A stretch of 64,000 nucleotides of DNA, from contig NZ_CH724107.1 in NCBI RefSeq assembly GCF_000153305.1, positions 2,387,117 through 2,451,116 of the forward strand, written 5' to 3'. The translations under genes were made by a program, and so were the position numbers. Within the stretch, counting starts at the first letter, position 1. Every line of letters begins with the position of its first letter. Positions 1 to 64,000 of this stretch are shown in pieces. The DNA is from Oceanicola granulosus HTCC2516. GTDB taxonomy: Bacteria; Pseudomonadota; Alphaproteobacteria; Rhodobacterales; Rhodobacteraceae. Below the pieces are notes generated by a model, which was given only the letters and a program-made list of their open reading frames with translations, searched no databases and was not told where the DNA came from.

Positions 1-286
1 ACTTCACGCCCGGGCGCAGGTTGAACGTCACCTGCATGCCGTCCTCGGAGACTTCCCAGCTCTCGGCGAGGCCGGGAACCACTTCGGTGGTGCCGGTCTT
101 GAACTCTACGAGGCGGTTGTAGATCGGGTGCGAGGACGCGTCGAAGGTGGTGCCCGACGTGTAGAGCGCCGGGTCGAAGCCCTCGGGCGAGCCCTCGGAG
201 CAATAGACGAGGGTCTGGGCGAACGCCGGCATGGCGGCGCCGGCAGCCAGCAGGCTGGCGCCTGCGAGCATGTTACGAATCTTCAT
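1..286 (-). CDS. ABC transporter substrate-binding protein, family 5 (partial, N-terminus only)
   Basis: Only the first 95 or so codons lie in the window; the gene continues past base 1. The protein opens with a Sec signal peptide (charged MKIRN, hydrophobic stretch, cleavage near AFA-QT). It continues with text typical of DppA/OppA-type periplasmic binding proteins: a start on [17 protein letters not shown] and a later '[27 protein letters not shown]' type segment. The start at 286 is backed by an AGGAGA ribosome binding site eight bases upstream. Such proteins capture di- or oligopeptides (sometimes other solutes) for an inner-membrane ABC importer. The family is clear; the substrate is not. 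The permease and ATPase genes would lie outside the window. Confidence 0.85.
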
Positions 287-478
287 GTCGTTCTCCTGTC
301 GAACAGTTACCTTCCCCGCCTTGTGACCGGCGAGGCATGCGCACAGACTTGCCGGGATTTCGCAGCGTTGCAAGCAGAGCATAGCCGTCAGTCACTTCAT
401 GCCGTAGCGGCAGGGGGTTCTTGACGATGCGGCATTGGCATTCCCCGCGGGCCGGGGCAAAGGTGGCGCGGTGTTGTC

Positions 479-1672
479 ATGTCATCCCGGACGTCCGTCA
501 TGCCCCTCGGCCTGAGCCTCACCCCCGATCGCCGCGTCTTCGCGGGCTTCGCCATCTATTCCTTCGCGATGGGCAACCTGTTTCCGCGCCTGCCCGACAT
601 CAAGCAGGCGATGGGGATCGAGGAGGGCGCGCTCGGGCTGGCGCTGATCGGCACGCCGATCGGCACCCTGATCGCGCTGTCGCTGGCCGCGCCGGTGCTC
701 GACCGCATCGGCTACCGCCGCTCGCTGATGGTGCTGCTGCCCTCGGTCGCGCTGTTCTTCGCCATCGCGGTGCAGGCGTCGGGGCCGGTGGGGCTGTTCC
801 TGCTGCTGCTGCCCGTCGGCCTCGCCATCGGCGGCAGCGAGGTGATCCTCAACGTCGAGGCCGACCGGACCGAGGCGCTGCTCAAGAAGCGCATCATGAA
901 CCGGGCGCACTCGTTCTGGAGCATCGGCTTCTTCTGCGCCGGCCTGTTCGGCGCCACGATGGCGCATTTCGGCGTGTCGCCGCAGGTTCATCTCGCGCTG
1001 GTGGTGCCGATCGTGATCGGCGGGCTGGCGCTGTTGATGTCCGACTACGCGCCGGCTCCGCCGCGCGTCGGCGAGGCGACCGATTCGCCGCTCTTCGCGC
1101 GGCCGACAGCGGCGATCATGCTGCTGGTGGCGGTGACGCTGTCGGCGATGCTGATGGAGGGGGCCAGCATCGACTGGTCGGCCATCTACATGCGCAGCGT
1201 CTTCGACGCCGACGCCTTTACCGCGGGCGTGGCCGTGGCGACCTTCGCCTTCTTCCAGGCCAGCGCGCGCTTCTTCGCCGACGGGTTCGTCGAGAAGCAC
1301 TCGCCCTACAACGTCGCGCAGGTGCTGTTCACCGCCATGGCCGCCGGGCTGTTGCTGGTGGTGTTCGCGCCCGCGCCCGGCTTCGCGCTGGCGGGCTTCG
1401 CGCTGCTCGGGCTCGGCACCAGCGCGATCTTCCCGCTGGCGATTTCGGCGGCGGCGCAGCGCACCGACCGGCCAGCGGCGGTCAACGTCGCGGCGGTGGC
1501 GCAGATCTCGTTCGTGATCTTCCTCCTCGGCCCGCCGCTGCTCGGCTTCATCGCCGAGCATTTCGGCCTGCGCTCCGCCTTCGCCGTGGGCCTGCCGCTG
1601 GTGGCGCTGAGCTTCCTGACCTCGAGCGCGCTGGGCCGGCGGCCGGTGGCGGGGACGGCACCCGCCGAGTGA
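479..1672 (+). CDS. MFS transporter (YbjJ-like)
   Basis: 397 residues with about twelve hydrophobic segments, the usual size for a major facilitator superfamily permease. The loop after the second helix carries a DRIGYRR stretch, the MFS loop 2-3 motif (D-R-x-G-R-R), and the N-terminal helix contains [10 protein letters not shown], as in the YbjJ group of inner-membrane transporters. An internal ATG at 500 is an alternative start; ATG 479 lacks an obvious strong Shine-Dalgarno. The gene stands alone between a divergent binding-protein gene and the rimP operon leader. Substrate cannot be told from sequence; related proteins are annotated as sugar or drug efflux permeases. Confidence 0.85.
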
Positions 1673-1700
1673 GGGCGCGCGTGAGGGCTTGAATTCTGGC

Positions 1701-1745
1701 GGACCCGGGCGTATGTGGCTGCTCAACAGCGGTGCGTCGGGGTCC
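1701..1745 (+). promoter_or_regulatory. structured leader RNA upstream of rimP
   Basis: GGACCC (1701-1706) can pair with GGGTCC (1740-1745), enclosing an inner GCTG/CAGC hairpin (1718-1721 with 1727-1730). Just after it the sequence AACCCGGGGCTCC could compete with the outer stem. The element sits between the MFS stop and a terminator hairpin ahead of rimP. This looks like an attenuation-type leader for the rimP-nusA-infB operon. Pairing is seen by eye; function is inferred. Confidence 0.45.
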
Positions 1746-1773
1746 AAACCCGGGGCTCCACCGGAACTCGCAA

Positions 1774-1795
1774 CGGGCCGCTGGCCCGTTTTTTT
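1774..1795 (+). terminator. intrinsic terminator in the rimP leader
   Basis: CGGGCC (1774-1779), a three-base loop, GGCCCG (1783-1788), then seven T residues (1789-1795). It lies 17 bases before the rimP start codon and 100 bases after the MFS stop. It could end the MFS transcript or act as a conditional terminator for rimP-nusA-infB. Confidence 0.75.
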
Positions 1796-1811
1796 GTGCC
1801 TGGAGACCGCC

Positions 1812-2405
1812 ATGTCCGACCTGATCGCCAAGACGGCGATGGACCGCAGAATCACCGAGATCATCGACCCCGTCATCACCGACATGGGCTTCGAGACGGT
1901 GCGCGTGCGCCTGCAGGGCGGCAACACGCCGGTGCTGCAGATCATGGCCCAGAAGCCCGACGGCACCATCGAGGTCGACGAGTGCGCCGAGATCTCGACC
2001 GCCGTCAGCGCCGTGCTCGACGTTGAGGACCCGATCCTCGACGCCTACACGCTCGAGGTCTCGAGCCCCGGCATCGACCGCCCCCTGACCCGGCTGAAGG
2101 ATTTCGACCGCTGGCAGGGCTACGTCGCCAAGCTGGAAACCACCGAGCTGATCGACGGCCGCCGCCGCTTCAAGGGCGAGCTCGGCGGCGTCGAGGGCGG
2201 CGAGGTGCTGATCGAGATCGAAGAGAACGGCGAGCCGGTGACGATCGGGCTGCAGTTCGACTGGCTGAGTGACGCCAAGCTGGTCTTGACCGACGAGCTG
2301 ATCCGCGAAGTGCTGAAGACCCGCAAGGACGCGGGCCAGATCGACGAGAAAGATTTCGACGAGGTTGAGACCGTCCTGGACGGCTCGGATGAGGAGAACG
2401 ACTGA
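1812..2405 (+). CDS. rimP: ribosome maturation factor RimP
   Basis: 197 residues. The N-terminal half contains the RimP pattern ([21 protein letters not shown], then VLQIMAQ, then [22 protein letters not shown]) and the highly conserved [12 protein letters not shown]. The C-terminal domain is the small SH3-like barrel. RimP assists late 30S subunit assembly in the cytoplasm. The chosen ATG at 1812 gives the normal RimP N-terminus; the open frame upstream runs through the terminator hairpin and is not coding. Its stop overlaps the nusA start by one base (TGATG), the standard rimP-nusA arrangement. Confidence 0.96.
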
Positions 2406-4033
2406 TGGCCATTACCTCTGCCAACCAGCTTGAGCTGCTGCAGACCGCCGAGGCGGTCGCGCGCGAGAAGATGATCGACCCGGGCCTCGTCGTCGAGGCC
2501 ATGGAGGAGAGCCTCGCCCGCGCCGCCAAGAGCCGCTACGGCGCCGAGATGGATATCCGCGTCTCCATCGACCGGCGCACCGGCCGCGCCACCTTCACCC
2601 GGGTGCGCACCGTGGTGGAAGACGAGGAGCTCGAGAACTACCAGGCAGAGCTGACCGTCGAGCAGGCCAAGCAGTACCTGGACGACCCGAAGGTCGGCGA
2701 CCAGTACATCGAGGAGATTCCGCCGGTCGAGCTGGGCCGCATCGCGGCGCAGTCGGCCAAGCAGGTGATCCTGCAGAAGGTCCGCGAGGCCGAGCGCGAC
2801 AAGCAGTACGAAGAGTTCAAGGACCGCGCCGGCACGATCATCAACGCGCTGGTCAAGCGCGAGGAATACGGCAACGTCATCGTCGACGTGGGCGCCGGCG
2901 AGGCGGTGCTGCGCCGCAACGAGAAGATCGGCCGCGAGAGCTACCGCCCCGGCGACCGCATCCGCTGCTACATCAAGGACGTGCGCCGCGAGCAGCGCGG
3001 CCCGCAGATCTTCCTCAGCCGCACCGCGCCCGAGTTCATGGCCGAGCTGTTCAAGATGGAAGTGCCCGAGATCTACGAGGGCATCATCGAGATCAAGGCC
3101 GTCGCCCGCGACCCGGGCAGCCGCGCCAAGATCGGTGTCGTCTCCTACGACGGCTCGATCGATCCGGTCGGCGCCTGCGTCGGCATGCGCGGCAGCCGGG
3201 TGCAGGCCGTCGTCAACGAGCTGCAGGGCGAGAAGATCGACATCATCCCGTGGAACGAGGACATGCCGACGTTCCTCGTCAACGCGCTGCAGCCCGCCGA
3301 GGTCTCGAAGGTCGTGCTCGACGAGGACGCCGAGCGCATCGAGGTGGTGGTCCCCGAGGAGCAGCTCAGCCTCGCCATCGGCCGTCGCGGCCAGAACGTG
3401 CGGCTGGCGAGCCAGCTCACCGGGCTCGACATCGACATCATGACCGAAGAGGAAGAGTCCAAGCGCCGCCAGGCCGAGTTCGAGGAGCGCACCAAGCTCT
3501 TCATGGACACGCTCGACCTCGACGAGTTCTTCGCGCAGCTCCTCGTCTCCGAGGGCTTCACCAACCTCGAGGAAGTCGCCTACGTCGAGCAGGACGAATT
3601 GCTCGTCATCGACGGCGTCGACGAGGGCACCGCGCAGGAGCTGCAGGCCCGCGCGCGCGACGTGCTCGACGAGCAGAACCGCGTCGCGCTCGAGAAGGCC
3701 CGCGAGCTGGGCGTCGAGGACAGCCTCGTCAACTTCGAGGGCCTGACGCCCGCGATGGTGCTGGCGCTGGCCGAGGACGGCGTGAAGACGCTGGAAGACT
3801 TCGCCACCTGCGCCGACTGGGAGCTGGCCGGCGGCTGGACGACGGTCAACGGCGAGCGGGTCAAGGACGACGGCGTGCTCGAGAAGTTCGACGTCAGCCT
3901 CGAGGAAGCGCAGGACATGGTGATGACCGCGCGCGTCCTGCTCGGCTGGGTCGATCCCGACGATCTGATGCCCGAGGCCGCCGCGGAAGACGGTGGCGAG
4001 GAGCCGAGCGAAGAGGAGCAGGCCCCGGCCTGA
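2405..4033 (+). CDS. nusA: transcription termination/antitermination protein NusA
   Basis: 542 residues. It has the NusA N-terminal RNA-polymerase-binding domain (residues 1-130), an S1 domain (about 135-200), two KH domains (including [19 protein letters not shown] and [17 protein letters not shown]) and C-terminal acidic helix-hairpin-helix repeats (from about residue 365). The C-terminal tail is rich in Glu and Ala. NusA binds RNA polymerase and modulates pausing, termination and rRNA antitermination. The gene overlaps rimP by one base and is followed eight bases later by the ylxR-type gene, so it sits in the conserved rimP-nusA-ylxR-infB operon. Confidence 0.97.
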
Positions 4034-4041
4034 GGTTCGCC

Positions 4042-4671
4042 ATGTCGCGCGGTGGTCGCAGCAAGGGACGGGACGAGCCGGAGCGCCGGTGCATCGTCAC
4101 CGGCGAGGTCGGGCCCAAGCAGGGCTTGATCCGTTTCGTTTCGTCCCCAGATAATGTCATCGTTCCCGATGTGGCCGGCAAGCTGCCGGGCCGCGGGATG
4201 TGGGTCACCGCCGACCGTGCCGTTCTCGATCAGGCGAAGAAGGGGCAATTCGCCCGCGCCGCCAAGGCACAGGTGGAGGTGCCCGAGGGGCTGGCGGACG
4301 AGGTCGAGCGGCAAGTCGCCCGGCGCGTCGTCGAATTGATCGCCCTCGCGCGGAAGGCCGGGCTCGCGGTGTGCGGGTTCGAGAAGGTGAAGGGCTGGCT
4401 GGCCGACAGGCCGGTGCGCGTGCTGCTGCAGGCGAGTGACGGGTCGGTACGTGGCAAGAGCAAGCTTTGGACGCCGGAGGGGGCACGGTACTACGACATC
4501 CTCTCCGCTTCGGAGCTTGGTGTGGCCTTCGGCCGGGAAAGTGTGATACACGGCGCGCTCTCCACTGGCGGACTCAGTGACCGTGTTGTAGAGGAAGCCG
4601 CAAAGCTTAGAGGTTTGCGGACCAGCGAAGGCGGCGACACGGCCGCCCGGAAGGACATTAGAGCTACATGA
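4042..4671 (+). CDS. YlxR/DUF448 RNA-binding protein with L7Ae-like C-terminal domain
   Basis: 209 residues from ATG 4042. The N-terminal part holds the YlxR (DUF448) signature, with RRCIVTGEV and the [10 protein letters not shown] stretch. The middle (about 95-180) resembles an L7Ae/ribosomal-protein-like RNA-binding domain ([20 protein letters not shown]), where many bacteria have a separate ylxQ gene. Fusion of the two is common in alphaproteobacteria. Located between nusA and infB, with its stop overlapping the infB start by four bases (ATGA). A role in RNA or ribosome binding is inferred from the family; no catalytic function is known. Confidence 0.9.
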
Positions 4672-7151
4672 GCGATACCGACGGCAAGAAAACACTTGGT
4701 CTGCGCGGCTCCCGTCCGGGGAACGTGAAGCAGAGCTTCAGCCATGGGCGGACCAAGAACGTCGTGGTGGAAACCAAACGCAAGCGGGTGGTTACGCCCA
4801 AGCCGGGCGCGGCCAAGACCGGTGGCGGCGCTGCCGTCGGCGGCGATCCGTCGCGCCGGCCTGCAGGGATTTCCGAGGCCGAACTCGAGCGCCGCATGAA
4901 GGCGCTCGCGCTGGCCCGCGCCCGCGAATCCGAAGACGCAGAGCGGCGCGCCGCCGAGGAAAAGGCCCGCGAGGACGATCGCAGGCGCCGCCGCGAGGAG
5001 GCCGAGGCCAAGGAGCGCGAAGAGCGCGAGCGCGAAGAGCGCGCCAAGGCTCGCGCCGAAGAGGAAGCCCGCAAGAAGCAGGAAGCCGAGGCCGAGCGCA
5101 ACCGCAAGGAAGCGGCGAAGAACGAGCCTGCGCCGAACCCGGCCGATGCCGAGGCCGCGGCCCAGCGTCCGAGCAACACCGCCCGCAAGCCCGACCGCGA
5201 GCGCGAGGCCCGCACCGATCGTCCGCGTGGCAAGGGCGCCCGCGACGACGGCCGCCGTTCCGGCAAGCTGACCCTCAACCAGGCGCTTCGCGGTGGCGAA
5301 GGCGGCCGGCAGAAGTCGCTCGCGGCGATGAAGCGCAAGCAGGAGCGTGCCCGTCAGAAGGCCATGGGCGGCCCCGTCGAGCGCGAGAAGGTCGTGCGCG
5401 AGGTGCGTCTGCCCGAGGCCATCATGGTCTCCGAGCTGGCCAACCGCATGTCCGAGCGCGTCGCCGACGTGGTCAAGGCGCTGATGCAGAACGGCATCAT
5501 GGCGACCCAGACCCAGACCATCGACGCCGACACCGCCGAGCTGATCATCGAGGAATTCGGCCACAAGGTCGTGCGCGTCTCCGACGCCGACGTCGAGCAG
5601 GTCATCGACACGGTCGAGGACAAGGCGGGCGATCTGAAGCCGCGTCCGCCCGTCATCACGATCATGGGCCACGTCGATCACGGCAAGACGTCGATCCTCG
5701 ACGCCATCCGCAACGCCCGCGTCGTGCAGGGCGAGGCCGGTGGCATCACGCAGCACATCGGCGCCTACCAGGTGACGACGGAGAGCGGCAGCACGCTGAC
5801 GTTCCTCGACACGCCCGGCCACGCCGCCTTCACCTCCATGCGCGCCCGCGGCGCGCAGGTGACGGACGTCGTCGTGCTCGTCGTCGCAGCCGACGACGCG
5901 GTGATGCCGCAGACGGTCGAGGCGATCAATCACGCCAAGGCCGCCAAGGTCCCGATGATCGTCGCGATCAACAAGTGCGACAAGCCGGCCGCGAACCCCG
6001 ACAAGGTCCGCACCGACCTGCTGCAGCACGAGGTCATCGTCGAGAAGCTTTCGGGCGACGTGCAGGACGTGGAAGTCTCCGCGACCACGGGCAAGGGTCT
6101 CGACGACCTGCTCGAGGCGATCGCGCTGCAGGCCGAAGTCCTCGAACTGACCGCCAACCCCGACCGCGCCGCCGAAGGTGCCGTGATCGAGGCGCAGCTC
6201 GACGTGGGCCGTGGCCCCGTCGCCACCGTGCTGGTCCAGCGCGGAACGCTCAAGCAGGGCGACATCTTCGTCGTCGGCGAGCAGTGGGGCAAGGTGCGCG
6301 CCATGGAGAACGACCAGGGCAAGCGCGTGAAGGAAGCCGGGCCGTCGGTTCCGGTCGAGGTGCTCGGCCTCAATGGCACGCCCGAGGCCGGCGACGTCCT
6401 GAACGTCGTCGAGACCGAGGCGCAGGCCCGCGAGATCGCCGAGTACCGTGCCAACGCCGCCAAGGAGAAGCGCGCCGCCGCCGGCGCCGCGACGACCCTC
6501 GAGCAGCTCATGGCGAAGGCCAAGGCCGACGAGAACGTCGCCGAGCTGCCGATCCTGGTGAAGGCCGACGTGCAGGGCTCCGCCGAGGCCATCGTCCAGG
6601 CGATGGAGAAGATCGGCAACGACGAAGTCCGCGTGCGCGTGCTGCACTCCGGCGTCGGCGCCATCACCGAGAGCGACGTGGGCCTCGCCGAGGCCTCGGG
6701 CGCGCCGGTGTTCGGCTTCAACGTCCGCGCCAACGCCTCGGCGCGCAACACCGCCAACCAGAAGGGCGTGGAGATCCGCTACTACTCGGTGATCTACGAC
6801 CTGGTCGACGACGTGAAGGCGGCCGCCTCCGGCCTGCTGTCGGCCGAGGTGCGCGAGAAGTTCATCGGCTACGCCAACATCAAGGAGGTCTTCAAGGTCT
6901 CCAACGTGGGCAAGGTCGCCGGCTGTCTCGTCACCGAGGGCGTGGCCCGCCGCTCCGCCGGCGTCCGCCTGCTGCGCGACAACGTGGTGATCCACGAAGG
7001 TACCCTGAAGACGCTCAAGCGCTTCAAGGACGAAGTCGCCGAGGTCCAGTCGGGCCAGGAATGCGGCATGGCCTTCGAGAACTACGAGGACATCCGCGAA
7101 GGCGACGTCATCGAGATCTTCGAGCGCGAGGAGTTCGAGCGTACGCTCTGA
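4668..7151 (+). CDS. infB: translation initiation factor IF-2
   Basis: 827 residues. The N-terminal third is a long charged, Ala/Arg/Glu-rich coiled-coil-like segment (about 60-200). The IF2 N-terminal region follows, then a GTPase domain with all G motifs visible: GHVDHGKTS (about 334), [14 protein letters not shown] and an SATTG loop. C-terminal domains II-IV are complete, ending in [14 protein letters not shown]-2 delivers initiator tRNA to the 30S subunit in a GTP-dependent way. It is the last gene of the rimP operon and is followed by a strong terminator; the usual downstream rbfA/truB are not adjacent here. Confidence 0.98.
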
Positions 7152-7176
7152 CCGCCGCGATAAAGTCTGGAGAAGA

Positions 7177-7210
7177 GGGCGGGAGCTGCGGCTTCCGCCC
7201 TTTCTGTTTT
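7177..7210 (+). terminator. terminator of the rimP-nusA-infB operon
   Basis: Ten-base-pair stem (7177-7186 with 7191-7200, one G-T pair), TGCG tetraloop, followed by TTTCTGTTTT. It begins 25 bases after the infB stop. Confidence 0.9.
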
Positions 7211-7254
7211 GCCCATCGGCTTGATCCCGCGCCCGGCGGCTTATCTCGCTCGGC

Positions 7255-8352
7255 ATGACCTACGAGATTGCCGTCGGCCCCAACGTACGCAAGTCGCCCT
7301 ACTTCGACGCCACCGTCGAGGACGGAGTGCGCGCCTTCGCCGTCTACAACCACATGTTCCTGCCCGCCCATTACGGCGACCCCGACGGCGAGTACGACCG
7401 TCTGATCGAGGGCGTCGCGATGTGGGATGTCGCCGTGCAGCGGCAGGTCCAGCTCGAAGGGCCGGATGCCGCGCGGCTGGCGCAGGTGCTGACCCCGCGC
7501 GACATTGCCGGGATGGAGCCGGGGCAGGGGCGCTACGTGCCACTCTGCGACCATGACGGCTGGCTCATCAACGACCCGGTCCTGCTGAAGCTCGCCGACG
7601 ACCGCTTCTGGCTTTCCATCGCCGACAGCGACATCGGGCTTTGGGCCACCGCCATCGGCCGCGAGCGCGGACTCGACGTGCGGGTCAGCGAGCCCGACGT
7701 CGCGCCCCTCGCGGTGCAGGGGCCGAAGGCGGAGGACGTGGTCGCCGCGCTCCTCGGCGAGGCGGTGCGGGAGATCAGGCCGTTCCGCTTCGAGCCGCGC
7801 GAGCTCGATGGCATCCCGCTGCTGCTCGCCCGTTCCGGCTGGTCGAAGCAGGGCGGGTTCGAGCTCTACCTCACCGACACGCGCCGCGCCCTCGCGCTCT
7901 GGGCCCGGGTGCGGGAGGCGGGGCAGCCGTTCGGCATCGGTCCGGGCGCGCCCAACGACGTGGAGCGCATCGAGAGCGGCCTGATCTCCTACGGCGCCGA
8001 CATGCGCCGCCAGACCCACCCGGCGACACCCTACGAAATGGGCTTCGGCGGCATGGTCGATCTCGGCCACGACTTCATCGGCCGCGACGCGCTCGCCCCG
8101 CTCGCCGACCAGACGCCGCCGCGGCGGCGCGTCGGCGTGGTGGTCGAGGGCGACCCGCCGACGCCGGGCCACCCGGTCCCGCTCGAGCGCGACGGTGCGG
8201 AGGTCGGCTTCGTGAGCGAGCTGGTCTACTCGAAGCGCCTCGGCCGGACGATCGCCGTCGGCCTGCTGCAGAGCGGCGTCGAGGACGGCCTGTCGGTGCG
8301 CGTCGGCGAGACGCTCTACCCGGCGCACCTGCACGAGGTGCCGTTCCTCTAG
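7255..8352 (+). CDS. dmdA: DmdA-like dimethylsulfoniopropionate demethylase (GcvT family)
   Basis: 365 residues, GcvT/aminomethyltransferase fold. Several stretches match DMSP demethylases rather than glycine cleavage T protein: the VYNHMFLP segment near residue 36, MWDVAVQRQVQLEGPDA, LTPRDIAGM, WLSIADSDIGLWA, VSEPDVAPLAVQGPKA, ARSGWSKQGGFELYL and the VERIESGLISYGADM block. DmdA transfers a methyl group from DMSP to tetrahydrofolate, giving methylmercaptopropionate in the cytoplasm. The gene follows the infB terminator and overlaps tail to tail with a LysR regulator by four bases. A divergent DmdA paralogue or another one-carbon transferase remains possible; the match is from remembered family motifs, not a search. 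Confidence 0.72.
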   Translation: MTYEIAVGPNVRKSPYFDATVEDGVRAFAVYNHMFLPAHYGDPDGEYDRLIEGVAMWDVAVQRQVQLEGPDAARLAQVLTPRDIAGMEPGQGRYVPLCDHDGWLINDPVLLKLADDRFWLSIADSDIGLWATAIGRERGLDVRVSEPDVAPLAVQGPKAEDVVAALLGEAVREIRPFRFEPRELDGIPLLLARSGWSKQGGFELYLTDTRRALALWARVREAGQPFGIGPGAPNDVERIESGLISYGADMRRQTHPATPYEMGFGGMVDLGHDFIGRDALAPLADQTPPRRRVGVVVEGDPPTPGHPVPLERDGAEVGFVSELVYSKRLGRTIAVGLLQSGVEDGLSVRVGETLYPAHLHEVPFL

Positions 8353-9224
8353 CCCGCCGCCTCGCTCTTCAGCCAGCGCACGAACAGGTCGCGCGCCTGA
8401 CTGATGGTGCCGGGGCGGGTGAGGAGGTGGTAGGCCACTTCCGCCTCCTCCTGTGCGCCGAGCACTGTCAGCCGGCCGGCGCGGATATCGGCGAGCAGGA
8501 TCGGGCGCGGCAGGATGGTGATCCCGAGCCCCGCCTTCGCCGCCTCCATGGCGAGCTGCGCGGAATCGAACTGGAGCACCCGCTCCTCGGCGAGGTCGAT
8601 ACCGTGCGAGAGCGCCCAGATCTGCTCCTCGCGCGCGCCCCGGTCGAGGATCCACGTCTCGCCGGCGAATTGCGCCAGCCCCTCGCCCTCCGTCGCCCGG
8701 TAGCGCCCCGGCGCCCCGACGGCGTAGAGCGAGGCGACCACGAGCGGCTCGCTGTCGAGCCCGGGCCAGCCGCCGCGACCGTAGCGGATGGCGAGATCGA
8801 TGCCGTCGGCGCGCAGGTCGACGAGGTCGTTGTTGGGCATCAGCTCGAGCGTCACCTCCGGGTGCTTGAGCCAGAAGCCGCTGATCTTGGGCATCAGCCA
8901 GTTGGCCGCGAAGGACGGCGTCAGCGCCACCCGCAGCGCCCGGCTGCTGCCGGTGTCGAGCATGTCGCGGCTCGCCGCGCCGATGATCCCGAACGCCTCG
9001 CCCAGCGCCCGCGCGAGCGGCTGGCCCTCCACCGTCACCGCCATGGTACGGCCCTGCCGCTGCAGCAGCGGGATGCCGAAATGATCCTCCAGCGTGCGCA
9101 CGTGCTGGGCGATGGCGGCGTGGGTGACGTTCAGCTCGCGCGCCGCCGCCGACAGGCTCCCGAGCCGCGCCGCGGCCTCGAAGCCGCGCAGCGCCGCGAG
9201 TGAGGGGACGTGCCGCCAGTCCAT
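8349..9224 (-). CDS. LysR family transcriptional regulator (GcvA-like)
   Basis: 291 residues. The N-terminal winged helix-turn-helix (about 10-65) contains the LysR pattern AARLGSLSAAARELNVTHAAIAQHVRTLEDHFGIPLLQR. The rest is a typical periplasmic-binding-like effector domain. The N-terminus LAALRGFEAAARLGS and the overall pattern resemble the GcvA group, which controls neighbouring metabolic genes. It converges on the dmdA-like gene and diverges from a pair of small ORFs; the 98-base gap to the first of these is the likely operator region. Target unknown. Confidence 0.9.
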   Translation of the reverse strand: MDWRHVPSLAALRGFEAAARLGSLSAAARELNVTHAAIAQHVRTLEDHFGIPLLQRQGRTMAVTVEGQPLARALGEAFGIIGAASRDMLDTGSSRALRVALTPSFAANWLMPKISGFWLKHPEVTLELMPNNDLVDLRADGIDLAIRYGRGGWPGLDSEPLVVASLYAVGAPGRYRATEGEGLAQFAGETWILDRGAREEQIWALSHGIDLAEERVLQFDSAQLAMEAAKAGLGITILPRPILLADIRAGRLTVLGAQEEAEVAYHLLTRPGTISQARDLFVRWLKSEAAG

Positions 9225-9322
9225 CCGTTAGCTGCGCTTACACATCGAAAATCTTCCTGAGTCGTCCGAAAGCGCCCTGAGCGGTATCTATGATGCATCG
9301 GATCGAGTCAAAGGAGGCGCAC

Positions 9323-9484
9323 ATGTTCAGCATACTTGCAGATATGCTGCGAAAGGCAACGACCCCGCCGCCCGGCCGCGCCCGGCCCCGGCAGGGCGAG
9401 GACTGGAGCGAGAGGTTCCGCTCCGACCTGCACAGCCGCAGCCCCGAGCCGTACCGCTTCAACCCCAACCGCGACCTCTGGTAG
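9323..9484 (+). CDS. small protein, 53 residues, unknown
   Basis: Not recognised. The start at 9323 is chosen because a near-perfect ribosome binding site (AAAGGAGG) lies eight bases upstream. The protein begins MFSILADML, followed by a Pro/Arg-rich basic region, and ends in NPNRDLW. The N-terminus resembles that of the next small ORF (MFNILNDTL), so the two may be a duplicated pair. It lies divergent to the LysR regulator, a position where regulated targets are common. Expression is supported only by the ribosome binding site. Confidence 0.5.
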   Translation: MFSILADMLRKATTPPPGRARPRQGEDWSERFRSDLHSRSPEPYRFNPNRDLW

Positions 9485-9507
9485 GCCGCCCGTCCTGGTT
9501 CACCGTC

Positions 9508-9642
9508 ATGTTCAACATCCTCAACGACACCCTGCACACCGCCAGCCGCCAGGACCCCTGGCCCGTCCACCGCCGCCCGGCCCGCCCGAGCCCGCAGCGC
9601 CGTACCTGGCTGCGCCGCGCGCTGGACCTCTACCGCGGCTGA
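9508..9642 (+). CDS. small basic protein, 44 residues, unknown
   Basis: Not recognised. ATG 9508 opens a 45-codon frame starting MFNILNDTLHTAS and ending RRALDLYRG. It is Arg-rich (pI clearly basic) and shares the MF(S/N)IL-x-D opening with the ORF just upstream. No strong ribosome binding site is visible; translational coupling to the upstream small ORF (24-base gap) is possible. The 3' end overlaps the tail of the convergent GNAT gene by 13 bases. Confidence 0.35.
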   Translation: MFNILNDTLHTASRQDPWPVHRRPARPSPQRRTWLRRALDLYRG

Positions 9643-10106
9643 AGATCCAAGCGCCGCGACACCGCGTCGTCGGTCTCGCGCCAGGTCACGAAGCCCATGC
9701 GGCCGTAATAGGCGAGGCCGCCCGCGTTTTCCCGCCGGATCGTCGCGTCGATCGCGACCAGCCCGGCGGCGCGGGCGGCCTCGCGCGTCACCGCGAACAG
9801 GGCCGAGCCGATGCCGCCGCGGCCGTGGCCGGCGCGGACGAAGGTGGCGATGATCCCCCAGCCGGCCGGGATGCCGTCGCCGAAGGCCGGGTCGGCGCGC
9901 ACCAGCGACTGAAAGCCCAGCACCGTCCCGGCCTCGTCCTCGGCGAGCGTGCAGCAGACGCCGTCGGGCGGGGCGATGTAGTGCGCCACCATGCGCGCGG
10001 GCGTGAAGGGGCGGCGATGGGCGGTCGTGCCGCCGGCGGCGATCAGCGGGTTGATGACGGCGCAGAGGCCGGCGGCGTCCGCGTCGCTCGCCGGGCGCAG
10101 GATCAA
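9630..10106 (-). CDS. GNAT family N-acetyltransferase
   Basis: 158 residues starting at a TTG whose TTGA overlaps the stop of the upstream HD-hydrolase gene. The acetyl-CoA binding motif of GNAT enzymes is visible (VRAGHGRGGIGSALF, the R/Q-x-x-G-x-G/A type loop). Near the end, IRRENAGGLAYYGRMGFV is the usual C-terminal strand-helix of this family; such members (related to phosphinothricin or small-amine acetyltransferases) acetylate amines using acetyl-CoA. Substrate not predictable. It forms a two-gene operon with the HD protein. Confidence 0.85.
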   Translation of the reverse strand: MILRPASDADAAGLCAVINPLIAAGGTTAHRRPFTPARMVAHYIAPPDGVCCTLAEDEAGTVLGFQSLVRADPAFGDGIPAGWGIIATFVRAGHGRGGIGSALFAVTREAARAAGLVAIDATIRRENAGGLAYYGRMGFVTWRETDDAVSRRLDLQPR

Positions 10107-10693
10107 AGCGCCGCCAGGAGCGCGGCGTGGCGCGCGGTGTAGTCGGCGCGCACCTCGACGGGCGGGCGCAGGCGGATGTCGCACTCGTCGATGAACTCGG
10201 GCGCGGGCCGGCCGAAGAAGCGCGTCGCCTCGGCCTCGGAGAAGCCCGCGATCCGCACCGCCTCGAGCCAGGCCGAGACCTTGTCGGCCCGCTTGATCTG
10301 GCGCTTCACCGTCTTCGGCACCTGCGCCGGCAGCCCGAAGCGCAGGTGGATCGCGCTCATCAGCCGCTCGTCGAGCGCTCCGTAAGCCGGTCCGACGGCG
10401 GCCTTCACCGGCGAGATCATGTCGCCGATGACGTATTCCGGCGCGTCGTGCAGCAGCGCCGCCAGCCGCCATTTCGGCGGCGCGGCAGGCACCTGCCGCG
10501 AAAAGATGTCCTCCACCAGCAGCGAGTGCTCGGCGACGGAATAGGCGTAGTCGCCGTGCGTCTGCCCGTTCCAGCGGGCGACGAAGGCGAGGCCGTGGGC
10601 GATGTCCTCGATCTCGATGTCCATCGGCGTCGGGTCGAGCAGGTCGAGCCGGCGGCCGGAGAGCATCCTCTGCCAGGCGCGGGGCTGCTTCAT
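10103..10693 (-). CDS. HD domain phosphohydrolase (YfbR-like)
   Basis: 196 residues. HD-superfamily metal ligands are visible: [13 protein letters not shown] (first His), [14 protein letters not shown] (His-Asp pair) and a later Asp ([10 protein letters not shown]). The YfbR group hydrolyses nucleoside 5'-monophosphates, and this protein has the same size and motif spacing; the true substrate is uncertain. Start ATG 10693 diverges from ahcY, leaving a 167-base intergenic region. The gene is coupled to the downstream GNAT acetyltransferase by a four-base overlap. Confidence 0.82.
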
Positions 10694-10860
10694 CGGGCCG
10701 AGCCGCGCGGCCGGTGCGGGTGGTCGGGCATGAGCGCTCCGTCGTTACGGCTGGCCAGCATGCGCAGCCGGCGGGGGAGGTCAAGGTGGCGCAGTTGTCG
10801 GTTCAGGGTCCACCTGCTAAGGCCGTGGCCAACCGGATCCAGCTCAGGAGTGCCACCGCA

Positions 10861-12246
10861 ATGGCCAAGGATTACGTCGTCAAGGACATCGCTCTCGCCG
10901 GCTACGGCCGCAAGGAGCTCGACATCGCCGAGACCGAAATGCCCGGCCTGATGGCCCTGCGCGAGGAATACGGCGAGAGCAAGCCGCTCACGGGCGCGCG
11001 CATCGTCGGCTCGCTGCACATGACGATCCAGACCGCCGTGCTGATCGAGACCCTGACCGCCCTCGGCGCCGACGTCCGCTGGGCCTCGTGCAACATCTTC
11101 TCCACCCAGGACCACGCCGCCGCCGCCATCGCCGACGCGGGCGTGCCGGTGTTCGCGATCAAGGGGCAGTCGCTGGAGGAGCACTGGGACTACCTCGACC
11201 GCTCGTTCCAGTTCCCCGAGGGTCCGAACATGATCCTCGACGACGGCGGCGACGCGACGCTCTACGTGCTGCTCGGCGCCGACGCCGAGGCCGGCAAGGA
11301 ATTCGGCGTGCCGACCTCCGAAGAGGAAGAGGTGATCCAGGCGCAGATCAAGAAGCGCATGGAGCAGAGCCCGGGCTGGTTCACCAAGACGCGCGACGCG
11401 ATCAAGGGCGTGTCGGAGGAGACCACCACCGGCGTCCACCGGCTTTACGAGCTGGTCAAGCAGGGCCGGCTGCCGTTCCCGGCGATCAACGTCAACGACA
11501 GCGTCACCAAGTCGAAGTTCGACAACAAGTACGGCTGCAAGGAGAGCCTCGTCGACGGCATCCGCCGCGCCACCGACACGATGATGGCAGGCAAGGTCGC
11601 CGTGGTCTGCGGCTACGGCGACGTTGGCAAGGGCTCGGCCGCCTCGCTGCGCGGCGCCGGGGCGCGGGTGAAGATTACCGAGGCCGACCCGATCTGCGCG
11701 CTGCAGGCGGCGATGGACGGGTTCGAGGTGGTGCTGCTCGAGGACGTGATCGACAGCGCCGATATCTTCATCACCACGACCGGCAACAAGGACGTGATCC
11801 GCATCGAGCACATGCGGCAGATGAAGGACATGGCGATCGTCGGCAACATCGGCCATTTCGACAACGAGATCCAGGTCGCCAACCTGCGCAACCACAAGTG
11901 GACGAACATCAAGGAGCAGGTGGACATGATCGAGATGCCCTCGGGCACTCGCATCATCCTGCTCTCTGAGGGCCGCTTGCTGAACCTCGGCAACGCCACC
12001 GGCCACCCGTCCTTCGTGATGTCGGCCTCGTTCACCAACCAGGTGCTGGCGCAGATCGAGCTTTGGACGAAGGGCGACCAGTACGACAACAAGGTCTACA
12101 TCCTGCCCAAGCACCTCGACGAGAAGGTCGCGCGGCTGCACCTCGCCAAGATCGGCGCGCGGCTGACCGAGCTGAGCCCGGAGCAGGCGGCCTATATCGG
12201 CGTCTCTCCCGAGGGGCCCTTCAAGCCCGAACATTACCGCTACTGA
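10861..12246 (+). CDS. ahcY: adenosylhomocysteinase (S-adenosylhomocysteine hydrolase)
   Basis: 461 residues. It has the bacterial SAHase features: [23 protein letters not shown] at the start, [15 protein letters not shown], the NAD-binding loop [35 protein letters not shown] and the C-terminal FKPEHYRY. It hydrolyses S-adenosylhomocysteine to adenosine and homocysteine in the cytoplasm, using bound NAD. ATG 10861 follows an AGGAG and gives the usual N-terminus; the longer open frame upstream has no family similarity. I looked for the SAH riboswitch core known upstream of ahcY in some relatives and did not see it. Confidence 0.97.
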
Positions 12247-12254
12247 TAATCTTC

Positions 12255-12290
12255 CGCCCGGGCGGCGCGCACGATGCCGCCGTCCGGGCG
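12255..12290 (+). terminator. hairpin after ahcY
   Basis: Twelve-base-pair stem (12255-12266 with 12279-12290, one G-T pair) and 12-base loop, starting eight bases after the ahcY stop. There is no T tract, so it may be an RNA 3' end stabiliser or a weak terminator. Confidence 0.55.
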
Positions 12291-12468
12291 ATGAGTCATA
12301 TGACATAGCAGCCCGGCGCGGCTGCGGCCTCCCATGGCGCGGGAAGGCCCTGTAAACTATCGGCGAAATACCGCCGCTTCCGACGTCGAAAAATGTAGCC
12401 GGGCAGGGAACGAGTCAGAACCTTCGGCGCTTTCTCTAGCAATCGAAACACACGAGGAAGCAAATCCG

Positions 12469-13272
12469 ATGACCTACAAGACTCTCATGATCAGTGCCGC
12501 TGCCAGCGCTCTTTTCGCGTCGGCTTCCCTCGCTCAGACGACCGAGTCGATGGAAGTGCAGATCCCGGAAGGCACGACCTCGATCACCATCGACGTGACC
12601 ATCAACGACGGCGAAGCCTCCGTCAGCACCGAGGCCAACGCGGCCGCGGAGACGGAGATGGACGCCGAGACCGAGATGGACTCCGAAACCGAAATGGAGA
12701 CCGCCGAAACGGAGATGGAGACGGATGGCGACGCCGCTGCCGTGACCATGGCCGAGGGCGAGGCCGAGATGGAAGACGGCGAAATGGCCGAGACCGAGAT
12801 GGTCGAGGGCGAGGAGATGGCCGAAGGCGAGATGGAGACCGTCGAGGCCGAGGTCGAGACCATCGATCCCGAAGCCAACACCGCTGTCGGCACCGCCACC
12901 GACCCGGCCGTCGATCCGGCTGTCGACGGTGAAATGGCCGTCGCTCCCACCTTCACCAGCTTCGAGGAGATGATGGTCGGCGACGTGGTCGGCCTCATCG
13001 TGCGCAACGACGAAGGCGACCGTGTCGGCGAGATCGACTACGTGGTGCAGACCTCCGAAGCGCTGGCCGGTGTGATCGGCGTCGGCGGCTTCCTGGGCCT
13101 CGGCGAGTACACCGTGGCGATCCCGCTCGAGGACTTCCAGCTCGTCGACGGCGGCCAGAGCCTGCTGCTCGCCGGCGCGACCAAGGATGGCCTGAAGGAG
13201 CTGCCCGAGTTCGACGAGTCCGAGATCGAAGGCATGGAAGCCGACGTCCCGCTCTCCGAAGTCATGCAGTAA
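12469..13272 (+). CDS. secreted acidic protein with PRC-barrel domain
   Basis: 267 residues from ATG 12469 (GAGGAAG ribosome binding site). A Sec signal peptide is clear (MTYKTLMISAAASALFASASLAQ). Residues about 55-150 are a low-complexity acidic region built from repeated E-T-E-M, E-G-E and A-E-M units with very few basic residues. The last 100 residues form a PRC-barrel-like domain (GDVVGLIVRNDEGDRVGEIDYVVQ ... VAIPLEDFQLV). Exported PRC-barrel proteins of this type are common in Rhodobacterales but have no settled function; binding of cations or envelope components is a guess. The gene is monocistronic and ends at a strong terminator. Confidence 0.8.
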   Translation: MTYKTLMISAAASALFASASLAQTTESMEVQIPEGTTSITIDVTINDGEASVSTEANAAAETEMDAETEMDSETEMETAETEMETDGDAAAVTMAEGEAEMEDGEMAETEMVEGEEMAEGEMETVEAEVETIDPEANTAVGTATDPAVDPAVDGEMAVAPTFTSFEEMMVGDVVGLIVRNDEGDRVGEIDYVVQTSEALAGVIGVGGFLGLGEYTVAIPLEDFQLVDGGQSLLLAGATKDGLKELPEFDESEIEGMEADVPLSEVMQ

Positions 13273-13294
13273 CAGTGTCTATCTGACACCAGAA

Positions 13295-13319
13295 GCCCGG
13301 GCAGCCGCCCGGGCTTTTT
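13295..13319 (+). terminator. terminator after the PRC-barrel gene
   Basis: Perfect eight-base-pair stem GCCCGGGC / GCCCGGGC (13295-13302, 13307-13314), AGCC loop, then five T. A small GTGTC/GACAC hairpin lies just before it. Confidence 0.9.
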
Positions 13320-13384
13320 CTCGTGCGGCGTTGCGTGATGTCATCCGACACCCTACCCTCTCCGGGGATCAACAGGGGGACGGC

Positions 13385-13726
13385 ATGGGCAAGCGCGAAG
13401 ACCTGATCGAGCGGTACGCGGACGATCTGCGCACCAAGTGCGGCATCGAGCCGGACATGGAGCTGCTGCGCAAGGTGACGATCGGCTGCGGGCCGGCGAT
13501 CTACAATTCCGACAGCGCCACGGTGGCGGCGAGCCAGCCCAGCGAGGTCGAGACGGTGAAGAACAACTTCCTCGTCCGCAAGCTCGGCCTATCCGACGGG
13601 CCGGAGCTGACGGAGGCGATCGAGGAGGTGATCGAGACGTACGGCCGCAGCGAGCGCGACAAGTACCGGGCGGTCATCTACTACATGCTCACCAAGCACT
13701 TCGGTCGCGAGTCCGTCTACCGCTGA
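13385..13726 (+). CDS. DUF2853 family protein
   Basis: 113 residues, mostly helical. It has the DUF2853 layout: a start near MGKREDLIERYADDLRTKCG, a central GCGPAIYNSDSATVA, and the ending YRAVIYYMLTKHFGRESVY. The family is small, cytoplasmic and of unknown function. ATG 13385 follows a GGGGGA ribosome binding site and gives the conserved N-terminus, so the upstream extension of the open frame is not used. It is a single gene between two hairpins and converges on a DUF1761 gene. Confidence 0.85.
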   Translation: MGKREDLIERYADDLRTKCGIEPDMELLRKVTIGCGPAIYNSDSATVAASQPSEVETVKNNFLVRKLGLSDGPELTEAIEEVIETYGRSERDKYRAVIYYMLTKHFGRESVYR

Positions 13727-13857
13727 CGCGGAGCATTCGCGTCGAATTGTCGGCACTTGGTCTTTGCCTGGTCGTGCCCTCGCGGTGTAGGACGACCGGG
13801 AGGGCCAGGACGGCCGAAACACTTCCCGACGACACGCGTGGTGGGCACGCGGGGTGA

Positions 13858-13893
13858 GGCGGAGGGTTTCGGCAGCCGCCGGGGCCCTCCGCC
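13858..13893. terminator. hairpin between convergent genes
   Basis: GGCGGAGGG (13858-13866) pairs perfectly with CCCTCCGCC (13885-13893). It sits between the ends of DUF2853 (+) and DUF1761 (-) and may terminate either transcript. No T tract is evident on either strand, so confidence is moderate. Confidence 0.55.
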
Positions 13894-13899
13894 ATCGTT

Positions 13900-14292
13900 T
13901 CAGAACAGGCCCAGCACGAAGCCGATGATCGTCGGTCCGAGGATCGCGTAGCCGCCGTCGAGCACGATCAGCTTTGGCTTCCGCGCCGAGTACGCGTAGT
14001 TCATCGCCAGCCAAGGTGCGATGAAGAACAGCCCCACACCGAAGCCCGACAGCGCGCTGCCGAACACGCTCTCCACGTCGCCCGCCTCGAGAATGTGGCG
14101 CAGCATGATCGCCACCAGCAGCTGCGCGACGAAGCTGACGACGTGCGGCGTCGGCCCGCTGTTGAGCGGCGCGCCGTCCGGCCCCGTCGGCACCTCCGAC
14201 GCCTCGAGCCACTGTTTCGACAGCGTCATGTACCACGCCGCACCGCCGGCGAAGCTGGCGATGGCGGCGACGAGTATCGCGATGATGGTCAT
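13900..14292 (-). CDS. DUF1761 family integral membrane protein
   Basis: 130 residues with about four hydrophobic helices (residues 1-22, 50-70, 78-100, 108-130). The pattern matches DUF1761: an N-terminal helix ending in AGGAAWYMTLSKQWLEA, a central HVVSFVAQLLVAIML, and WLAMNYAYSARKPKLIVLDGGYAI near the C-terminus. Function is unknown. It is probably the last gene of the tsaD-gpsA-EVE group, though a 59-base gap separates it from the EVE gene. Confidence 0.8.
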   Translation of the reverse strand: MTIIAILVAAIASFAGGAAWYMTLSKQWLEASEVPTGPDGAPLNSGPTPHVVSFVAQLLVAIMLRHILEAGDVESVFGSALSGFGVGLFFIAPWLAMNYAYSARKPKLIVLDGGYAILGPTIIGFVLGLF

Positions 14293-14351
14293 GAGCGGCC
14301 CCTCTCTCTGCTGTCCCTGCAAGCGAGTATGAAGCCGATCGGCGCGCGGCG

Positions 14352-14771
14352 CTACGGCGCCGTGTCCCCCATCTCGCAGATCGCCCGCCAGGCGGCCTCG
14401 TCCACCGGCTGGACCGACAGCCGCGTGTTCTTCACCAGCGCCATGTCGGCGAAGCGCGGGTCGGCCTTGATCTGTTCGAGCGTCACCGGCCGGGTGAAGG
14501 GGCGCACGGCACGGATATCGACGCACTCCCAGCGATCGTCGTCGCTGGTGCTGTCGGGGTGCGCCTCGGCGATGACCTCGACGATGCCGACGACGGCCTT
14601 GTCGGATTGCGAGTGATAGAAGAAGCCGAGGTCGCCGACCTTCATCTGCCGCATCACGTTGCGCGCCTGGTAGTTGCGCACCCCGTCCCACTCCTCGCCC
14701 GCCTCGCCCCGCGCGACCTGATCGTCCCAGGACCAGCCTTCGGGCTCGGACTTGAACAGCCAATACGCCAT
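14352..14771 (-). CDS. EVE domain-containing protein
   Basis: 139 residues beginning MAYWLFKSEPEGWSWDDQV, the hallmark of EVE/thymocyte nuclear protein 1-like proteins. Further family signs are GVRNYQARNVMRQMKVGDLGFFYHS and VGIVEVIAEAHPD. EVE domains have a PUA-like fold and are thought to bind modified nucleobases in DNA or RNA. The gene is three bases downstream of gpsA, matching the common alphaproteobacterial order tsaD-gpsA-(YciI)-EVE; the YciI-type gene often present there is absent. Confidence 0.92.
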   Translation of the reverse strand: MAYWLFKSEPEGWSWDDQVARGEAGEEWDGVRNYQARNVMRQMKVGDLGFFYHSQSDKAVVGIVEVIAEAHPDSTSDDDRWECVDIRAVRPFTRPVTLEQIKADPRFADMALVKNTRLSVQPVDEAAWRAICEMGDTAP

Positions 14772-14774
14772 CGC

Positions 14775-15734
14775 TCACTCCTCCTTCAGCGGCCGCGACA
14801 GCAGTCGTGCGAGCGCATCCTGCGCCGTGATCGTCTCTTCCACCAGCGCCTCGACCACCGCGCAGACCGGCAGGTCGAGGCCGCGCACCCGGGCGATCCG
14901 GCCGATGGCGCGGGCCGTGGCGACACCCTCGACGGTGCTCCCCGTGTCTCCGCGCTCGCCGCGCCCGATGGCGAGGCCGTGGCGGTAGTTGCGCGACTGG
15001 TCGGAGGTGCAGGTCAGGGTCAGGTCGCCGAAGCCCGACAGCCCCGCGAGGGTCTCGGCCTCGGCGCCCATGCCGACGGCGAGGCGCTGCATCTCGGCGA
15101 AGCCGCGCGTGATGAGCGCGGCGCGTGCGCTCTCGCCGAAGCCCGCGCCGATGCAGGTGCCGCAGGCGATGGCCATGACGTTCTTCAGCGCCCCTCCGAG
15201 CTCGGCACCGGTGACATCGGCGGTGCGATAGAGCCGCAGCACCGGGGTCGAGAGCCGGTCCTGCAGCGCGACGGCGGCGGCGGAGTTTCGGCAGGCGAGG
15301 GTGAGGGCGGTCGGCAGGCTGCGGGCGATGTCGGCGGCGAAGCTCGGGCCGGTGAGCACGGCGGCGGTGGCATCGGGCACGGCGGCCTCGATGATGGCCG
15401 ACGGCCCCTCGCCCGTCTCCACGTCGATACCCTTGGAGCACGCGACGAGCGGCTTGCCGGCAAGGCGGGCGCCGTGCTGCGCGAGGAACGGGCGGAGCTG
15501 CTGGGCGGGAATGGCGAGCAGCACGATCTCGGCGGCGAAAACAGTCTCTAGATCAGCCGAAACGCGCACCGGCGCGGGGATCGGCACCCCGGCGAGCCGG
15601 TGGCGATTTTCCCGCGTTTGTTCGTTCCGCGCGGCCTCCTCCGCGTCGCGCATCCAGAGCGTCACCGGCCCGTTCGCCGCCAGGGCCGCCGCCAGCGCGG
15701 TGCCGAACGCGCCGCCTCCCGCCACTGCGATCAT
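14775..15734 (-). CDS. gpsA: glycerol-3-phosphate dehydrogenase [NAD(P)+]
   Basis: 319 residues starting [22 protein letters not shown], the dinucleotide-binding Rossmann loop of GpsA. Other family signs are [52 protein letters not shown] (catalytic Lys region) and [12 protein letters not shown]. The enzyme reduces dihydroxyacetone phosphate to glycerol 3-phosphate for phospholipid synthesis. The ATG at 15734 overlaps the tsaD stop by four bases, which fixes the start against the longer open frame upstream. Confidence 0.97.
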
Positions 15735-16795
15735 GCCTTCGCTCCCTTCTTGCCCGACCCTAGCATCGCCGCCGCCCGGGAATCGAGCGGCCAGCGCGGC
15801 CGGGCCGCGAGGTCCATGCCGTCGCGCCGCCCCAGCGCGAAGAGAGCGCCGCCCGCGTAGGCGATCATCGCGGCGTTGTCGGTGCAGAGCGCCAGCGGCG
15901 GGGCGAGGAAACCAGTGTCTGTCTCGGCGCAAACCGCCTCGAGCGCCGCCCGGACCGTGCCGTTGGCCGCGACGCCCCCGGCGACGGCGAACCGCGATAC
16001 GCCTGCCTCGGCCAGCGCCCGGCGCGTCTTCTCGGCGAGGATATCGGCCACCGCCTGCTGGAAGCCGGCGCAGAGGTCGGCGCGGTCGGTGACGGTGAGG
16101 CCGCCCTTCTCGGCGACGATGGCGTCACGGGCCCGCAGCAGGGCCGTCTTCAGGCCGGAGAAGCTCATGTCGCAGCCCGGTCTGTCGAGCAGCGGGCGTG
16201 GCAGGGCGAAGCGGCGGGCATCGCCCTCGGCGGCGGCGCGCTCGACGGCGGGGCCGCCGGGCTGGGGCAGGCCGAGCAGGCGGGCGGTCTTGTCGAAGGC
16301 CTCGCCCGGCGCGTCGTCGATCGTGCCGCCGAGTCGGCGGAACTCGTCGGCGCCCTCGACCAGCAGGAACTGGCAATGCCCGCCCGAGACGAGCAGCAGC
16401 AGGTAGGGGAAGGCAACCCCGTCGGTGAGCTGCGGCGTCAGCGCATGGCCGGCGAGGTGATTGACCCCGATCAGCGGCTTGCCCGTCGCCGCCGCCAGCC
16501 CCTTGGCGCACATCACCCCGGCGAGCACCCCGCCGATCAGCCCCGGCCCGGCCGTGACGGCAATTGCGTCGACCTCCGCCAGCGTCACCCGCGCCTCCTC
16601 GAGCGCGGCCTCGACGCAGTGGTCGATCTTCTCGGCATGGGCGCGGGCGGCGATCTCCGGGACGACGCCGCCGAAGTCGGCGTGGAGCTCCGCCTGGCCG
16701 AGGACGACCGACGACAGGATCCGCCGGCCGCGCACGAGGGCGGCGGCGGTGTCGTCGCAGCTGCTTTCGAGGCCGAGGATCAGGGGATCGGACAT
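15731..16795 (-). CDS. tsaD: tRNA N6-threonylcarbamoyladenosine synthase TsaD
   Basis: 354 residues opening [16 protein letters not shown], as in TsaD/Gcp. The metal-binding His pair lies in [10 protein letters not shown] (the family usually has H-x-E-G-H; here Ala replaces Glu). [19 protein letters not shown] and [15 protein letters not shown] are also present. TsaD transfers the threonylcarbamoyl group to A37 of ANN-decoding tRNAs together with TsaB and TsaE. It is first in the tsaD-gpsA-EVE operon and divergent from hemD, with 68 bases between the starts. Confidence 0.96.
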
Positions 16796-16863
16796 GGGCG
16801 CCGGTTGCTCTTGGGTGCGCTGCAGGTAACACTGGCCCGCTCCCCGAACAATGGCCCCCGCTC

Positions 16864-17571
16864 ATGCCCGCGCCCGATCCCGTCCTGCTCGTCACCCGTC
16901 CCGCACCGGCGGCCGAACGCTTCGCCGAGGCGGTGCAGGCGCGGGTTGGGCCGGTACAGAGCCTGATATCGCCGCTGCAGGAGATCGTGCACTGTGACCC
17001 GGGCCCGCTGCCCGAGGCGGGCGCACTTGTGCTAACCTCTGCCAACGGCGCGGCGGCGGCGGACCGGCTGGGGCTGGGCGGCGAAGCCTGGTGCGTAGGG
17101 CCGCAGACGGCGGCGGCGGCGCGGGCGGCGGGGCTCGAGGCGGTGGCGGCGGAGGGGGACGCGGACTCGCTCGTGGCGCTGCTGCGCGCTCGCCGTCCCG
17201 CAGGTCCGCTGCTGCACCTGCGCGGGGCGCACGCGCGGGGCGACGTGGCGCGTCGCCTGACCGAGGCGGGCCTGCCCTGTGCCGAGCGCGTCGTCTACCG
17301 CCAGGAGCCGCGCCCGCCGACGCCGCAAGCTTGGGCCCTACTGCGCGGTGACGCGCCCCTCGTCGTCCCGCTGTTCTCCCCCCGCTCGGCCGCGCTCTTC
17401 GCCGCGCTCACGCCGATTGACGCGCCGCTGCACCTCGTCGCGATCAGCGCGGCAACCGCCGGGCCCTTGGCGGCGTTGGCCTCGCGGGAGTGCCGCGTCG
17501 CGCCGGCTCCCGAGGGAGAGGCGGTGCTCGCGTTGACGTGCGACGTGCTCGGGCCATTGTTGATGCCTTGA
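16864..17571 (+). CDS. hemD: uroporphyrinogen-III synthase
   Basis: 235 residues. Sequence identity within HemD is low, but the pattern fits: VLLVTRPAPAAERFA at the start, ALVLTSANGAAAADRL, CVGPQTAAAARAAGL, and PLFSPRSAALFAAL followed by ISAATAGPLAAL. HemD cyclises hydroxymethylbilane to uroporphyrinogen III in the cytoplasm. ATG 16864 is the first suitable start after the tsaD promoter region. Context supports the call: it precedes the mitofilin-like and hemY genes, a standard alphaproteobacterial order. hemC, often found just upstream, is not between tsaD and hemD here. Confidence 0.88.
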   Translation: MPAPDPVLLVTRPAPAAERFAEAVQARVGPVQSLISPLQEIVHCDPGPLPEAGALVLTSANGAAAADRLGLGGEAWCVGPQTAAAARAAGLEAVAAEGDADSLVALLRARRPAGPLLHLRGAHARGDVARRLTEAGLPCAERVVYRQEPRPPTPQAWALLRGDAPLVVPLFSPRSAALFAALTPIDAPLHLVAISAATAGPLAALASRECRVAPAPEGEAVLALTCDVLGPLLMP

Positions 17572-17619
17572 GGGCGGTCTAGGTTGAGGGCCGCATCAGA
17601 TACGGAAGGAATTGCCCAG

Positions 17620-18765
17620 GTGGCGGACATCACGAACGAGAGCACCGCAGACGAGACCGCCACGCCCCGTGATCCCGTTCCGGCCGACCGGGAGAAGGTC
17701 GTGGAGGTGCGCCGCGGCGGGTTCGCGGGCGCCATCGTGGGCGGGCTGTTCGCCGGGGCCGTCGGCTACGGGCTCGCGTTCTTCCAGTTCGGGCCGGGCG
17801 ACGAGGTGGTCGACACCACCGGCCCCGACAACGCCGCCGCCATCGCCGAGCTTCAGGCCGCCGTCGAGGAGCTGGCCGAGGGGCCCGACTTCGCGCCGCT
17901 ACAGCAGGCCGTCGACAGCGCCTCCGCCGGGGCGAGCGAGGCTTCCGAGCGGGTCGATGCGCTGCAGGACGAGCTTGGCGACACGCTGGCCCAGATCAAC
18001 GCCAACATCGCCGCGCTCGACGAGCGGCTGACCGACGTCGAGCAGCGTCCGCAGGCGGACGGCTCGCTCTCGAGTGCCGCCGTGGAGGCCTACGAGCGCG
18101 AGATCGCCGCGCTGCGCGAGGAGACGGCGGCGACGGTAAGCGCGCTCGAGGAGCGGGTCGCCACCGCCGAGGGCAACGTCGAGTCTCTCTCGGGGCAGGT
18201 GCAGAACGAGCTCGTGGCGCTGCAGGAGCAGGCCGAGACGGTCGAGGCGCAGTCGGCCGCCGCCGCCGACGCCGCCGCCGCCCGCGCCGCCGCCGAGGAC
18301 GTGGCGAGCGCCCTGCGCAACGGTGCCCCTTATGCCGAGCCGCTGGCCGAGCTGCAGGCGACGGAAGCGGGCGCGGACGTGCCGCAGGTGATCGCGGAGA
18401 ACGCGGAGGAGGGCGTCACCAGCCTCTCCGAGCTGCAGGCGAGCTACGCCGACGCCGCCCGCGCCGCCCTCGCCGCGGCCCGGGCCGCGGGCGAGGACGC
18501 GACCGCCGAGGGCACGGGCGGCTTCTTCCGCCGCCAGTTCAACGTCCGCTCCGTCGAGCCGCGCGAGGGCGACGACCCCGACGCGGTGCTGTCGCGCGCC
18601 GAGGCGGCGCTGCGCGAGGGGCGGGTGGCCGAGGCGCTCGCCGAGCTCGACGCGCTGCCCGCGCCTGCCCTCGAGGCGATGGCCGACTGGCGCACCGCCG
18701 CCGCCCGCCGTGTCGAGGCGCTCGCCGCGCTCGACGACCTGACCCAATCCCTGAACACCAACTGA
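17620..18765 (+). CDS. mitofilin-like inner-membrane protein (COG4223)
   Basis: 381 residues from GTG 17620, which has AAGGA seven bases upstream; a TTG at 17584 would add 12 residues. One transmembrane helix (about residues 34-55, AGAIVGGLFAGAVGYGLAFF) follows a short charged N-terminus. The region 70-230 is Ala/Glu-rich and predicted coiled coil, and the C-terminus has the conserved EGRVAEALAELDALPAPALEAMADWRTAAARR region of alphaproteobacterial mitofilin homologues. These proteins are implicated in membrane organisation and sit next to hemD/hemY, as here. Confidence 0.85.
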   Translation: MADITNESTADETATPRDPVPADREKVVEVRRGGFAGAIVGGLFAGAVGYGLAFFQFGPGDEVVDTTGPDNAAAIAELQAAVEELAEGPDFAPLQQAVDSASAGASEASERVDALQDELGDTLAQINANIAALDERLTDVEQRPQADGSLSSAAVEAYEREIAALREETAATVSALEERVATAEGNVESLSGQVQNELVALQEQAETVEAQSAAAADAAAARAAAEDVASALRNGAPYAEPLAELQATEAGADVPQVIAENAEEGVTSLSELQASYADAARAALAAARAAGEDATAEGTGGFFRRQFNVRSVEPREGDDPDAVLSRAEAALREGRVAEALAELDALPAPALEAMADWRTAAARRVEALAALDDLTQSLNTN

Positions 18766-18775
18766 GGCCGCGCGT

Positions 18776-20263
18776 ATGCTCCTGACCCTCCTCAAGCTCC
18801 TCGCTTTCGTCGTCGTCGTCATGGCGATCGCCTACGGGGCGGTCTGGCTGATGAACGTCGAAGGCGGCGCGACGGTCACCATGGCGGGCTACGAGGTCAC
18901 GCTGACGACGCTGCAGCTCGCCATCGCCTTCGTGGTGCTGGTCCTCGCGATCTGGCTGTTCTTCAAGCTCCTCGGCCTGCTGAGCGCGCTGTTCCACTTT
19001 CTCAACGGCGACGAGACGGCGGTGAGCCGCTACTTCAACAAGCGCACCGAGCGGCGCGGCTTCGAGGCGCTGTCGGAAGGGATGATGGCGCTCGCGGCGG
19101 GCGACGGGCAGCTGGCGCTCGTCAAGGCCGAGAAGGCCGACCGCTACCTCGACCGGCCGGAGCTGACCAACCTCCTCAAGGCGCAGGCCGCCGAGCGGGC
19201 GGGTGACCGGCGCGTCGCCGAGGATACCTACAAGCTGCTGCTGCAGGACGACCGGACCCGGTTCGTCGGGGTGCAGGGTCTGATGCGCCAGAAGCTCGAG
19301 GCGGGCGAGACCGAGACGGCGATGCAGCTCGCGCAGCGTGCCTTCGCCCTGTCGCCGAAGAACGACGAGGTGTCGAACACGCTGCTGCGCCTGCAGGCCG
19401 AGCACGAGGACTGGGCCGGCGCCCGCCAGACGCTCGGCGCGCGGCTCAAGACGGGCGCGATCCCGCGCGACGTCCACCGCCGCCGCGACGCGGTGCTGGC
19501 GCTGTCGGAGGCGCGCGAGAAGCTGCTCGAAGGCAAGGACGCCGCGGCCCACGAGGAGGCCATCGAGGCCAACCGCCTGTCGCCCGACCTGATCCCCGCC
19601 GCGATCATGGCCGCGCGCGGCTACATCGACCAGAACAACGGACGCAGTGCCGCGCGGGTGCTCAAGAAGGCCTGGGAGGCGCAGCCGCACCCCGACCTCG
19701 CCGCCGCCTTCGCCGACATCAAGCCCGACGAGGGGCCCGCCGAGCGGATCAAGCGCTTCCGCGACCTGACCCGCGTGCACCCCGACCATTCCGAGACGCG
19801 GATGCTGCTCGCGGAGCTCCACGTCGCCGCCGAGGATTTCCCGGAGGCGAAGCGCGCCCTGGGCGATCTCGTCGAGACCGACCCGACCGCGCGCGTGCTG
19901 ACCCTGATGGCCGCCATCGAGCGGGGTGCGGGCGCGGACGACACCGTCGTGCGTGGCTGGCTCACCAAGGCTCTCACGGCGCCGCGGGGCGATCAGTGGA
20001 TCTGCGACAACTGCCACAACGTCGCGGCGCATTGGGCGCCGGTCTGTCCCAATTGCAAGAGCTTCGACACGCTCGCCTGGAAGCGGCCGCCGCAGTCGGA
20101 GGTGGCGATGCCGCGCGGGGTGGAGATGCTGCCGCTCATCGTCGGCCGCATCGAAGACCGCAGCGCCGAGACCGCCGCGCCGGGCTCCGTGCCGCCCGAG
20201 GAGGCGAAGGTCGTCGATGCGTCGGCGGATGGGGATATCTCGCGGCAAGAGACCGTACGGTAA
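18776..20263 (+). CDS. hemY: HemY-like TPR membrane protein with C-terminal zinc ribbon
   Basis: 495 residues. Two N-terminal transmembrane helices (about 1-24 and 42-68) are followed by an alpha-helical TPR-type region with the HemY_N features SRYFNKRTERRGFEALSEGMMALAAGD and LVKAEKADRYL. Near the C-terminus a CDNCHNVAAHWAPVCPNC segment places four Cys in a C-x2-C ... C-x2-C arrangement, a likely zinc ribbon. This HemY family is named for its link with heme genes but is not a protoporphyrinogen oxidase; its role is unproven. It lies ten bases after the mitofilin-like gene, so hemD-mitofilin-hemY form one operon. Confidence 0.88.
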   Translation: MLLTLLKLLAFVVVVMAIAYGAVWLMNVEGGATVTMAGYEVTLTTLQLAIAFVVLVLAIWLFFKLLGLLSALFHFLNGDETAVSRYFNKRTERRGFEALSEGMMALAAGDGQLALVKAEKADRYLDRPELTNLLKAQAAERAGDRRVAEDTYKLLLQDDRTRFVGVQGLMRQKLEAGETETAMQLAQRAFALSPKNDEVSNTLLRLQAEHEDWAGARQTLGARLKTGAIPRDVHRRRDAVLALSEAREKLLEGKDAAAHEEAIEANRLSPDLIPAAIMAARGYIDQNNGRSAARVLKKAWEAQPHPDLAAAFADIKPDEGPAERIKRFRDLTRVHPDHSETRMLLAELHVAAEDFPEAKRALGDLVETDPTARVLTLMAAIERGAGADDTVVRGWLTKALTAPRGDQWICDNCHNVAAHWAPVCPNCKSFDTLAWKRPPQSEVAMPRGVEMLPLIVGRIEDRSAETAAPGSVPPEEAKVVDASADGDISRQETVR

Positions 20264-20316
20264 GGCCGAAATAGCCCTTTCCCGCCGCGGGCCTCGGTGT
20301 TAAGAGGCCCGCCGTG

Positions 20317-20392
20317 GCCGGTGTAGCTCAGCTGGTAGAGCACGTCATTCGTAATGATGGGGTCGGGGGTTCGAGTCCCTTCACCGGCACCA
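20317..20392 (+). tRNA. tRNA-Thr (anticodon CGU)
   Basis: A full cloverleaf folds: acceptor GCCGGTG/CACCGGC, D arm GCTC...GAGC, anticodon stem CGTCA/TGATG with loop TTCGTAA (anticodon CGT in DNA), T loop TTCGAGT, and an encoded CCA end. 76 nt including CCA. The T stem has two G-T pairs. Confidence 0.96.
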
Positions 20393-20415
20393 CGACTTCC
20401 CCAGAGATCGCGGCG

Positions 20416-21177
20416 TCAGCCGCCCGTGCGGATCGCGGGCGGTGGCGGGACCATCTCGCCGCGCTCGCCGCGGCGGCAGAGATAGACTTCGCGCTCGGGC
20501 TGGGCGGTGATTTCGAACCCGGAGGAGCGCAGCATCGCCTCCATCGCGGGCCGGTTCGGGACGAACCAGTTGGTGGGATCGGCCGAGAAGCGCTGCTCGA
20601 TGAACCAGAGCTGCGGCCAGTCGGCGCGCTCGAACGGCTCGGGATCGTCGAAGTCGTAATCGTCCGCGACGGGCGCGGCGGCGGTGTCGGGGCCGCGCTG
20701 CATGCACTGGAACAGCATCAGGTCGTCGACGACGTGCTCGTAGAGCAGGTCGAGCGCGAGCAGCGGGTGGCGCAGGTGGTAGAGCACGCCCATGAAGATC
20801 ACGAGATCGAACCGCTCGCCGAGCGCGGCGACGTCGTAGACGTCCATCTGCCGCAGGTCGAGCTCCACGCCCGCGCGTTCGGCGGCGAACTCCGCCTGTG
20901 CGAGGTAGTGCGGATCGCTGTCGATGCCGACCACGCGGCCCGCGCCGCGCCGCGCCATCTCGAGGCTGTAGAAGCCCGCGTTGCAGCCGATGTCGAGGAC
21001 GCTCGCGCCCTGCAGGTCGTCGGGGAGCACGTCGCGGAAGCCCTCGAACTTGAAGCGCGGGTAGTCGCCCAGGAAGTGGTCGGGGGCGGTTTCGATGCCG
21101 TCGATGGTCAGGTTGTGAAACCACGGCCCGAGCTCGGCGATGCGGCGGGCGGTGGCGTCGCCTGAAGCCTCCGTCAC
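20416..21177 (-). CDS. SAM-dependent methyltransferase (TIGR04290-like)
   Basis: 253 residues from GTG 21177, whose GTGA overlaps the stop of the upstream epimerase. Class I methyltransferase motifs are visible: SVLDIGCNAGFYSLEMARRGA (motif I), VVGIDSDPHYLAQAEFA, and LVIFMGVLYHLRHPLLAL. The N-terminus PWFHNLTIDGIETAPDHFLGDYPRFKF and the 'WFVPNRPAMEAMLRSSGFEI' segment resemble the Rta_06860/TIGR04290 group, which occurs beside carbohydrate genes. It probably methylates the product of this glycan cluster, of which it is the last gene. The acceptor is unknown. Confidence 0.82.
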   Translation of the reverse strand: MTEASGDATARRIAELGPWFHNLTIDGIETAPDHFLGDYPRFKFEGFRDVLPDDLQGASVLDIGCNAGFYSLEMARRGAGRVVGIDSDPHYLAQAEFAAERAGVELDLRQMDVYDVAALGERFDLVIFMGVLYHLRHPLLALDLLYEHVVDDLMLFQCMQRGPDTAAAPVADDYDFDDPEPFERADWPQLWFIEQRFSADPTNWFVPNRPAMEAMLRSSGFEITAQPEREVYLCRRGERGEMVPPPPAIRTGG

Positions 21178-22184
21178 GGGCGCACCTCCGCCGCCGCTTC
21201 CGCGCCGCCGCCGGCGGCCGCGATCGCCGGGCGCTGCAGGGCCTCGGCGAAGTACGGGATCGTCTCCTTCAGACCCTGTTCCAGCGGAACACGCGGCTCC
21301 CAGCCCAGCAGCGCCTTGGCGCGCGAGATGTCGGGGCGGCGGCGCTGGGGGTCGTCCTTGGGCAGCGGGCGAAAGACGGGATGGGCCGAGGTCGGCACCA
21401 TGGAGCGGATCAGCTCGGCCAGGTCGAGGATGGTGAATTCGCCGGGGTTGCCGATGTTGACGGGCGCGTCGGGCGTCTCCGGCACCTCCATCAGCGCCAT
21501 CAGCCCGGCGACCATGTCGGCGACGTAGCAGAAGGAGCGGGTCTGCTGGCCGGTGCCGTAGATCGTCATCGGCTCGTCGGACAGCGCCTGGCAGATCAGG
21601 TTTGACACGATGCGCCCGTCGTCGCACTGCATGTTCGGGCCGTAGGTGTTGAAGATCCGCGCCACGCGCACGTCGGTGCGGCCCGCGCGCAGGTAGTCGT
21701 AGCACAGCGCTTCGGCGGCGCGCTTGCCCTCGTCGTAGCAGGCGCGGGGGCCGGTGCAGCTGACATGCCCGGTATAGCCTTCGGGCTGCGGGTGGACCTC
21801 CGGGTCGCCGTAGACCTCGCTCGTCGAGGCTTGCAGCAGCCGCGCCCCCTTGGCCTCCGCGAGCGCGAGCAGGTTATTGGTGCCGACGACGTTGGTCATC
21901 ATCGTGCGGACCGGGTCCGCCTGGTAGGCGGGCGGCGAGGCGGGGGAGGCGAGATTGTAGATGCGGTCGATACGGCCCGAGATCGGCGGAAGCGTCTCTA
22001 CTTCACCGTCAATGAGCCGGAAGTTCCGGTGGCCGAGCAGGCCGGCGACGTTGTGCCGGGTTCCGGTCTGGTAGGAATCCAGCGCGATCACCCGGTGGCC
22101 CTCCTCGAGCAGGGCGGCGCAGAGGTGCGAGCCGATGAAGCCGGCACCACCGGCCACGAGTATGGTTCTGGGCAGGGGGGTCAT
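21174..22184 (-). CDS. NAD-dependent epimerase/dehydratase (UDP-xylose synthase-like)
   Basis: 336 residues from ATG 22184; an ATG at 22190 is an alternative. Extended SDR features: LVAGGAGFIGSHLCAALLEEGH (NAD loop), the ASPASPPAYQADPVRTMMTNVVGT stretch, STSEVYGDPEVHPQPE, an ARIFNTYGPNM box and RSFCYVADMVAGL. The pattern, including CYDEGKRAAEAL as the Y-x3-K motif, is that of UDP-glucuronate decarboxylase (UXS), which makes UDP-xylose. A related sugar-nucleotide epimerase is possible. The start at 22184 gives the same four-base overlap seen at every junction in this operon. Confidence 0.82.
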   Translation of the reverse strand: MTPLPRTILVAGGAGFIGSHLCAALLEEGHRVIALDSYQTGTRHNVAGLLGHRNFRLIDGEVETLPPISGRIDRIYNLASPASPPAYQADPVRTMMTNVVGTNNLLALAEAKGARLLQASTSEVYGDPEVHPQPEGYTGHVSCTGPRACYDEGKRAAEALCYDYLRAGRTDVRVARIFNTYGPNMQCDDGRIVSNLICQALSDEPMTIYGTGQQTRSFCYVADMVAGLMALMEVPETPDAPVNIGNPGEFTILDLAELIRSMVPTSAHPVFRPLPKDDPQRRRPDISRAKALLGWEPRVPLEQGLKETIPYFAEALQRPAIAAAGGGAEAAAEVRP

Positions 22185-23299
22185 GTCCATTCCGGCGTCT
22201 CCTTCGCTTCCCGACGGGTCCCCTCGTCCGGTAGTTTCTGAAGTTCTGCGGCCAGCTCCGCCGCCCGCGCCCGACCGGTATGGCCGGCGAGGACGATCTT
22301 CCGGGCCCGCGCCGCGAGGGCCTCGGGCGTCGTTCCGTCCCGCCCGGTCAACGCGGCAACGGCATCATCAGTGCCATCGGCGATGACGATCGCCTCCCCC
22401 TCCGGCAGCAGCTCGCCGAGACCTCGCCAGCGGTCGGACAGGATCGGCGTGCCGACGGCCGCGGCCTCGAACAGCCGGACGCTCGGCGACCAGCCGAGCC
22501 GGCGCATCGCGGCGCGGGTGATGTTCAAGGTGAAGCGCTGGGCGCTGTAGAAGGCGGCGTGCTCGCTCGGCGGCAGGTGCTCGATCCGCTCGACGTTGGC
22601 GGGCCAGTCGATGTCGTCCGGATATTGCGGCCCGGCCACGACGAAGCGCATCCCGGGCAGCCGCCGCGCCGGCTCGATCAGCAGCGCCTCGAGGCCGGGC
22701 TGGCGGTCGTCGCTGTAGGTGCCGAGGTAGCCCATGTCCCACTTGATCGGCACGTCGGCGCGGGCGTAGCGGGTCTCGTCGACGGAGCAATAGAGCGGCA
22801 GCGGGCGACGCGCGCCGTAGCGCTCGGCGAGCCGGTCGAGCACGCGGCCGCCGGAGAAGCTGAAATAGGCGTCGAACAGCGGCACCTGCCGCTTCGCGAG
22901 GTGCGTGTCCTCGCCCTTGTCGAGCAGGTCCATCGTGACAGGCGTGTCGATATCGTAGAAGCAGAGTCGCTTGAGCGGCATCTCCGCGAGCCGGTCGATC
23001 AGCGCCGCGCCCTCGGGGACGTAGCTGCCGACGATCACCGCGTCGGCGGCCTCGAGCCGGGCGGCGTGGCGGCCGGTGATGTCGTCGAGCGCGTGGTAGT
23101 AGACCAGCTCGCAGAAGTCCGGGTCGGGCAGGTCGCGGTTGTCGCCCGCGTACCACGGCACCTCGCGCTCGAGGAACAGGACGCGGTGGCCTTCGGCGGC
23201 GAGGCCCTTGATGAGCGCGCGGAAGGTCGTCGCGTGGCCGTTGCCCCAGCTCGAGGCGAGCGACAGGCCGAGGATGACGATGTCGAGCGGCTTGCTCAT
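22181..23299 (-). CDS. glycosyltransferase, CgeB-like (GT-B fold), paralogue 3
   Basis: 372 residues. The N-terminus MSKPLDIVILGLSLASSWGNGHATTFRALIKGLAAEGHRVLFLERE parallels the two upstream neighbours. The C-terminal domain (about 250-350) has the Glyco_trans_1_2 layout: FTLNITRAAMRRLGWSPSVRLFEAAAVGTPILSD, then a LLPEGEAIVIAD tail. These are features of spore-coat CgeB-type glycosyltransferases with a GT-B fold. No signal peptide or membrane segment is seen, so it acts in the cytoplasm or at the inner face of the membrane. Donor and acceptor unknown. Overlaps both neighbours by four bases. Confidence 0.75.
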   Translation of the reverse strand: MSKPLDIVILGLSLASSWGNGHATTFRALIKGLAAEGHRVLFLEREVPWYAGDNRDLPDPDFCELVYYHALDDITGRHAARLEAADAVIVGSYVPEGAALIDRLAEMPLKRLCFYDIDTPVTMDLLDKGEDTHLAKRQVPLFDAYFSFSGGRVLDRLAERYGARRPLPLYCSVDETRYARADVPIKWDMGYLGTYSDDRQPGLEALLIEPARRLPGMRFVVAGPQYPDDIDWPANVERIEHLPPSEHAAFYSAQRFTLNITRAAMRRLGWSPSVRLFEAAAVGTPILSDRWRGLGELLPEGEAIVIADGTDDAVAALTGRDGTTPEALAARARKIVLAGHTGRARAAELAAELQKLPDEGTRREAKETPEWT

Positions 23300-24387
23300 G
23301 CCGTCGCCTCCGAAGAACGCACCCGTGCGCGCAGCAGCGCGTCGAGCTGGCGGGCGCGGTGTTGGTAGGTGTGCTCGGCCAGGATCCGGGCGCGGGCCCG
23401 CTCGCCGATGGCGGCGTCGCGGCCGGGGGGCATGTCGCGCAGCGCCTCGGTGACGTCCTGCCCGTCGCGGGCGACGAGCACCTCCTCGCCGGGCTTCAGG
23501 AACAGCTCGATCCCCTCCCAGTAATCCGTCATCAGGCATGCCCCCGCGCCCGCCGCCTCGAAGACGCGGGTGGCCGGGGAGAAGCCCGTCGCGGCCATCG
23601 AATCGCGGGCGATGTTGAGCACCATCCTGGGGGTGACGTTGAAGGCGTTGTGGTCGGCGGTGCGCACGTGGCCGAGGCAGCGGACGTTGCCCGGCACCTT
23701 GTCCTGCTCCCATCCCGAGCCGCCGAGCAGGAACGTGTGCCCGCTCAGCGCGCGGGCGGGGCCGAAGAAGAACTCGTCCACCCGCGCCTCGCGGTCGGGG
23801 AGGCGGTTGCCGAGGAAGGCGAGGTCGCAGGCAAAGCGCGGATCGGGCGGGACCGGGTGATGCGTCGACGGATCGAGCGCGTTGTAGACGGGCACGCATT
23901 CGCGCGCGCCGAGGGCCCGGTAGGCGTCGATCACGGGCTGGCCGCCGCCGTAGGTCAGGACGAGATCGAGGTCGGGCAGCATGGTGCGCAGCGCGTCGTC
24001 GGGGTCGGCCTGCATGGCGGCGAGGGTGGCGGGGGCGTCGACGTCCCAGAAGATGCGCAGCGTGTGCGGCGCGGCGTGGCTCATCACCTCGCGCAGCAGC
24101 ATGTCGTCCTCGAAGCCGACGCCGCTGGCCTTCACCACCACGTCGGCCTTCGCGGCCTCGGCGGCGACGCGCTTCAGCGCCTCGGGCGTGCCGTCGTAGA
24201 CCACCACCTCGCACCACTCGGGCGGGTCGATGTCGCGGTTGGCCTGCCGGTCGTAGACGTCGGGCTCGTAGAAGGTGACGCGGTGGCCGTGCGCGGTGAG
24301 GGCCTGGATGATGCCCCGGTAGTAGGTCGCGGCGCCGTTCCAGTAGCTCGACAGCAGGCTGGACCCGTAGAATGCGATGCGGCTCAT
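23296..24387 (-). CDS. glycosyltransferase, CgeB-like, paralogue 2
   Basis: 363 residues. It starts MSRIAFYGSSLLSSYWNGAATYYRGIIQALTAHGHRVTFYEPD and has the CgeB-like middle region (YDGTPEALKRVAAEAAKADVVVKASGVG, IFWDVDAPATLAAM, DLVLTYGGGQPVIDAYRALGA). The C-terminal donor-binding half ends with SPATRVFEAAGAGACLMTDYWEGIELFLKPGEEVLVA, the Glyco_trans_1_2 signature. This is the most CgeB-like of the three tandem paralogues. It presumably adds one sugar of the cluster's product; specificity is not predictable. Confidence 0.8.
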   Translation of the reverse strand: MSRIAFYGSSLLSSYWNGAATYYRGIIQALTAHGHRVTFYEPDVYDRQANRDIDPPEWCEVVVYDGTPEALKRVAAEAAKADVVVKASGVGFEDDMLLREVMSHAAPHTLRIFWDVDAPATLAAMQADPDDALRTMLPDLDLVLTYGGGQPVIDAYRALGARECVPVYNALDPSTHHPVPPDPRFACDLAFLGNRLPDREARVDEFFFGPARALSGHTFLLGGSGWEQDKVPGNVRCLGHVRTADHNAFNVTPRMVLNIARDSMAATGFSPATRVFEAAGAGACLMTDYWEGIELFLKPGEEVLVARDGQDVTEALRDMPPGRDAAIGERARARILAEHTYQHRARQLDALLRARVRSSEATA

Positions 24388-25505
24388 GCGCTGGCCTCCG
24401 TTGTCGTCTTGGTGTCGATGTCGAGGCGGGTCAGCACCGCGAGCAGTTCGTCGGCGCGATGGCCGCAGGTGTGGCGGGCGTGGATCGTCTCGAGCCCGCA
24501 GGTCGCCTGCTCGCGCGCGGCGTCCGGGTTGGAGAGCAGCTCGCGCAGGTGGGCGGTCATCTCGTCGCCGTCGGCGGCGAAGCGGAAGTCGCCGGGCCGG
24601 AACAGACCCTCGGCATCGTCCCACGGCGCGCTGACGAGGGGGATGCCGCAGGCCAGCGCCTCGAACGGGCGGATGGTCGGGATGCCGGGCAGGCTCTCGA
24701 CATAGGGCCGGCGCGGGACGTGGACGGTGACGCGATGGGCGGCGAAGGCGCGGGGGACGTCGGTGTTGGCGATGCTGCCGGCGAAGTTGATGCCCGCGTC
24801 GCGCAGCCGGGCGCGCGCGTGGTCGGGGTAGCGGACGCCGTGGATGCGGGTCTTGAGGCCGAGCAGCTCGGCGGGCGCGATGAGGAACCGCTCGAGCTCT
24901 TCGGTCCGCTCGCCGTCGCCCCAATTGCCGACCCAGACGAGGTCGCCCTCCGGCTTGGCGGCCGGATCGGGGCGGAACAGGCTCACATCCGCGGCCTCGT
25001 GCCAGGTGAAGACCTGCCGGCCCCAGCCCGCCGCGAGGTAGCGCTCGCGCAGGGCCTCGCCGAAGGCCAGCACCCCGTCGTAGCCCGCCAGGTCCATGCC
25101 GGCGATCTCGCCCTCGGCGCTGACGGCCCGGTGGTGGGTGTCGTGGAACAGCAGCGTGAACCGCCCGCCGCGCGCCCGCGCCCGCCCGATGCGGGCGACG
25201 AGGGTCGGGTCGGTCCACTCGTGCACCACCACCACGTCGGCGGCGTCGAGCGCGGCCTCGTGGTCGAAGCCGGCGCCGTAGATTTCCCAGCTCAGCTCGG
25301 GGAAGACCCGCTCGAAGTCGCCGATCGCCCCGGGCCCACGGTCGGCGATCAGGTTCTCGCGGCTCCACGCGCCGTCGGGTTCGAGCGCGTGGGTGCCGTG
25401 GCCGCGGACCTGCAGGGCGCGCATGACGCCGCGCAGGAAGTGGGCGTTGCCGTGGTTCCAGTCGGAGGCGAGGGAGTGGGTGTAGAACAGGAAGCGCATG
25501 GTCAC
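24384..25505 (-). CDS. glycosyltransferase, CgeB-like, paralogue 1
   Basis: 373 residues from GTG 25505 (four-base overlap with the previous gene); ATG 25499 would shorten it by two residues. The start FLFYTHSLASDWNHGNAHFLRGVMRALQVRGH aligns with the paralogues. Middle motifs are VVVHEWTDPTLVARIG and LLFHDTHHRAVSA. The C-terminal half has HVPRRPYVESLPGIPTIRPFEALACGIPLVSAPWDDAEGLFRPGDFRFA, the GT-B donor-binding region. A cytoplasmic glycosyltransferase acting within the same pathway as its neighbours; sugar donor unknown. Confidence 0.78.
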   Translation of the reverse strand: MTMRFLFYTHSLASDWNHGNAHFLRGVMRALQVRGHGTHALEPDGAWSRENLIADRGPGAIGDFERVFPELSWEIYGAGFDHEAALDAADVVVVHEWTDPTLVARIGRARARGGRFTLLFHDTHHRAVSAEGEIAGMDLAGYDGVLAFGEALRERYLAAGWGRQVFTWHEAADVSLFRPDPAAKPEGDLVWVGNWGDGERTEELERFLIAPAELLGLKTRIHGVRYPDHARARLRDAGINFAGSIANTDVPRAFAAHRVTVHVPRRPYVESLPGIPTIRPFEALACGIPLVSAPWDDAEGLFRPGDFRFAADGDEMTAHLRELLSNPDAAREQATCGLETIHARHTCGHRADELLAVLTRLDIDTKTTTEASA

Positions 25506-26590
25506 TCGGCGGCTGTCAGCGCCGCGGCGGCGGCGACGCGGTCATGGATGTCGGCCATCGCCCGGGCCTGCGCGGCGAGGGTGTAGCGCGCGGCGCGGGT
25601 CTTGGCGGCCGCGCCGAGGGCGCTGCGGCGGGCGGGGTCACGGGCGAGGGCGGTGAGGGTGGCGGCGAGCGCGTCGGCGTCGCCGGGCGGGAAGAAAAGG
25701 GCGGAATCGTCCCACAACTCGCGAAAGGTCGGGATGTCGGACAGCACCAGCGGCGCGCCGGCGCGGGCGGCTTCGAGCACGGCGAGGCCGAACGGCTCGT
25801 AGAGCGACGGCGACACGAAGATGCCGGCGCTCGCGATTAGGCGGGCTGCGGCGTCATGGGGCAGCGCGCCGCGATGGTCGGCGACCTGCACATCGAGGCG
25901 GGCGCCGTTGGGGCCGGCCGTGGCGCCGAGCATGAGCACCGGCCAGTCGACCCGTCCGGCGGCGGCGTCGAGCGTCGCACCGCCCTTGCCCTCGTCCCAC
26001 CAACGGCCGGCGGCGACAATGGTCTCCGTGCGGGTCACCTCCGGCACTGCGTCCGCGCTGGCATTGTGGACGACGTGGAGGTCGTTCAGGCCGGAATAGA
26101 GCCGCTTCAGCGCCGCCGCTTGTGCCGCGGAAGGCGCGACGACGGCGTCGGCGCGGGCCAGGCCGGCAGCGGTCAGCTCGTGCGCCCAGGCCATGTCGCC
26201 GGGCACGCCGCTGCCGCGCACTGCCTCGAACCAGCTGGCGAGGCAGGAGTGCGACACAGCGAGCACCGGCCGGCCCGACGGCAGGTCGGCGGCCTGGCTC
26301 GGCAGGTTGCACTGGATCAGCCCGGCGCCGCGACGGTCGGCGACCTCGGCGAGCCAGTCGCCCGCTCCGGCCACGTCCCCCGGCCCCCGCGCCATCCACT
26401 CGAGCGCCTGCGGCCCCCAATCGAGCGGCCCCAGCGCCTCGGCCTCGGCGCGCTGGGCGGCGTCGGGAGCAGGCCCGAAGCCGGCGAAGCAGACGGGCCG
26501 CCCGAGCGCGCGCAGGCCGCGGGCGAGGTCGATGGCGTAGCGCCAGACGCCGCCGACGGCGTCGAGGGTCAGCAGGACGGGCGGGGTCAT
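25502..26590 (-). CDS. glycosyltransferase family 4 (GT1/GT4 group)
   Basis: 362 residues. Typical GT4 features: an N-terminal VLLTLDAVGGVWRYAIDLARGLRALG, the mid-protein DAVVAPSAAQAAALKRLY and VVHNASAD segment, and the C-terminal SPSLYEPFGLAVLEAARAGAPLVLSDIPTFRELW. The last contains the E-x7-E motif of retaining GT-B glycosyltransferases. It differs clearly from the three CgeB-like paralogues downstream, so at least two kinds of transferase act in the pathway. Overlaps both neighbours by four bases. Confidence 0.85.
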   Translation of the reverse strand: MTPPVLLTLDAVGGVWRYAIDLARGLRALGRPVCFAGFGPAPDAAQRAEAEALGPLDWGPQALEWMARGPGDVAGAGDWLAEVADRRGAGLIQCNLPSQAADLPSGRPVLAVSHSCLASWFEAVRGSGVPGDMAWAHELTAAGLARADAVVAPSAAQAAALKRLYSGLNDLHVVHNASADAVPEVTRTETIVAAGRWWDEGKGGATLDAAAGRVDWPVLMLGATAGPNGARLDVQVADHRGALPHDAAARLIASAGIFVSPSLYEPFGLAVLEAARAGAPLVLSDIPTFRELWDDSALFFPPGDADALAATLTALARDPARRSALGAAAKTRAARYTLAAQARAMADIHDRVAAAAALTAAE

Positions 26591-28581
26591 GCCGGCACCC
26601 GCAACCGCTCCGGAGCCGGGCTCTCGCCGTCCGTCAGCCAGTCCGCCAGGCCGCGCAGGCCGTCGCGCCAGCCGATCCGCGCGCGCCAGCCCGTCGCGGC
26701 CTCGAGCGCGCGGGTGTCGGCGACGAACCACGGCTGATCGCCCTGCCGCCAGTCCTGGTAGGTGACGTCGATGTCGCGCCCGGTGATCGACTCGATCTCG
26801 CGCAGCACCTGCATCAGGCTGACCGCGTTGCCCGGCCCGCCGCCGAGGTTGAACGCGCGGCCGCGCAGGCCGTCGATCTGGCCGAGCACGGCGCGATAGG
26901 CCCGCACGGCGTCGGCGACGTCGAGCACGTCGCGGACCTGCCGGCCGGTGCCGAAGACGGTGATCGGGCGCTTCTTCAGAGCCTGGATGAGGAAATGCGC
27001 CACCCAACCCTGATCCTCGGTGCCGAACTGGCGGGGGCCGTAGATGCAGCTCATCCGGAGTACGGCAGCGGGCAGGCCGTAGCTCTTGGCGTAGTCGAGC
27101 ACGTACTGGTCGGCGACGCCCTTGGAGCAGCCGTAGGGCGTGCAGAAATCCAGCGGCCGCCCCTCGCCGACGCCGTGCGCGCGGACGGAGGGATCGTCGG
27201 GCGCGCAGGCTTCGTTGCTGTCGGTGACGGTGAGGTCGGCGAGATCGCCGTAGACCTTGTTGGTCGAGGCGAAGAGCAGCGGCACCGGCCGGCCCGTCGC
27301 GCGCAGGGCCTCGAGCACGTTCAGCGTGCCGCGCGCGTTGACGTCGAAATCGGCGACGGGCGAGGTCAGCGACGTCGTCACCGCCGTCTGCGCCGCCATG
27401 TGCAGCACCGCGTCCGCGTCGTGCAGGGCCTCGCGCACCGACGGCTCGTCGCGCAGGTCGACAGGTACGGCGTGGAGCCGGTCGCCGTGCCGGTCGGCCA
27501 GCCAGCGCAGGTTGCGCTCGACGCCGGGGCGGCTGAGGTTGTCGAGCACGACCACGTCGCGCCCCTCGGAAAGGAAGCTTGCGGCAAGGTTGGAGCCGAT
27601 GAAGCCCGCACCGCCCGTCACCACGAGGGGCCGCACGGCCTTGCCGACGGCGGGCGTGGCGAGGCGGGTGACCTCCTCGACGCGCGCGGTGCCGCCGGAG
27701 GTGAGCAACCGGGCGAGCAGCTTGGGCTGGTTGCCGCTGTCGATGGCGCCGAGGTGGTAGTGGCGCGGGTCGAACCAGAGCCCCTCCTGCACCGCGACGT
27801 CCTGCGGCAGGTCGCGCCAGGCGTACCAGTACATCCGCTCGGCCGGTGCCTTCAGCGCCTGCGCGAAGCGACGCGCCTGCTCCAGCTCGTCGCGCCGCCA
27901 GGTGGAATAGCCGGTTTCGGTGATCCAGATCTCGCAGGCCGGGTTCCAGCGGTCGAGGATCGCGCGCATCTCACCGAGGTGCGTCTCCCAGCCGTTCCAG
28001 GTGCCGGCCTCGCTGTCCCAGGTGCCGGGGAAGCCGTGGAAGCCGGCGGCGTCGACCTGCGCCAGCAGGCCGCGCTCGCCCATCAGGTTGAGCCAGTACA
28101 CATCGAATGGTGCCGGGCCGGCGAGGACGGGCTTCCAGCCGCGATGCTTGGCCCAGTAGGCTGCGCCGCCGACCATCTCGCAGAACAGGTCAGACGCGGG
28201 GTCCTCGCGCCAGTCCCAGTCGAGCAGGTTGTTGGGCTCGTTCCAGAGCTCGATATGCTCGAAGTGATCGCCGTGCCGCGTCAGCACCGCGTCGATGAAG
28301 TCGGCGTAGTCCTTGAGCACCTTCGGCGCGCCGGAGCTGCGCCCGGTGCGCGAGAGCGAGGGGGGCGTGTAATGCACGCAGGGCAGCAGCTCGAGATCGC
28401 GGGCGAGACGGGGCAGGAGCCAGTCGTACCACTCCTGCCCGCCCTCGGCGTGGTACTCCGCCCAGCTCAGGTGGGTCCGCAGGTACTTCGCGCCGGACGC
28501 GACGAGGCCCGGCAGCACCGCCTCCACCCGATCGTATTCGCCGGGGCGAAACCATTCGACGAAGCCGTAGTCTCGTTTCAC
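26587..28581 (-). CDS. glycoside hydrolase (clan GH-A-like) fused to an SDR sugar epimerase
   Basis: 664 residues in two parts. Residues 1-300 resemble a TIM-barrel glycosidase of the GH39/GH5 type: ELWNEPN places Glu115 as likely acid/base and IWITETGY places Glu222 as likely nucleophile, followed by MYWYAWRDLPQ. Residues 317-664 are a complete extended SDR: VTGGAGFIGSNLAASF (NAD loop), FASTNKVYGDL, FCTPYGCSKGVADQYVLDY (Tyr/Lys pair) and RMSCIYGPRQFG, most like CDP-paratose 2-epimerase/UDP-glucose 4-epimerase types. A short linker joins them and there is no signal peptide. The pair suggests trimming or transglycosylation coupled to making an activated sugar. Frame is open across the joint, so it is a true fusion. 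Each half is confident; the joint role is inference. Confidence 0.8.
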   Translation of the reverse strand: MKRDYGFVEWFRPGEYDRVEAVLPGLVASGAKYLRTHLSWAEYHAEGGQEWYDWLLPRLARDLELLPCVHYTPPSLSRTGRSSGAPKVLKDYADFIDAVLTRHGDHFEHIELWNEPNNLLDWDWREDPASDLFCEMVGGAAYWAKHRGWKPVLAGPAPFDVYWLNLMGERGLLAQVDAAGFHGFPGTWDSEAGTWNGWETHLGEMRAILDRWNPACEIWITETGYSTWRRDELEQARRFAQALKAPAERMYWYAWRDLPQDVAVQEGLWFDPRHYHLGAIDSGNQPKLLARLLTSGGTARVEEVTRLATPAVGKAVRPLVVTGGAGFIGSNLAASFLSEGRDVVVLDNLSRPGVERNLRWLADRHGDRLHAVPVDLRDEPSVREALHDADAVLHMAAQTAVTTSLTSPVADFDVNARGTLNVLEALRATGRPVPLLFASTNKVYGDLADLTVTDSNEACAPDDPSVRAHGVGEGRPLDFCTPYGCSKGVADQYVLDYAKSYGLPAAVLRMSCIYGPRQFGTEDQGWVAHFLIQALKKRPITVFGTGRQVRDVLDVADAVRAYRAVLGQIDGLRGRAFNLGGGPGNAVSLMQVLREIESITGRDIDVTYQDWRQGDQPWFVADTRALEAATGWRARIGWRDGLRGLADWLTDGESPAPERLRVPA

Positions 28582-29693
28582 GATACCAGGCCCCGCGCCT
28601 CGAGCTGGCGGCGCATCTCGTCGCCACGGTCTTGCTTGTCCTGCGCGGGCGCGTTGCGGACCCAGTCGACGAACGGGCCGAGGCTGTCCTCGAGCCGGTG
28701 CTCGGGCTCGAAGCCGAGCAGGCGCTTGGCCTTTGAGATGTCGGAGAAGCAGTTGCGGATATCACCGGAGCGGAACTTGCCGAGGATCTCGGGGGTCAGC
28801 TCGGGGCAGCCCATCGCGTCGGCGAGCAGCTCGGCGACCTGCGTGATGCTGTAGGCGTTGCCGGAGCCGACGTTGATGACCTCGCCCGCGGCCTCGTCGT
28901 GCTCGAGCGCGAGCGCGAAGGCGCGGGCGACGTCGCGGACATGGACGAAGTCGCGCTTCTGCTGGCCGTCCTCGAAGATCGTCGGCCGCTGCCCGTTGGC
29001 GAGGCGCGAGGCGAAGTTGGCGAGAACGCCGGTATAGGGGTTGGACAGAGCCTGCCCGGCGCCGAACACGTTGAACAGGCGCAGCGAGGTGGTGGGGATG
29101 TCGTAGGCCTCGCCGAAGATCAGGCAGGCCTGCTCCTGCTGATACTTCGTGAGGGCGTAGATGGAGGCGAGGTCGACCCGCTTCCTCTCGTCGGTCGGGC
29201 GCGGGGTGAGCGCCTCACCGTCGGGGCCCTCGGGCTCCCACTTGGCCGCCTTCAGGTCGCTGTTGCGGCGGCGGACGCCCTCGTGGAGTGCGCCGTCGGG
29301 GCCGGCATAGTAGCCTTCGCCGTAGACGCTCATCGACGAGGCGACGACGAGGCGGCGGATCGGATCCTCGGCGATGGCTTCGAGCAGGACGGCGGTGCCG
29401 AGGTCGTTGGCGCTGACGTAGCGGGCGATCTCGTACATCGACTGGCCGACGCCGACCTCGGCGGCGAGGTGCACCACCTCGTCGACACCCTTCAGCGCCG
29501 AGCGGAGCTTGTCGATCTCGCGCACGTCTCCGCGCACCACCTCCGCCCCCTCGGGCACTTCGGCGGCGGCGTCGCCGTGGACCTGATCGATCATCGCATC
29601 GTACAGCACGACCTCACGGCCCCGGGACAGCAGCTCCGTCGCCACCTGCCGACCGATAAAACCGCACCCGCCGGTTACGAGCGTCTTGACCAT
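28578..29693 (-). CDS. NAD-dependent epimerase/dehydratase (first gene of the glycan operon)
   Basis: 371 residues from ATG 29693; the longer open frame upstream lacks the family start. Extended SDR signs: TLVTGGCGFIGRQVATELL, HLAAEVGVGQSMYEIARYVSANDLGTAVLLEA, SMSVYGEG, and the YALTKYQQEQACLIF catalytic Tyr/Lys pair. A long insert rich in charged residues follows the VYGEG segment. LRLFNVFGAGQALSNPYTGVLANFASRL and KRDFVHVRDVARAFALAL resemble UDP-glucose 4-epimerase-like enzymes (WbpP/GalE group). It leads the eight-gene operon, after a 222-base divergent intergenic region. Confidence 0.83.
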   Translation of the reverse strand: MVKTLVTGGCGFIGRQVATELLSRGREVVLYDAMIDQVHGDAAAEVPEGAEVVRGDVREIDKLRSALKGVDEVVHLAAEVGVGQSMYEIARYVSANDLGTAVLLEAIAEDPIRRLVVASSMSVYGEGYYAGPDGALHEGVRRRNSDLKAAKWEPEGPDGEALTPRPTDERKRVDLASIYALTKYQQEQACLIFGEAYDIPTTSLRLFNVFGAGQALSNPYTGVLANFASRLANGQRPTIFEDGQQKRDFVHVRDVARAFALALEHDEAAGEVINVGSGNAYSITQVAELLADAMGCPELTPEILGKFRSGDIRNCFSDISKAKRLLGFEPEHRLEDSLGPFVDWVRNAPAQDKQDRGDEMRRQLEARGLVS

Positions 29694-29868
29694 GGTTCCG
29701 ATCCCCTGCGTGATTTGACATTTGCTGACGGAACAGGCTGCTGAAGGGAAAGGTTCCAGAAATACCGGCTGTTTCGGGCCGCCTGCGAGCTGCAGGTTCA
29801 TCTTTGATAACTGCAGCAGCTTCTTCCGGAACCGATCAAATACGCGTGAGTTGGTTTCCCCGGACCGT

Positions 29869-29892
29869 GCCGGGCGGCCCCTTTCGCCCGGC
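29869..29892 (+). promoter_or_regulatory. hairpin in the 5' leader of the MDR gene
   Basis: Perfect eight-base-pair stem (GCCGGGCG with CGCCCGGC) and eight-base loop, 23 bases before the MDR start codon. The 222-base divergent region 29694-29915 must hold promoters in both directions; no clear -35/-10 pair stands out. Confidence 0.35.
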
Positions 29893-29915
29893 CCGTGCAG
29901 ACGCAGGGAGACAGC

Positions 29916-30932
29916 ATGACAGACACCACCAGCCACGCCGCGTCCGCCGAGGGCGCGACCGGACCCGGCGCGGGCGGAATGCAGGCGGCGCAGGTCGTCG
30001 CGCCGGGCCAGGTCGAGATGCGCACGCTGCCGCTGCCCGAGCCGGGGCCGGGCGAGGTGCGGGCGCGGATCGAGGGCTGCGGCGTCTGCGCGTCAAACCT
30101 CGAGCCGTGGGCGGGGCCGGAGTGGCAGGAGTTCCCGATGGAGCCGGGCGGGATGGGCCACGAGGCGTGGGGCGTCGTCGAGGCGCTGGGCGCGGACGTG
30201 CGCGGGCTGGCGGTGGGCGATCACATCGGCTGGCTCGGCAGCCACGGCTACGCCAGCCACGAGGTGCTCCCCGCGGCCGCCGCGCTAATCCTGCCGCCGG
30301 CGCTCGCGGGGCGGCCCTTCCCGGCCGAGCCGCTGGGCTGCGCGATGAACATCTTCCGCCGGTCCGGCATCGAGGCGGGGCGGACCGTCGCGATCATCGG
30401 CATCGGCTTTATCGGCGCGACCCTCACCGCCCTGGCCGCCAGGGCGGGCGCGCGGGTGATCGCGATCTCGCGGCGCGACAGTTCGCTGGAGCTGGCGCGG
30501 CAGATGGGGACAGCCGAGACGATCCCGATGCACGACCACTGGGAGATCATGCGCGAGGTGGGGCGGCTGACCGGGGACAGGCTCTGCGACGTGGTGATCG
30601 AGGCGGTCGGGCTGCAATGGCCGCTCGACCTCGCCGGCGAGCTGGTCCGCGAGGGCGGGCGGCTGGTGGTGGCGGGCTACCACCAGGACGGGCCGCGGCA
30701 GGTCAACATGCAGATGTGGAACTGGAAGGGCATCGACATCGTCAGCGCTCACGAGCGCGACCCGGAGGTGCAGATGCGCGGGATGCGCGAGGCGGTCGAC
30801 GCGGTGGCCGACGGGCGGGTCGACCTCGCGCCGCTGCTGACCCACCGCTTCCCGCTGTCCGAGCTCGGCCGGGCACTCGACGCGACCCGGGACAAGCCCG
30901 ACGGGCTGGTCAAGGCATGGGTGCAGCCGTGA
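29916..30932 (+). CDS. zinc-binding MDR dehydrogenase
   Basis: 338 residues from ATG 29916 (CAGGGAG upstream). Medium-chain dehydrogenase features: EGCGVCASNLEPW (first zinc-ligand Cys), GGMGHEAWGVVEALG (His-Glu motif) and the Rossmann stretch TVAIIGIGFIGATLTALAARAGARVIAIS. The structural-zinc four-Cys lobe of classical alcohol dehydrogenases is not evident. Such enzymes oxidise or reduce secondary alcohols or sugars (for example inositol or sorbitol) with NAD(P). Followed with a four-base overlap by a Gfo/Idh oxidoreductase and divergent from the glycan operon, it probably belongs to the same sugar pathway. Confidence 0.85.
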   Translation: MTDTTSHAASAEGATGPGAGGMQAAQVVAPGQVEMRTLPLPEPGPGEVRARIEGCGVCASNLEPWAGPEWQEFPMEPGGMGHEAWGVVEALGADVRGLAVGDHIGWLGSHGYASHEVLPAAAALILPPALAGRPFPAEPLGCAMNIFRRSGIEAGRTVAIIGIGFIGATLTALAARAGARVIAISRRDSSLELARQMGTAETIPMHDHWEIMREVGRLTGDRLCDVVIEAVGLQWPLDLAGELVREGGRLVVAGYHQDGPRQVNMQMWNWKGIDIVSAHERDPEVQMRGMREAVDAVADGRVDLAPLLTHRFPLSELGRALDATRDKPDGLVKAWVQP

Positions 30933-31933
30933 GCCGCCCCCGCCTCGCCTTCCTCGGCCTCGGCTGGATCGGACGGCACAGGATGGAGGCGGTCGCCGCC
31001 GCCGACATCGCCGACATCGTCGCTCTCTCCGACCCGTCCGCGGAGGCCGTCGACGCCGCCGCCGAGTCCGCGCCGGACGCCGTGCGCTGCGACGGGCTCG
31101 AGGAACTGCTCGCCGAGAAGCCGGACGGCGTCGTCATTGCCACGCCCTCCGCGCTGCATGCCGAGCAGACGATCGCCGCCCTCGGGGCCGGCGCGGCCGT
31201 GTTCTGCCAGAAGCCCCTCGGCCGTACCGCCGAGGAGGCCCGCGCCTGCGTGGAGGCGGCGCGGGGGGCCGGCCGACTCCTCGCCGCGGATCTCAGCTAC
31301 CGCCACGCCGCCGCCTTCATGGCCCTGCGCGACGCGGTGGCGGCGGGGGAGCTGGGGCCGGTCCATGCGGTCGACCTGACGTTCCACAACGCCTACGGCC
31401 CCGACAAGCCGTGGTTCCGCGACCGGGCACTATCGGGCGGCGGCTGCCTCATCGACCTCGGTGTGCACCTGGTCGACATGGCCGTCTGGGCGCTGGGAAC
31501 GCGCGACCTCCGCTGCACCTCCGCGCATCTCTACAGCGGCGGACAGAGACTGACCGGCGCGGCGCTGCAGGAGACGGTGGAGGATTATGCGGCGGCCACG
31601 CTTGAGACAACGGACGGGGCGGTGGTGCGCATCGCCTGCTCCTGGAACCTCCCGGCGGGGCGCGAGGCTGTGATCGAAGTCGAGGCCTTCGGCGCGCACG
31701 GGGGCTTCGCGGTGACCAACGAGCACGGCAGCTTCTACGACTTCTCCGCCCACCGCCACCACGGCACCAGCACCAAGCAACGTGTCGCCCCGCCCGACGC
31801 GTGGGGAGGGCGCGCCGCGGCCGACTGGGCGAGGCGTCTGGCGGAGGGGGAGCGATTCGACCCGGCCTGCGAAGGCCTCGTGGACCTCGCCGCGGCGATC
31901 GACGCGGTCTACGCGCGGGCGGCGGCGGGCTGA
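30929..31933 (+). CDS. Gfo/Idh/MocA family oxidoreductase
   Basis: 334 residues from GTG 30929, which overlaps the MDR stop by four bases; ATG 30917 is an alternative start. N-terminal Rossmann fold: PRLAFLGLGWIGRHRMEAVAAADI, DGVVIATPSALHAEQTIAALGAGAAVFCQKPLGRTAEEA (the conserved E/Q-K-P motif, here C-Q-K-P). The C-terminal domain has SGGGCLIDLGVHLVDMAVWALG with the usual D-x3-H catalytic pair. These enzymes oxidise or reduce sugars or inositols with NAD(P). The Gln in place of the common Glu in EKP is a small oddity. Confidence 0.88.
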   Translation: MSRPRLAFLGLGWIGRHRMEAVAAADIADIVALSDPSAEAVDAAAESAPDAVRCDGLEELLAEKPDGVVIATPSALHAEQTIAALGAGAAVFCQKPLGRTAEEARACVEAARGAGRLLAADLSYRHAAAFMALRDAVAAGELGPVHAVDLTFHNAYGPDKPWFRDRALSGGGCLIDLGVHLVDMAVWALGTRDLRCTSAHLYSGGQRLTGAALQETVEDYAAATLETTDGAVVRIACSWNLPAGREAVIEVEAFGAHGGFAVTNEHGSFYDFSAHRHHGTSTKQRVAPPDAWGGRAAADWARRLAEGERFDPACEGLVDLAAAIDAVYARAAAG

Positions 31934-31949
31934 CCGCCGCCCGGCGGGG

Positions 31950-32213
31950 TCAGTCGCGGTCGATGAACTTGTTGAAGCGGCTGGTCGAGCCGTCGGACGT
32001 CTTCTCCTGATAGAGGAAGGCGAGCTTGTTGTCGTCGAACGTCCTGAAGAACTCGTCCCAATCGATTTCCTCGAGGTTCTCCTCCGGCTCGCCGAAGTCG
32101 ATGCGCAACAGCCCGCCCTCGCCGGTCTGCTTGACCCGGCTCGGCCGGCCGCCGCGGTCTTCGGCCCACTTGCGGATGGTGTCGTGGTCGGTCGTCGTCT
32201 CGGAACTGCTCAT
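31950..32213 (-). CDS. conserved small acidic protein, 87 residues
   Basis: Residues run [27 protein letters not shown], then [40 protein letters not shown] and a C-terminal [10 protein letters not shown]. It is strongly acidic, with no membrane segment or signal. Proteins with this W-A-x-x-R-G-G-x-P start and LRIDF...WDEFF core occur widely and are sometimes labelled '1,4-alpha-glucan branching enzyme' without support. Function unknown; ribosome binding site GGGAG is present. It converges on the Gfo/Idh gene, 16 bases away. Confidence 0.75.
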
Positions 32214-32276
32214 CGCGTGATCTCCCGTTGTCGATGGCGACCAACGCGAGGAGGGCGGCTTTTGTTGCCGTGCGCG

Positions 32277-33008
32277 TCAGGTCGTCTCGAAGCGGACGGA
32301 GCCGTCCTCGATGATCGCGGCGGTGAGGCGACCAGTGGCGTAGGCGCCGGTGTCAGTCGCGATGCGGCCGCGCGCGGCGCTGGGCGCGTCGACGATGGTG
32401 TGGCCGTGCGCGATCCAGAGCCCGTCGGTGCGCGCGGTGCGCTCGAAGTCGGGGTGCCCCCAGAGCAGGGTCCGGTCCTCCTGCGCGTCGAGCGGCAGCG
32501 CCGGGTCGGCGGCGGCGTGCACGACGGCGACGTTGCCCGAGCGGGTGGTGCGGGGCAGGGCGCGGAGCCAGTCGGCGAGATCCTCCCCCATCGCCTCGAG
32601 CAACGCGTCGCGGCGCTGGTCGGCCGCTTCGGGATCGGGGCGCGGACCGAAGGCGAGGCGGAAGCTGGCGAGCGTCTGCAGCCCGCCGTTCGCCAGCCAG
32701 CGCCGCTCCGACCCGGCGGGGCTGTCGAGGAAGTCGAGCAGCATCCTCTCGTGGTTGCCCATCAGGCAGACGGCCCGCCCCTCGCCGACGAGCGCGCGGC
32801 AGGTTTGCAGCACCTCCGCGCTCTCCTCGCCGCGGTCGATATAGTCGCCGACGAGCACCGTCCGCGCGTCCGGATCGAGCCGGTCGAGGAGGCGCAGCAG
32901 CAGGTCGTGGCGGCCGTGGACGTCGCCGATCACCTGCAGCTTGCCCTCCGGGTTCGGCGGGTCGAACTCGGCGGACGTGCGCATGAGGCGGGACAGGAAG
33001 CGCATCAT
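32277..33008 (-). CDS. metallophosphoesterase (serine/threonine protein phosphatase-like)
   Basis: 243 residues. All PPP-type metal motifs are visible in order: VIGDVHGRHD, LVGDYIDRGEES, LMGNHERML, a histidine in VAVVHAAADP, and WIAHGHTIVD near the C-terminus. This is the set found in bacterial PrpA/ApaH-like protein phosphatases with two bound metals. Targets could be phosphoproteins or diadenosine polyphosphates; by size it fits the small bacterial protein phosphatases. Stand-alone minus-strand gene, 175 bases from the divergent ThuA gene. ATG 33005 is an equally good start. Confidence 0.88.
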   Translation of the reverse strand: MMRFLSRLMRTSAEFDPPNPEGKLQVIGDVHGRHDLLLRLLDRLDPDARTVLVGDYIDRGEESAEVLQTCRALVGEGRAVCLMGNHERMLLDFLDSPAGSERRWLANGGLQTLASFRLAFGPRPDPEAADQRRDALLEAMGEDLADWLRALPRTTRSGNVAVVHAAADPALPLDAQEDRTLLWGHPDFERTARTDGLWIAHGHTIVDAPSAARGRIATDTGAYATGRLTAAIIEDGSVRFETT

Positions 33009-33183
33009 CGGCGGGCGTCGCTTTCGGTGTGGCGGGCGGTGCGGGGCCGCAGACTAGGCACGATCCGGCCCGTTGGCCATCACACATCTCCGAGCGCCAC
33101 GTGGCGTCGCGGGTCGGTTTCTCTTGCCAAAGCGGTTTGATTTGATAGCGCGGATCCAACGAAGCACAGTCAGGAGAGGCGTC

Positions 33184-33969
33184 ATGGCCATCCGTACCAT
33201 CGTCTGGGGCGAGAACGTCCACGAACAGAAGAGCAAGATCGTCGCCGGGATCTACCCCGACGGGATGCACCAGACCATCGCCGACGCGCTCAACGCCGCC
33301 GGCGGTATCGACGCCGAGACCGCGACGCTCCAGGAGAAGGAGCACGGTCTGCCCGAGTCGCGGCTGGCCGAGACGGACGTGCTGATCTGGTGGGGCCACG
33401 CCGCGCACAAGGACGTCGACGACGAGATCGTCGCCCGGGTCTGCCGGCACGTCTGGGCCGGGATGGGGCTGATCGTGCTGCATTCGGGTCACTTCTCGAA
33501 GGTGTTCAAGGCCCTGATGGGCACCCCCTGCAACCTCACCTGGCGCGAGGCCGGCGAGCGCGAGCGGCTCTGGGTCACCTCGCGCAGCCACCCGATCGCC
33601 GCCGGGCTGCCGGACCATTTCGAGCTCGAGAACGAGGAGATGTATGGCGAGCCCTTCGGCATCCCCGAGCCGATGGAGACGGTGTTCGTGAGCTGGTTCC
33701 AGGGCGGCGAGGTGTTTCGCTCGGGCGCGACCTGGCGGCGCGGCGCGGGCAACGTGTTCTACTTCCGCCCCGGCCACGAGACCTACCCGACCTACCACGA
33801 CGGCAACGTCCAGAAGGTGATCGCCAACGGCGTGCGCTGGGCGCACAATCCGGCGGCACGGCTGACCGATCCCGAGGCGGCGCCCAACGTGCCCGTCGAG
33901 AAGGCGCTCGAGCCGATCGAGGCGCGCGGGGAGAAGCTGCACGCGGACGGCGAAGAGGGCTTCCGGTGA
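33184..33969 (+). CDS. ThuA domain-containing protein
   Basis: 261 residues, a class I glutamine-amidotransferase-like (ThuA) fold: [64 protein letters not shown] and [16 protein letters not shown]. ThuA proteins are associated with trehalose and other disaccharide utilisation; an enzymatic activity has not been clearly shown. ATG 33184 has AGGAG upstream. It overlaps by four bases with a Gfo/Idh oxidoreductase, the usual partnership (as in thuAB). Confidence 0.9.
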
Positions 33970-35024
33970 GCGACGTCCGGGTCCTGATCCTCGGCACCGG
34001 CGGCATGGCCAACAGCCATGCCGAGGCCTACGCCGCGATGCCCGGGGTCGTTCTCGCCGCCGGGGTCGACACCAATCCGGGGCGGCTCGCCGAGTTCAAG
34101 GCGCGGCACCGCATGGAGCACGGCTTCACCTCGCTCGCCGACGCCATCGCCTGGGGCGAGTTCGACGCGGTCTCCAACGTCACCCCCGACGCCGCGCACC
34201 ATGTCACCACGATGGCGCTGCTGGCGGCGGGCAAGCACGTGCTCTGCGAGAAGCCGCTGGCCACCAACGCCGACGACGCCGCCGAGATGGCGCAGGCCGC
34301 CGAGGCGGCGGGCGTGGTCAACATGGTCAACCTGACCTACCGCAACGTCCCCGCGCTGATCCAGGCGCACGCGATGGTCGAGGCCGGCGAGATTGGAGAA
34401 GTGCGCCACTTCGAGGCGGCATACCTGCAGAGCTGGCTGACCCAGGACGCCTGGGGCAAGTGGGACGAAGACCAGCAATGGCTGTGGCGGCTGTCCACCA
34501 AGCACGGCTCGACCGGCGTGCTCGGCGACATCGGCGTCCACATCGTCGACTTCGCCACCTTCGCCGCCGGGCGCATGGGGGTGGATGACGTTTCCTGCCG
34601 GCTAACCACCTTCGACAAGGCGCCGGGCGGGCGGATCGGCGAGTACGTGCTCGACGCCAACGACAGCTTCGCGATGCATGTCGGGCTCGAGAACGGCGCG
34701 GTCGGGGTGATCCACGCCAGCCGCTTCGCCTCGGGCCACATCAACGACCTGTCGTTGCAGCTGTTCGGCACGAAAGGCGGGCTCAGGGTCGAATTCCGCG
34801 GCGGCGCGAGCACCCTCACCGCCTGCCTGGAGCCCGACCTGCGCTCGGGCACCTGGCGCCCGGTGGCGGCGCCGGCGGTGCCGACGAACTACGAGCGCTT
34901 CATCGCCGCGATCCGCGCCGGCGCGCAAGTGCGCCCCGATTTCGCGCGCGGCGCACAGCTGCAGCGGGTCCTCGACCGGGCCATCGAGTCCGACGCCGCC
35001 GGGGGCCTCAAGCTGGACGTCTGA
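33966..35024 (+). CDS. Gfo/Idh/MocA family oxidoreductase (ThuB-like position)
   Basis: 352 residues from GTG 33966. Rossmann motif [25 protein letters not shown], then [40 protein letters not shown] with the EKP motif intact, and [19 protein letters not shown] with the D-x3-H pair. Coupled by GTGA to thuA, it fits a ThuB-like sugar dehydrogenase forming keto-sugars, though ThuB function is not assigned from sequence alone. A strong hairpin follows the gene. Confidence 0.9.
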
Positions 35025-35050
35025 GCCGGGCACGCCGGCACTGCACCTGC

Positions 35051-35077
35051 CATGGCCGCGCCACCGGCGCGGCCATG
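35051..35077 (+). terminator. terminator-like hairpin after the thuA-gfo pair
   Basis: Perfect 12-base-pair stem (35051-35062 with 35066-35077) and a three-base loop, 27 bases after the stop; only a short T-rich tail (TCCTTTG) follows. Confidence 0.65.
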
Positions 35078-35134
35078 TCCTTTGACACGCCGGCTGCAAT
35101 GGGCTTCAGTCCGGCGAAGGGACAGGGGTAGGGT

Positions 35135-35920
35135 ATGCGGCTTTCGGTTCACTTCGACGACGCCTCCGGCGAGGGCAGGGCCTCCGGACCGGTGCAGGTG
35201 GGCTGGTTCCTCAACACGATCAAGGGTGGCGTGATCTACGATCCGCCCGAGCGCGTGCGCGGTCCCGAGAAGAACCGCAGCCATGCCAAGAGCGCCTCGC
35301 GCTGCCCGGCGGTCATCAACATGGAGAGCCGCTACTTCCTGATCCGCTGCCCGTTCGACCTCAACCTCGAGTTCGTGCGCGACAAGGACGGCAAGCCCGC
35401 CCTGCGCAACCTCAACGGCTCGATGTCGAGCATCCGCGCCAACAAGTTGCGCGACAAGGTCCACATCACTGCCGAGCACGAATGGCGTTACGAAGGCGTG
35501 CCGACGATCCAGGTCGAGACGCCCTACGTCTTCATCAGCGACGAGCCGGTCTACATGACCCAGCTGTCGCCGTTCATGCACTACACCCGCGAGCCGATCC
35601 CCGGCACGATCTTCGGCGGCCGCTTCCCGATCAACGTCTGGCCGCGCCCGCTGATGTGGGCCTTCGAGTGGCACGACCTCGAGCGCCCGCTGAAGATCAA
35701 CCGGGGCGATCCGTGGTTCTACGCCGGCTTCGAGACCCGCTCTCCCGAGCGTCCGGTGGTGGTCAGCGAGACCGAGCGGACGCCGGAGCTGATCGAGTAC
35801 ATGGAGCTGATCTCCGGCGCGGTGAACTACGTCAACCAGACCTTCTCGCTGTTCGAGGCCGCCGAGGCGCGGCGTCCGGAGAAGCTGGTGAGCCCGGTGA
35901 AACGGCGTCGCGATGGCTGA
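35135..35920 (+). CDS. conserved hypothetical protein (261 residues)
   Basis: Not firmly recognised. No signal peptide or membrane helix. The protein has a Cys-containing centre (SRCPAVINMESRYFLIRCPFDLNLEF), then QVETPYVFISDEPVYMTQLSPFMHYTREPIPGTIFGGRFPINVWPRPLMWAFEW, rich in aromatic residues and Pro, consistent with a beta-rich domain. It resembles uncharacterised proteins found near FkbM-type and cephalosporin-hydroxylase-type sugar genes (possibly DUF6065), but I cannot confirm this. It overlaps the next gene (TPR-glycosyltransferase) by eight bases and so is probably co-transcribed with it and the flagellar genes beyond. Confidence 0.7.
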   Translation: MRLSVHFDDASGEGRASGPVQVGWFLNTIKGGVIYDPPERVRGPEKNRSHAKSASRCPAVINMESRYFLIRCPFDLNLEFVRDKDGKPALRNLNGSMSSIRANKLRDKVHITAEHEWRYEGVPTIQVETPYVFISDEPVYMTQLSPFMHYTREPIPGTIFGGRFPINVWPRPLMWAFEWHDLERPLKINRGDPWFYAGFETRSPERPVVVSETERTPELIEYMELISGAVNYVNQTFSLFEAAEARRPEKLVSPVKRRRDG

Positions 35921-37301
35921 CGGCACGCCGGAGGAGCCGCGCACGCTCGCCGACCTGCGCCGTGCCGCGACCGACGCGCACCAGTCGGGCGACACGGCCC
36001 GCGCCCTCAGGCTCTACGCCGCCTTCCTGCAGCGTGTGCCCGACGACGCGGGCATCTGGTCCAACCTCGGCGCGCTGCACCGCTCGGAGAACCGGCTCGA
36101 CCAGGCGGTGCGTGCCCACCTGCGCGCCTACGAGCTGACCCCCGACAGCGCCAGCGTGCTCAACAACTACGCCAACGCCCTAAGCGACATCGGCCGCTAC
36201 GACGAGGCCCTCGCGCTGCGCGAGCGGCTCGTCGAGTACCGGCCCGACGACGCCCAGCAGAAAAGCCTCATCGGCCGGGCGCTGCGCGGCAAGGGGCAGT
36301 ACCGCAAGGCGGTCCGCTACCTCGAGGGAGCGCTCGCCGAGCATCCCGACGATGCCGAGATCGAGCTGCAGCTCGCCTTCGCCCTGCTCGGTGACGGCGC
36401 CTACGGCGATGGCTTCCGCCACTACACGTCCCGCTGGCGCACCGGCGAGCTGAAGAAGCACGAGGTGCCGTTCCCGAAGTGGAGCGGCGAGGATCTCGCC
36501 GGCAAGACCGTGCTGGTGATGCCCGAGCAGGGGTTCGGCGACGCGGTGTTGATGATGCGATTCCTACCGGAGCTGAAGCGGCGCTGCGGGCGGGTCATCC
36601 TGCTGTGCGAGAAGCCGATGTTCCGCCTGTTCGCCGAGCTCGAGGGGGCCGACGAGGTGGTGCTCGAGCTGTCGCGGCACGCGCCGGTCGACATCTACAT
36701 GAACCTGATGGACCTGCCGCGCCTGTCGCTCGAGACCCGCGACGACATCCCCGCCCCGGCGCGGCTCGCGATCCCGGCCGACAGCGTCGAGCGGGCGCAG
36801 AAGATCGTCGCGCCCTATGGCGACAAGTTCCGCGTCGGCGTCGTCTGGAGCGGCTCGGCGACCTACAAGGCCAACCACTTCCGCTCGTTCAGCCACACCG
36901 ACCTGCTGCCGCTCGTCGACGTGGAGGGGGTGCAGCTGTTCTCGCTCTACAAGGGGCCGTTCCTCGAGCCCTACCGCGCCGACGGGACCGACGCCTTCAT
37001 CCTCGACGCCGCCAGCACCGACCGCGACTTCGCCGACTGCGCCGCGACGATGCAACAGATGGACCTGATCGTGACCTCCGACACCGCGACCGCCCACATC
37101 GCCGGCTCGCTCGGCCTGCCCGTCGGGGTGGTGCTGCATTGGGACAGCTTCTGGGTCTACACCCATTCCGGCACCTCGACGCCGTGGTATCCCTCCATGC
37201 GCCTGTTCCGCCAGAAGACCCCGCGCGACTGGGCCGAGCCCATCGCCCGCGTCCGGCGGGCGCTGCAGCAGGCGGTCAGGAAGGGGCGCGCCGATGGATG
37301 A
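35913..37301 (+). CDS. TPR protein with GT9/OGT-like glycosyltransferase domain
   Basis: 462 residues. The first 170 contain TPR units (GIWSNLGALHRSENRLDQAVRAHLRAYELTPDS, then VLNNYANALSDIGRYDEALALRERL). The second half is a GT-B glycosyltransferase-like domain: VLVMPEQGFGDAVLMMRFLPEL, RVGVVWSGSATYKANHFRSF and the C-terminal DLIVTSDTATAHIAGSLGLPVGVVL, which is the nucleotide-sugar region of GT9/GT41-like enzymes. TPR-GT proteins often glycosylate proteins such as flagellin. The location just upstream of motB-flgE-flgK-flgL supports a role in flagellar glycosylation, which is inference. Confidence 0.82.
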   Translation: MADGTPEEPRTLADLRRAATDAHQSGDTARALRLYAAFLQRVPDDAGIWSNLGALHRSENRLDQAVRAHLRAYELTPDSASVLNNYANALSDIGRYDEALALRERLVEYRPDDAQQKSLIGRALRGKGQYRKAVRYLEGALAEHPDDAEIELQLAFALLGDGAYGDGFRHYTSRWRTGELKKHEVPFPKWSGEDLAGKTVLVMPEQGFGDAVLMMRFLPELKRRCGRVILLCEKPMFRLFAELEGADEVVLELSRHAPVDIYMNLMDLPRLSLETRDDIPAPARLAIPADSVERAQKIVAPYGDKFRVGVVWSGSATYKANHFRSFSHTDLLPLVDVEGVQLFSLYKGPFLEPYRADGTDAFILDAASTDRDFADCAATMQQMDLIVTSDTATAHIAGSLGLPVGVVLHWDSFWVYTHSGTSTPWYPSMRLFRQKTPRDWAEPIARVRRALQQAVRKGRADG

Positions 37302-37695
37302 CATCCTCGTCCCCGTCTCGCCCGGCGAGCTCATCGACAAGCTTACCATCCTGCGCATCAAGTCCGAGCGGATCACCGATGCCGCCAAGCTCGCCAACGT
37401 GCGTCACGAGCAGGCCGAGCTGACCCGCGTCGCCGAGGCGCACCTGCCCGCAAGCGCCTCGCTGGCGGCGCTGTGGGAGGAGCTTTACGGCATCAACCTG
37501 CGCCTGTGGCAGATCGAGGACGATATTCGCGACTGCGAGGCCGCGCGCGATTTCGGCGAGCGGTTCGTGGCGCTGGCGCGGGCGGTCTACGTCACCAACG
37601 ACGCCCGCTCCGACGTCAAGAAGCGGATCAACCTGCTGCTCGGCTCGGCGCTCGTCGAGGAGAAGTCCTACGCCGACTACCGGGCCGCGCCGTGA
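37294..37695 (+). CDS. DUF6165 family protein
   Basis: 133 residues, all helical. It opens with ILVPVSPGELIDKLTILRIKSERI and continues ALWEELYGINLRLWQIEDDIRDCEA, the conserved DUF6165 core, ending in RVKK-like VKKRINLLLGSALVEEKSY. The family is small and uncharacterised and usually sits next to glycosyltransferase or FkbM genes. It overlaps the TPR-GT gene by eight bases and the FkbM gene by four, so it is part of that operon. Confidence 0.85.
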   Translation: MDDILVPVSPGELIDKLTILRIKSERITDAAKLANVRHEQAELTRVAEAHLPASASLAALWEELYGINLRLWQIEDDIRDCEAARDFGERFVALARAVYVTNDARSDVKKRINLLLGSALVEEKSYADYRAAP

Positions 37696-38462
37696 CCCCG
37701 ACCGAGCGGATCGAGGCCGCGCGCGCCGAGCTGATGGCCGCCCGGCGCGAGCTGGTGGCGGCGCTGCGGAGCGAGCGCTCCCGCCGCCGCGCCGCGCTGA
37801 ACCGCGAGCTGCACGAGCTCGACCGGATGCTGCGCCCCGACTACCGCTTCACCTCGCAGGCCGGGCAGGACCGGGTGGTCGATACCGCGCTGAAGGGCAA
37901 GCGGGGCGGTACGTTCGTCGATGTCGGCGGCTACGACGGCGTCACCGGGTCCAACAGCCTGTTCTTCGAGCTCTTCCGCGGCTGGACGGGCCTCCTCGTC
38001 GAGCCGGTGCCGGCGCAGCTCGCCAAGGCGCGGCAGGTGCGGCGCTGCGAGTGCCTCGGCGTCGCCGTCGCGCCCGGCGCGGGCGAGGCCGACTTCATCG
38101 AGGTGCGCGCCGGCTACACCCAGATGAGCGGGCTGGCGTCGAGCTACGACGCCGACCTGCTCGCCACCGTGCGCGACGACCCGCGCCACGACGAGGCCCT
38201 GCTGCGCGTCGAGACGAAGCCGCTGTCGGACATCCTCACCGACGCCGGCCTGCCCGACCCGGACTTCCTGTCGCTCGACATCGAGGGCGGCGAGCTTGCC
38301 GTGCTCGAGGCCTTCCCCTTCGCCCGCCACGACATCACCGCCTGGTCGATCGAGAACAACACGGCCTCTCCGCGCATTCCCGAGATCATGCGCGCCAACG
38401 GGTACGATCTGGTCGAATTCTGCGGACCGGACGAGATTTACCTTGAAAGGCGGCCCGGTTAA
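37692..38462 (+). CDS. FkbM family methyltransferase
   Basis: 256 residues from GTG 37692. An N-terminal Arg/Glu-rich helix (1-45) precedes the FkbM methyltransferase domain: FTSQAGQDRVVDTAL, GTFVDVGGYDGVTGSNSLFFELFRGWTGLLVEPVPAQL and DFLSLDIEGGELAVLEAFPF. These O-methyltransferases act on sugars and other hydroxylated products, using SAM. It is the last gene of a four-gene group upstream of motB, overlapping DUF6165 by four bases, and may act on flagellar or surface glycans. Confidence 0.87.
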   Translation: MTPTERIEAARAELMAARRELVAALRSERSRRRAALNRELHELDRMLRPDYRFTSQAGQDRVVDTALKGKRGGTFVDVGGYDGVTGSNSLFFELFRGWTGLLVEPVPAQLAKARQVRRCECLGVAVAPGAGEADFIEVRAGYTQMSGLASSYDADLLATVRDDPRHDEALLRVETKPLSDILTDAGLPDPDFLSLDIEGGELAVLEAFPFARHDITAWSIENNTASPRIPEIMRANGYDLVEFCGPDEIYLERRPG

Positions 38463-38560
38463 CCCTGTTAGCCCCAATTGTGGCGCCGCCGCCCCCGCGC
38501 CGCCCCGCCGTCGCCCCCCTCGCCCCCGACGTCTCGGACCGGCAACAAGGGGGCCGGACC

Positions 38561-39373
38561 ATGACCATGACCAGCAACGCGCCGATCATCATCAAGCGCA
38601 AGAAGATCACCGGCGGCGACGGCCACCACGGCGGCGCCTGGAAGGTCGCCTACGCCGACTTCGTCACCGCGATGATGGCCTTCTTCATGCTCATGTGGCT
38701 GCTCAACGCCACCACCGAGCAGCAGCGCAAGGGCATCGCCGACTACTTCTCGCCCACGATCCCGATCAACCGCATCTCGGGCGGCGGCGACGGCGCCTTC
38801 GGCGGCGACAACATCTTCACCGACAACACCCTCGCCCAGAGCGGCACCAACCCCGGCGCGACCGGCGACGCGGTGCCGGGCGCGACCGCCGAGGAGGCGG
38901 CGCAGGTCGCGGCGCTCGAGCAGATCGAGGAGCAGCTGCTTGGGCGGGGCGGCGAGAGCATGATCGCCGACGAGGCGTTGCAGCACATTGTCACGAAGCT
39001 GACGGACGAGGGGCTCGTCATCGAGATCTTCGACCTCGACGGCGCGCCCCTGTTCGCGCCGGGCACGGCCGAGCCGGAGCCGGTCACAGTCGAGCTCGCC
39101 GCCGTTTTCGCCCGGGTGCTGGCGCTGGTCGACAACGACGTCGCCCTCGCCGGCCATGTCCGCGCCCGCCCGGTCGTCGTCGCCGACAGCCGCGTCTGGC
39201 CGCTCTCGACCAGCCGCGCCACGCGCTTCCGCGAGCTGCTCGAGGCGAGCGGACAGGCGCCCGAGCGCATCGTGCGCGTCACCGGCCACGCCGACCGCGC
39301 GCCCGCCGTGCGCAACGCCGTCTCTCTGCGCAACAACCGGCTGGAGGTGGTCGTGCTGCGCTCGGACAGGTGA
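38561..39373 (+). CDS. motB: flagellar motor protein MotB-like
   Basis: 270 residues from ATG 38561, which has AAGGGGG upstream; an in-frame GTG at 38480 gives an unlikely Pro-rich extension. The N-terminus carries IIIKRKKITGGDGHHGGAWKVAYADFVTAMMAFFMLMWLLNATT, with the proton-channel Asp in YADF and the single transmembrane helix. The C-terminal part is a peptidoglycan-binding OmpA/MotB domain with RVTGHADRAP and a short end. It forms the stator with MotA at the inner membrane. motA is not in the window. Confidence 0.92.
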   Translation: MTMTSNAPIIIKRKKITGGDGHHGGAWKVAYADFVTAMMAFFMLMWLLNATTEQQRKGIADYFSPTIPINRISGGGDGAFGGDNIFTDNTLAQSGTNPGATGDAVPGATAEEAAQVAALEQIEEQLLGRGGESMIADEALQHIVTKLTDEGLVIEIFDLDGAPLFAPGTAEPEPVTVELAAVFARVLALVDNDVALAGHVRARPVVVADSRVWPLSTSRATRFRELLEASGQAPERIVRVTGHADRAPAVRNAVSLRNNRLEVVVLRSDR

Positions 39374-39393
39374 AGTGGAAAAGATTTGAGGCG

Positions 39394-39408
39394 TTAGGGA
39401 GGCCTTAA
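39394..39408 (+). promoter_or_regulatory. CtrA-like binding site upstream of flgE
   Basis: TTAG-N7-TTAA, one base off the consensus CtrA site TTAA-N7-TTAA, 57 bases upstream of flgE. CtrA controls flagellar genes in many Rhodobacterales and Caulobacter. Identified by eye. Confidence 0.5.
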
Positions 39409-39464
39409 GACTGCTTGGATAGGGATGAGCCAGACAGGCCCCTTGGCAGCAGAAAGGCTCCTCC

Positions 39465-40766
39465 ATGACGATTTCCTCCTCGCTGAACGCCAGCGTCGCG
39501 GGGCTGACAGCGAATGCCAGCCGCCTGGCGACGATCGCCGACAACATCGCCAACAGTTCGACCTTCGGCTACAAGCGGGCGACGACGGACTTCCACTCGA
39601 TGGTGCTCAACACCACCGAGGGCACCTATTCCGCCGGCGGCGTGCGAGTCACCACCCAGCGCCTGATCGACCAGCGCGGCTCCATCGTCTCGACGGACAA
39701 CGTCACCGATCTCGCCGTGCGCGGCCGCGGCATGATGCCGGTCTCCACGGAGGCCGCGCTGGGAACGGGCAACGCGTCGAGCCAGTTCCTGCTGACGTCC
39801 ACAGGCTCCTTCCGCGTCGACGACCAGGGCTACCTCGCCAGCCAGAGCGGCCTCATCCTCATGGGTTGGCCGGCCGGGATCGACGGCAACGTCCCCGCTT
39901 TCCCGCGCGACACCGCCGACGGGCTGCAGCCGATCCGGATCAACGCCAACCAGTCCGCCGGCGAGGCGACCACCTACATCGACGTCGGGCTCAACCTGCC
40001 CGCCACGTCGACGGAGTTCAGCTCCACCGGCGAGCCGGAGGAGCTGACCGTCGCCTACTACGACAACCTCGGCACGTCCGAGACGTTGTCCATCACCTTC
40101 ACGCCGACGGTTCCGGCGGCCGGCTCGTCCAACGAATGGACGATGCAGATCACCGACAGCGCCTCGGCCGGCGCGGTCGTCGGGGAATACACCCTAGTCT
40201 TCGACGACACCCGCGGCGCCGGCGGCACCCTCGCCTCCATCACCCCGGTCAGCGGCGGCGCCTACGATCCCGTCACCGGCCGCGTCACCGTCAACGTCGA
40301 GGGCGGGCCCCTCGAGGTCGGCCTCGGCCTCCTCGGAGAGCCCGGCGGCCTGACCCAGCTGTCCGACAACTTCGCCCCCGTCTCCATCCTCAAGGATGGC
40401 AACGCGGTCGGCAGCATGACGTCGATCGATATCGACGCGAACGGCTTCATGCGCGCCGCGTTCGATACCGGCATCAGCAAGGTGATCTACCAGATCCCGC
40501 TCGTCGACGTCTCCAACGTCAACGGCCTCGAGACGCTCGACCAGCAAACCTACCGCGCCACGCCCGAAAGCGGCAGCTACTTCCTCTGGGATGCCGGCGA
40601 CGGGCCGACGGGCGACCTGCTCAGCTACGCGCTCGAGGAGTCGGCGACAGACGTCGCCGGCGAGCTCACCGAACTGATCCAGACACAGCGCGCCTACTCG
40701 TCCAACGCCAAGGTCATCCAGACCGTAGACGAGATGCTGCAGGAAACCACCAACATCAAGCGCTGA
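39465..40766 (+). CDS. flgE: flagellar hook protein FlgE
   Basis: 433 residues. It begins ISSSLNASVAGLTANASRLATIADNIANSSTFGYKRATTDFHSMVL, the rod/hook N-terminal domain. The core has the FlgE D1/D2 features and ends with TELIQTQRAYSSNAKVIQTVDEMLQETTNIKR, the conserved C-terminal helix shared by axial proteins. It polymerises to form the hook outside the cell and is exported by the flagellar type III apparatus. Followed after 19 bases by flgK. Confidence 0.95.
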   Translation: MTISSSLNASVAGLTANASRLATIADNIANSSTFGYKRATTDFHSMVLNTTEGTYSAGGVRVTTQRLIDQRGSIVSTDNVTDLAVRGRGMMPVSTEAALGTGNASSQFLLTSTGSFRVDDQGYLASQSGLILMGWPAGIDGNVPAFPRDTADGLQPIRINANQSAGEATTYIDVGLNLPATSTEFSSTGEPEELTVAYYDNLGTSETLSITFTPTVPAAGSSNEWTMQITDSASAGAVVGEYTLVFDDTRGAGGTLASITPVSGGAYDPVTGRVTVNVEGGPLEVGLGLLGEPGGLTQLSDNFAPVSILKDGNAVGSMTSIDIDANGFMRAAFDTGISKVIYQIPLVDVSNVNGLETLDQQTYRATPESGSYFLWDAGDGPTGDLLSYALEESATDVAGELTELIQTQRAYSSNAKVIQTVDEMLQETTNIKR

Positions 40767-40785
40767 CCCTTAGGAGCCGCCCGCC

Positions 40786-42222
40786 ATGAGCATCGCAACC
40801 AGCATCGGTTCGGCCCTGAGCGGCCTCGAGGTCGCCTCGCGGCGGGCGGAGATCGTCTCGGGCAACATCGCCAACGCCCTCACCGAAGGCTACGGCCGCC
40901 GCTCTCTCGCCGTCTCGAGCACGATGCTGGGCGGCGTGCGCGCCGACGGCGTGATCCGCCACGCCGACCGCGGCATCGCCGCCGACCGCCGCTCCGCCGA
41001 GGCCGACATGGAGGCCAACGCCGCCCAGTCCGACATCCTCGACCGGCTGCAACGCCTCTTCGGCGAGCCGGGCGAGCCCGGTGCCCTCTCCTCGCGCCTC
41101 ACCGCCGTCGAGCAGGCCCTCGTCTCGGCCGCCGCCGATCCTTCCTCCGACATCCGCCTCGGCCACGTCGCCGATCGCCTTACCGCCCTGACCGGCGCGC
41201 TGAACCACGCCGGCGACAGCCTGCAGGAAATGCGCACCGAAGCCGACCGCAGCATCGCCACCCAGGTCGCCAGCCTGAACCGCCAGCTCGAACGGGTCGA
41301 AACCCTCAACGGCGAGATCACCTCCCTGCGCGCCCGCGGCGTCGACGTCTCGCCCCTGCTCGACGAGCGCCAGAAGGCGGTCGACGGCATATCCGCCCTC
41401 GTACCCGTCCGCGAGATCGTCCGCGAAAACGACGCCATCGCCCTCATGACCCTCTCCGGGGCGACGCTTCTCGACGGCAAGGCGCGCGAGATCGGCTTCA
41501 GTCCCGTCAACCTCGTCACTGCCGACATGACCCATGCCTCCGGCGCCCTCTCCGGCCTCACCATCGCCGGCGACCCCGTCACCGGAAGCACCGCCTACGG
41601 CAAGCTCGGTGGCGGCCGCCTCGGCAGCACCTTCGACATCCGCGACACGATCCTCCCCGACGTCTCCACCGGCCTCGACGCCTTCGCCCGAGACCTGGCC
41701 GACCGCTTCGCCGATCCCGCCACCGATCCCACCCTCGCCGCCGGCGCGCCCGGCCTGTTGACCGACGCCGGCGCCGCGCTCGACCCGCTCGACACCCCCG
41801 GCCTCGCCTCCCGCATCGCGCTGAACCCGACCGTCGATCCCGGCAACGGCGGCAGCCTCGCCCGCCTGCGCGACGGCCTCGGCGAGACCAGCTCCGCACC
41901 CGTCGGAAGCAGCACACAGATCGAGCGATGGCTCGACGCCCTGCAGGATTCGAGACGCACTGATCTCGGCGGCAGCGCCGCCTCCGCCTCGGGCCACATG
42001 GCGAGCCTCCTCGCCGATGTCGGCAGCCGCCGCTACGCCATCGAGCAGGACCTCGCCTTCGAGACCGCCCGTTGGGAGGTCTTGAAGTCGGCCGAACTCG
42101 CCAACGGCGTCGATACCGACCGCGAACTGCAGGAGCTCCTGCTCATCGAGCAGGCCTACGCGGCCAACGCCAAGGTGCTGCAGACCGTGAATTCCGTCCT
42201 GACCCGCCTGCTGGAGATCTGA
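40786..42222 (+). CDS. flgK: flagellar hook-associated protein 1 FlgK
   Basis: 478 residues. The N-terminus SIATSIGSALSGLEVASRRAEIVSGNIANALTEGYGRRSLAVSS and the C-terminal ELQELLLIEQAYAANAKVLQTVNSVLTRLLEI are diagnostic of FlgK. It is shorter than enterobacterial FlgK, as usual in this group. It joins the hook to the filament. It lies between flgE and flgL in a tight cluster. Confidence 0.95.
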   Translation: MSIATSIGSALSGLEVASRRAEIVSGNIANALTEGYGRRSLAVSSTMLGGVRADGVIRHADRGIAADRRSAEADMEANAAQSDILDRLQRLFGEPGEPGALSSRLTAVEQALVSAAADPSSDIRLGHVADRLTALTGALNHAGDSLQEMRTEADRSIATQVASLNRQLERVETLNGEITSLRARGVDVSPLLDERQKAVDGISALVPVREIVRENDAIALMTLSGATLLDGKAREIGFSPVNLVTADMTHASGALSGLTIAGDPVTGSTAYGKLGGGRLGSTFDIRDTILPDVSTGLDAFARDLADRFADPATDPTLAAGAPGLLTDAGAALDPLDTPGLASRIALNPTVDPGNGGSLARLRDGLGETSSAPVGSSTQIERWLDALQDSRRTDLGGSAASASGHMASLLADVGSRRYAIEQDLAFETARWEVLKSAELANGVDTDRELQELLLIEQAYAANAKVLQTVNSVLTRLLEI

Positions 42223-42225
42223 CTC

Positions 42226-43227
42226 ATGGCCCTCACCACCACCGGCGACCTCAGCCAGCACTTCCTCAGCGCCCGCCGCACCGTCCAGGTCAAGGATCGC
42301 CTGCACCGTCTCTCGGACGAGCTCAGTACCGGCAAGGTCGCCGACGTCGCGCTCGCGCTGCACGGCGAGACGACCCGCGTGTCGCACCTCGAGCACCGCA
42401 TCGCGCTCGCCGACAGCCATGTCAGCGCTAATCGCGAGACCGGCGGCCTCTTCGCGCAGGCGCAGCTTGTCCTCGGCAAGATCGAAGACCGCCGCGCCGC
42501 CCTCACCGAGCAGGTCCTCTCGCTTCCGGCCAACAGCACCCGCGACCAGCGAGAGAGCGTCGCCGCCGCCGCGCGCGAGACGTTCGAATCGATCGTCGGC
42601 GACCTCAATCACCGCGTCGGCGGGAAGAGTCTCTTCGCCGGCGAGGCCACCGACCGCGCAGCGCTCGCCGCTCCCGACGTGCTCCTGAACGATCTCTTGG
42701 CGGCCGTCGCCGGAGCGAGCGGCGCCGATCAATTGCTCGACGCTGTCGATGCCTGGTTCGATGATCCGGCCGGGTTCGAGAGTCGAGGCTACCTGGGAGA
42801 TCCGGCAGCCTATCTCAACCGCCCGCTGGGTGACGGTACCAGCGCCACCCTCTCCGCCCGCGCCGACATGCCTGCCTTGCGCGGCCTCCTGAAAGCCGCC
42901 GCGCTCGGCGCCCTCGCCGCCGCGTCGCCCGGTCTGGGCGCCAGAGCCGCCGACGCCGTCCTGCGCCACAGCGGTGTCCTGCTGGCCTCGGCGGCACAGC
43001 CCCTCGCCCTCGCCCAGGGGAGCCTTGGCCTGCAGGAAGACCGGATCGAACAGGCATCGGCGCAGCAGGCCGCCGAACGATCCTCTCTCGCCATCCTGCA
43101 GAACGAACTCACATCCGCCGACCCGTACGCCACGGCGACGGCCCTGCAGAGCGTCGAGATTCAACTGGAGATGAGCTTCATGCTCACGGCACGCCTGTCG
43201 CGCCTGTCGCTGTCGGAGCACATCTGA
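42226..43227 (+). CDS. flgL: flagellar hook-associated protein FlgL (flagellin-like)
   Basis: 333 residues. N-terminal VQVKDRLHRLSDELSTGKVADVALALHGETTRVSHLEHRIALAD and C-terminal helical domain resemble flagellin/FlgL N and C domains, with a small central part. It forms the hook-filament junction together with FlgK. It starts three bases after flgK, and its stop overlaps the flgI start by one base, so the order flgE-flgK-flgL-flgI is continuous. Confidence 0.9.
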   Translation: MALTTTGDLSQHFLSARRTVQVKDRLHRLSDELSTGKVADVALALHGETTRVSHLEHRIALADSHVSANRETGGLFAQAQLVLGKIEDRRAALTEQVLSLPANSTRDQRESVAAAARETFESIVGDLNHRVGGKSLFAGEATDRAALAAPDVLLNDLLAAVAGASGADQLLDAVDAWFDDPAGFESRGYLGDPAAYLNRPLGDGTSATLSARADMPALRGLLKAAALGALAAASPGLGARAADAVLRHSGVLLASAAQPLALAQGSLGLQEDRIEQASAQQAAERSSLAILQNELTSADPYATATALQSVEIQLEMSFMLTARLSRLSLSEHI

Positions 43228-44324
43228 TGCGCCACTTGCTCGCGCTGATCCTGCTCATTGCCGCCGCCGGCGCTGAGGCGATGCCTGTCCGGCTGAAGGA
43301 CCTGGTGGAGTTCGACGGAGTGCGCTCGAACGACCTCGTCGGCTACGGCCTCGTCGTCGGCTTGAACGGGACCGGCGACGGCTTGCGCAATTCGCCCTTC
43401 ACGGAAGAGATCATGACGAACATCCTCGAGCGTCTCGGGGTCAACGTCACCGGAGAACAGTTCCGGCCGAAAAACGTCGCGGCAGTCATCGTGACAGCGA
43501 GCCTGCCGCCCTTCGCCCGCGCGGGCAGCCCCATCGATGTCACCGTTTCGGCCATCGGCGATGCCGGCAGCCTGCTCGGCGGCACCCTCATCATGACGCC
43601 GATGAACGCGGCCGATGGCCAGATCTACGCGGTCGCGCAGGGCACGATCATCGCGGGCGGCGCCAGCGCGGAGGGCGACGCGGCCGCCGTCGTGCAAGGG
43701 GTGCCGACGTCCGGCGTCATCCCCTCCGGCGCGACGGTCGAGCGGGAGGTGGCCTTCGACTTCGCCGCTCTCGACCAGATGCGGCTGGCCCTGCGCACCC
43801 CCGATTTCACGACGGCCGCGCGCATCGAAGCAGCCGTCAACAGAGCTTTCGGAGCTCACGTGGCTCTGATGATCGACTCCGGCACGGTGGAGATCAATGT
43901 CGCCGGGACGGGCGCGGCGTCCCCGGCGCACGCGATCGGGCGCATCGAAAACATCCTCGTAGAGCCGGAACGGCGCGCACGGGTCGTGGTCGATCAACGC
44001 TCGGGGACGATCGTCATGGGCGAGGATGTCCGGATCAGCCGGGTGGCCGTCAGCCAGGGCAACCTGACACTGCGCATCGAGGAGGCGCCGCTGGTCGTCC
44101 AACCGAACCCGTTTGCGCCCGGCGAAACCGTCGTCGTCCCTCGCTCGGAAGCGGAGATCGCGGAAGAGCCGGGCATCGGGTTGGCCGAGGTCCAGGGGGG
44201 CACGTCGCTGTCGGAAGTGGTGGCGGGGCTCAACGCCCTCGGGGTCTCGCCGCGGGACATGATCGACATACTGAAGAGCATCAAGGCCGCAGGAGCGCTA
44301 CATGCGGAATTCATCGTGATGTAG
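43227..44324 (+). CDS. flgI: flagellar P-ring protein FlgI
   Basis: 365 residues, with a Sec signal peptide (MRHLLALILLIAAAGAEA). Hallmarks include VRLKDLVEFDGVRSNDLVGYGLVVGLNGTGDG, NVTGEQFRPKNVAAVIVTASLPPFARAG and the C-terminal SEVVAGLNALGVSPRDMIDILKSIKAAGALHAEFIVM. It assembles into the periplasmic P ring around the flagellar rod. The last gene of the flagellar cluster in this window; noncoding and decayed DNA follows directly. Confidence 0.97.
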   Translation: MRHLLALILLIAAAGAEAMPVRLKDLVEFDGVRSNDLVGYGLVVGLNGTGDGLRNSPFTEEIMTNILERLGVNVTGEQFRPKNVAAVIVTASLPPFARAGSPIDVTVSAIGDAGSLLGGTLIMTPMNAADGQIYAVAQGTIIAGGASAEGDAAAVVQGVPTSGVIPSGATVEREVAFDFAALDQMRLALRTPDFTTAARIEAAVNRAFGAHVALMIDSGTVEINVAGTGAASPAHAIGRIENILVEPERRARVVVDQRSGTIVMGEDVRISRVAVSQGNLTLRIEEAPLVVQPNPFAPGETVVVPRSEAEIAEEPGIGLAEVQGGTSLSEVVAGLNALGVSPRDMIDILKSIKAAGALHAEFIVM

Positions 44325-44583
44325 CACGAGCGATCCCGTCGAATGCGCGAACTTCAGATGAAGTATCCAGTTTATCAGGATCAATGTGGAATCGACGTGA
44401 GGCTGAGACGCTAGCGAATAGAGGTTGATCCGCTCCCAAGGTCTCCGCGCCAAGTCCGGTGCGGCGAGACGCGACGGAACCGCTTCTGGCAGCCCAAGCT
44501 ATAAACCCGCGCCGCGGATCGTCGACTGCGCCTCCTCCGGCGGGACGGCGCAGGGACAATGAAAGCGCTTCTCGTCGCGGGTG

Positions 44584-44770
44584 TCAGCTGCCGCCTCGCT
44601 CGATCAGACCGGGGGCGACCAGATGACTCCGAGCCAAGTCCCGCCTCGCTATACGGGACAATAGCGTGCGGGCGGCGAGGCGGCCGATGTCTCTGGCCTT
44701 TTATTTCAATGCTGCTGAGGCCGATCAGCGGCAGAGAGGAGACTGGCCAATCGTCGCTCGGCCTCGAGGT
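44584..44770 (-). pseudogene. remnant of a LacI family regulator (C-terminus)
   Basis: Read on the minus strand, about 60 codons match the end of a LacI/PurR-type effector domain: PLIGLSSIEI followed, after a frame change, by ARDIGRLAARTLLSRI and a final LVAPGLIERGGS stop. The rest of the gene, including the DNA-binding end, is missing. Together with the adjacent UgpC remnant it suggests the wreck of a sugar ABC operon. The gap from flgI to here (44325-44583) shows no gene. Confidence 0.55.
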
Positions 44771-44776
44771 TAAGAT

Positions 44777-45054
44777 GACCTTGTCGCCGGCTTCATCGGC
44801 GTCCCGATGATGAACCTCAACGAAGGAGAGGTGGCCCGGAAGATGGGCTGTCAGGTCAACGGCATCCGTCCGGAGCATATCTCTCTGCGCGAGGACGAGG
44901 GGTTATGGACAGGTCAGGTGCGCCACCTCGAGCGGCTCGGCGCGGACACGATCGTTACTCAAACATCCTCGCCCTCGGCCCGCTCATCGCCCGCGTCGAC
45001 GGCAGACGGTTGCTCGACGGAGGGTCTATGCCACGCCGGGAGTTCAGGTACTGA
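44777..45054 (+). pseudogene. remnant of a UgpC/MalK-type sugar ABC ATPase (C-terminus)
   Basis: Codons from 44777 read DLVAGFIGVPMMNLNEGEV and later VNGIRPEHISLREDEG, WTGQVRHLERLGADTI, which is the C-terminal TOBE domain of UgpC/MalK-type ATPases. Near the end, with a frame change, a PLIARVDGRRLLDGG stretch fits the last strand of the same family. The nucleotide-binding domain is absent. No intact start remains, so it is a fragment. Confidence 0.65.
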
Positions 45055-45110
45055 ACAACGGGGCGGGCAGCCAGAGGTTCGTCGGCCGTGCCCCCTCACG
45101 CTTGAAGTTA

Positions 45111-45408
45111 CCCACTATGTCGACCTGATGCCCCACAACCTGCTCGGCCCGGTCTGTACCGCCGCCAGCGTCCATCTCGGCGCCGCGGTGCCGAATTTTT
45201 CTTGGCTCGAGTGCCGCGCTTCTCCCGTCGAGCAACTCGGTTTCGCACCGAGCTTTGCCCGAAGAAGGTCGAGCTCGACGAGCGCGGCCTATGTCGTGCC
45301 CGACGCGCCCGGCCTCGGCGTCGAGGTGGACGAGGACTTCCTCAAGCTCGCGGAGTTCGTTTTCATCGACCCACCGATGTTGCGCCGCGACGGATCAATC
45401 ACCGATTA
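45111..45408 (+). pseudogene. duplicated 3' end of the sugar-acid dehydratase gene
   Basis: About 100 codons repeat the end of the dehydratase at 59694-60845: YVDLMPHNLLGPVCTAASVHLGAAVPNFSWLECRASPVEQLGF, then, after a four-base deletion and a one-base insertion, AYVVPDAPGLGVEVDEDFLKLAEF and DGSITD. The remaining two thirds of the gene are missing. This is a truncated, non-functional copy. Confidence 0.85.
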
Positions 45409-45638
45409 AAGGGGAGCAGTACAGGCGTCACCGGCTGGTACTGCCGCATGAGCTGGAGCGCTCCCGATCAAGCTCGAAACCGTTGGTCTTCAGCGTGTAC
45501 AAATGCGGTGGACTTGTCGGTCGCGCAGCCCGCCGGATATCCGGGATCGGTAGTCCCCGAGATGCGGATACCTGCCCTTCGCAGCGGGTCGGTTCGAGAC
45601 AACGCTGAAGTCGCTTCGAACATAATATCTGGAAATAC

Positions 45639-45692
45639 TGGTCGGAGTGAGAGGATTCGAACCTCCGACCCCTGCCTCCGAAGACAGTGCTC
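45639..45692 (-). repeat. tRNA-Pro 3' fragment, putative attL
   Basis: 54 bases equal to the 3' portion of tRNA-Pro(CGG) at 61353-61407, including CCA, T arm and most of the anticodon arm, with one base missing in the anticodon loop. It breaks off inside the D arm side and is not a functional tRNA. Its place next to an integrase gene marks it as an attachment site. Confidence 0.8.
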
Positions 45693-45803
45693 CCATTTTG
45701 CATACCTGAACATGGTGTTGCAAAGTTTTGGTTTTTCAGCTAGTTGAGAGTTCTTAGGTGAACATAGCACGCCGTCCCGATCCCTCTTTGAGCGCGTCGT
45801 TTT

Positions 45804-45822
45804 CGAGACAATTGCGAGACAA
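45804..45822. promoter_or_regulatory. paired CGAGACAA repeats before the integrase
   Basis: CGAGACAA occurs at 45804-45811 and 45815-45822, immediately before the integrase start, and again at 45595-45602 and 61309-61316 beside the two att repeats. Possible integrase arm-binding sites; the two outer copies lie in duplicated DNA and so count as one event. Confidence 0.3.
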
Positions 45823-45827
45823 CGCTC

Positions 45828-46822
45828 GTGGGTGCGCTCACAGAACTCACCATCCGGAAGCTTGCCCATCCCGCGAAGGGCAGCACAAAGCACCTTGATC
45901 CCTCACTGCCGGGGTTCGGTGTTCGATGCACGACGCGCTCGAAGGCCTTCTTCGTCATGTACGGTGCAGGCCGTCGGCTCAAGACGCTCGGGAAGTGGCC
46001 GGAACTATCTCTTAAGGAGGCCCGTCAGGCGGCCAGGAAGCTGCTCGCCAATCCGGTGGCGGATACGCCACGGTCGCCGTTCTTCCATGATGCGCGTGAT
46101 GCGTTCCTAAGAGACTGTCGCAGCCGTCTGCGGCCAAGCACCATAGAGCGATACTACTATGCCCTGAGGGGTATCGATAACGAGAGATTGGATCGGGTCA
46201 GCACAAGTCGACACGATCCCAACCAGCTGAAGGCCCTGAAGGCCCTGTACAATTGGTGCATCGATCACGATCTGCACGATCGAAACCCCTTTGTTCGTCG
46301 GAAGGTTCATTTCGCTGTCCGCATCGCCTCCTCACCGACGAAGAAGTGGCGGCGATCTGGCGGGTTGATCAGCGACCTTTTTCAGACACCGTTAAACTGC
46401 TTCTCTTGACCGGCCAGCGCCGTAATCAGATCTGGCAGTACGATCCTGATTAGTTGACGGGCGACGAGCTCACCTTTCCGGCTGCCGTGATGAAGAGTAA
46501 GCGTAGCCACACGATCCCAGCAACTAAATTCCGTCGCTACCTCCCTAACAGTCGGTTCGCGTTCAACAGCTGGAGCAAGTCGAAGTCGCGCCTCGATGGA
46601 CAGAGTGGTGTATCAAACTGGGTACTGCACGACTGCCGCCGCTACTTCTCGAGCACGATGGCCCGACTCGGTGTGCCGCTTCACATTACCGAGCAGGTCA
46701 TCGACCATCGCAGCCAACTGACCGGGGTTGCCGCGATCTATAACCGCTACTCATACCTAGCTGAGATGCGTGAAGCGCTGGAGTTGTACGAGGCCCACGT
46801 CGAAAGCATCGTCGCTGACTGA
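45828..46822 (+). pseudogene. tyrosine recombinase (island integrase), frameshifted and interrupted
   Basis: From GTG 45828 the frame reads the N-terminal integrase domain (LTELTIRKLAHPAKGSTKHLDPSLPGFGVRCT, KTLGKWPELSLKEARQAARKLL). Near 46315-46330 the frame shifts to one reading LLTDEEVAAIWR and LLLLTGQRRNQIW (the conserved Arg box), then a TAG at 46451 breaks it, probably replacing a Trp codon. The same frame goes on to WVLHDCRRYFSSTMARLG (H-x2-R box) and IYNRYSYLAEMREAL (Tyr region). The catalytic residues survive but the gene cannot give one protein. Similar to integrases of tRNA-targeting islands. Confidence 0.85.
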
Positions 46823-46934
46823 CCACACGCCGTGTTGTGACGATTGCTTGTTGCTGCTCCGATGTTACCGTGGGTGGGCCTAGGACTCGCAACCCTGGGG
46901 CATCGCGATGCTCCTCCCAAAAGGAGACATCGTG

Positions 46935-47120
46935 ATGCGGATACTTTCAAAGCGCCAGCTGAAGGAGTTGGTTCTATACTCGCCTCAGCACATCGCACGC
47001 CTTGAGAAGGCCGGGCAATTCCCTAAGCGGGTCAATCTCGGCCCGAACTGGGTGGGATGGGTCGAGGACGAGGTTCTGGATTGGCTCAAAGAACGCATGG
47101 AGCGCCGCGAGCGGACCTGA
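46935..47120 (+). CDS. AlpA family phage/island regulatory protein
   Basis: 61 residues from ATG 46935, with AAGGAGA upstream. The sequence MRILSKRQLKELVLYSPQHIARLEKAGQFPKRVNLGPNWVGWVEDEVLDWLKERMERR is the MerR-type winged helix of AlpA/excisionase-like proteins. These activate or direct excision of prophages and islands by binding near the attachment site or integrase promoter. It follows the integrase remnant by 112 bases. It seems intact while the integrase is broken. Bases 47121-47340 hold no gene. Confidence 0.85.
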   Translation: MRILSKRQLKELVLYSPQHIARLEKAGQFPKRVNLGPNWVGWVEDEVLDWLKERMERRERT

Positions 47121-47340
47121 GCGACCTCCTCTCGCAGGAGCAGGGTGGTCGGACGTGCACAGTTCGGCCACCCGTTCGCGAACGATGCGATAAGGTGCCG
47201 CAAACAACCTGAAGGCTTAGGCAATCAAGTGGGTAAGGCTCTTAGCGGACGCTCGCAATCGGTCGAGCCGTCGCGCGCTTGAAGGGATCAGAAAACCTGA
47301 TACAGATGTCCAGCCGAAGCGTAAGAGGGAAGAAGGTAGG

Positions 47341-48270
47341 TTGGCCAAGAACTTCATCCTCATTGATCCCGAGAAGGACCATGAGGTCCTCAAGGGACTC
47401 GCCTCCGTCGCGCGGGCGCGGATCCTCAAGCTTCTGCACACCGACGGCCCGATGAACCTCAACGACATCGCTGCGCGGCTGGAGCTGCCGCAATCGAGCG
47501 TGTCGTCAAATGTCGCGCTGCTCGAGAGCGGGGGGCTGATCCGGTCGGAGATGCGCAAGGCGCGCAAGGGCAGTCAGAAGATCTGTCACCTGAACTTCGA
47601 CGAGATCGTCGTCACCTTCAATCCCGGCGAGCCGAAGAAGGCGGACAATGCCATCGAGGTCGCGATGCCCATCGGGCTCTACACCGGGTTCGAGCTGACC
47701 GCGCCCTGCGGGCTCTGCACCACCGAGGGGATCGTCGGGCTGCTGGACGTGCCTGACAGTTTTCACGACCCCGACCGTATGCGGGCGGGGCTCTTGTGGT
47801 TCACCCGGGGATACGTGGAGTATCAGTTCCCGAACAACGCCCGCCTTCGCAACCGCGATATCGAGGCGATCGAGTTCGTGCTGGAGTTGAGTTCGGAGGT
47901 GCCGGGAACGCGCGAGGATTGGCCGTCGGACATCACCCTCACGGTTAATGGACTGGAGGTCGGCACGTGGACCTCGCCCGGAGACTTCGGCGACAAGCGC
48001 GGCGTCTACACGCCCGACTGGTGGAAGTTGAAGGGCTCGCAATACGGCAAGCTCAAGAACTTCCATGTCGGCAAGAACGGCACCTTCGTGGACGGCGTGC
48101 GGATCTCCGACACCACGCTGGCCGACCTCGACGTCGGCAGCCACCACTCCATCCGCCTGCGCGTCGGCGTGCAGGACAAAGCGCGCCATCCCGGCGGAAT
48201 CAACATATTCGGCAAGGGCTTCGGCAACTACGACCAGGACATCGTCATGCGGTTGCTTACCGAAAGTTGA
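47341..48270 (+). CDS. ArsR-like HTH regulator with C-terminal sensor domain
   Basis: 309 residues from TTG 47341 (AGAAGG upstream). Residues 20-80 form an ArsR/MarR-type winged helix (LASVARARILKLLHTDGPMNLNDIAARLELPQSSVSSNVALLESGGLI). The remaining 220 residues look beta-rich with many aromatic residues (FTRGYVEYQFPNNARLRNRDIEAIEFVLEL; GDFGDKRGVYTPDWWKLKGSQYG), suggesting a ligand-binding domain. Regulators of this layout are found next to arabinofuranosidase genes. It probably controls the adjacent GH51 gene and ABC transporter, both preceded by a shared 26-base element. Whether sugar binding induces or represses is unknown. Confidence 0.8.
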   Translation: MAKNFILIDPEKDHEVLKGLASVARARILKLLHTDGPMNLNDIAARLELPQSSVSSNVALLESGGLIRSEMRKARKGSQKICHLNFDEIVVTFNPGEPKKADNAIEVAMPIGLYTGFELTAPCGLCTTEGIVGLLDVPDSFHDPDRMRAGLLWFTRGYVEYQFPNNARLRNRDIEAIEFVLELSSEVPGTREDWPSDITLTVNGLEVGTWTSPGDFGDKRGVYTPDWWKLKGSQYGKLKNFHVGKNGTFVDGVRISDTTLADLDVGSHHSIRLRVGVQDKARHPGGINIFGKGFGNYDQDIVMRLLTES

Positions 48271-48316
48271 CGAAGCGCCGCGCTGCGCCCTTGACGGAAC
48301 CCGACAACCCGTTTTG

Positions 48317-48342
48317 TATCCAATTCATCGGTTCATACCGAA
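48317..48342 (+). promoter_or_regulatory. candidate operator 1 (TATCCAA-N12-TACCGAA)
   Basis: Direct repeat of TAYCSAR with 19-base period, 23 bases before the arabinofuranosidase start. A TTGACG box (about 48291) followed by TTGTAT about 17 bases on overlaps it, so binding would likely block the promoter. The same element recurs at 49920-49945. Confidence 0.55.
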
Positions 48343-48364
48343 ACGGCGGATAAAGGGGGGCGGC

Positions 48365-49879
48365 ATGAAGGCGGCTGTTACGGCGTACAAGGGCTACACG
48401 ATCTCGAGGATCGACCATCGGGTCTACGGCGCATTTCTCGAACACCTGGGGCGTGCCGTCTACGGCGGCATCTACGAGCCCGACCACCCGACGGCCGATG
48501 CAGACGGCATGCGCGGCGACGTCGCGGAGATGGTCCGCGAGCTGAACGTGCCCTTCGTCCGCTATCCGGGCGGCAACTTCGTCTCCGCCTACAACTGGGA
48601 AGACGGCATCGGCCCCAAGGACCAGCGGCCGGCGCAGCTCGACCTCGCCTGGCACACGACCGAGAGCAACCAGGTGGGCGTGCACGAATTCGCCGCGTGG
48701 TGCGACACGGTCGGCACCGAAATGATGCTGGCGCTCAATCTGGGTTCGCGGGGGCTGGAGGAAGCGCGAAACTTCGTCGAGTACGTCAACCATCCTGGTG
48801 GCAGCAAGTGGTCGGATATGCGCCGCAAGAACGGCCGGGCCGAGCCGTGGGACGTCAAGCTCTGGTGCCTCGGCAACGAAATGGACGGCCCCTGGCAGAT
48901 CGGTCACAAGACGGCCGACGAGTATGGCCGCCTTGCCGAGGAAACGGCAAAGGCGCTCCGCGCTTTCGATCCGAGCCTCGAGCTCATCGTCTGCGGCTCG
49001 TCGCACGCGAACATGCCGACCTTCCCTCAGTGGGAGGCGACGGTGCTCGAGCACACCTACGACGTGGTCGACCATATCTCGCTGCACATGTATTTCCGCA
49101 ATCCCGAGAAGAACACGGGCGACTACCTTGCGCTGAACGAGAAGCTCGACGCCTATATCGGCACCGTGGCCGGCGTCATCAGTTACGTGAAGGCCAAGAA
49201 ACGCTCGAAGAAGGACATCACGATCTGCTTCGATGAGTGGAACGTCTGGTATCATTCCAACGAGCAGGATCGAAAGATTCTGGAGGGCAGGGACGGGTGG
49301 CCCGAGGCGCCGCCGCTGCTCGAGGACATCTACAACTTCGAGGATGTCCTGCAGGTCGGCTGCATTCTGAACACCTTCATCCGCCGTTCCGACGTGGTGA
49401 AGCTCGCGGCGATCGCGCAGCTGGTGAATGTGATCGCGCCAATCATGACGGAAACCGGCGGAAGCGCCTGGCGGCAGACGACGTTCTTCCCGTTCTTCTT
49501 CGCCTCGAAGTACGGGCGCGGCAACGCGCTCCACCTGCTAACCGACTGCCCCGGCTACGATTGCGTGCACGGCGACAACGTCCCCTACGTCGATGTCGCG
49601 GGCGTGCATGACGAGGAGGGAGGCTTCGTCACCTTCTTCGCGGTCAACCGCAACCAGACGGAGGCGATGGAGCTGGATCTCACGGTCGCCGGCTTCGGCA
49701 GCGCGCGGATCGTGGAGCACAAGATGATCCGCCATGATTCGCTGGAGGCGGTCAACACGGCCGACAAGCCTGACGAGGTCGCTCCGCAGGACGTGGAGGG
49801 CGCGAACCTCGACGGCGAGCGGCTCAGCGCGAACTTGCCGTCTCTGTCTTACCACATGATCCGCGTCGCGGTGTCCTGA
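48365..49879 (+). CDS. abfA: alpha-L-arabinofuranosidase (GH51)
   Basis: 504 residues. GH51 signs: IDHRVYGAFLEHLGRAVYGGIYEP at the start, VPFVRYPGGNFVSAYNWEDGIGP, KLWCLGNEMDGPWQIGH (acid/base Glu in GNEMDG) and ICFDEWNVWYH (nucleophile Glu in DEWNVW). No signal peptide, so it acts in the cytoplasm on imported arabino-oligosaccharides, releasing L-arabinose. ATG 48365 has GGGGGG upstream. It is followed by a strong terminator and then the ABC transporter. Regulation by the upstream HTH protein is likely. Confidence 0.95.
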   Translation: MKAAVTAYKGYTISRIDHRVYGAFLEHLGRAVYGGIYEPDHPTADADGMRGDVAEMVRELNVPFVRYPGGNFVSAYNWEDGIGPKDQRPAQLDLAWHTTESNQVGVHEFAAWCDTVGTEMMLALNLGSRGLEEARNFVEYVNHPGGSKWSDMRRKNGRAEPWDVKLWCLGNEMDGPWQIGHKTADEYGRLAEETAKALRAFDPSLELIVCGSSHANMPTFPQWEATVLEHTYDVVDHISLHMYFRNPEKNTGDYLALNEKLDAYIGTVAGVISYVKAKKRSKKDITICFDEWNVWYHSNEQDRKILEGRDGWPEAPPLLEDIYNFEDVLQVGCILNTFIRRSDVVKLAAIAQLVNVIAPIMTETGGSAWRQTTFFPFFFASKYGRGNALHLLTDCPGYDCVHGDNVPYVDVAGVHDEEGGFVTFFAVNRNQTEAMELDLTVAGFGSARIVEHKMIRHDSLEAVNTADKPDEVAPQDVEGANLDGERLSANLPSLSYHMIRVAVS

Positions 49880-49888
49880 CTAGGTGAG

Positions 49889-49918
49889 AAGGCAGGCCCG
49901 TCAACGGCTTGCCTTTTT
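49889..49918 (+). terminator. terminator after the arabinofuranosidase gene
   Basis: Ten-base-pair stem (49889-49898 with 49906-49915, one G-T pair) and seven-base loop ending in a T tract. It separates the arabinofuranosidase from the ABC operon. Confidence 0.88.
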
Positions 49919-49919
49919 G

Positions 49920-49945
49920 TATCGAGTTTTGTGGTTCATATCGAG
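49920..49945 (+). promoter_or_regulatory. candidate operator 2 (TATCGAG-N12-TATCGAG)
   Basis: Perfect direct repeat with the same 19-base period as operator 1, and nearly the same central sequence (GGTTCATA shared). It lies 84 bases before the binding-protein gene, so the ABC operon probably shares control with the arabinofuranosidase. Confidence 0.6.
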
Positions 49946-50028
49946 TAATTAGTTGACAGAATCCGAGCTTCCGGTACCTTGTTCTGCAGTTGGCGCGTGT
50001 GGAGGCGCGCTTTCTTTGGGAGGAAAAC

Positions 50029-51948
50029 ATGAGAACCATGACCGCGCTTGCGGCAGCGGCGTCTGTCGCCGTGTCCGCGCTCGCCACGACCGCGTCCGCA
50101 CAGGACGACGCCGTGGCGCCGCCGATTACCGAGTTCCCGCGGGAGCAGACGCTGATCATCCACAACCCCGAACAACCGGCGACCAATCCGCCAAACTTCA
50201 ACATCTGGGTCGCCGGCAACGGCGCGGCATGGTCCAACGGCCTGCACCAGCTCACGATGGACACGCTGTGGTTCATCGATCCCGACGCCGGTCTGGACGG
50301 AGCGCTTTACAACCAGCTCGCCTCTGACACCTGGCAGTACAACGAGGACTTCACGGAGATGACCGTGGACCTCCGCGAGGGCGTCTACTGGTCCGACGGC
50401 GAGGAATTCACCGCCGAGGATGTGGTGTTCACGGTCGAGACCCAGATGGCGACGCCGGGCATGACCTGGAGCGCCGCGTTCTCCGAAGCGGTCGAGTCCG
50501 TCGAGGCGGTGGACGACTACACAGTGAAGTTCACGCTCGCGCAGCCGAATTCGCGCTTCCACTCGATCTTCTCGGTGCGCTGGAACGGCGCCTGGATCAT
50601 GCCGGAGCACGTGTTCTCCGAGGTCGACGACATCATGGCCTTCCAGAACAATCCGCCGGTCAGCCTCGGCCCGTACACGCTGCACTCGTTCGACCCGAAC
50701 GGCTACTGGTATGCCTGGCAGAAGCGCGAGGACTGGGACCGCACCGCGATGGCCCAGTGGGGCGAGCCGGGGCCGGAGTACGTGATCTACCGCTCGATCC
50801 CGTCGTCGGACAATCGTCTCATCGAGATGTCCAACGGCAACCTCGACATGATCCACGACCTGTCGCCCGAGGCCACCTTCTCGATCATCGAGGATCGCGA
50901 GACCGCGCGCGGCTGGTTCCCGGGCTTCCCCTACGCCCACCCGGATCCGACCCTGCCGATGGTTATCTTCAACACCCAGAACGAGCTGTTCGCCGACAAG
51001 CGGGTTCGCTGGGCGCTGGCGCTGATGCTCGACGCGCGGGCGATCTCGATGGCCTCCTACCGCGGCGCGGCGACCCTGTCTGCCATTGCCATCCCGCCGA
51101 CCGGAACCCATCCGGACGACTACCACATGCCGATGCAGGAGTGGCTCGAAGGCTACGAGCTCGATCTCGGCAACGGCGAGACGGTGCGGCCGTACGATCC
51201 CAACATCGGCCTGCAGGTCGCCGACATGGTGCGCCCGCAATTCGGTGACGAGGTCCCGACCGACGAGGCCGCCATCCGCCGCGCCTTCGGCTACGGCTGG
51301 TGGAAGCAGGACGTCGAGGCCGCGACCGCGCTGCTCGAAGCCGCCGGGTTCAGCAAGCAGGGCAACACCTGGATGACTCCCGACGGCGAGCCGTTCGAGT
51401 TCACGATCAACACCTTCACCGACGGCGTCATCAACCGCATGGGCACCATGATCGCCCAGCAGTGGACGCAGCAGGGGATCGAGGCGACGCCGCTGGCCGA
51501 CCCGCAGATCTTCGGCACCACACTGCCCTTGGGCGACTTCGATGTTGCGACGGCCTGGTCGATCGAGACCTGGGGCGGCGATCCCGACCTGTCGTTCTTC
51601 CTCGACAGCTGGCACTCCGACTTCGTAGTGGAGCCGGGCGAGCGTCAGCCGGCCCGCAACTGGCAGCGCTGGACCCATCCCGAGCTCGACCGGATCATCG
51701 AGGAGGTGCGCGTCACCGAGTTCACCGATCCGCGCAACCTCGAGCTCGGCAAGGAGTTCGTGCGCCTCATGGTGGACGAGATGCCGGTGATCCCGATCAT
51801 GTCGTACAACGTGTTCTCGGTCTACGACACGGCAGTCTGGGAAGGCTTCCCGACCGCGGAAGAGAACCCCTACGCCAACATCGTCAACAACTGGGCGAAC
51901 TCGAAGTTCATCCTCACCCAGCTTCGCCCGGCCGGTTCCTCCGAGTGA
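50029..51948 (+). CDS. ABC transporter substrate-binding protein, family 5 (oligosaccharide/oligopeptide type)
   Basis: 639 residues from ATG 50029 (GGGAGGAAAA upstream); an upstream in-frame start would add 13 residues before the signal. Signal peptide MRTMTALAAAASVAVSALATTASAQ. It has the SBP_bac_5 pattern (TVDLREGVYWSDGEEFTAEDVVFTVE, YTVKFTLAQPNSRF) and is longer than DppA (about 530), as in binding proteins for oligosaccharides. Beside a GH51 enzyme, arabino-oligosaccharide uptake is likelier than peptide, but this is inference. First gene of a five-gene ABC operon. Confidence 0.88.
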   Translation: MRTMTALAAAASVAVSALATTASAQDDAVAPPITEFPREQTLIIHNPEQPATNPPNFNIWVAGNGAAWSNGLHQLTMDTLWFIDPDAGLDGALYNQLASDTWQYNEDFTEMTVDLREGVYWSDGEEFTAEDVVFTVETQMATPGMTWSAAFSEAVESVEAVDDYTVKFTLAQPNSRFHSIFSVRWNGAWIMPEHVFSEVDDIMAFQNNPPVSLGPYTLHSFDPNGYWYAWQKREDWDRTAMAQWGEPGPEYVIYRSIPSSDNRLIEMSNGNLDMIHDLSPEATFSIIEDRETARGWFPGFPYAHPDPTLPMVIFNTQNELFADKRVRWALALMLDARAISMASYRGAATLSAIAIPPTGTHPDDYHMPMQEWLEGYELDLGNGETVRPYDPNIGLQVADMVRPQFGDEVPTDEAAIRRAFGYGWWKQDVEAATALLEAAGFSKQGNTWMTPDGEPFEFTINTFTDGVINRMGTMIAQQWTQQGIEATPLADPQIFGTTLPLGDFDVATAWSIETWGGDPDLSFFLDSWHSDFVVEPGERQPARNWQRWTHPELDRIIEEVRVTEFTDPRNLELGKEFVRLMVDEMPVIPIMSYNVFSVYDTAVWEGFPTAEENPYANIVNNWANSKFILTQLRPAGSSE

Positions 51949-52037
51949 TCCAGCCGCACTGACGAACCGGGAGCGTCCGGCACGGCCGGGCGCTCCCAAG
52001 CCGCCTCAGAGTTCGAGCAGAAAGAACCGAGACAGCC

Positions 52038-53042
52038 ATGAGAGCCTACCTGATCTTCGCCCTGAAGCGCCTTCTGCAACTGGCCGTCGTCGTGTTCGCA
52101 GGTGTCTCCGCCGCCTTTGTCGTGGCGCATTTCTCACCGATCTCGCCGATCGAGACGATCATCGGGCGCGTCGCGGGTCAGTCTTCCTTCTCCCCGACAG
52201 CCGTCGAAAGCCTGCGCCAGACGCTTACGGAGCTCTTCGGCTACGACCAGCCGCTGACCCAGCAGTACCTGAACTTCTGGAGCCGCTTCGTGCGCGGCGA
52301 CCTCGGCCCGTCACTGATCGCGTTTCCGACCCCGGCGATGGAGCTGGTGATGCGCGCGCTGCCCTGGACCGTCGGCCTGCTGACCGTCGCCATCATCATG
52401 GCCTGGCTGCTGGGTAACATCCTCGGCGGCCTCGCCGGCTACTACCAGAACAATCGCCCGCTGAAGGCTTTCGGCATCGTCGCCATCGGCATCCAGCCGA
52501 TCCCGTACTACATCATCGCCTTCCTGCTGGTCATCATCTTCGGCTACCTGTGGCCGGTGCTGCCGATCTCGGGCGGCTTCGCGATGGCGGTGCGGCCTGC
52601 CTGGAGCTTCGACTTCATCTTCTCGGTCCTGCACCACGCGATCCTGCCGGCACTGTCACTGGTGCTGGCAGGGATCGGGACCTGGTTCCTCGGGATGCGG
52701 GCGCTGGTGTCCAACATCGTCACCGAGGACTACGTCACCTATGCCGAACTCGGAGGTGTCAATCGCGGCACCATCGTGATGGGCTACGTGACGCGCAACG
52801 CCCTGATCCCGCAGCTGACGGCCTTGGCCATGGCGCTCGGCGGGATCTTCTCGGGCACGATCATCACAGAGCAGGTCTTCTCCTACCCCGGTCTTGGCAC
52901 GCTGCTGATCCGCGCCGTGAACGGCGGCGACACTGGACTAGTGCTGGCGGTGTCCTGCGTCTCAGTCATCGCGGTCGCCTCCGCCATCTTCATCATCGAC
53001 CTGCTGCATCCGTTGCTCGATCCCCGCGTGAAGGTGGGCTGA
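52038..53042 (+). CDS. ABC transporter permease (DppB/OppB-like)
   Basis: 334 residues with six transmembrane helices. N-terminal MRAYLIFALKRLLQLAVVVFAGVSAAFVVAHFSPISPIE and the permease motif (EDYVTYAELGGVNRGTIVMGYVTRNALIPQLT, the EAA loop) are typical. It forms the inner-membrane channel with the DppC-like protein. GTG-started partner follows four bases after the stop. Confidence 0.92.
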   Translation: MRAYLIFALKRLLQLAVVVFAGVSAAFVVAHFSPISPIETIIGRVAGQSSFSPTAVESLRQTLTELFGYDQPLTQQYLNFWSRFVRGDLGPSLIAFPTPAMELVMRALPWTVGLLTVAIIMAWLLGNILGGLAGYYQNNRPLKAFGIVAIGIQPIPYYIIAFLLVIIFGYLWPVLPISGGFAMAVRPAWSFDFIFSVLHHAILPALSLVLAGIGTWFLGMRALVSNIVTEDYVTYAELGGVNRGTIVMGYVTRNALIPQLTALAMALGGIFSGTIITEQVFSYPGLGTLLIRAVNGGDTGLVLAVSCVSVIAVASAIFIIDLLHPLLDPRVKVG

Positions 53043-53046
53043 ACCC

Positions 53047-53913
53047 GTGCTGACGACATTCCGCGATCTCTTCCGCTACAACATCGAGTTCCGCATTGGC
53101 GTGGTGCTGGTCAGCCTGATCGTCATCTTCTCGTGCCTGAGCTTCTTCTCACCCTACGTGCCCGAGCAGATCTACACGGTCATCCCCGACCAGCCGCCGA
53201 GCCTCGAGCACTGGTTCGGCACCAACAGCCGCGGGCAAGACCTGTTTTGGAACCTGACCTTCGCCTTCCGCAATACGCTGGTCTTCGGGCTCATCGTCGC
53301 GGTGCTGAGCCGCATCATCTCGATCGTGGTGGGCATGACGGCGGGCTACCTAAGCGGCTGGGTCGACCGCGGCCTGATGTTCGTCAACGACATCTTCGTC
53401 GCGCTGCCGATCTTCCCGATCCTGATCCTGTTCTACTTCGTGCTGCGCAACGATCTCGACACCTACACGCTCGCGCTGATCATGGCCTGCCTCGGTTGGC
53501 CCTTCGACGCGCGGCTGATTCGCTCCGTCGGGCTTGGCCTGCGGCACCGGGAGTTCACGCGGCAGGCGATCTTCGCGGGCATGAGTCCGGCCAAGATCAT
53601 GTTCGAGGAGCATCTGCCCTACGTGATGCCGATCATCTTCTCGACGGCGATGGCCAACATGATCTGGTCGATCGGCTTCGAGGTGACGCTGGGCGTGCTG
53701 GGCTTCACCAACCTCAACGTGCCCACCATCGGCACCACGCTCTACTGGGCCAACAACCACTCCGCGATGGTCGTGGGGACGTGGTGGTGGGTCATCATCC
53801 CGGTGATCCTGATCATTCTCACCTTCATCGGGCTGTTCCTGCTGGCCGTCTCGATGAACGAGCACATCGATCCGCGCTCGCGGCTGCGCCGCATGGGAGG
53901 AGGCAACGGATGA
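53047..53913 (+). CDS. ABC transporter permease (DppC/OppC-like)
   Basis: 288 residues from GTG 53047. The DppC-type start with the periplasmic loop PDQPPSLEHWFGTNSRGQDLFWNLTFAFRNTL is seen, plus the EAA-like loop FTRQAIFAGMSPAKIMFEEHLPYVMPII. Five to six helices. It pairs with the upstream permease. The stop overlaps the next gene's ATG by four bases. Confidence 0.92.
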   Translation: MLTTFRDLFRYNIEFRIGVVLVSLIVIFSCLSFFSPYVPEQIYTVIPDQPPSLEHWFGTNSRGQDLFWNLTFAFRNTLVFGLIVAVLSRIISIVVGMTAGYLSGWVDRGLMFVNDIFVALPIFPILILFYFVLRNDLDTYTLALIMACLGWPFDARLIRSVGLGLRHREFTRQAIFAGMSPAKIMFEEHLPYVMPIIFSTAMANMIWSIGFEVTLGVLGFTNLNVPTIGTTLYWANNHSAMVVGTWWWVIIPVILIILTFIGLFLLAVSMNEHIDPRSRLRRMGGGNG

Positions 53914-54945
53914 GCGACGATCCCGTCCTCAAGGTCGACAACCTCAAGGCCTATTACCAGGTCGGCCGGTACGGCAAGAACCGTCGACGTGCGCGCTGTG
54001 GACGACATCACGATGCAGGTGGAGCGCGACGAGATCTACGGCATCGCCGGCGAGAGCTCGAGCGGCAAGACCAGCTTCATCAAGGTGCTGGCCGCCGCCA
54101 TCCGCCCGCCGTTGCGTGTCGTCGGCGGCTCGGTCGAGTACAATTTCGCGGGGCAGCGGATCGATTCCACCAAGGCGAGCGAGGCCGAGATCAAGGCGAT
54201 CCGCTGGCGCCACCTGAGCTACATCATGCAGGGCTCGATGTCGGTGCTGAACCCCGTGCGGCGGATCGAGAAGACCTTCGGCGACTTCGCCCGCAGCCCG
54301 CTCGGACTCGACTGTCGGGCCTTCCGCGAGCGCATCGAAGAGCATCTCGACCACCTCAAGCTGCCCAAGTCCGTCCTGCGCGCCTATCCCCACGAGCTCT
54401 CGGGCGGTATGCGCCAGAGGGTGACGATCGGCCTCGCCACCGTCTGCCGCCCCGAATTCATGATCGCCGACGAGCCGACGACCGCGCTCGACGTGGTGGT
54501 GCAGAAGGACGTGTTGTCGCTGCTGCGCAACGTGCAGAAGGAGATGGGCGCCTCCATCGTCTTCGTCACGCACGACATGTCGGTGCACGCCAACATCGCC
54601 GACCGCATCGGCATCATCTATGCGGGCCGGCTCGTCGAGGAGGGGCCGACACGAACGCTATTCACCGAACCCAAGCATCCATACACCGCCCATCTGGTCG
54701 CAAGTTTGCCGGTAATCGGCGACACCCGACCGCGGCCATCGCTTGAGGGCCGCCCGCCCAGCCTCGCCGACCCGCCGCAGGGCTGCCGCTTCCATCCGCG
54801 CTGCCCGCTCGCCATCGACAGGTGCAAGCGCGAGGTGCCGCCGCTCGAAACGGTGGGCACCCGCCATCGCTCCGCCTGCTGGCGCGCCCAAGAGGTGGAG
54901 CCGCTGGTGCGGCCCGAGGCCACTGTCGCGGGGGCGGGGGCATGA
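53910..54945 (+). CDS. ABC transporter ATP-binding protein (DppD-like), apparent +1 frameshift
   Basis: From ATG 53910 the frame reads SDDPVLKVDNLKAYYQVGRYGKN, the correct start for DppD. At about 53983 one extra C pushes it out of frame. In the shifted frame the protein continues VDVRAVDDITMQVERDEIYGIAGESSSGKT (Walker A), HELSGGMRQRVTIGLATV (signature) and EFMIADEPTTALD (Walker B). Deleting one C in AAGAACCGTCG gives a full-length, sensible protein. If real, only a start at GTG 53989 would give a 318-residue protein lacking the first strand. A sequencing error is equally possible. Downstream it couples by ATGA to the DppF-like gene. Confidence 0.8.
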
Positions 54946-55862
54946 GCGCGCTGCTACACGTCGACGGGGTTAGCAAGTACTTCGCGATGGGCGGACTGCT
55001 GTCGCGAACCCAGACCGCGGCCGTGCGCGACGCGAACTTTAGGCTGGAGCAGGGGACGCCCGAAATCTTCACCATCGTCGGCGAGTCCGGCTCCGGGAAG
55101 ACGACGCTGGCGCGGATGATCCTAGGCCTTGAGACGCCGACCGAGGGCGAGATCCGCTACAAGGGCAACCCGATCAGCGGGCTGAGCTTCGGCGCGGCGC
55201 GCAGGGCTTTCATGACCGACGTTCAGCCGGTGTTCCAGAACCCCTTCGAAGCTTTCAACCCGCTCAAGCGCGTCGACCGCTACATCGAGTCCACCGCCAA
55301 GGTCTTCCGGGGCATCACCGCGCGCGCCGACCTCGATGCCGCTATGGACGAGGCGCTGGCCAGCGTCGGACTCAGTCTCGCGGAGGTGCGCGGTCGCTAT
55401 CCCCACGAGCTCTCGGGCGGCCAGCTCCAGCGCGCCGCCATCGCCCGCGCGCTGGTGTGCAAGCCCAAGGTGCTCATCGCCGACGAGCCAGTGTCCATGG
55501 TCGACGCCTCCCTGCGCATGGCCATCGTCAACCTGCTGCGCACCCTGCGCGACGACCTGGGCGTCTCGGTGATCTACATCACGCACGACCTCGCAACGGC
55601 TTACTACATTTCCGACCGGATCATGATCATGCAGAAGGGCCGCGTTGTCGAAATGGGCGCGGCGCGTCAGGTGCTGGACGACCCGCAGCACCCCTACTCG
55701 CGCCTGCTCAAGGCCTCCGTCCTGTCGGTGACCGACGCCGGGCAAGGCAACCTCGAGCCGGCCCGCGATCTGATGGAGGCCAGCCGCACAGCCCTCGAGC
55801 ACGCCGACGCCAGCCGCCTCGTCGAGCAGGGTGAGGGCAGGCTGGTGCGCATGGCGGGCTGA
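54942..55862 (+). CDS. ABC transporter ATP-binding protein (DppF-like)
   Basis: 306 residues. The Walker A (VGESGSGKTTLARMILGLE), signature (HELSGGQLQRAAIARALVCKPKVLIADEPVSMVD, with Walker B) and H-loop (VIYITHDLATAYYI) are complete. The C-terminal oligopeptide/dipeptide extension HPYSRLLKASVLS is present. It powers uptake with the DppD-like ATPase. Last gene of the ABC operon. The 145 bases to the end of GntR hold no gene. Confidence 0.92.
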   Translation: MSALLHVDGVSKYFAMGGLLSRTQTAAVRDANFRLEQGTPEIFTIVGESGSGKTTLARMILGLETPTEGEIRYKGNPISGLSFGAARRAFMTDVQPVFQNPFEAFNPLKRVDRYIESTAKVFRGITARADLDAAMDEALASVGLSLAEVRGRYPHELSGGQLQRAAIARALVCKPKVLIADEPVSMVDASLRMAIVNLLRTLRDDLGVSVIYITHDLATAYYISDRIMIMQKGRVVEMGAARQVLDDPQHPYSRLLKASVLSVTDAGQGNLEPARDLMEASRTALEHADASRLVEQGEGRLVRMAG

Positions 55863-56007
55863 GTGGACGCCACTCCTCCCGTGCAGAGAAGAGTGCGCAG
55901 GGCCGGGACGTGGCGCGACTGTATTGAGTGCTTGCCCGAGGTGAAGCTGATGCGCGTCGCGGCTCGGCAGGTCGGCGAGTGAGCTGCGGGTGGTGCCTCG
56001 CCCGGTT

Positions 56008-56718
56008 TCAGTTCCTGCGCAGCTGCTCCAGCAGGTGCCGCTCCGCGCCTCGGCAGTGCTGACGCACGATCTCGGCCGCTTCGTCCTCCAGGCCCCTTGC
56101 GGCTGCGTCGATCAGCGCTCGGTGCTCATGATTCTGCGCTTGGCGCCGAGCAGGGCTTGCCGGGAAGCGGATGCCGAGCGCCTGGACGACGCGGCTCTGG
56201 CGCTGGAAGATCGCCAGCGCTTCGGTGTTGTGGTGCCCGGCGTAGGTGATGTCGTGGAAGTGGGCGTCGAGCGCCCGAAGGCGCTCCTGATCCTCGCCGA
56301 CGATCGTCTCGATCCGGTCCTGCAGCTCTGCCAGCCGACTGAGCTCCCGTTCGGTCGCGTGCGAGACGAACAGGCGGATCAGGTACGGCTCGATCAGGGC
56401 GCGGACGTCGAACATGTTGCGCACGAGGGTCTCGTCGAGCACGCGGACCCGCGCGCCGCGGTTGCGCTCGATCTGGACGAAGCCCTCGCCGGCCAGCTGA
56501 TGCAGCGCCTCGCGGATCGGATTGATGCTCGTGCCGTATCGCGCCGCCAGCTCTTGGGTCTTCAGTCGCGCGCCCTGTGGGAGAAGGCCTGCAACGATGT
56601 CGGCCCGCAGGCGCGTCGCGACCGTGAGCGGCCGTTCGTGCGGCGGCTTGGGGGCCTCCGACGGCGTCCTGATCGTACTGTCTTGATCCATGCCAGCCTC
56701 CTGCGTGAGAGGGTTCAT
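56008..56718 (-). CDS. GntR family transcriptional regulator (FadR subfamily, FCD domain)
   Basis: 236 residues from ATG 56718; ATG 56691 would shorten it by nine. Winged helix at about 30-100 (VATRLRADIVAGLLPQGARLKTQELAARYGTSINPIREALHQLAGEGFV), then an FCD effector domain with metal-ligand-like D-x3-H (LDAHFHDITY) and a later His (NHEHRALIDAAARG). It diverges from the TRAP genes and, by analogy, is likely to repress them in response to a sugar acid. Possible GATT-N6-AATC operators lie between the two genes. Confidence 0.9.
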   Translation of the reverse strand: MNPLTQEAGMDQDSTIRTPSEAPKPPHERPLTVATRLRADIVAGLLPQGARLKTQELAARYGTSINPIREALHQLAGEGFVQIERNRGARVRVLDETLVRNMFDVRALIEPYLIRLFVSHATERELSRLAELQDRIETIVGEDQERLRALDAHFHDITYAGHHNTEALAIFQRQSRVVQALGIRFPASPARRQAQNHEHRALIDAAARGLEDEAAEIVRQHCRGAERHLLEQLRRN

Positions 56719-56753
56719 GCCCGAATTCCGGTCGCTATGGCCAGACTTCCATT

Positions 56754-56790
56754 GATTGTGTGTAATCGGTATGTGATTGTAGATTAATCA
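56754..56790. promoter_or_regulatory. candidate GntR operator(s)
   Basis: GATT-GTGTGT-AATC (56754-56767) and TGATT-N7-AATCA (56774-56790), two inverted repeats in the gntR-TRAP divergent region. Placed to control both genes. Identified by eye. Confidence 0.45.
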
Positions 56791-56809
56791 TCAACCGGAG
56801 GAGAAAACC

Positions 56810-57862
56810 ATGCGTATTACGAAGCTCGCCGCGCTCGCCGCGGCCTCGTCCCTCGCCCTGATCGCCGGAGGGACCGCGGCTCTGGCCCAGCAGGAGATCC
56901 GCTTCGCGTTCGAGATGTTCGAAGGCGACAATCCCGAGTTCAATGCCGCCACCGCCTTTAAGGAATACGTTGAGAACAAGACCAACGGCGAGCTGACGGT
57001 GCGCCTGTTCCCGGGCAACCAGATGGGCTCGGTGCGCGAGACCACTGAGATGGTCCAGCAGGGGACACTGCAGCTTACCTTGCCGTCCGACGGCGCCTTT
57101 GCCGGCTTCTACGCGCCGATCCAGGCCTGGTCGATGCCCTACCTGTTCCCCTCGGCCCCGGTCGCCTGGAAGGTGATGGACGGCGAGTTCGGGCAGTGGA
57201 TGCTCGACGATATCCAGGAGCAGACCGGCATGCGGGCGCTCGCCTTCTCGCAGAACGGCTTCCGCAGCTTCATGAACAATGAGCGGCTGATCGTCAGCCC
57301 CGACGACCTACAGGGCATGCGGATTCGGACCATGGAGAGTCCGGTCTACATGACGATGGTCGAAGCGCTCGGCGCGAGCGCCACGCCAATTGCCGGCTCC
57401 GAAGCCGTCATGGCGCTCCAGCAGGGGGTGGTCGACGGACTCGAGAGCCCGCCGCCGGTGCACCTGTCGGGCGGCGCCGCGGACGTGGCCGACTACATGA
57501 CGCTGAACGAGCACGTCTTCGGGCTCCACATCCTGGTCGCCAACGACGACTGGTTCACCTCGCTGTCGCCCGACCACCAGAAGGTGATAACCGATGCCGC
57601 CCAGCTGTTCGCCCACGTCGAGAACGTCGAGAAGACGGCGGGAGACTGGGAGGCGATCCGTGTCATCGCCGAGGAGCGCGGGGTGGAGGTCCACATCTCC
57701 ACCGCCGAGGAAAAGGCCGCCTTCCGCGACGCCGTCTATGAGCCGGTTCGCAACTTCATCGTCGAGCAGGTCGGCGAGGACATCCTGACCCGGATGGAGA
57801 ACGCCGTGGCGGAGGCCGAGGCCGAGGCCGAACTCTACGGCGCCGAGACCGCGGCGGAATGA
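56810..57862 (+). CDS. dctP: TRAP transporter substrate-binding protein DctP
   Basis: 350 residues with signal peptide (MRITKLAALAAASSLALIAGGTAALAQ). DctP features: EIRFAFEMFEGDNPEFNAATAFKEYVENKTNGELTVRLFPGNQMGS, and LQGMRIRTMESPVYMTMVEALGASATPIAGSEAVMALQQGVVDGLESP with the conserved Arg that binds carboxylates. It captures a C4-dicarboxylate or sugar-acid ligand. GGAGGAG precedes the start. First gene of the dctPQM-dehydratase group; the dehydratase neighbour points to a sugar acid. Confidence 0.93.
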   Translation: MRITKLAALAAASSLALIAGGTAALAQQEIRFAFEMFEGDNPEFNAATAFKEYVENKTNGELTVRLFPGNQMGSVRETTEMVQQGTLQLTLPSDGAFAGFYAPIQAWSMPYLFPSAPVAWKVMDGEFGQWMLDDIQEQTGMRALAFSQNGFRSFMNNERLIVSPDDLQGMRIRTMESPVYMTMVEALGASATPIAGSEAVMALQQGVVDGLESPPPVHLSGGAADVADYMTLNEHVFGLHILVANDDWFTSLSPDHQKVITDAAQLFAHVENVEKTAGDWEAIRVIAEERGVEVHISTAEEKAAFRDAVYEPVRNFIVEQVGEDILTRMENAVAEAEAEAELYGAETAAE

Positions 57863-57919
57863 GGACTGGACCGGGCGGATTCCTTCCTGATCCGCCCGGT
57901 CCTCTCGAGGAATAAGAGA

Positions 57920-58412
57920 ATGACCGTCGCAATCGCCGCGCGCCGGGCTGGTCTTCGTCTGCGGAACGGCCGCCGCCGCTCTCTTCGCCGTCATCTGCGT
58001 GCTGAACTTCTGGCAGGTGGGTGGGCGCTACGTGTTCGGCTCGTCGCTGAGATGGGCCGAGGAGGTGATGCGCTACGGCATGGTCTGGGTGATGATGCTG
58101 GGCGGCACCGCCGCAATCTACCACGGTGAGCACATGGCTGTGGATGCCGTCGTCGATGCGGTGCCCCGCCGATTTGCCCATCTGCTCCGGTCCTTGCTCT
58201 ACGGCATCGGCGCCGTCTTCATTGGACTGCTGGTCTGGTATGGCTGGCCGGCCGCACTGGCCAATCTTCGCCAGAGTGCCGCGGCATCGGGTATCTCCAT
58301 GATCTATCCCTACATGGCGCTGCCGGTCGGCGGGCTTCTGATGATACTGCAGATCGTCCTGTGCTTCTTCGCGGGCTTCGCGTCGACGGCGTATGAGGAG
58401 GAACCGCTTTGA
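57920..58412 (+). CDS. dctQ: TRAP transporter small permease DctQ, apparent +1 frameshift
   Basis: From ATG 57920 the frame reads MTVAIAARR. It then must change by one base near 57946-57948 (an extra G in CGGGC) to continue as LVFVCGTAAAALFAVICVLNFWQVGGRYVFGSSLRWAEEVMRY, the normal DctQ first helix. Four helices follow. If the shift is genuine, translation could only begin at GTG 57999, losing most of helix 1. As in the DppD-like gene the extra base is in a short G/C run, so a sequencing error is possible. It overlaps dctM by four bases (TTGA). Confidence 0.78.
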
Positions 58413-59680
58413 TCTGGGTCGCTCTCGCCTGCTTCGCCCTGGTCTTCATCGGGGTGCCGATTGCTTTCGCGCTCGGGCTCGGTGGGACGCTGGGCCTGCT
58501 GATTTTCGGCATCCCGCTGCCCGTCGTCATCACCCGCTTCTTCGGCGGCGTAGACTCCTTCGTATTCCTGGCGATGCCATTCTACATCCTCGCGGCCGAG
58601 ATCATGAACCGTTCCGGCATCACCGACCGTCTGATCCGCCTGACGGCGCTCCTGACCGGCCGCTTGAGCGGCGGGACCGCCTACACCAATGTCGGCACTT
58701 CGATCCTCTTCGCCGGCATCTCGGGTGCGGCCATCGCCGATGCCAGCGCCCTCGGTCGGTTCTTTATGCAGGTCATGCCGAAGGAGGGCTACAGCCGCCC
58801 CTATTCGGCCGCGGTCACGGCTGCTTCCTCGATCATCGGACCGATCATTCCCCCCTCCGGCCTCGCCATCATCATGGCTGCGGTGACAGGGCTTTCGATC
58901 GTCGATCTCTTCGTTGCCGGGATCATCCCGGGGCTGATGCTCGGCGGGGCCTGCGTTCTGGTCATCTTCCTGAAGTCGCTTGGCGGTGGCCTTCCGAATT
59001 CGCGAATTACTGTGGAGCGCGGCCAGATTGTCCCGCTGCTGATTGAAGGCCTGCTCGTGGCGTCGCTTCCGGTCGTGATCGTCTGGGGCATGGTCACCGG
59101 CGCCTTTACCGCGACGGAGGGCGGCGGTATCGCGGTCTTCGTTGCCGCGATCCTTGGGCTCTTCATCCTGCGCACAATGCGTCTCGCCGATCTCTGGGAC
59201 GCGCTGGTGGTCTCGGCGCGGATGACCGCGGCGATCTACCTGCTCGTCGCCTCCGCCGCCGTGCTGAGCTACGCGCTCAACCTGCTGGGGATCGGCGCGC
59301 TGGTCTCCTCCTTCGCGCCCTACTTCGAGGGCAGCCCGACGCTGTTCCTGTTCGGGATCATGCTTCTGATGCTGGTGCTCGGCATGTTCATCGACATCGG
59401 CGCGGCGCTTATCATCTTCGTGCCGCTGGTGATGCCCACCGTGATCGCGCTCGGGATCGACCCGATCCAGGCGGCGCTGGTGGTGATGCTCACCCTGGCG
59501 CTCGGCCTGATCACCCCGCCCTTCGGTGTCGTCCTCTTCATCCTGATGAAGATCGGCCAGGTGCGCATGGGCGCCCTGATCGCCGCCATCGCCCCCTTCG
59601 TCCTCGCCGAACTGGCCGTCATCGTCCTGCTGGTGCTGTTCCCGGCGCTGACGACCTGGCTCCCCAACCTCCTGAACTGA
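58409..59680 (+). CDS. dctM: TRAP transporter large permease DctM
   Basis: 423 residues from TTG 58409. About twelve helices. It contains the family's GTAYTNVGTSILFAGISGAAIADASALG, ITPPFGVVLFILMKI and IIGPIIPPSGLAIIM motifs. DctM carries the transport path, driven by an ion gradient, together with DctQ and DctP. The TTG overlaps the dctQ stop by four bases. Followed after 13 bases by the dehydratase. Confidence 0.93.
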   Translation: MIWVALACFALVFIGVPIAFALGLGGTLGLLIFGIPLPVVITRFFGGVDSFVFLAMPFYILAAEIMNRSGITDRLIRLTALLTGRLSGGTAYTNVGTSILFAGISGAAIADASALGRFFMQVMPKEGYSRPYSAAVTAASSIIGPIIPPSGLAIIMAAVTGLSIVDLFVAGIIPGLMLGGACVLVIFLKSLGGGLPNSRITVERGQIVPLLIEGLLVASLPVVIVWGMVTGAFTATEGGGIAVFVAAILGLFILRTMRLADLWDALVVSARMTAAIYLLVASAAVLSYALNLLGIGALVSSFAPYFEGSPTLFLFGIMLLMLVLGMFIDIGAALIIFVPLVMPTVIALGIDPIQAALVVMLTLALGLITPPFGVVLFILMKIGQVRMGALIAAIAPFVLAELAVIVLLVLFPALTTWLPNLLN

Positions 59681-59693
59681 CCGGACCCCCTGC

Positions 59694-60845
59694 ATGAAGA
59701 TCACCGCCATCCACCCCTACCCCGTCCGCATCGGCGTGCGGAACCAGCTCCTCGTCAAGGTCGAGACCGACGAGGGCATATACGGCTGGGGCGAATCCGG
59801 CCTGTCCTACCGCGAACTCGCCGTCGCGGGGGCGATCCGGCATTACGCGAACTTCCTCGTCGGGCGCGACCCGATGCAGTCCGGCGCGCTCTGGCAGGAA
59901 ATGTATCGAAGCCAGTATTTCGAGGGCGGGCGCGTGCTGACGGCGGCGATCGCCGCGCTCGACATCGCCTTCCACGATATCCGCGGCAAGGCGCTCGGCG
60001 TGCCGGTGCACCAGCTGCTCGGCGGCAAGCACCGGTCCCGCGTCCCCGCCTTCGCTACCGTTCCTGCGACGAACGGCGACAAGGTGCTGGAAGATGCGCT
60101 CACGCTGCGCGATGCCGGCTGGACCTGCATCCGTCTCGTCGCCGCCGGGCAGGAGGAGCCCGAAATCTTCGAGCCTCGTGAGTCGATTGCGGAGACCGCC
60201 GAGTGGGCGATCCGCGTGCGCGAAGCCGTGGGGCATGGCACCGTCCTCGGCATGGAATACCACCACCGGCTCAGCGTCGCCGAGGCCGCGTCCTTTGCCC
60301 AGAAGCTGCCCTCCGGCACGCTCGACTTCCTTGAGGAGCCAATTCGCGACGAGGCGCCCGGCGCTTACGAGGCGCTGCGCCGCATGACGGAGATCCCCTT
60401 CGCGCTCGGCGAGGAGTTCTCGTCGAAGTGGACGTTCCAGCCCTATCTGGAGAAGGACCTGCTGCAATATGCGCGGCTCGACATCTGCAATGTCGGCGGC
60501 TTCACCGAGGCGATGAAGGTGGCCGGCCTTGCCGAGGCCCACTACGTCGACCTGATGCCCCACAATCCGCTCGGCCCCGTCTGCACCGCCGCCAGCGTCC
60601 ATCTTGGCGCCGCGGTGCCGAACTTCTCATGGCTCGAATGCCGCGCCTCCCCCGTCGAGCAGCTTGGCTTCGAAAGCACCGAGCTTTGCCCGAAGAAGGT
60701 CGAGCTCGATGGCGCGGCCTATATCGTGCCCGACGCGCCCGGCCTCGGCGTCGAGGTGGACGAGGACTTCCTCAAGCGCGCGGAGTTCGAATTCATCGAC
60801 CCGCCGATGCTGCGCCGCCGCGACGGGTCGATCACCAATTGGTAG
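59694..60845 (+). CDS. enolase-superfamily sugar-acid dehydratase (MR/MLE family)
   Basis: 383 residues. It shows the MR/MLE N-terminal capping domain (MKITAIHPYPVRIGVRNQLLVKVETDEGIYGWGESGLSYRE) and barrel motifs: HDIRGKALGVPVHQLLGG, GMEYHHR at the first metal-ligand strand, LEEPI and ALGEEF as second and third metal ligands. The first ligand is Glu rather than the common Asp, and no K-x-K acid/base is evident in the IRLVAAG strand. It is most like galactonate/mannonate dehydratase-type proteins; the substrate is probably the sugar acid taken up by the TRAP system. Its 3' end is duplicated at 45111-45408. Confidence 0.85.
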   Translation: MKITAIHPYPVRIGVRNQLLVKVETDEGIYGWGESGLSYRELAVAGAIRHYANFLVGRDPMQSGALWQEMYRSQYFEGGRVLTAAIAALDIAFHDIRGKALGVPVHQLLGGKHRSRVPAFATVPATNGDKVLEDALTLRDAGWTCIRLVAAGQEEPEIFEPRESIAETAEWAIRVREAVGHGTVLGMEYHHRLSVAEAASFAQKLPSGTLDFLEEPIRDEAPGAYEALRRMTEIPFALGEEFSSKWTFQPYLEKDLLQYARLDICNVGGFTEAMKVAGLAEAHYVDLMPHNPLGPVCTAASVHLGAAVPNFSWLECRASPVEQLGFESTELCPKKVELDGAAYIVPDAPGLGVEVDEDFLKRAEFEFIDPPMLRRRDGSITNW

Positions 60846-61407
60846 GAAGGGGGGCAGCACGAGCGGCACCGGCTGGTACTGCCGCATGAGCTGGAGCGCT
60901 CCCGATCAAGCTCCAAACCGTTGGTCTTCAGCGTGTACGAATGCGGTGGACTTGTCTGTCGCGCAGCCCGCCGGATAGCCGGCATCGGTAGTCCCTGAAC
61001 CTTGGAAAGGATCTCACGGTCTCTAAGCTACTCTCCGGGTCTCCTGGTCGAGTTGCGTGATCGTCGTGCCGCGCCGGAAGATCACGTCCGGCGGCCGTCC
61101 GCCGAGGGCCGCATGAGGCCGCCGGTGGTTGCAGAAGTCGAACCAGGTCCGCGGGCCCGCACGGGCTCCTGACCCGGTCTCCTAGGCGCACGGGTAGACG
61201 CATTCGTGTTCCGGGCTGCGCCACAGCCGCTCGATGAAGATGTTGTCCAGGAGCCGGCCCTTCCCGTCCATCGAGATGCGGATACCCGCCCTTCGCAGCG
61301 GGTCGGTTCGAGACAACGCTGAAGTCGCTTCGAACATAATGTCTGGAATTACTGGTCGGAGTGAGAGGATTCGAACCTCCGACCCCTGCCTCCCGAAGAC
61401 AGTGCTC
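60538..61407. repeat. right copy of the island-flanking direct repeat
   Basis: Matches 45111-45692 in two blocks (60538-60995 and 61272-61407), separated by 276 bases missing in the left copy. It covers the dehydratase end, spacer DNA, the IS3 remnant and part of tRNA-Pro. Bases 60846-60995 contain no gene. Confidence 0.85.
60996..61320 (-). pseudogene. IS3 family transposase (OrfB) remnant
   Basis: Minus-strand translation ending at TAG 61023 reads LRRAGIRISMDGKGRLLDNIFIERLWRS, then an in-frame TAG, then AGPRTWFDFCNHRRPHAALGGRPPDVIF, the DDE integrase end of IS3-type OrfB. A TGAACC end resembling an IS3 inverted-repeat tip starts at 60996. Only about 85 codons remain and one stop lies inside, so it is dead. 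Confidence 0.8.
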
Positions 61408-61429
61408 TACCAGGCTGAGCTACACTCCG
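61353..61429 (-). tRNA. tRNA-Pro (anticodon CGG)
   Basis: Full cloverleaf on the minus strand: acceptor CGGAGTG/CACTCCG, D arm GCTC...GAGC, anticodon stem CTGTC/GGCAG with loop TTCGGGA (CGG), T loop TTCGAAT and encoded CCA. 77 nt. It is the integration site of the island to its left (its 3' side). Confidence 0.96.
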
Positions 61430-61474
61430 ACCGTGGGCGGTGCGATAGCCTCGACGGTGGCGCTTGGCAAGGGG

Positions 61475-62437
61475 TCATTTGTCTTCCGGGTGGCGGCCGC
61501 GCAGGCGCAGGAAGGTGCTGATGCGGAACGAGGTCGCGGTGTCGTGGCGGGAGCGGGTGCGCAGGACCGGACGGTTGGCCGAGGCGCCGCCGCGGCTTTC
61601 GCGCAGGACGATGTAGACGCCGCTGGCGATGATGATGCCGGCGCCGATGGCGGTGGGGCGGTCGATCACCTCGTTGAAGAACAGCAGACCGTAGGCGCTG
61701 GCCCAGAGGATCTGGGAGTACTGCATCGGCGCGACGATGGCGGCCTCGCCGGTGGAGTAGGCGGAGACGACCAGTCGTCCGCCGGTCCAGCCGAGCACCG
61801 ACAGGACGGCGACGAGGCCGAGATGCTCGACAGGCATCGGCACGTAGACCCAGTAGAGCGCCGAGCCCATGACGAGGAAGTTCGCCACCATCGGGTAGAG
61901 CATCAGCACCACCGGCCGCTCCTCGCTGCCGATGCGGCGGACGATGATCGAGGTGGTGGCGTTGCTGATCGCCGCCACGAGCGCGGCGAGATGGCCGAGC
62001 GTCAGCTCGGTGGAGCCCGGGCGCAGCACGACGAGCACCCCGCAGAGGCCGACGATCACCGCCATCCAGCGCCGCACCCGCACCACCTCGCCGAGGATCG
62101 GGATCGACAGGATGGTGATGATGAGCGGCGAGGCGAAGATGATTGCGTAGACCTGCGCCAGGGGCAGCACGGAGAAGGCGTAGAAGGCGCAGAGCCCGGT
62201 GATGACCGCCGTCACCGTCCGCGCCCCGACCCAGTAGGGGTGGACCGGGCGCAGGGTGCTGGGCTTGGGGTCGCCCATCAGCGTGATCGTCGCCAGCGGA
62301 AAGCTCAGCAGCACCGAGAAGAACACGAGCTGCACGGGCGAGTAGTTGCCGCCGAGCACCTTCACGATCACGTCGTGCGAAGCGAATACGCCGAAGGCGA
62401 GGAGCGCGATCAGCGCGCCCTTGAGATTCGAGCTCAT
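61475..62437 (-). CDS. EamA family transporter (DMT superfamily)
   Basis: 320 residues with ten predicted helices in two EamA halves. N-terminal LKGALIALLAFGVFASHDVIVKVLGG and the second half with IVAPMQYSQILWASAYGLLFFNEVIDRPTAIGAGIIIASGVYIVLRE are typical. It probably exports small metabolites. It lies 46 bases from tRNA-Pro on the core side and is divergent from nothing; leuB is upstream on the same strand, 115 bases away. Confidence 0.9.
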   Translation of the reverse strand: MSSNLKGALIALLAFGVFASHDVIVKVLGGNYSPVQLVFFSVLLSFPLATITLMGDPKPSTLRPVHPYWVGARTVTAVITGLCAFYAFSVLPLAQVYAIIFASPLIITILSIPILGEVVRVRRWMAVIVGLCGVLVVLRPGSTELTLGHLAALVAAISNATTSIIVRRIGSEERPVVLMLYPMVANFLVMGSALYWVYVPMPVEHLGLVAVLSVLGWTGGRLVVSAYSTGEAAIVAPMQYSQILWASAYGLLFFNEVIDRPTAIGAGIIIASGVYIVLRESRGGASANRPVLRTRSRHDTATSFRISTFLRLRGRHPEDK

Positions 62438-62505
62438 CTTGTCACCGGTCGCGCGAAGGCGCTGTTTCCCGCGCGACCCTCGGTCAGAGCGGCGGGAAGG
62501 TCAAA

Positions 62506-62537
62506 CCCCCTCGCAGGGGGCCCGCCCCGGGAGGGGC
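62506..62537 (-). terminator. hairpins downstream of leuB
   Basis: CCCCC/GGGGG (62506-62510, 62516-62520) and GCCCC/GGGGC (62524-62528, 62533-62537) stems just after the leuB stop. No clear T tract. Confidence 0.45.
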
Positions 62538-62552
62538 AGGCCGGAGCGTGGC

Positions 62553-63650
62553 TCAGTCGGCCAGCGCGGCGACGATGGCGTCGCCCATGTCGGAGGTCGA
62601 CACCGGCGCGCGGCCTTCCTCGCCCAGCAGGTCGGCGGTGCGCAGCCCGTCGGCGAGCACCTTCTCCACCGCAGCCTCGACCCGGTCGGCGGCCTCGCCC
62701 ATGTCGAAGCTGTAGCGCAGCGCCATGGCGAAGGAGAGGATGCAGGCGATCGGATTGGCCTTGCCCTGGCCGGCGATGTCGGGAGCCGAGCCGTGCACCG
62801 GCTCATACATCGCCTTGGGCCGGCCGTTGGCCATCGGCAGGCCGAGCGAGGCCGAGGGCAGCATCCCCAGCGAGCCGGTGAGCATCGCGGCGAGGTCGGA
62901 GAGCAGGTCGCCGAACAGGTTGTCGGTGACGATCACGTCGAACTGCTTGGGCCAGCGGGTGAGCTGCATCGCGCCGGCGTCGGCGTACATGTGGCTCAGT
63001 TCGACATCGGGATATTCCTCGTCGCCGACCCGCTGCACCACCTCGCGCCAGAGGATGCCGGATTCCATCACGTTGGCCTTCTCCATCGAGCAGAGCTTGT
63101 TGCCGCGCTTGCGGGCCAGCTCGAAGGCGGAGCGGGCGACGCGCTCGATCTCGGATTCGGTGTAGCGCTGGGTGTTGATTCCGACGCGCTCGTTGTTCTC
63201 CGTGACGATGCCGCGCGGCTCGCCGAAATAGACCCCGGAGGTGAGCTCGCGCACGATCATGATGTCGAGCCCGGCGACCACGTCCTTCTTCAGCGACGAG
63301 AAGTCGGCGAGCGCGTCGAAGCACTGGGCCGGGCGCAGGTTGGCGAACAGGTCCATCTCCTTGCGCAGCCGCAGCAGGCCGCGCTCGGGCTTCACCGAGA
63401 AGTCGAGATCGTCGTACTTCGGCCCCCCGACGGCGCCGAGCAGGACAGCGTCGACCTCCTGCGCCTTCGCCATCGTGGCGTCGGTGAGCGGCGTGCCGTG
63501 GGCGTCGTAGGCGGCGCCACCGACGAGGTCTTCGCTGACGTCGAAGGGCGTCCCCTGGCTGCCGAACCAGTCGATGACCTTGCGCACTTCGGCCATGACT
63601 TCGGGACCGATGCCGTCGCCGGGAAGGATGAGCAGGGAGGGGTTGGCCAT
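62553..63650 (-). CDS. leuB: 3-isopropylmalate dehydrogenase
   Basis: 365 residues from ATG 63650; the longer open frame upstream has no family match. LeuB signs: [83 protein letters not shown] and [26 protein letters not shown]. It oxidatively decarboxylates 3-isopropylmalate to 2-ketoisocaproate with NAD in leucine synthesis. The other leu genes are not in the window. Confidence 0.97.
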
Positions 63651-63767
63651 GATGGTCCTCACACGGGCTTGACTGAACGAGAGCGCGCTACCCCGCCGAC
63701 CGGCGGTGGTCAAGGGAACGGACCGGCGCGCCGGCCGTTGCGCCTCGGTCCAAAGAAGGAGATCGCC

Positions 63768-64000
63768 ATGCTCATGCCCGCCCGGAAGACGCCCCCCCTG
63801 TCGCTGCCGCTCGTCGGCGACGGCCAGTTCGACCTCGACCGCGACGGCGGCGCCGCCGGCACGCTCGTCGTGTTCTACCGCGGCCTGCACTGCCCGATCT
63901 GCAAGAAGCAGATGAGCGAGCTGGACGGCGCGCTCGAGCAGTTCGAGGAGCAGGGCGTGAAGGTGGTGATGGTCTCGGCCGACGATGCCGACAAGGCCGA
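63768..64000 (+). CDS. peroxiredoxin-like (AhpC/TSA) family protein, partial
   Basis: The window ends after about 77 codons. The sequence [56 protein letters not shown], and [14 protein letters not shown] is the thioredoxin-fold start of the redoxin/AhpC-TSA group. A C-x2-C motif (CPIC) is present where typical peroxiredoxins have a single catalytic Cys. AAGAAGGAGA precedes ATG 63768. It probably reduces peroxides or thiols; C-terminal part not visible. Confidence 0.85.

Follow-up and report, generated by a model that had tools for sequence, protein, structure and literature searches.

Gene order and reading frame at the locus

The window, a 64,000-nucleotide stretch of the Oceanicola granulosus HTCC2516 genome, contains a glycan cluster in which a glycosidase-type barrel and a sugar-nucleotide epimerase form a single chain (Table 1), as the original prediction had proposed and as predicted fold and sequence confirm. 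The frame is continuous at exactly 26587-28581, also as claimed, and lies on the minus strand, which the claim omitted. Four bases are shared with each neighbor: the GTG start overlaps the stop codon, TGA, of the SDR gene upstream (GTGA), and the TGA stop overlaps the ATG of the GT4 gene downstream (ATGA). The in-frame GTG that ends the linker could be an internal start. Inspected by eye, the N-terminus (MKRDYGFVEWF...) contains no recognizable signal peptide, in line with the original prediction.

Table 1. Features of the fusion gene and its cluster (positions in the window)
Feature	Position	Strand	Remarks
GH:SDR2 fusion gene	26587..28581	minus	664 aa; GTG start; single open frame
Barrel, clan GH-A-like (beta/alpha)8, PslG-like (residues 1-304)	27670..28581	minus	predicted structure, fold searches
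Glu115 codon, predicted acid/base	28237..28239	minus	WNEPNN, after strand 4; E in 80/80
Glu222 codon, predicted nucleophile	27916..27918	minus	WITETGY, end of strand 7; E in 80/80
Linker (residues 305-316)	27634..27669	minus	last codon is an in-frame GTG
SDR2, CDP-tyvelose 2-epimerase-like (residues 317-664)	26590..27633	minus	sequence and fold comparison
SDR1, NAD-dependent epimerase/dehydratase	28578..29693	minus	start chosen by homology
GT4 glycosyltransferase	25502..26590	minus	Pfam, relatives
CgeB1, Glyco_trans_1_2 glycosyltransferase	24384..25505	minus	
CgeB2, Glyco_trans_1_2 glycosyltransferase	23296..24387	minus	
CgeB3, Glyco_trans_1_2 glycosyltransferase	22181..23299	minus	
SDR3	21174..22190	minus	relatives annotated 'UDP-glucuronic acid decarboxylase family'
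TIGR04290 family methyltransferase	20419..21168	minus	frame as searched, start approximate; 374 bits, cut-off 300
Zinc-binding alcohol dehydrogenase (ADH), divergent	29895..30932	plus	78/80 loci; start approximate
Gfo/Idh/MocA oxidoreductase (Gfo1)	30929..31933	plus	77/80 loci; start approximate

Could a missed stop or a frameshift have created the join artificially? The probability is vanishingly small: the frame is identical across the join in 8 of 101 relatives (the window counted) and in all 80 named loci, which rules an artefact out; annotated plasmid records give barrel and epimerase as one CDS, and nothing was found in its favor. The named loci are the best 80 of 158 relatives in a scan with two short peptide patterns, and split forms may exist at lower ranks. 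The distance from WNEPNN to the NAD loop is 209 residues in 69 of the 71 loci in which the loop motif was matched (it was unmatched in the other nine) and 208 and 210 in the remaining two; a join that recurs in both samples at near-constant spacing is not due to chance. The fusion is a conserved architecture, widespread in alphaproteobacteria: the pairing described as unusual is real but is not a single odd gene. In one of the 80 loci (L066) the epimerase half is interrupted by a stop, at the Tyr483 codon. A scan of viral contigs for the window barrel gave 19 pattern matches and zero true relatives.

Gene order around the fusion is also kept in all 80 loci (best 80 of 158), and the cluster is common to many rhizobia and Rhodobacterales, including the laboratory strains S. 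meliloti 1021, which has the permuted barrel (pSymB, about 257009-257890), and R. etli CFN 42, which has the fusion. The window methyltransferase passes the TIGR04290 model, which together with TIGR04295 marks a cluster of NCBIfam hypothetical equivalogs; the radical SAM protein TIGR04295 is present in several relatives. The literature searched contained no publication naming either family. Guessed S. meliloti tags SMb20241-20246 had no literature match, and SMb20229-20234 led to one paper, in which SMb20231 is an ABC transporter protein.

The two halves of the fusion

The C-terminal half is a complete SDR epimerase, as first described, with a G-G-x-G-F-I-G NAD loop and Y483-x3-K487. Pfam Epimerase matches residues 320-580 (E 2.8e-52), and residues 317-652 resemble CDP-tyvelose 2-epimerase 1orr (E 1.2e-78 by sequence; VIA Z 35.4, about 39-40% identity). 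T440-N441-K442 is present in 80/80 fusions and Y483, K487, Q524, and W526 in 79/80 (best 80 of 158 relatives). Like TyvE (1orr, 9rl0; SDR family 1E), the fusion epimerase has the catalytic Thr/Tyr/Lys triad, the TNK segment, in which N125A is reported to abolish TyvE activity (PMC13098431), and the DQGW loop. Unlike TyvE, whose VAM segment is given as Val83-Ala84-Met85 in the same source, it reads T399-A400-V401 in 80/80 fusions and carries an attached barrel.

The barrel half was predicted on its own because the whole-chain fold search returned, among the matches listed, solely epimerases and other SDR enzymes. Structure prediction, which had been suggested as a check, folds residues 1-300 into a (beta/alpha)8 barrel of eight alternating units (AlphaFold2; pTM 0.87 for the barrel alone, 0.83 for the whole chain) with strands at 6-9, 33-39, 64-70, 109-113, 150-153, 178-183, 217-223, and 249-253. 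In clan GH-A, the acid/base Glu comes after an Asn where strand 4 ends, and the nucleophile Glu sits at the end of strand 7. Here, N114-E115 comes directly after strand 109-113 and E222 falls within strand 217-223, so the Glu placement is that of the clan, as is the predicted fold (pTM 0.87; VIA Z 25.9 to PslG). The two candidates are where the original prediction had put them, Glu115 in WNEPNN and Glu222 in TETGY; N114, E115, and E222 are invariant in the 80 fusions (best 80 of 158), and both Glu recur in 18/18 further stretches, a few of which are the same gene twice.

What kind of glycosidase would this be? The closest fold is PslG of Pseudomonas aeruginosa (CAZy GH39, clan GH-A), which takes ranks 1-3 in both Foldseek (E 6.6e-14; next non-PslG entry 3e-10) and VIA (Z 25.9 over 287 residues), followed in VIA by GH39 5jvk at rank 4 (Z 24.6) and GH1 entries at about 23. 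With GH1 entries at most 2.5 Z units below, these model-based comparisons make GH39 the nearest solved relatives as a lead, not a filing. Residues 1-304 match no Pfam or NCBIfam family at E up to 10; the GH39 model PF01229 finds no match in the window's barrel and matches 10 of 44 relatives below its cut-off (best E 0.049); and sequence searches of the PDB returned nothing or weak matches (4ipl, E 0.04; E 0.026 in another search). The barrel and PslG share fold, strand order, and two Glu at matching sites, and the PslG gene likewise lies within a polysaccharide biosynthesis operon. They differ in sequence, with 17-18% identity in the structural alignment and Pfam GH39 not reached, and in setting: PslG is described as inner-membrane/periplasmic (PMC9075953), whereas the window barrel shares its chain with an epimerase of cytoplasmic type.

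A stand-alone, circularly permuted barrel

What is new here is that in other alphaproteobacteria a homologue of the barrel is encoded on its own, as a protein of about 310 residues often annotated 'beta-xylosidase', with the epimerase as a separate gene, and that by profile matching this homologue is a circular permutant of the fused barrel. It begins at strand 4 in 14/14 proteins: model positions ~107-290 are matched first (i-E 3.8e-28 to 2.4e-34) and ~2-103 second (5e-13 to 2.1e-15), with one block boundary, and rotating the sequences restores a single full-length match in all 14. A sequence profile of the permuted family detects PslG, at E 6.4e-6, with the halves swapped. Both permuted-barrel Glu align with PslG Glu 111 residues apart, like the reported catalytic pair Glu165 and Glu276 (PMC11912335, PMC9075953), a constant numbering offset being assumed. 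GH128 (PF11790) touches 14/14 permuted barrels, at best E 0.00012; member 1, at 19.2 bits, falls under the cut-off of 21, and the family was not filed there.

Among the literature matches listed, the titles and abstract openings mention no natural circular permutation in clan GH-A. A precedent exists in clan GH-H, to which GH70 and GH13 belong. GH70 is described as a natural permutation relative to GH13, with its start at alpha3-beta4 and its end at beta3 (PMC11046441), the same cut as in the stand-alone barrel. Clan and fold details differ; according to the same source, GH70 enzymes are extracellular and carry several more domains, while the barrel here is a lone one.

The original prediction had named a frameshift in relatives, revealing normally separate genes, as grounds for abandoning it. 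Half of this is borne out: barrel and epimerase are separate genes in other lineages, and there the barrel is circularly permuted. The fused relatives share the frame across the join; 'normally separate' holds in some lineages only. On the epimerase tree, whose rows were chosen among loci, with separate epimerases found via the permuted barrel and one row (L230) left out as its best match is an unrelated SDR, at least four changes between the fused and the separate state are required; a single clade of separate epimerases is rejected (AU test, p-AU 1.5e-8). Free of the tree's bias toward rows found via the permuted barrel, a count over two samples finds a barrel, in either the fused or the permuted form, in 25 of the 26 genomes that have this epimerase; the one genome without a barrel (G514) is 82% complete.

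The two forms keep different company. Inositol-3-phosphate synthase (INO1) accompanies the permuted barrel in 24 of 26 stretches tallied and the fused barrel in 0/80 loci, within the flanking DNA examined, which could mean different substrates; a PF01658 search found no inositol-phosphate synthase in the window's genome. Intact fusion and permuted barrel occur together in 8 of 80 fusion genomes, so the two forms may not be redundant. In five genomes of one genus with both barrels, the fused copy has lost Glu115 (5/5) and Glu222 (4/5) and the permuted one keeps both; confined to one genus, these count as about one event. Every decayed fused barrel seen comes from a genome that also has an intact permuted one, and a sign test over independent pairs is non-significant (median p 0.25).

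A proposed glycosidase step in cis or in trans

We consider it modestly probable that the fused and permuted barrels are interchangeable topologies of one glycosidase that lineages have swapped several times, with the decaying fused pseudoenzyme as an intermediate. We give slightly better than even odds to a cytoplasmic glycan pathway in which a single retaining glycosidase step is carried out by either form, the fused one in cis or the permuted one in trans. On this reading, the fusion gene of this glycan biosynthesis operon would encode a cytoplasmic enzyme with two functions: its C-terminal half, an NAD-dependent C2 epimerase, would make a sugar-nucleotide donor, and its N-terminal half, a PslG-type retaining beta-glycosidase with Glu115 as acid/base and Glu222 as nucleophile, would cut or trim, by hydrolysis, the oligosaccharide that the neighboring GT4 and CgeB transferases assemble. 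The permuted barrel, mostly encoded beside INO1, may do the same job in trans. The fusion, the permutation, the co-occurrence, and the conserved residues are read directly from sequence, and the fold is predicted; the reaction types, hydrolysis over transfer, the substrate, the cytoplasmic location, and the equivalence of the two forms are inferred. The genomic setting of the glycosidase PslG, within a polysaccharide biosynthesis operon, fits the idea of trimming put forward originally.

Would the barrel have to hydrolyze? A transglycosidase would form the same covalent intermediate and hand the glycan on, for example to inositol, building instead of trimming. Retaining chemistry permits this, the association of the permuted form with INO1 counts for it, and the annotated cluster genes listed include neither a flippase nor a polymerase; yet none of the sequence features tested separates transfer from hydrolysis, and PslG itself has been reported to act as an endo-hydrolase (PMC11912335), leaving transfer unlikely. 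That five genomes retain a fused barrel stripped of catalytic Glu, and that the epimerase exists in relatives without any fused barrel, would suit a scaffold or glycan-binding module in which catalysis is dispensable. The invariance of both Glu in the fusions and further stretches, and the confinement of decay to genomes with an intact permuted barrel, argue against such a module and make it quite improbable. The barrel could also proofread, removing a sugar that was incorporated ahead of its conversion by the joined epimerase, so that maker and corrector of one linkage travel together; this would account for the joining of these two activities, but they are encoded by separate genes in the permuted lineages and stereochemical preference is not readable from sequence, and we regard proofreading as very doubtful.

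With a cis or trans glycosidase step as the preferred reading, both topologies and a decaying intermediate persist in related genomes within one pathway, which opens the swap to direct-replacement study. The fusion/permuted pair also offers a handle on a rhizobial/Rhodobacterales cluster that has no assigned product. Current annotation hides both forms: 'NAD-dependent epimerase/dehydratase' overlooks the barrel, and 'beta-xylosidase' overlooks the permutation.

The fusion gene and its conservation

GH:SDR2, in which a barrel (residues 1-304) is joined through a linker (305-316) to an epimerase half, SDR2 (from residue 317), is one open frame of 664 residues. It overlaps both neighbors, SDR1 (GTGA) and GT4 (ATGA), and is therefore taken to belong to an operon; the minus-strand order is SDR1, GH:SDR2, GT4, CgeB1, CgeB2, CgeB3, SDR3, and a TIGR04290 methyltransferase (374 bits, cut-off 300). 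Genes for a zinc dehydrogenase (ADH) and a Gfo/Idh/MocA oxidoreductase (Gfo1) run divergently from SDR1. Close to the oxidoreductase gene is a metallophosphoesterase with weak ApaH-like matches, and the R. etli cluster (L144) likewise has one nearby. A ThuA-like gene, recognized by eye (no NCBIfam match) and followed by a second Gfo/Idh/MocA oxidoreductase, is possibly a separate sugar catabolic unit.

Coordinates of the features discussed, in the window or in the stretch named
Feature	Location	Coordinates	Strand
GH:SDR2	window	26587-28581	-
Metallophosphoesterase	window	32277-33008	-
ThuA-like gene and second Gfo/Idh/MocA oxidoreductase	window	33187-35024	+
Match with stop codon	L066 (Gellertiella hungarica)	10001-10894	
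Phosphopentomutase gene (DeoB)	L132	10470-11672	
Phosphopentomutase gene (DeoB)	L142	14942-16147	
Decayed fused barrel	L168	8907-10733	
Decayed fused barrel	L181		
Decayed fused barrel	L182		
Decayed fused barrel	L183		
Decayed fused barrel	L218		

The fusion is present in 8/101 relatives, window counted, the other seven being 58-84% identical to the window protein. Scanning a named-genome collection (84,980 genomes) with two short patterns gave 158 relatives, and the best 80 of the 158 were kept. In all 80, barrel and epimerase form one joined frame, as the original prediction described for the window; the order SDR1, GH, SDR2, GT4, CgeB1 and Glu at positions 115 and 222 are equally constant (80/80 each), and flanks of up to 10 kb contain ADH in 78 of these loci, Gfo1 in 77, SDR3 in 76, and TIGR04290 in 65. 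Both Glu motifs are also unbroken in 18/18 additional fused stretches, a few of which are one gene read twice. In genome G844, the fused barrel (L180) is divergent and is set off from the epimerase by a longer linker; it has both motifs, and no permuted barrel copy was found in that genome.

Two halves, two predicted activities

Pfam and NCBIfam searches of residues 1-304 gave no match with an E-value limit of 10. What, then, is this half? The original prediction of a clan GH-A-like barrel with two candidate Glu residues was borne out by structure prediction: AlphaFold2, given 44 aligned barrels, returned eight beta/alpha units (pTM 0.87), with Glu115 after strand 4 and Glu222 at the end of strand 7. 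Foldseek placed PslG on top (E 6.6e-14; next other entry, 3e-10), as did VIA-align (Z 25.9, rmsd 3.0 over 287 residues, followed by GH39 5jvk at Z 24.6 and GH1 entries at about 23). The predicted barrel is therefore named PslG-like, clan GH-A; because it falls short of the Pfam model for GH39, it is kept out of that family.

The second half had been read as an SDR epimerase, and the comparison agrees: over residues 317-652 this half resembles CDP-tyvelose 2-epimerase (Z 35.4, 39% identity, E 1.2e-78). The triad Thr124/Tyr164/Lys168 and Asn125 of the TNK segment, described in PMC13098431, correspond to T440, Y483, K487, and N441. Among the 80 fusions (best 80 of 158 relatives), T440 and N441 are present in 80 and Y483 and K487 in 79; the exception, L066, has an in-frame stop at the catalytic Tyr codon in an otherwise open frame, either a sequencing error or a broken gene. 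The VAM segment of CDP-tyvelose 2-epimerase reads TAV in all 80. The likely activity is C2 epimerization of a sugar nucleotide. An internal GTG ending the linker could give free epimerase.

The permuted twin and its context

A barrel-profile search of 398 genomes across the phylum found the fused form in 3 genomes and stand-alone permuted frames in 11; a further 5 matches were weaker (E 1e-17 to 8e-8). The stand-alone frames show the profile end ahead of its beginning: in 14/14 aligned permuted proteins, profile positions ~107-290 fall on residues 4-190 and positions 2-103 on residues 196-295, and rotation restores one full-length match in every case. These proteins start with MIEAA (13/14) or MINSV (1/14) immediately ahead of the WNEPNN motif, which places the start of the chain at strand 4; E10 and E112 are invariant, and database labels read "beta-xylosidase," hypothetical, or nothing. 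The cut is in the same place where GH70 differs from GH13, according to PMC11046441. The permuted profile reaches PslG (E 6.4e-6) with halves swapped, so PslG has the fused order, and with this one outgroup the stand-alone order appears derived. That the genes might normally be separate thus applies in part: they are joined in all of the best 80 of 158 relatives but separate where the barrel is permuted, the cluster being otherwise alike.

Near the permuted gene, histidine phosphatase is found in 25/26 stretches tallied, inositol-3-phosphate synthase in 24/26, and TIGR04290 in 19/26. The synthase is missing from L223 (a 3.9-kb stretch) and L175, a 14-kb stretch starting at a contig end, which also lacks the phosphatase. 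In Bradyrhizobium clusters L132 and L142, DeoB directly follows the permuted barrel.

Most likely, the epimerase half would make a donor sugar nucleotide, four transferases would assemble, within the cytoplasm, an oligosaccharide that the predicted barrel would trim or release by double displacement, a role likened to that proposed for PslG with Psl in PMC9075953. The main rival is that the barrel transfers the glycan to an inositol acceptor; the inositol link comes from the genomic context of the permuted gene, and the synthase is found in 0/80 fusion loci (best 80 of 158) within the flanks searched, nor did a PF01658 search detect one in the window's genome.

Barrel and epimerase in cis or in trans

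Does the barrel accompany the epimerase when the two are not fused? Two samples (phylum, 398 genomes; class, 385) were each searched by barrel profile and by epimerase. In the phylum sample, the 14 genomes with an epimerase at 54-100% identity are the same 14 with a fused or permuted barrel; this pairing leaves out the five weak barrel matches and two more distant epimerases (41-43% identity). In the class sample, 15 genomes have an epimerase at ≥51%: 7 with the fused barrel only, 2 with both forms, 5 with the permuted only, and 1 with none found; a 16th epimerase (G620, 41% identity) has no other cluster gene within 13 kb. Three genomes are common to both samples, so a barrel is present in 25/26 genomes with the epimerase. 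The sole genome in which no barrel was found, G514, is 82% complete in 660 contigs; its 10-kb contig (L245) encodes a solo epimerase, radical SAM, transferases, a methyltransferase, inositol-phosphate synthase, and histidine phosphatase.

At least four changes of state are required to explain the separate genes on the epimerase tree, which does not give their direction; a single clade of separate epimerases was rejected (p-AU 1.5e-8). The nearest row to the window epimerase is Palleronia marisminoris. The three Sinorhizobium rows nest within a set of otherwise fused rows from Rhizobiaceae and kin (support 93/92, not starred), suggesting that the fused barrel was lost in this group.

Decay is seen in five genomes of one genus (5/5 searched) in the order of genome G766: Glu115 is absent from all five fused barrels and Glu222 from four (G875 retains it), the epimerase half is intact, and a permuted barrel with both Glu residues is present elsewhere in each genome. 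This amounts to about one event, and a test over independent pairs shows no significant association (median p 0.25). An intact fusion coexists with a permuted barrel in 8/80 fusion genomes (best 80 of 158; six Rhizobium, Agaricicola, and Phyllobacterium), and G635 carries both forms, its fused barrel retaining Glu222 and otherwise lost to a contig end; these double carriers argue against simple redundancy.
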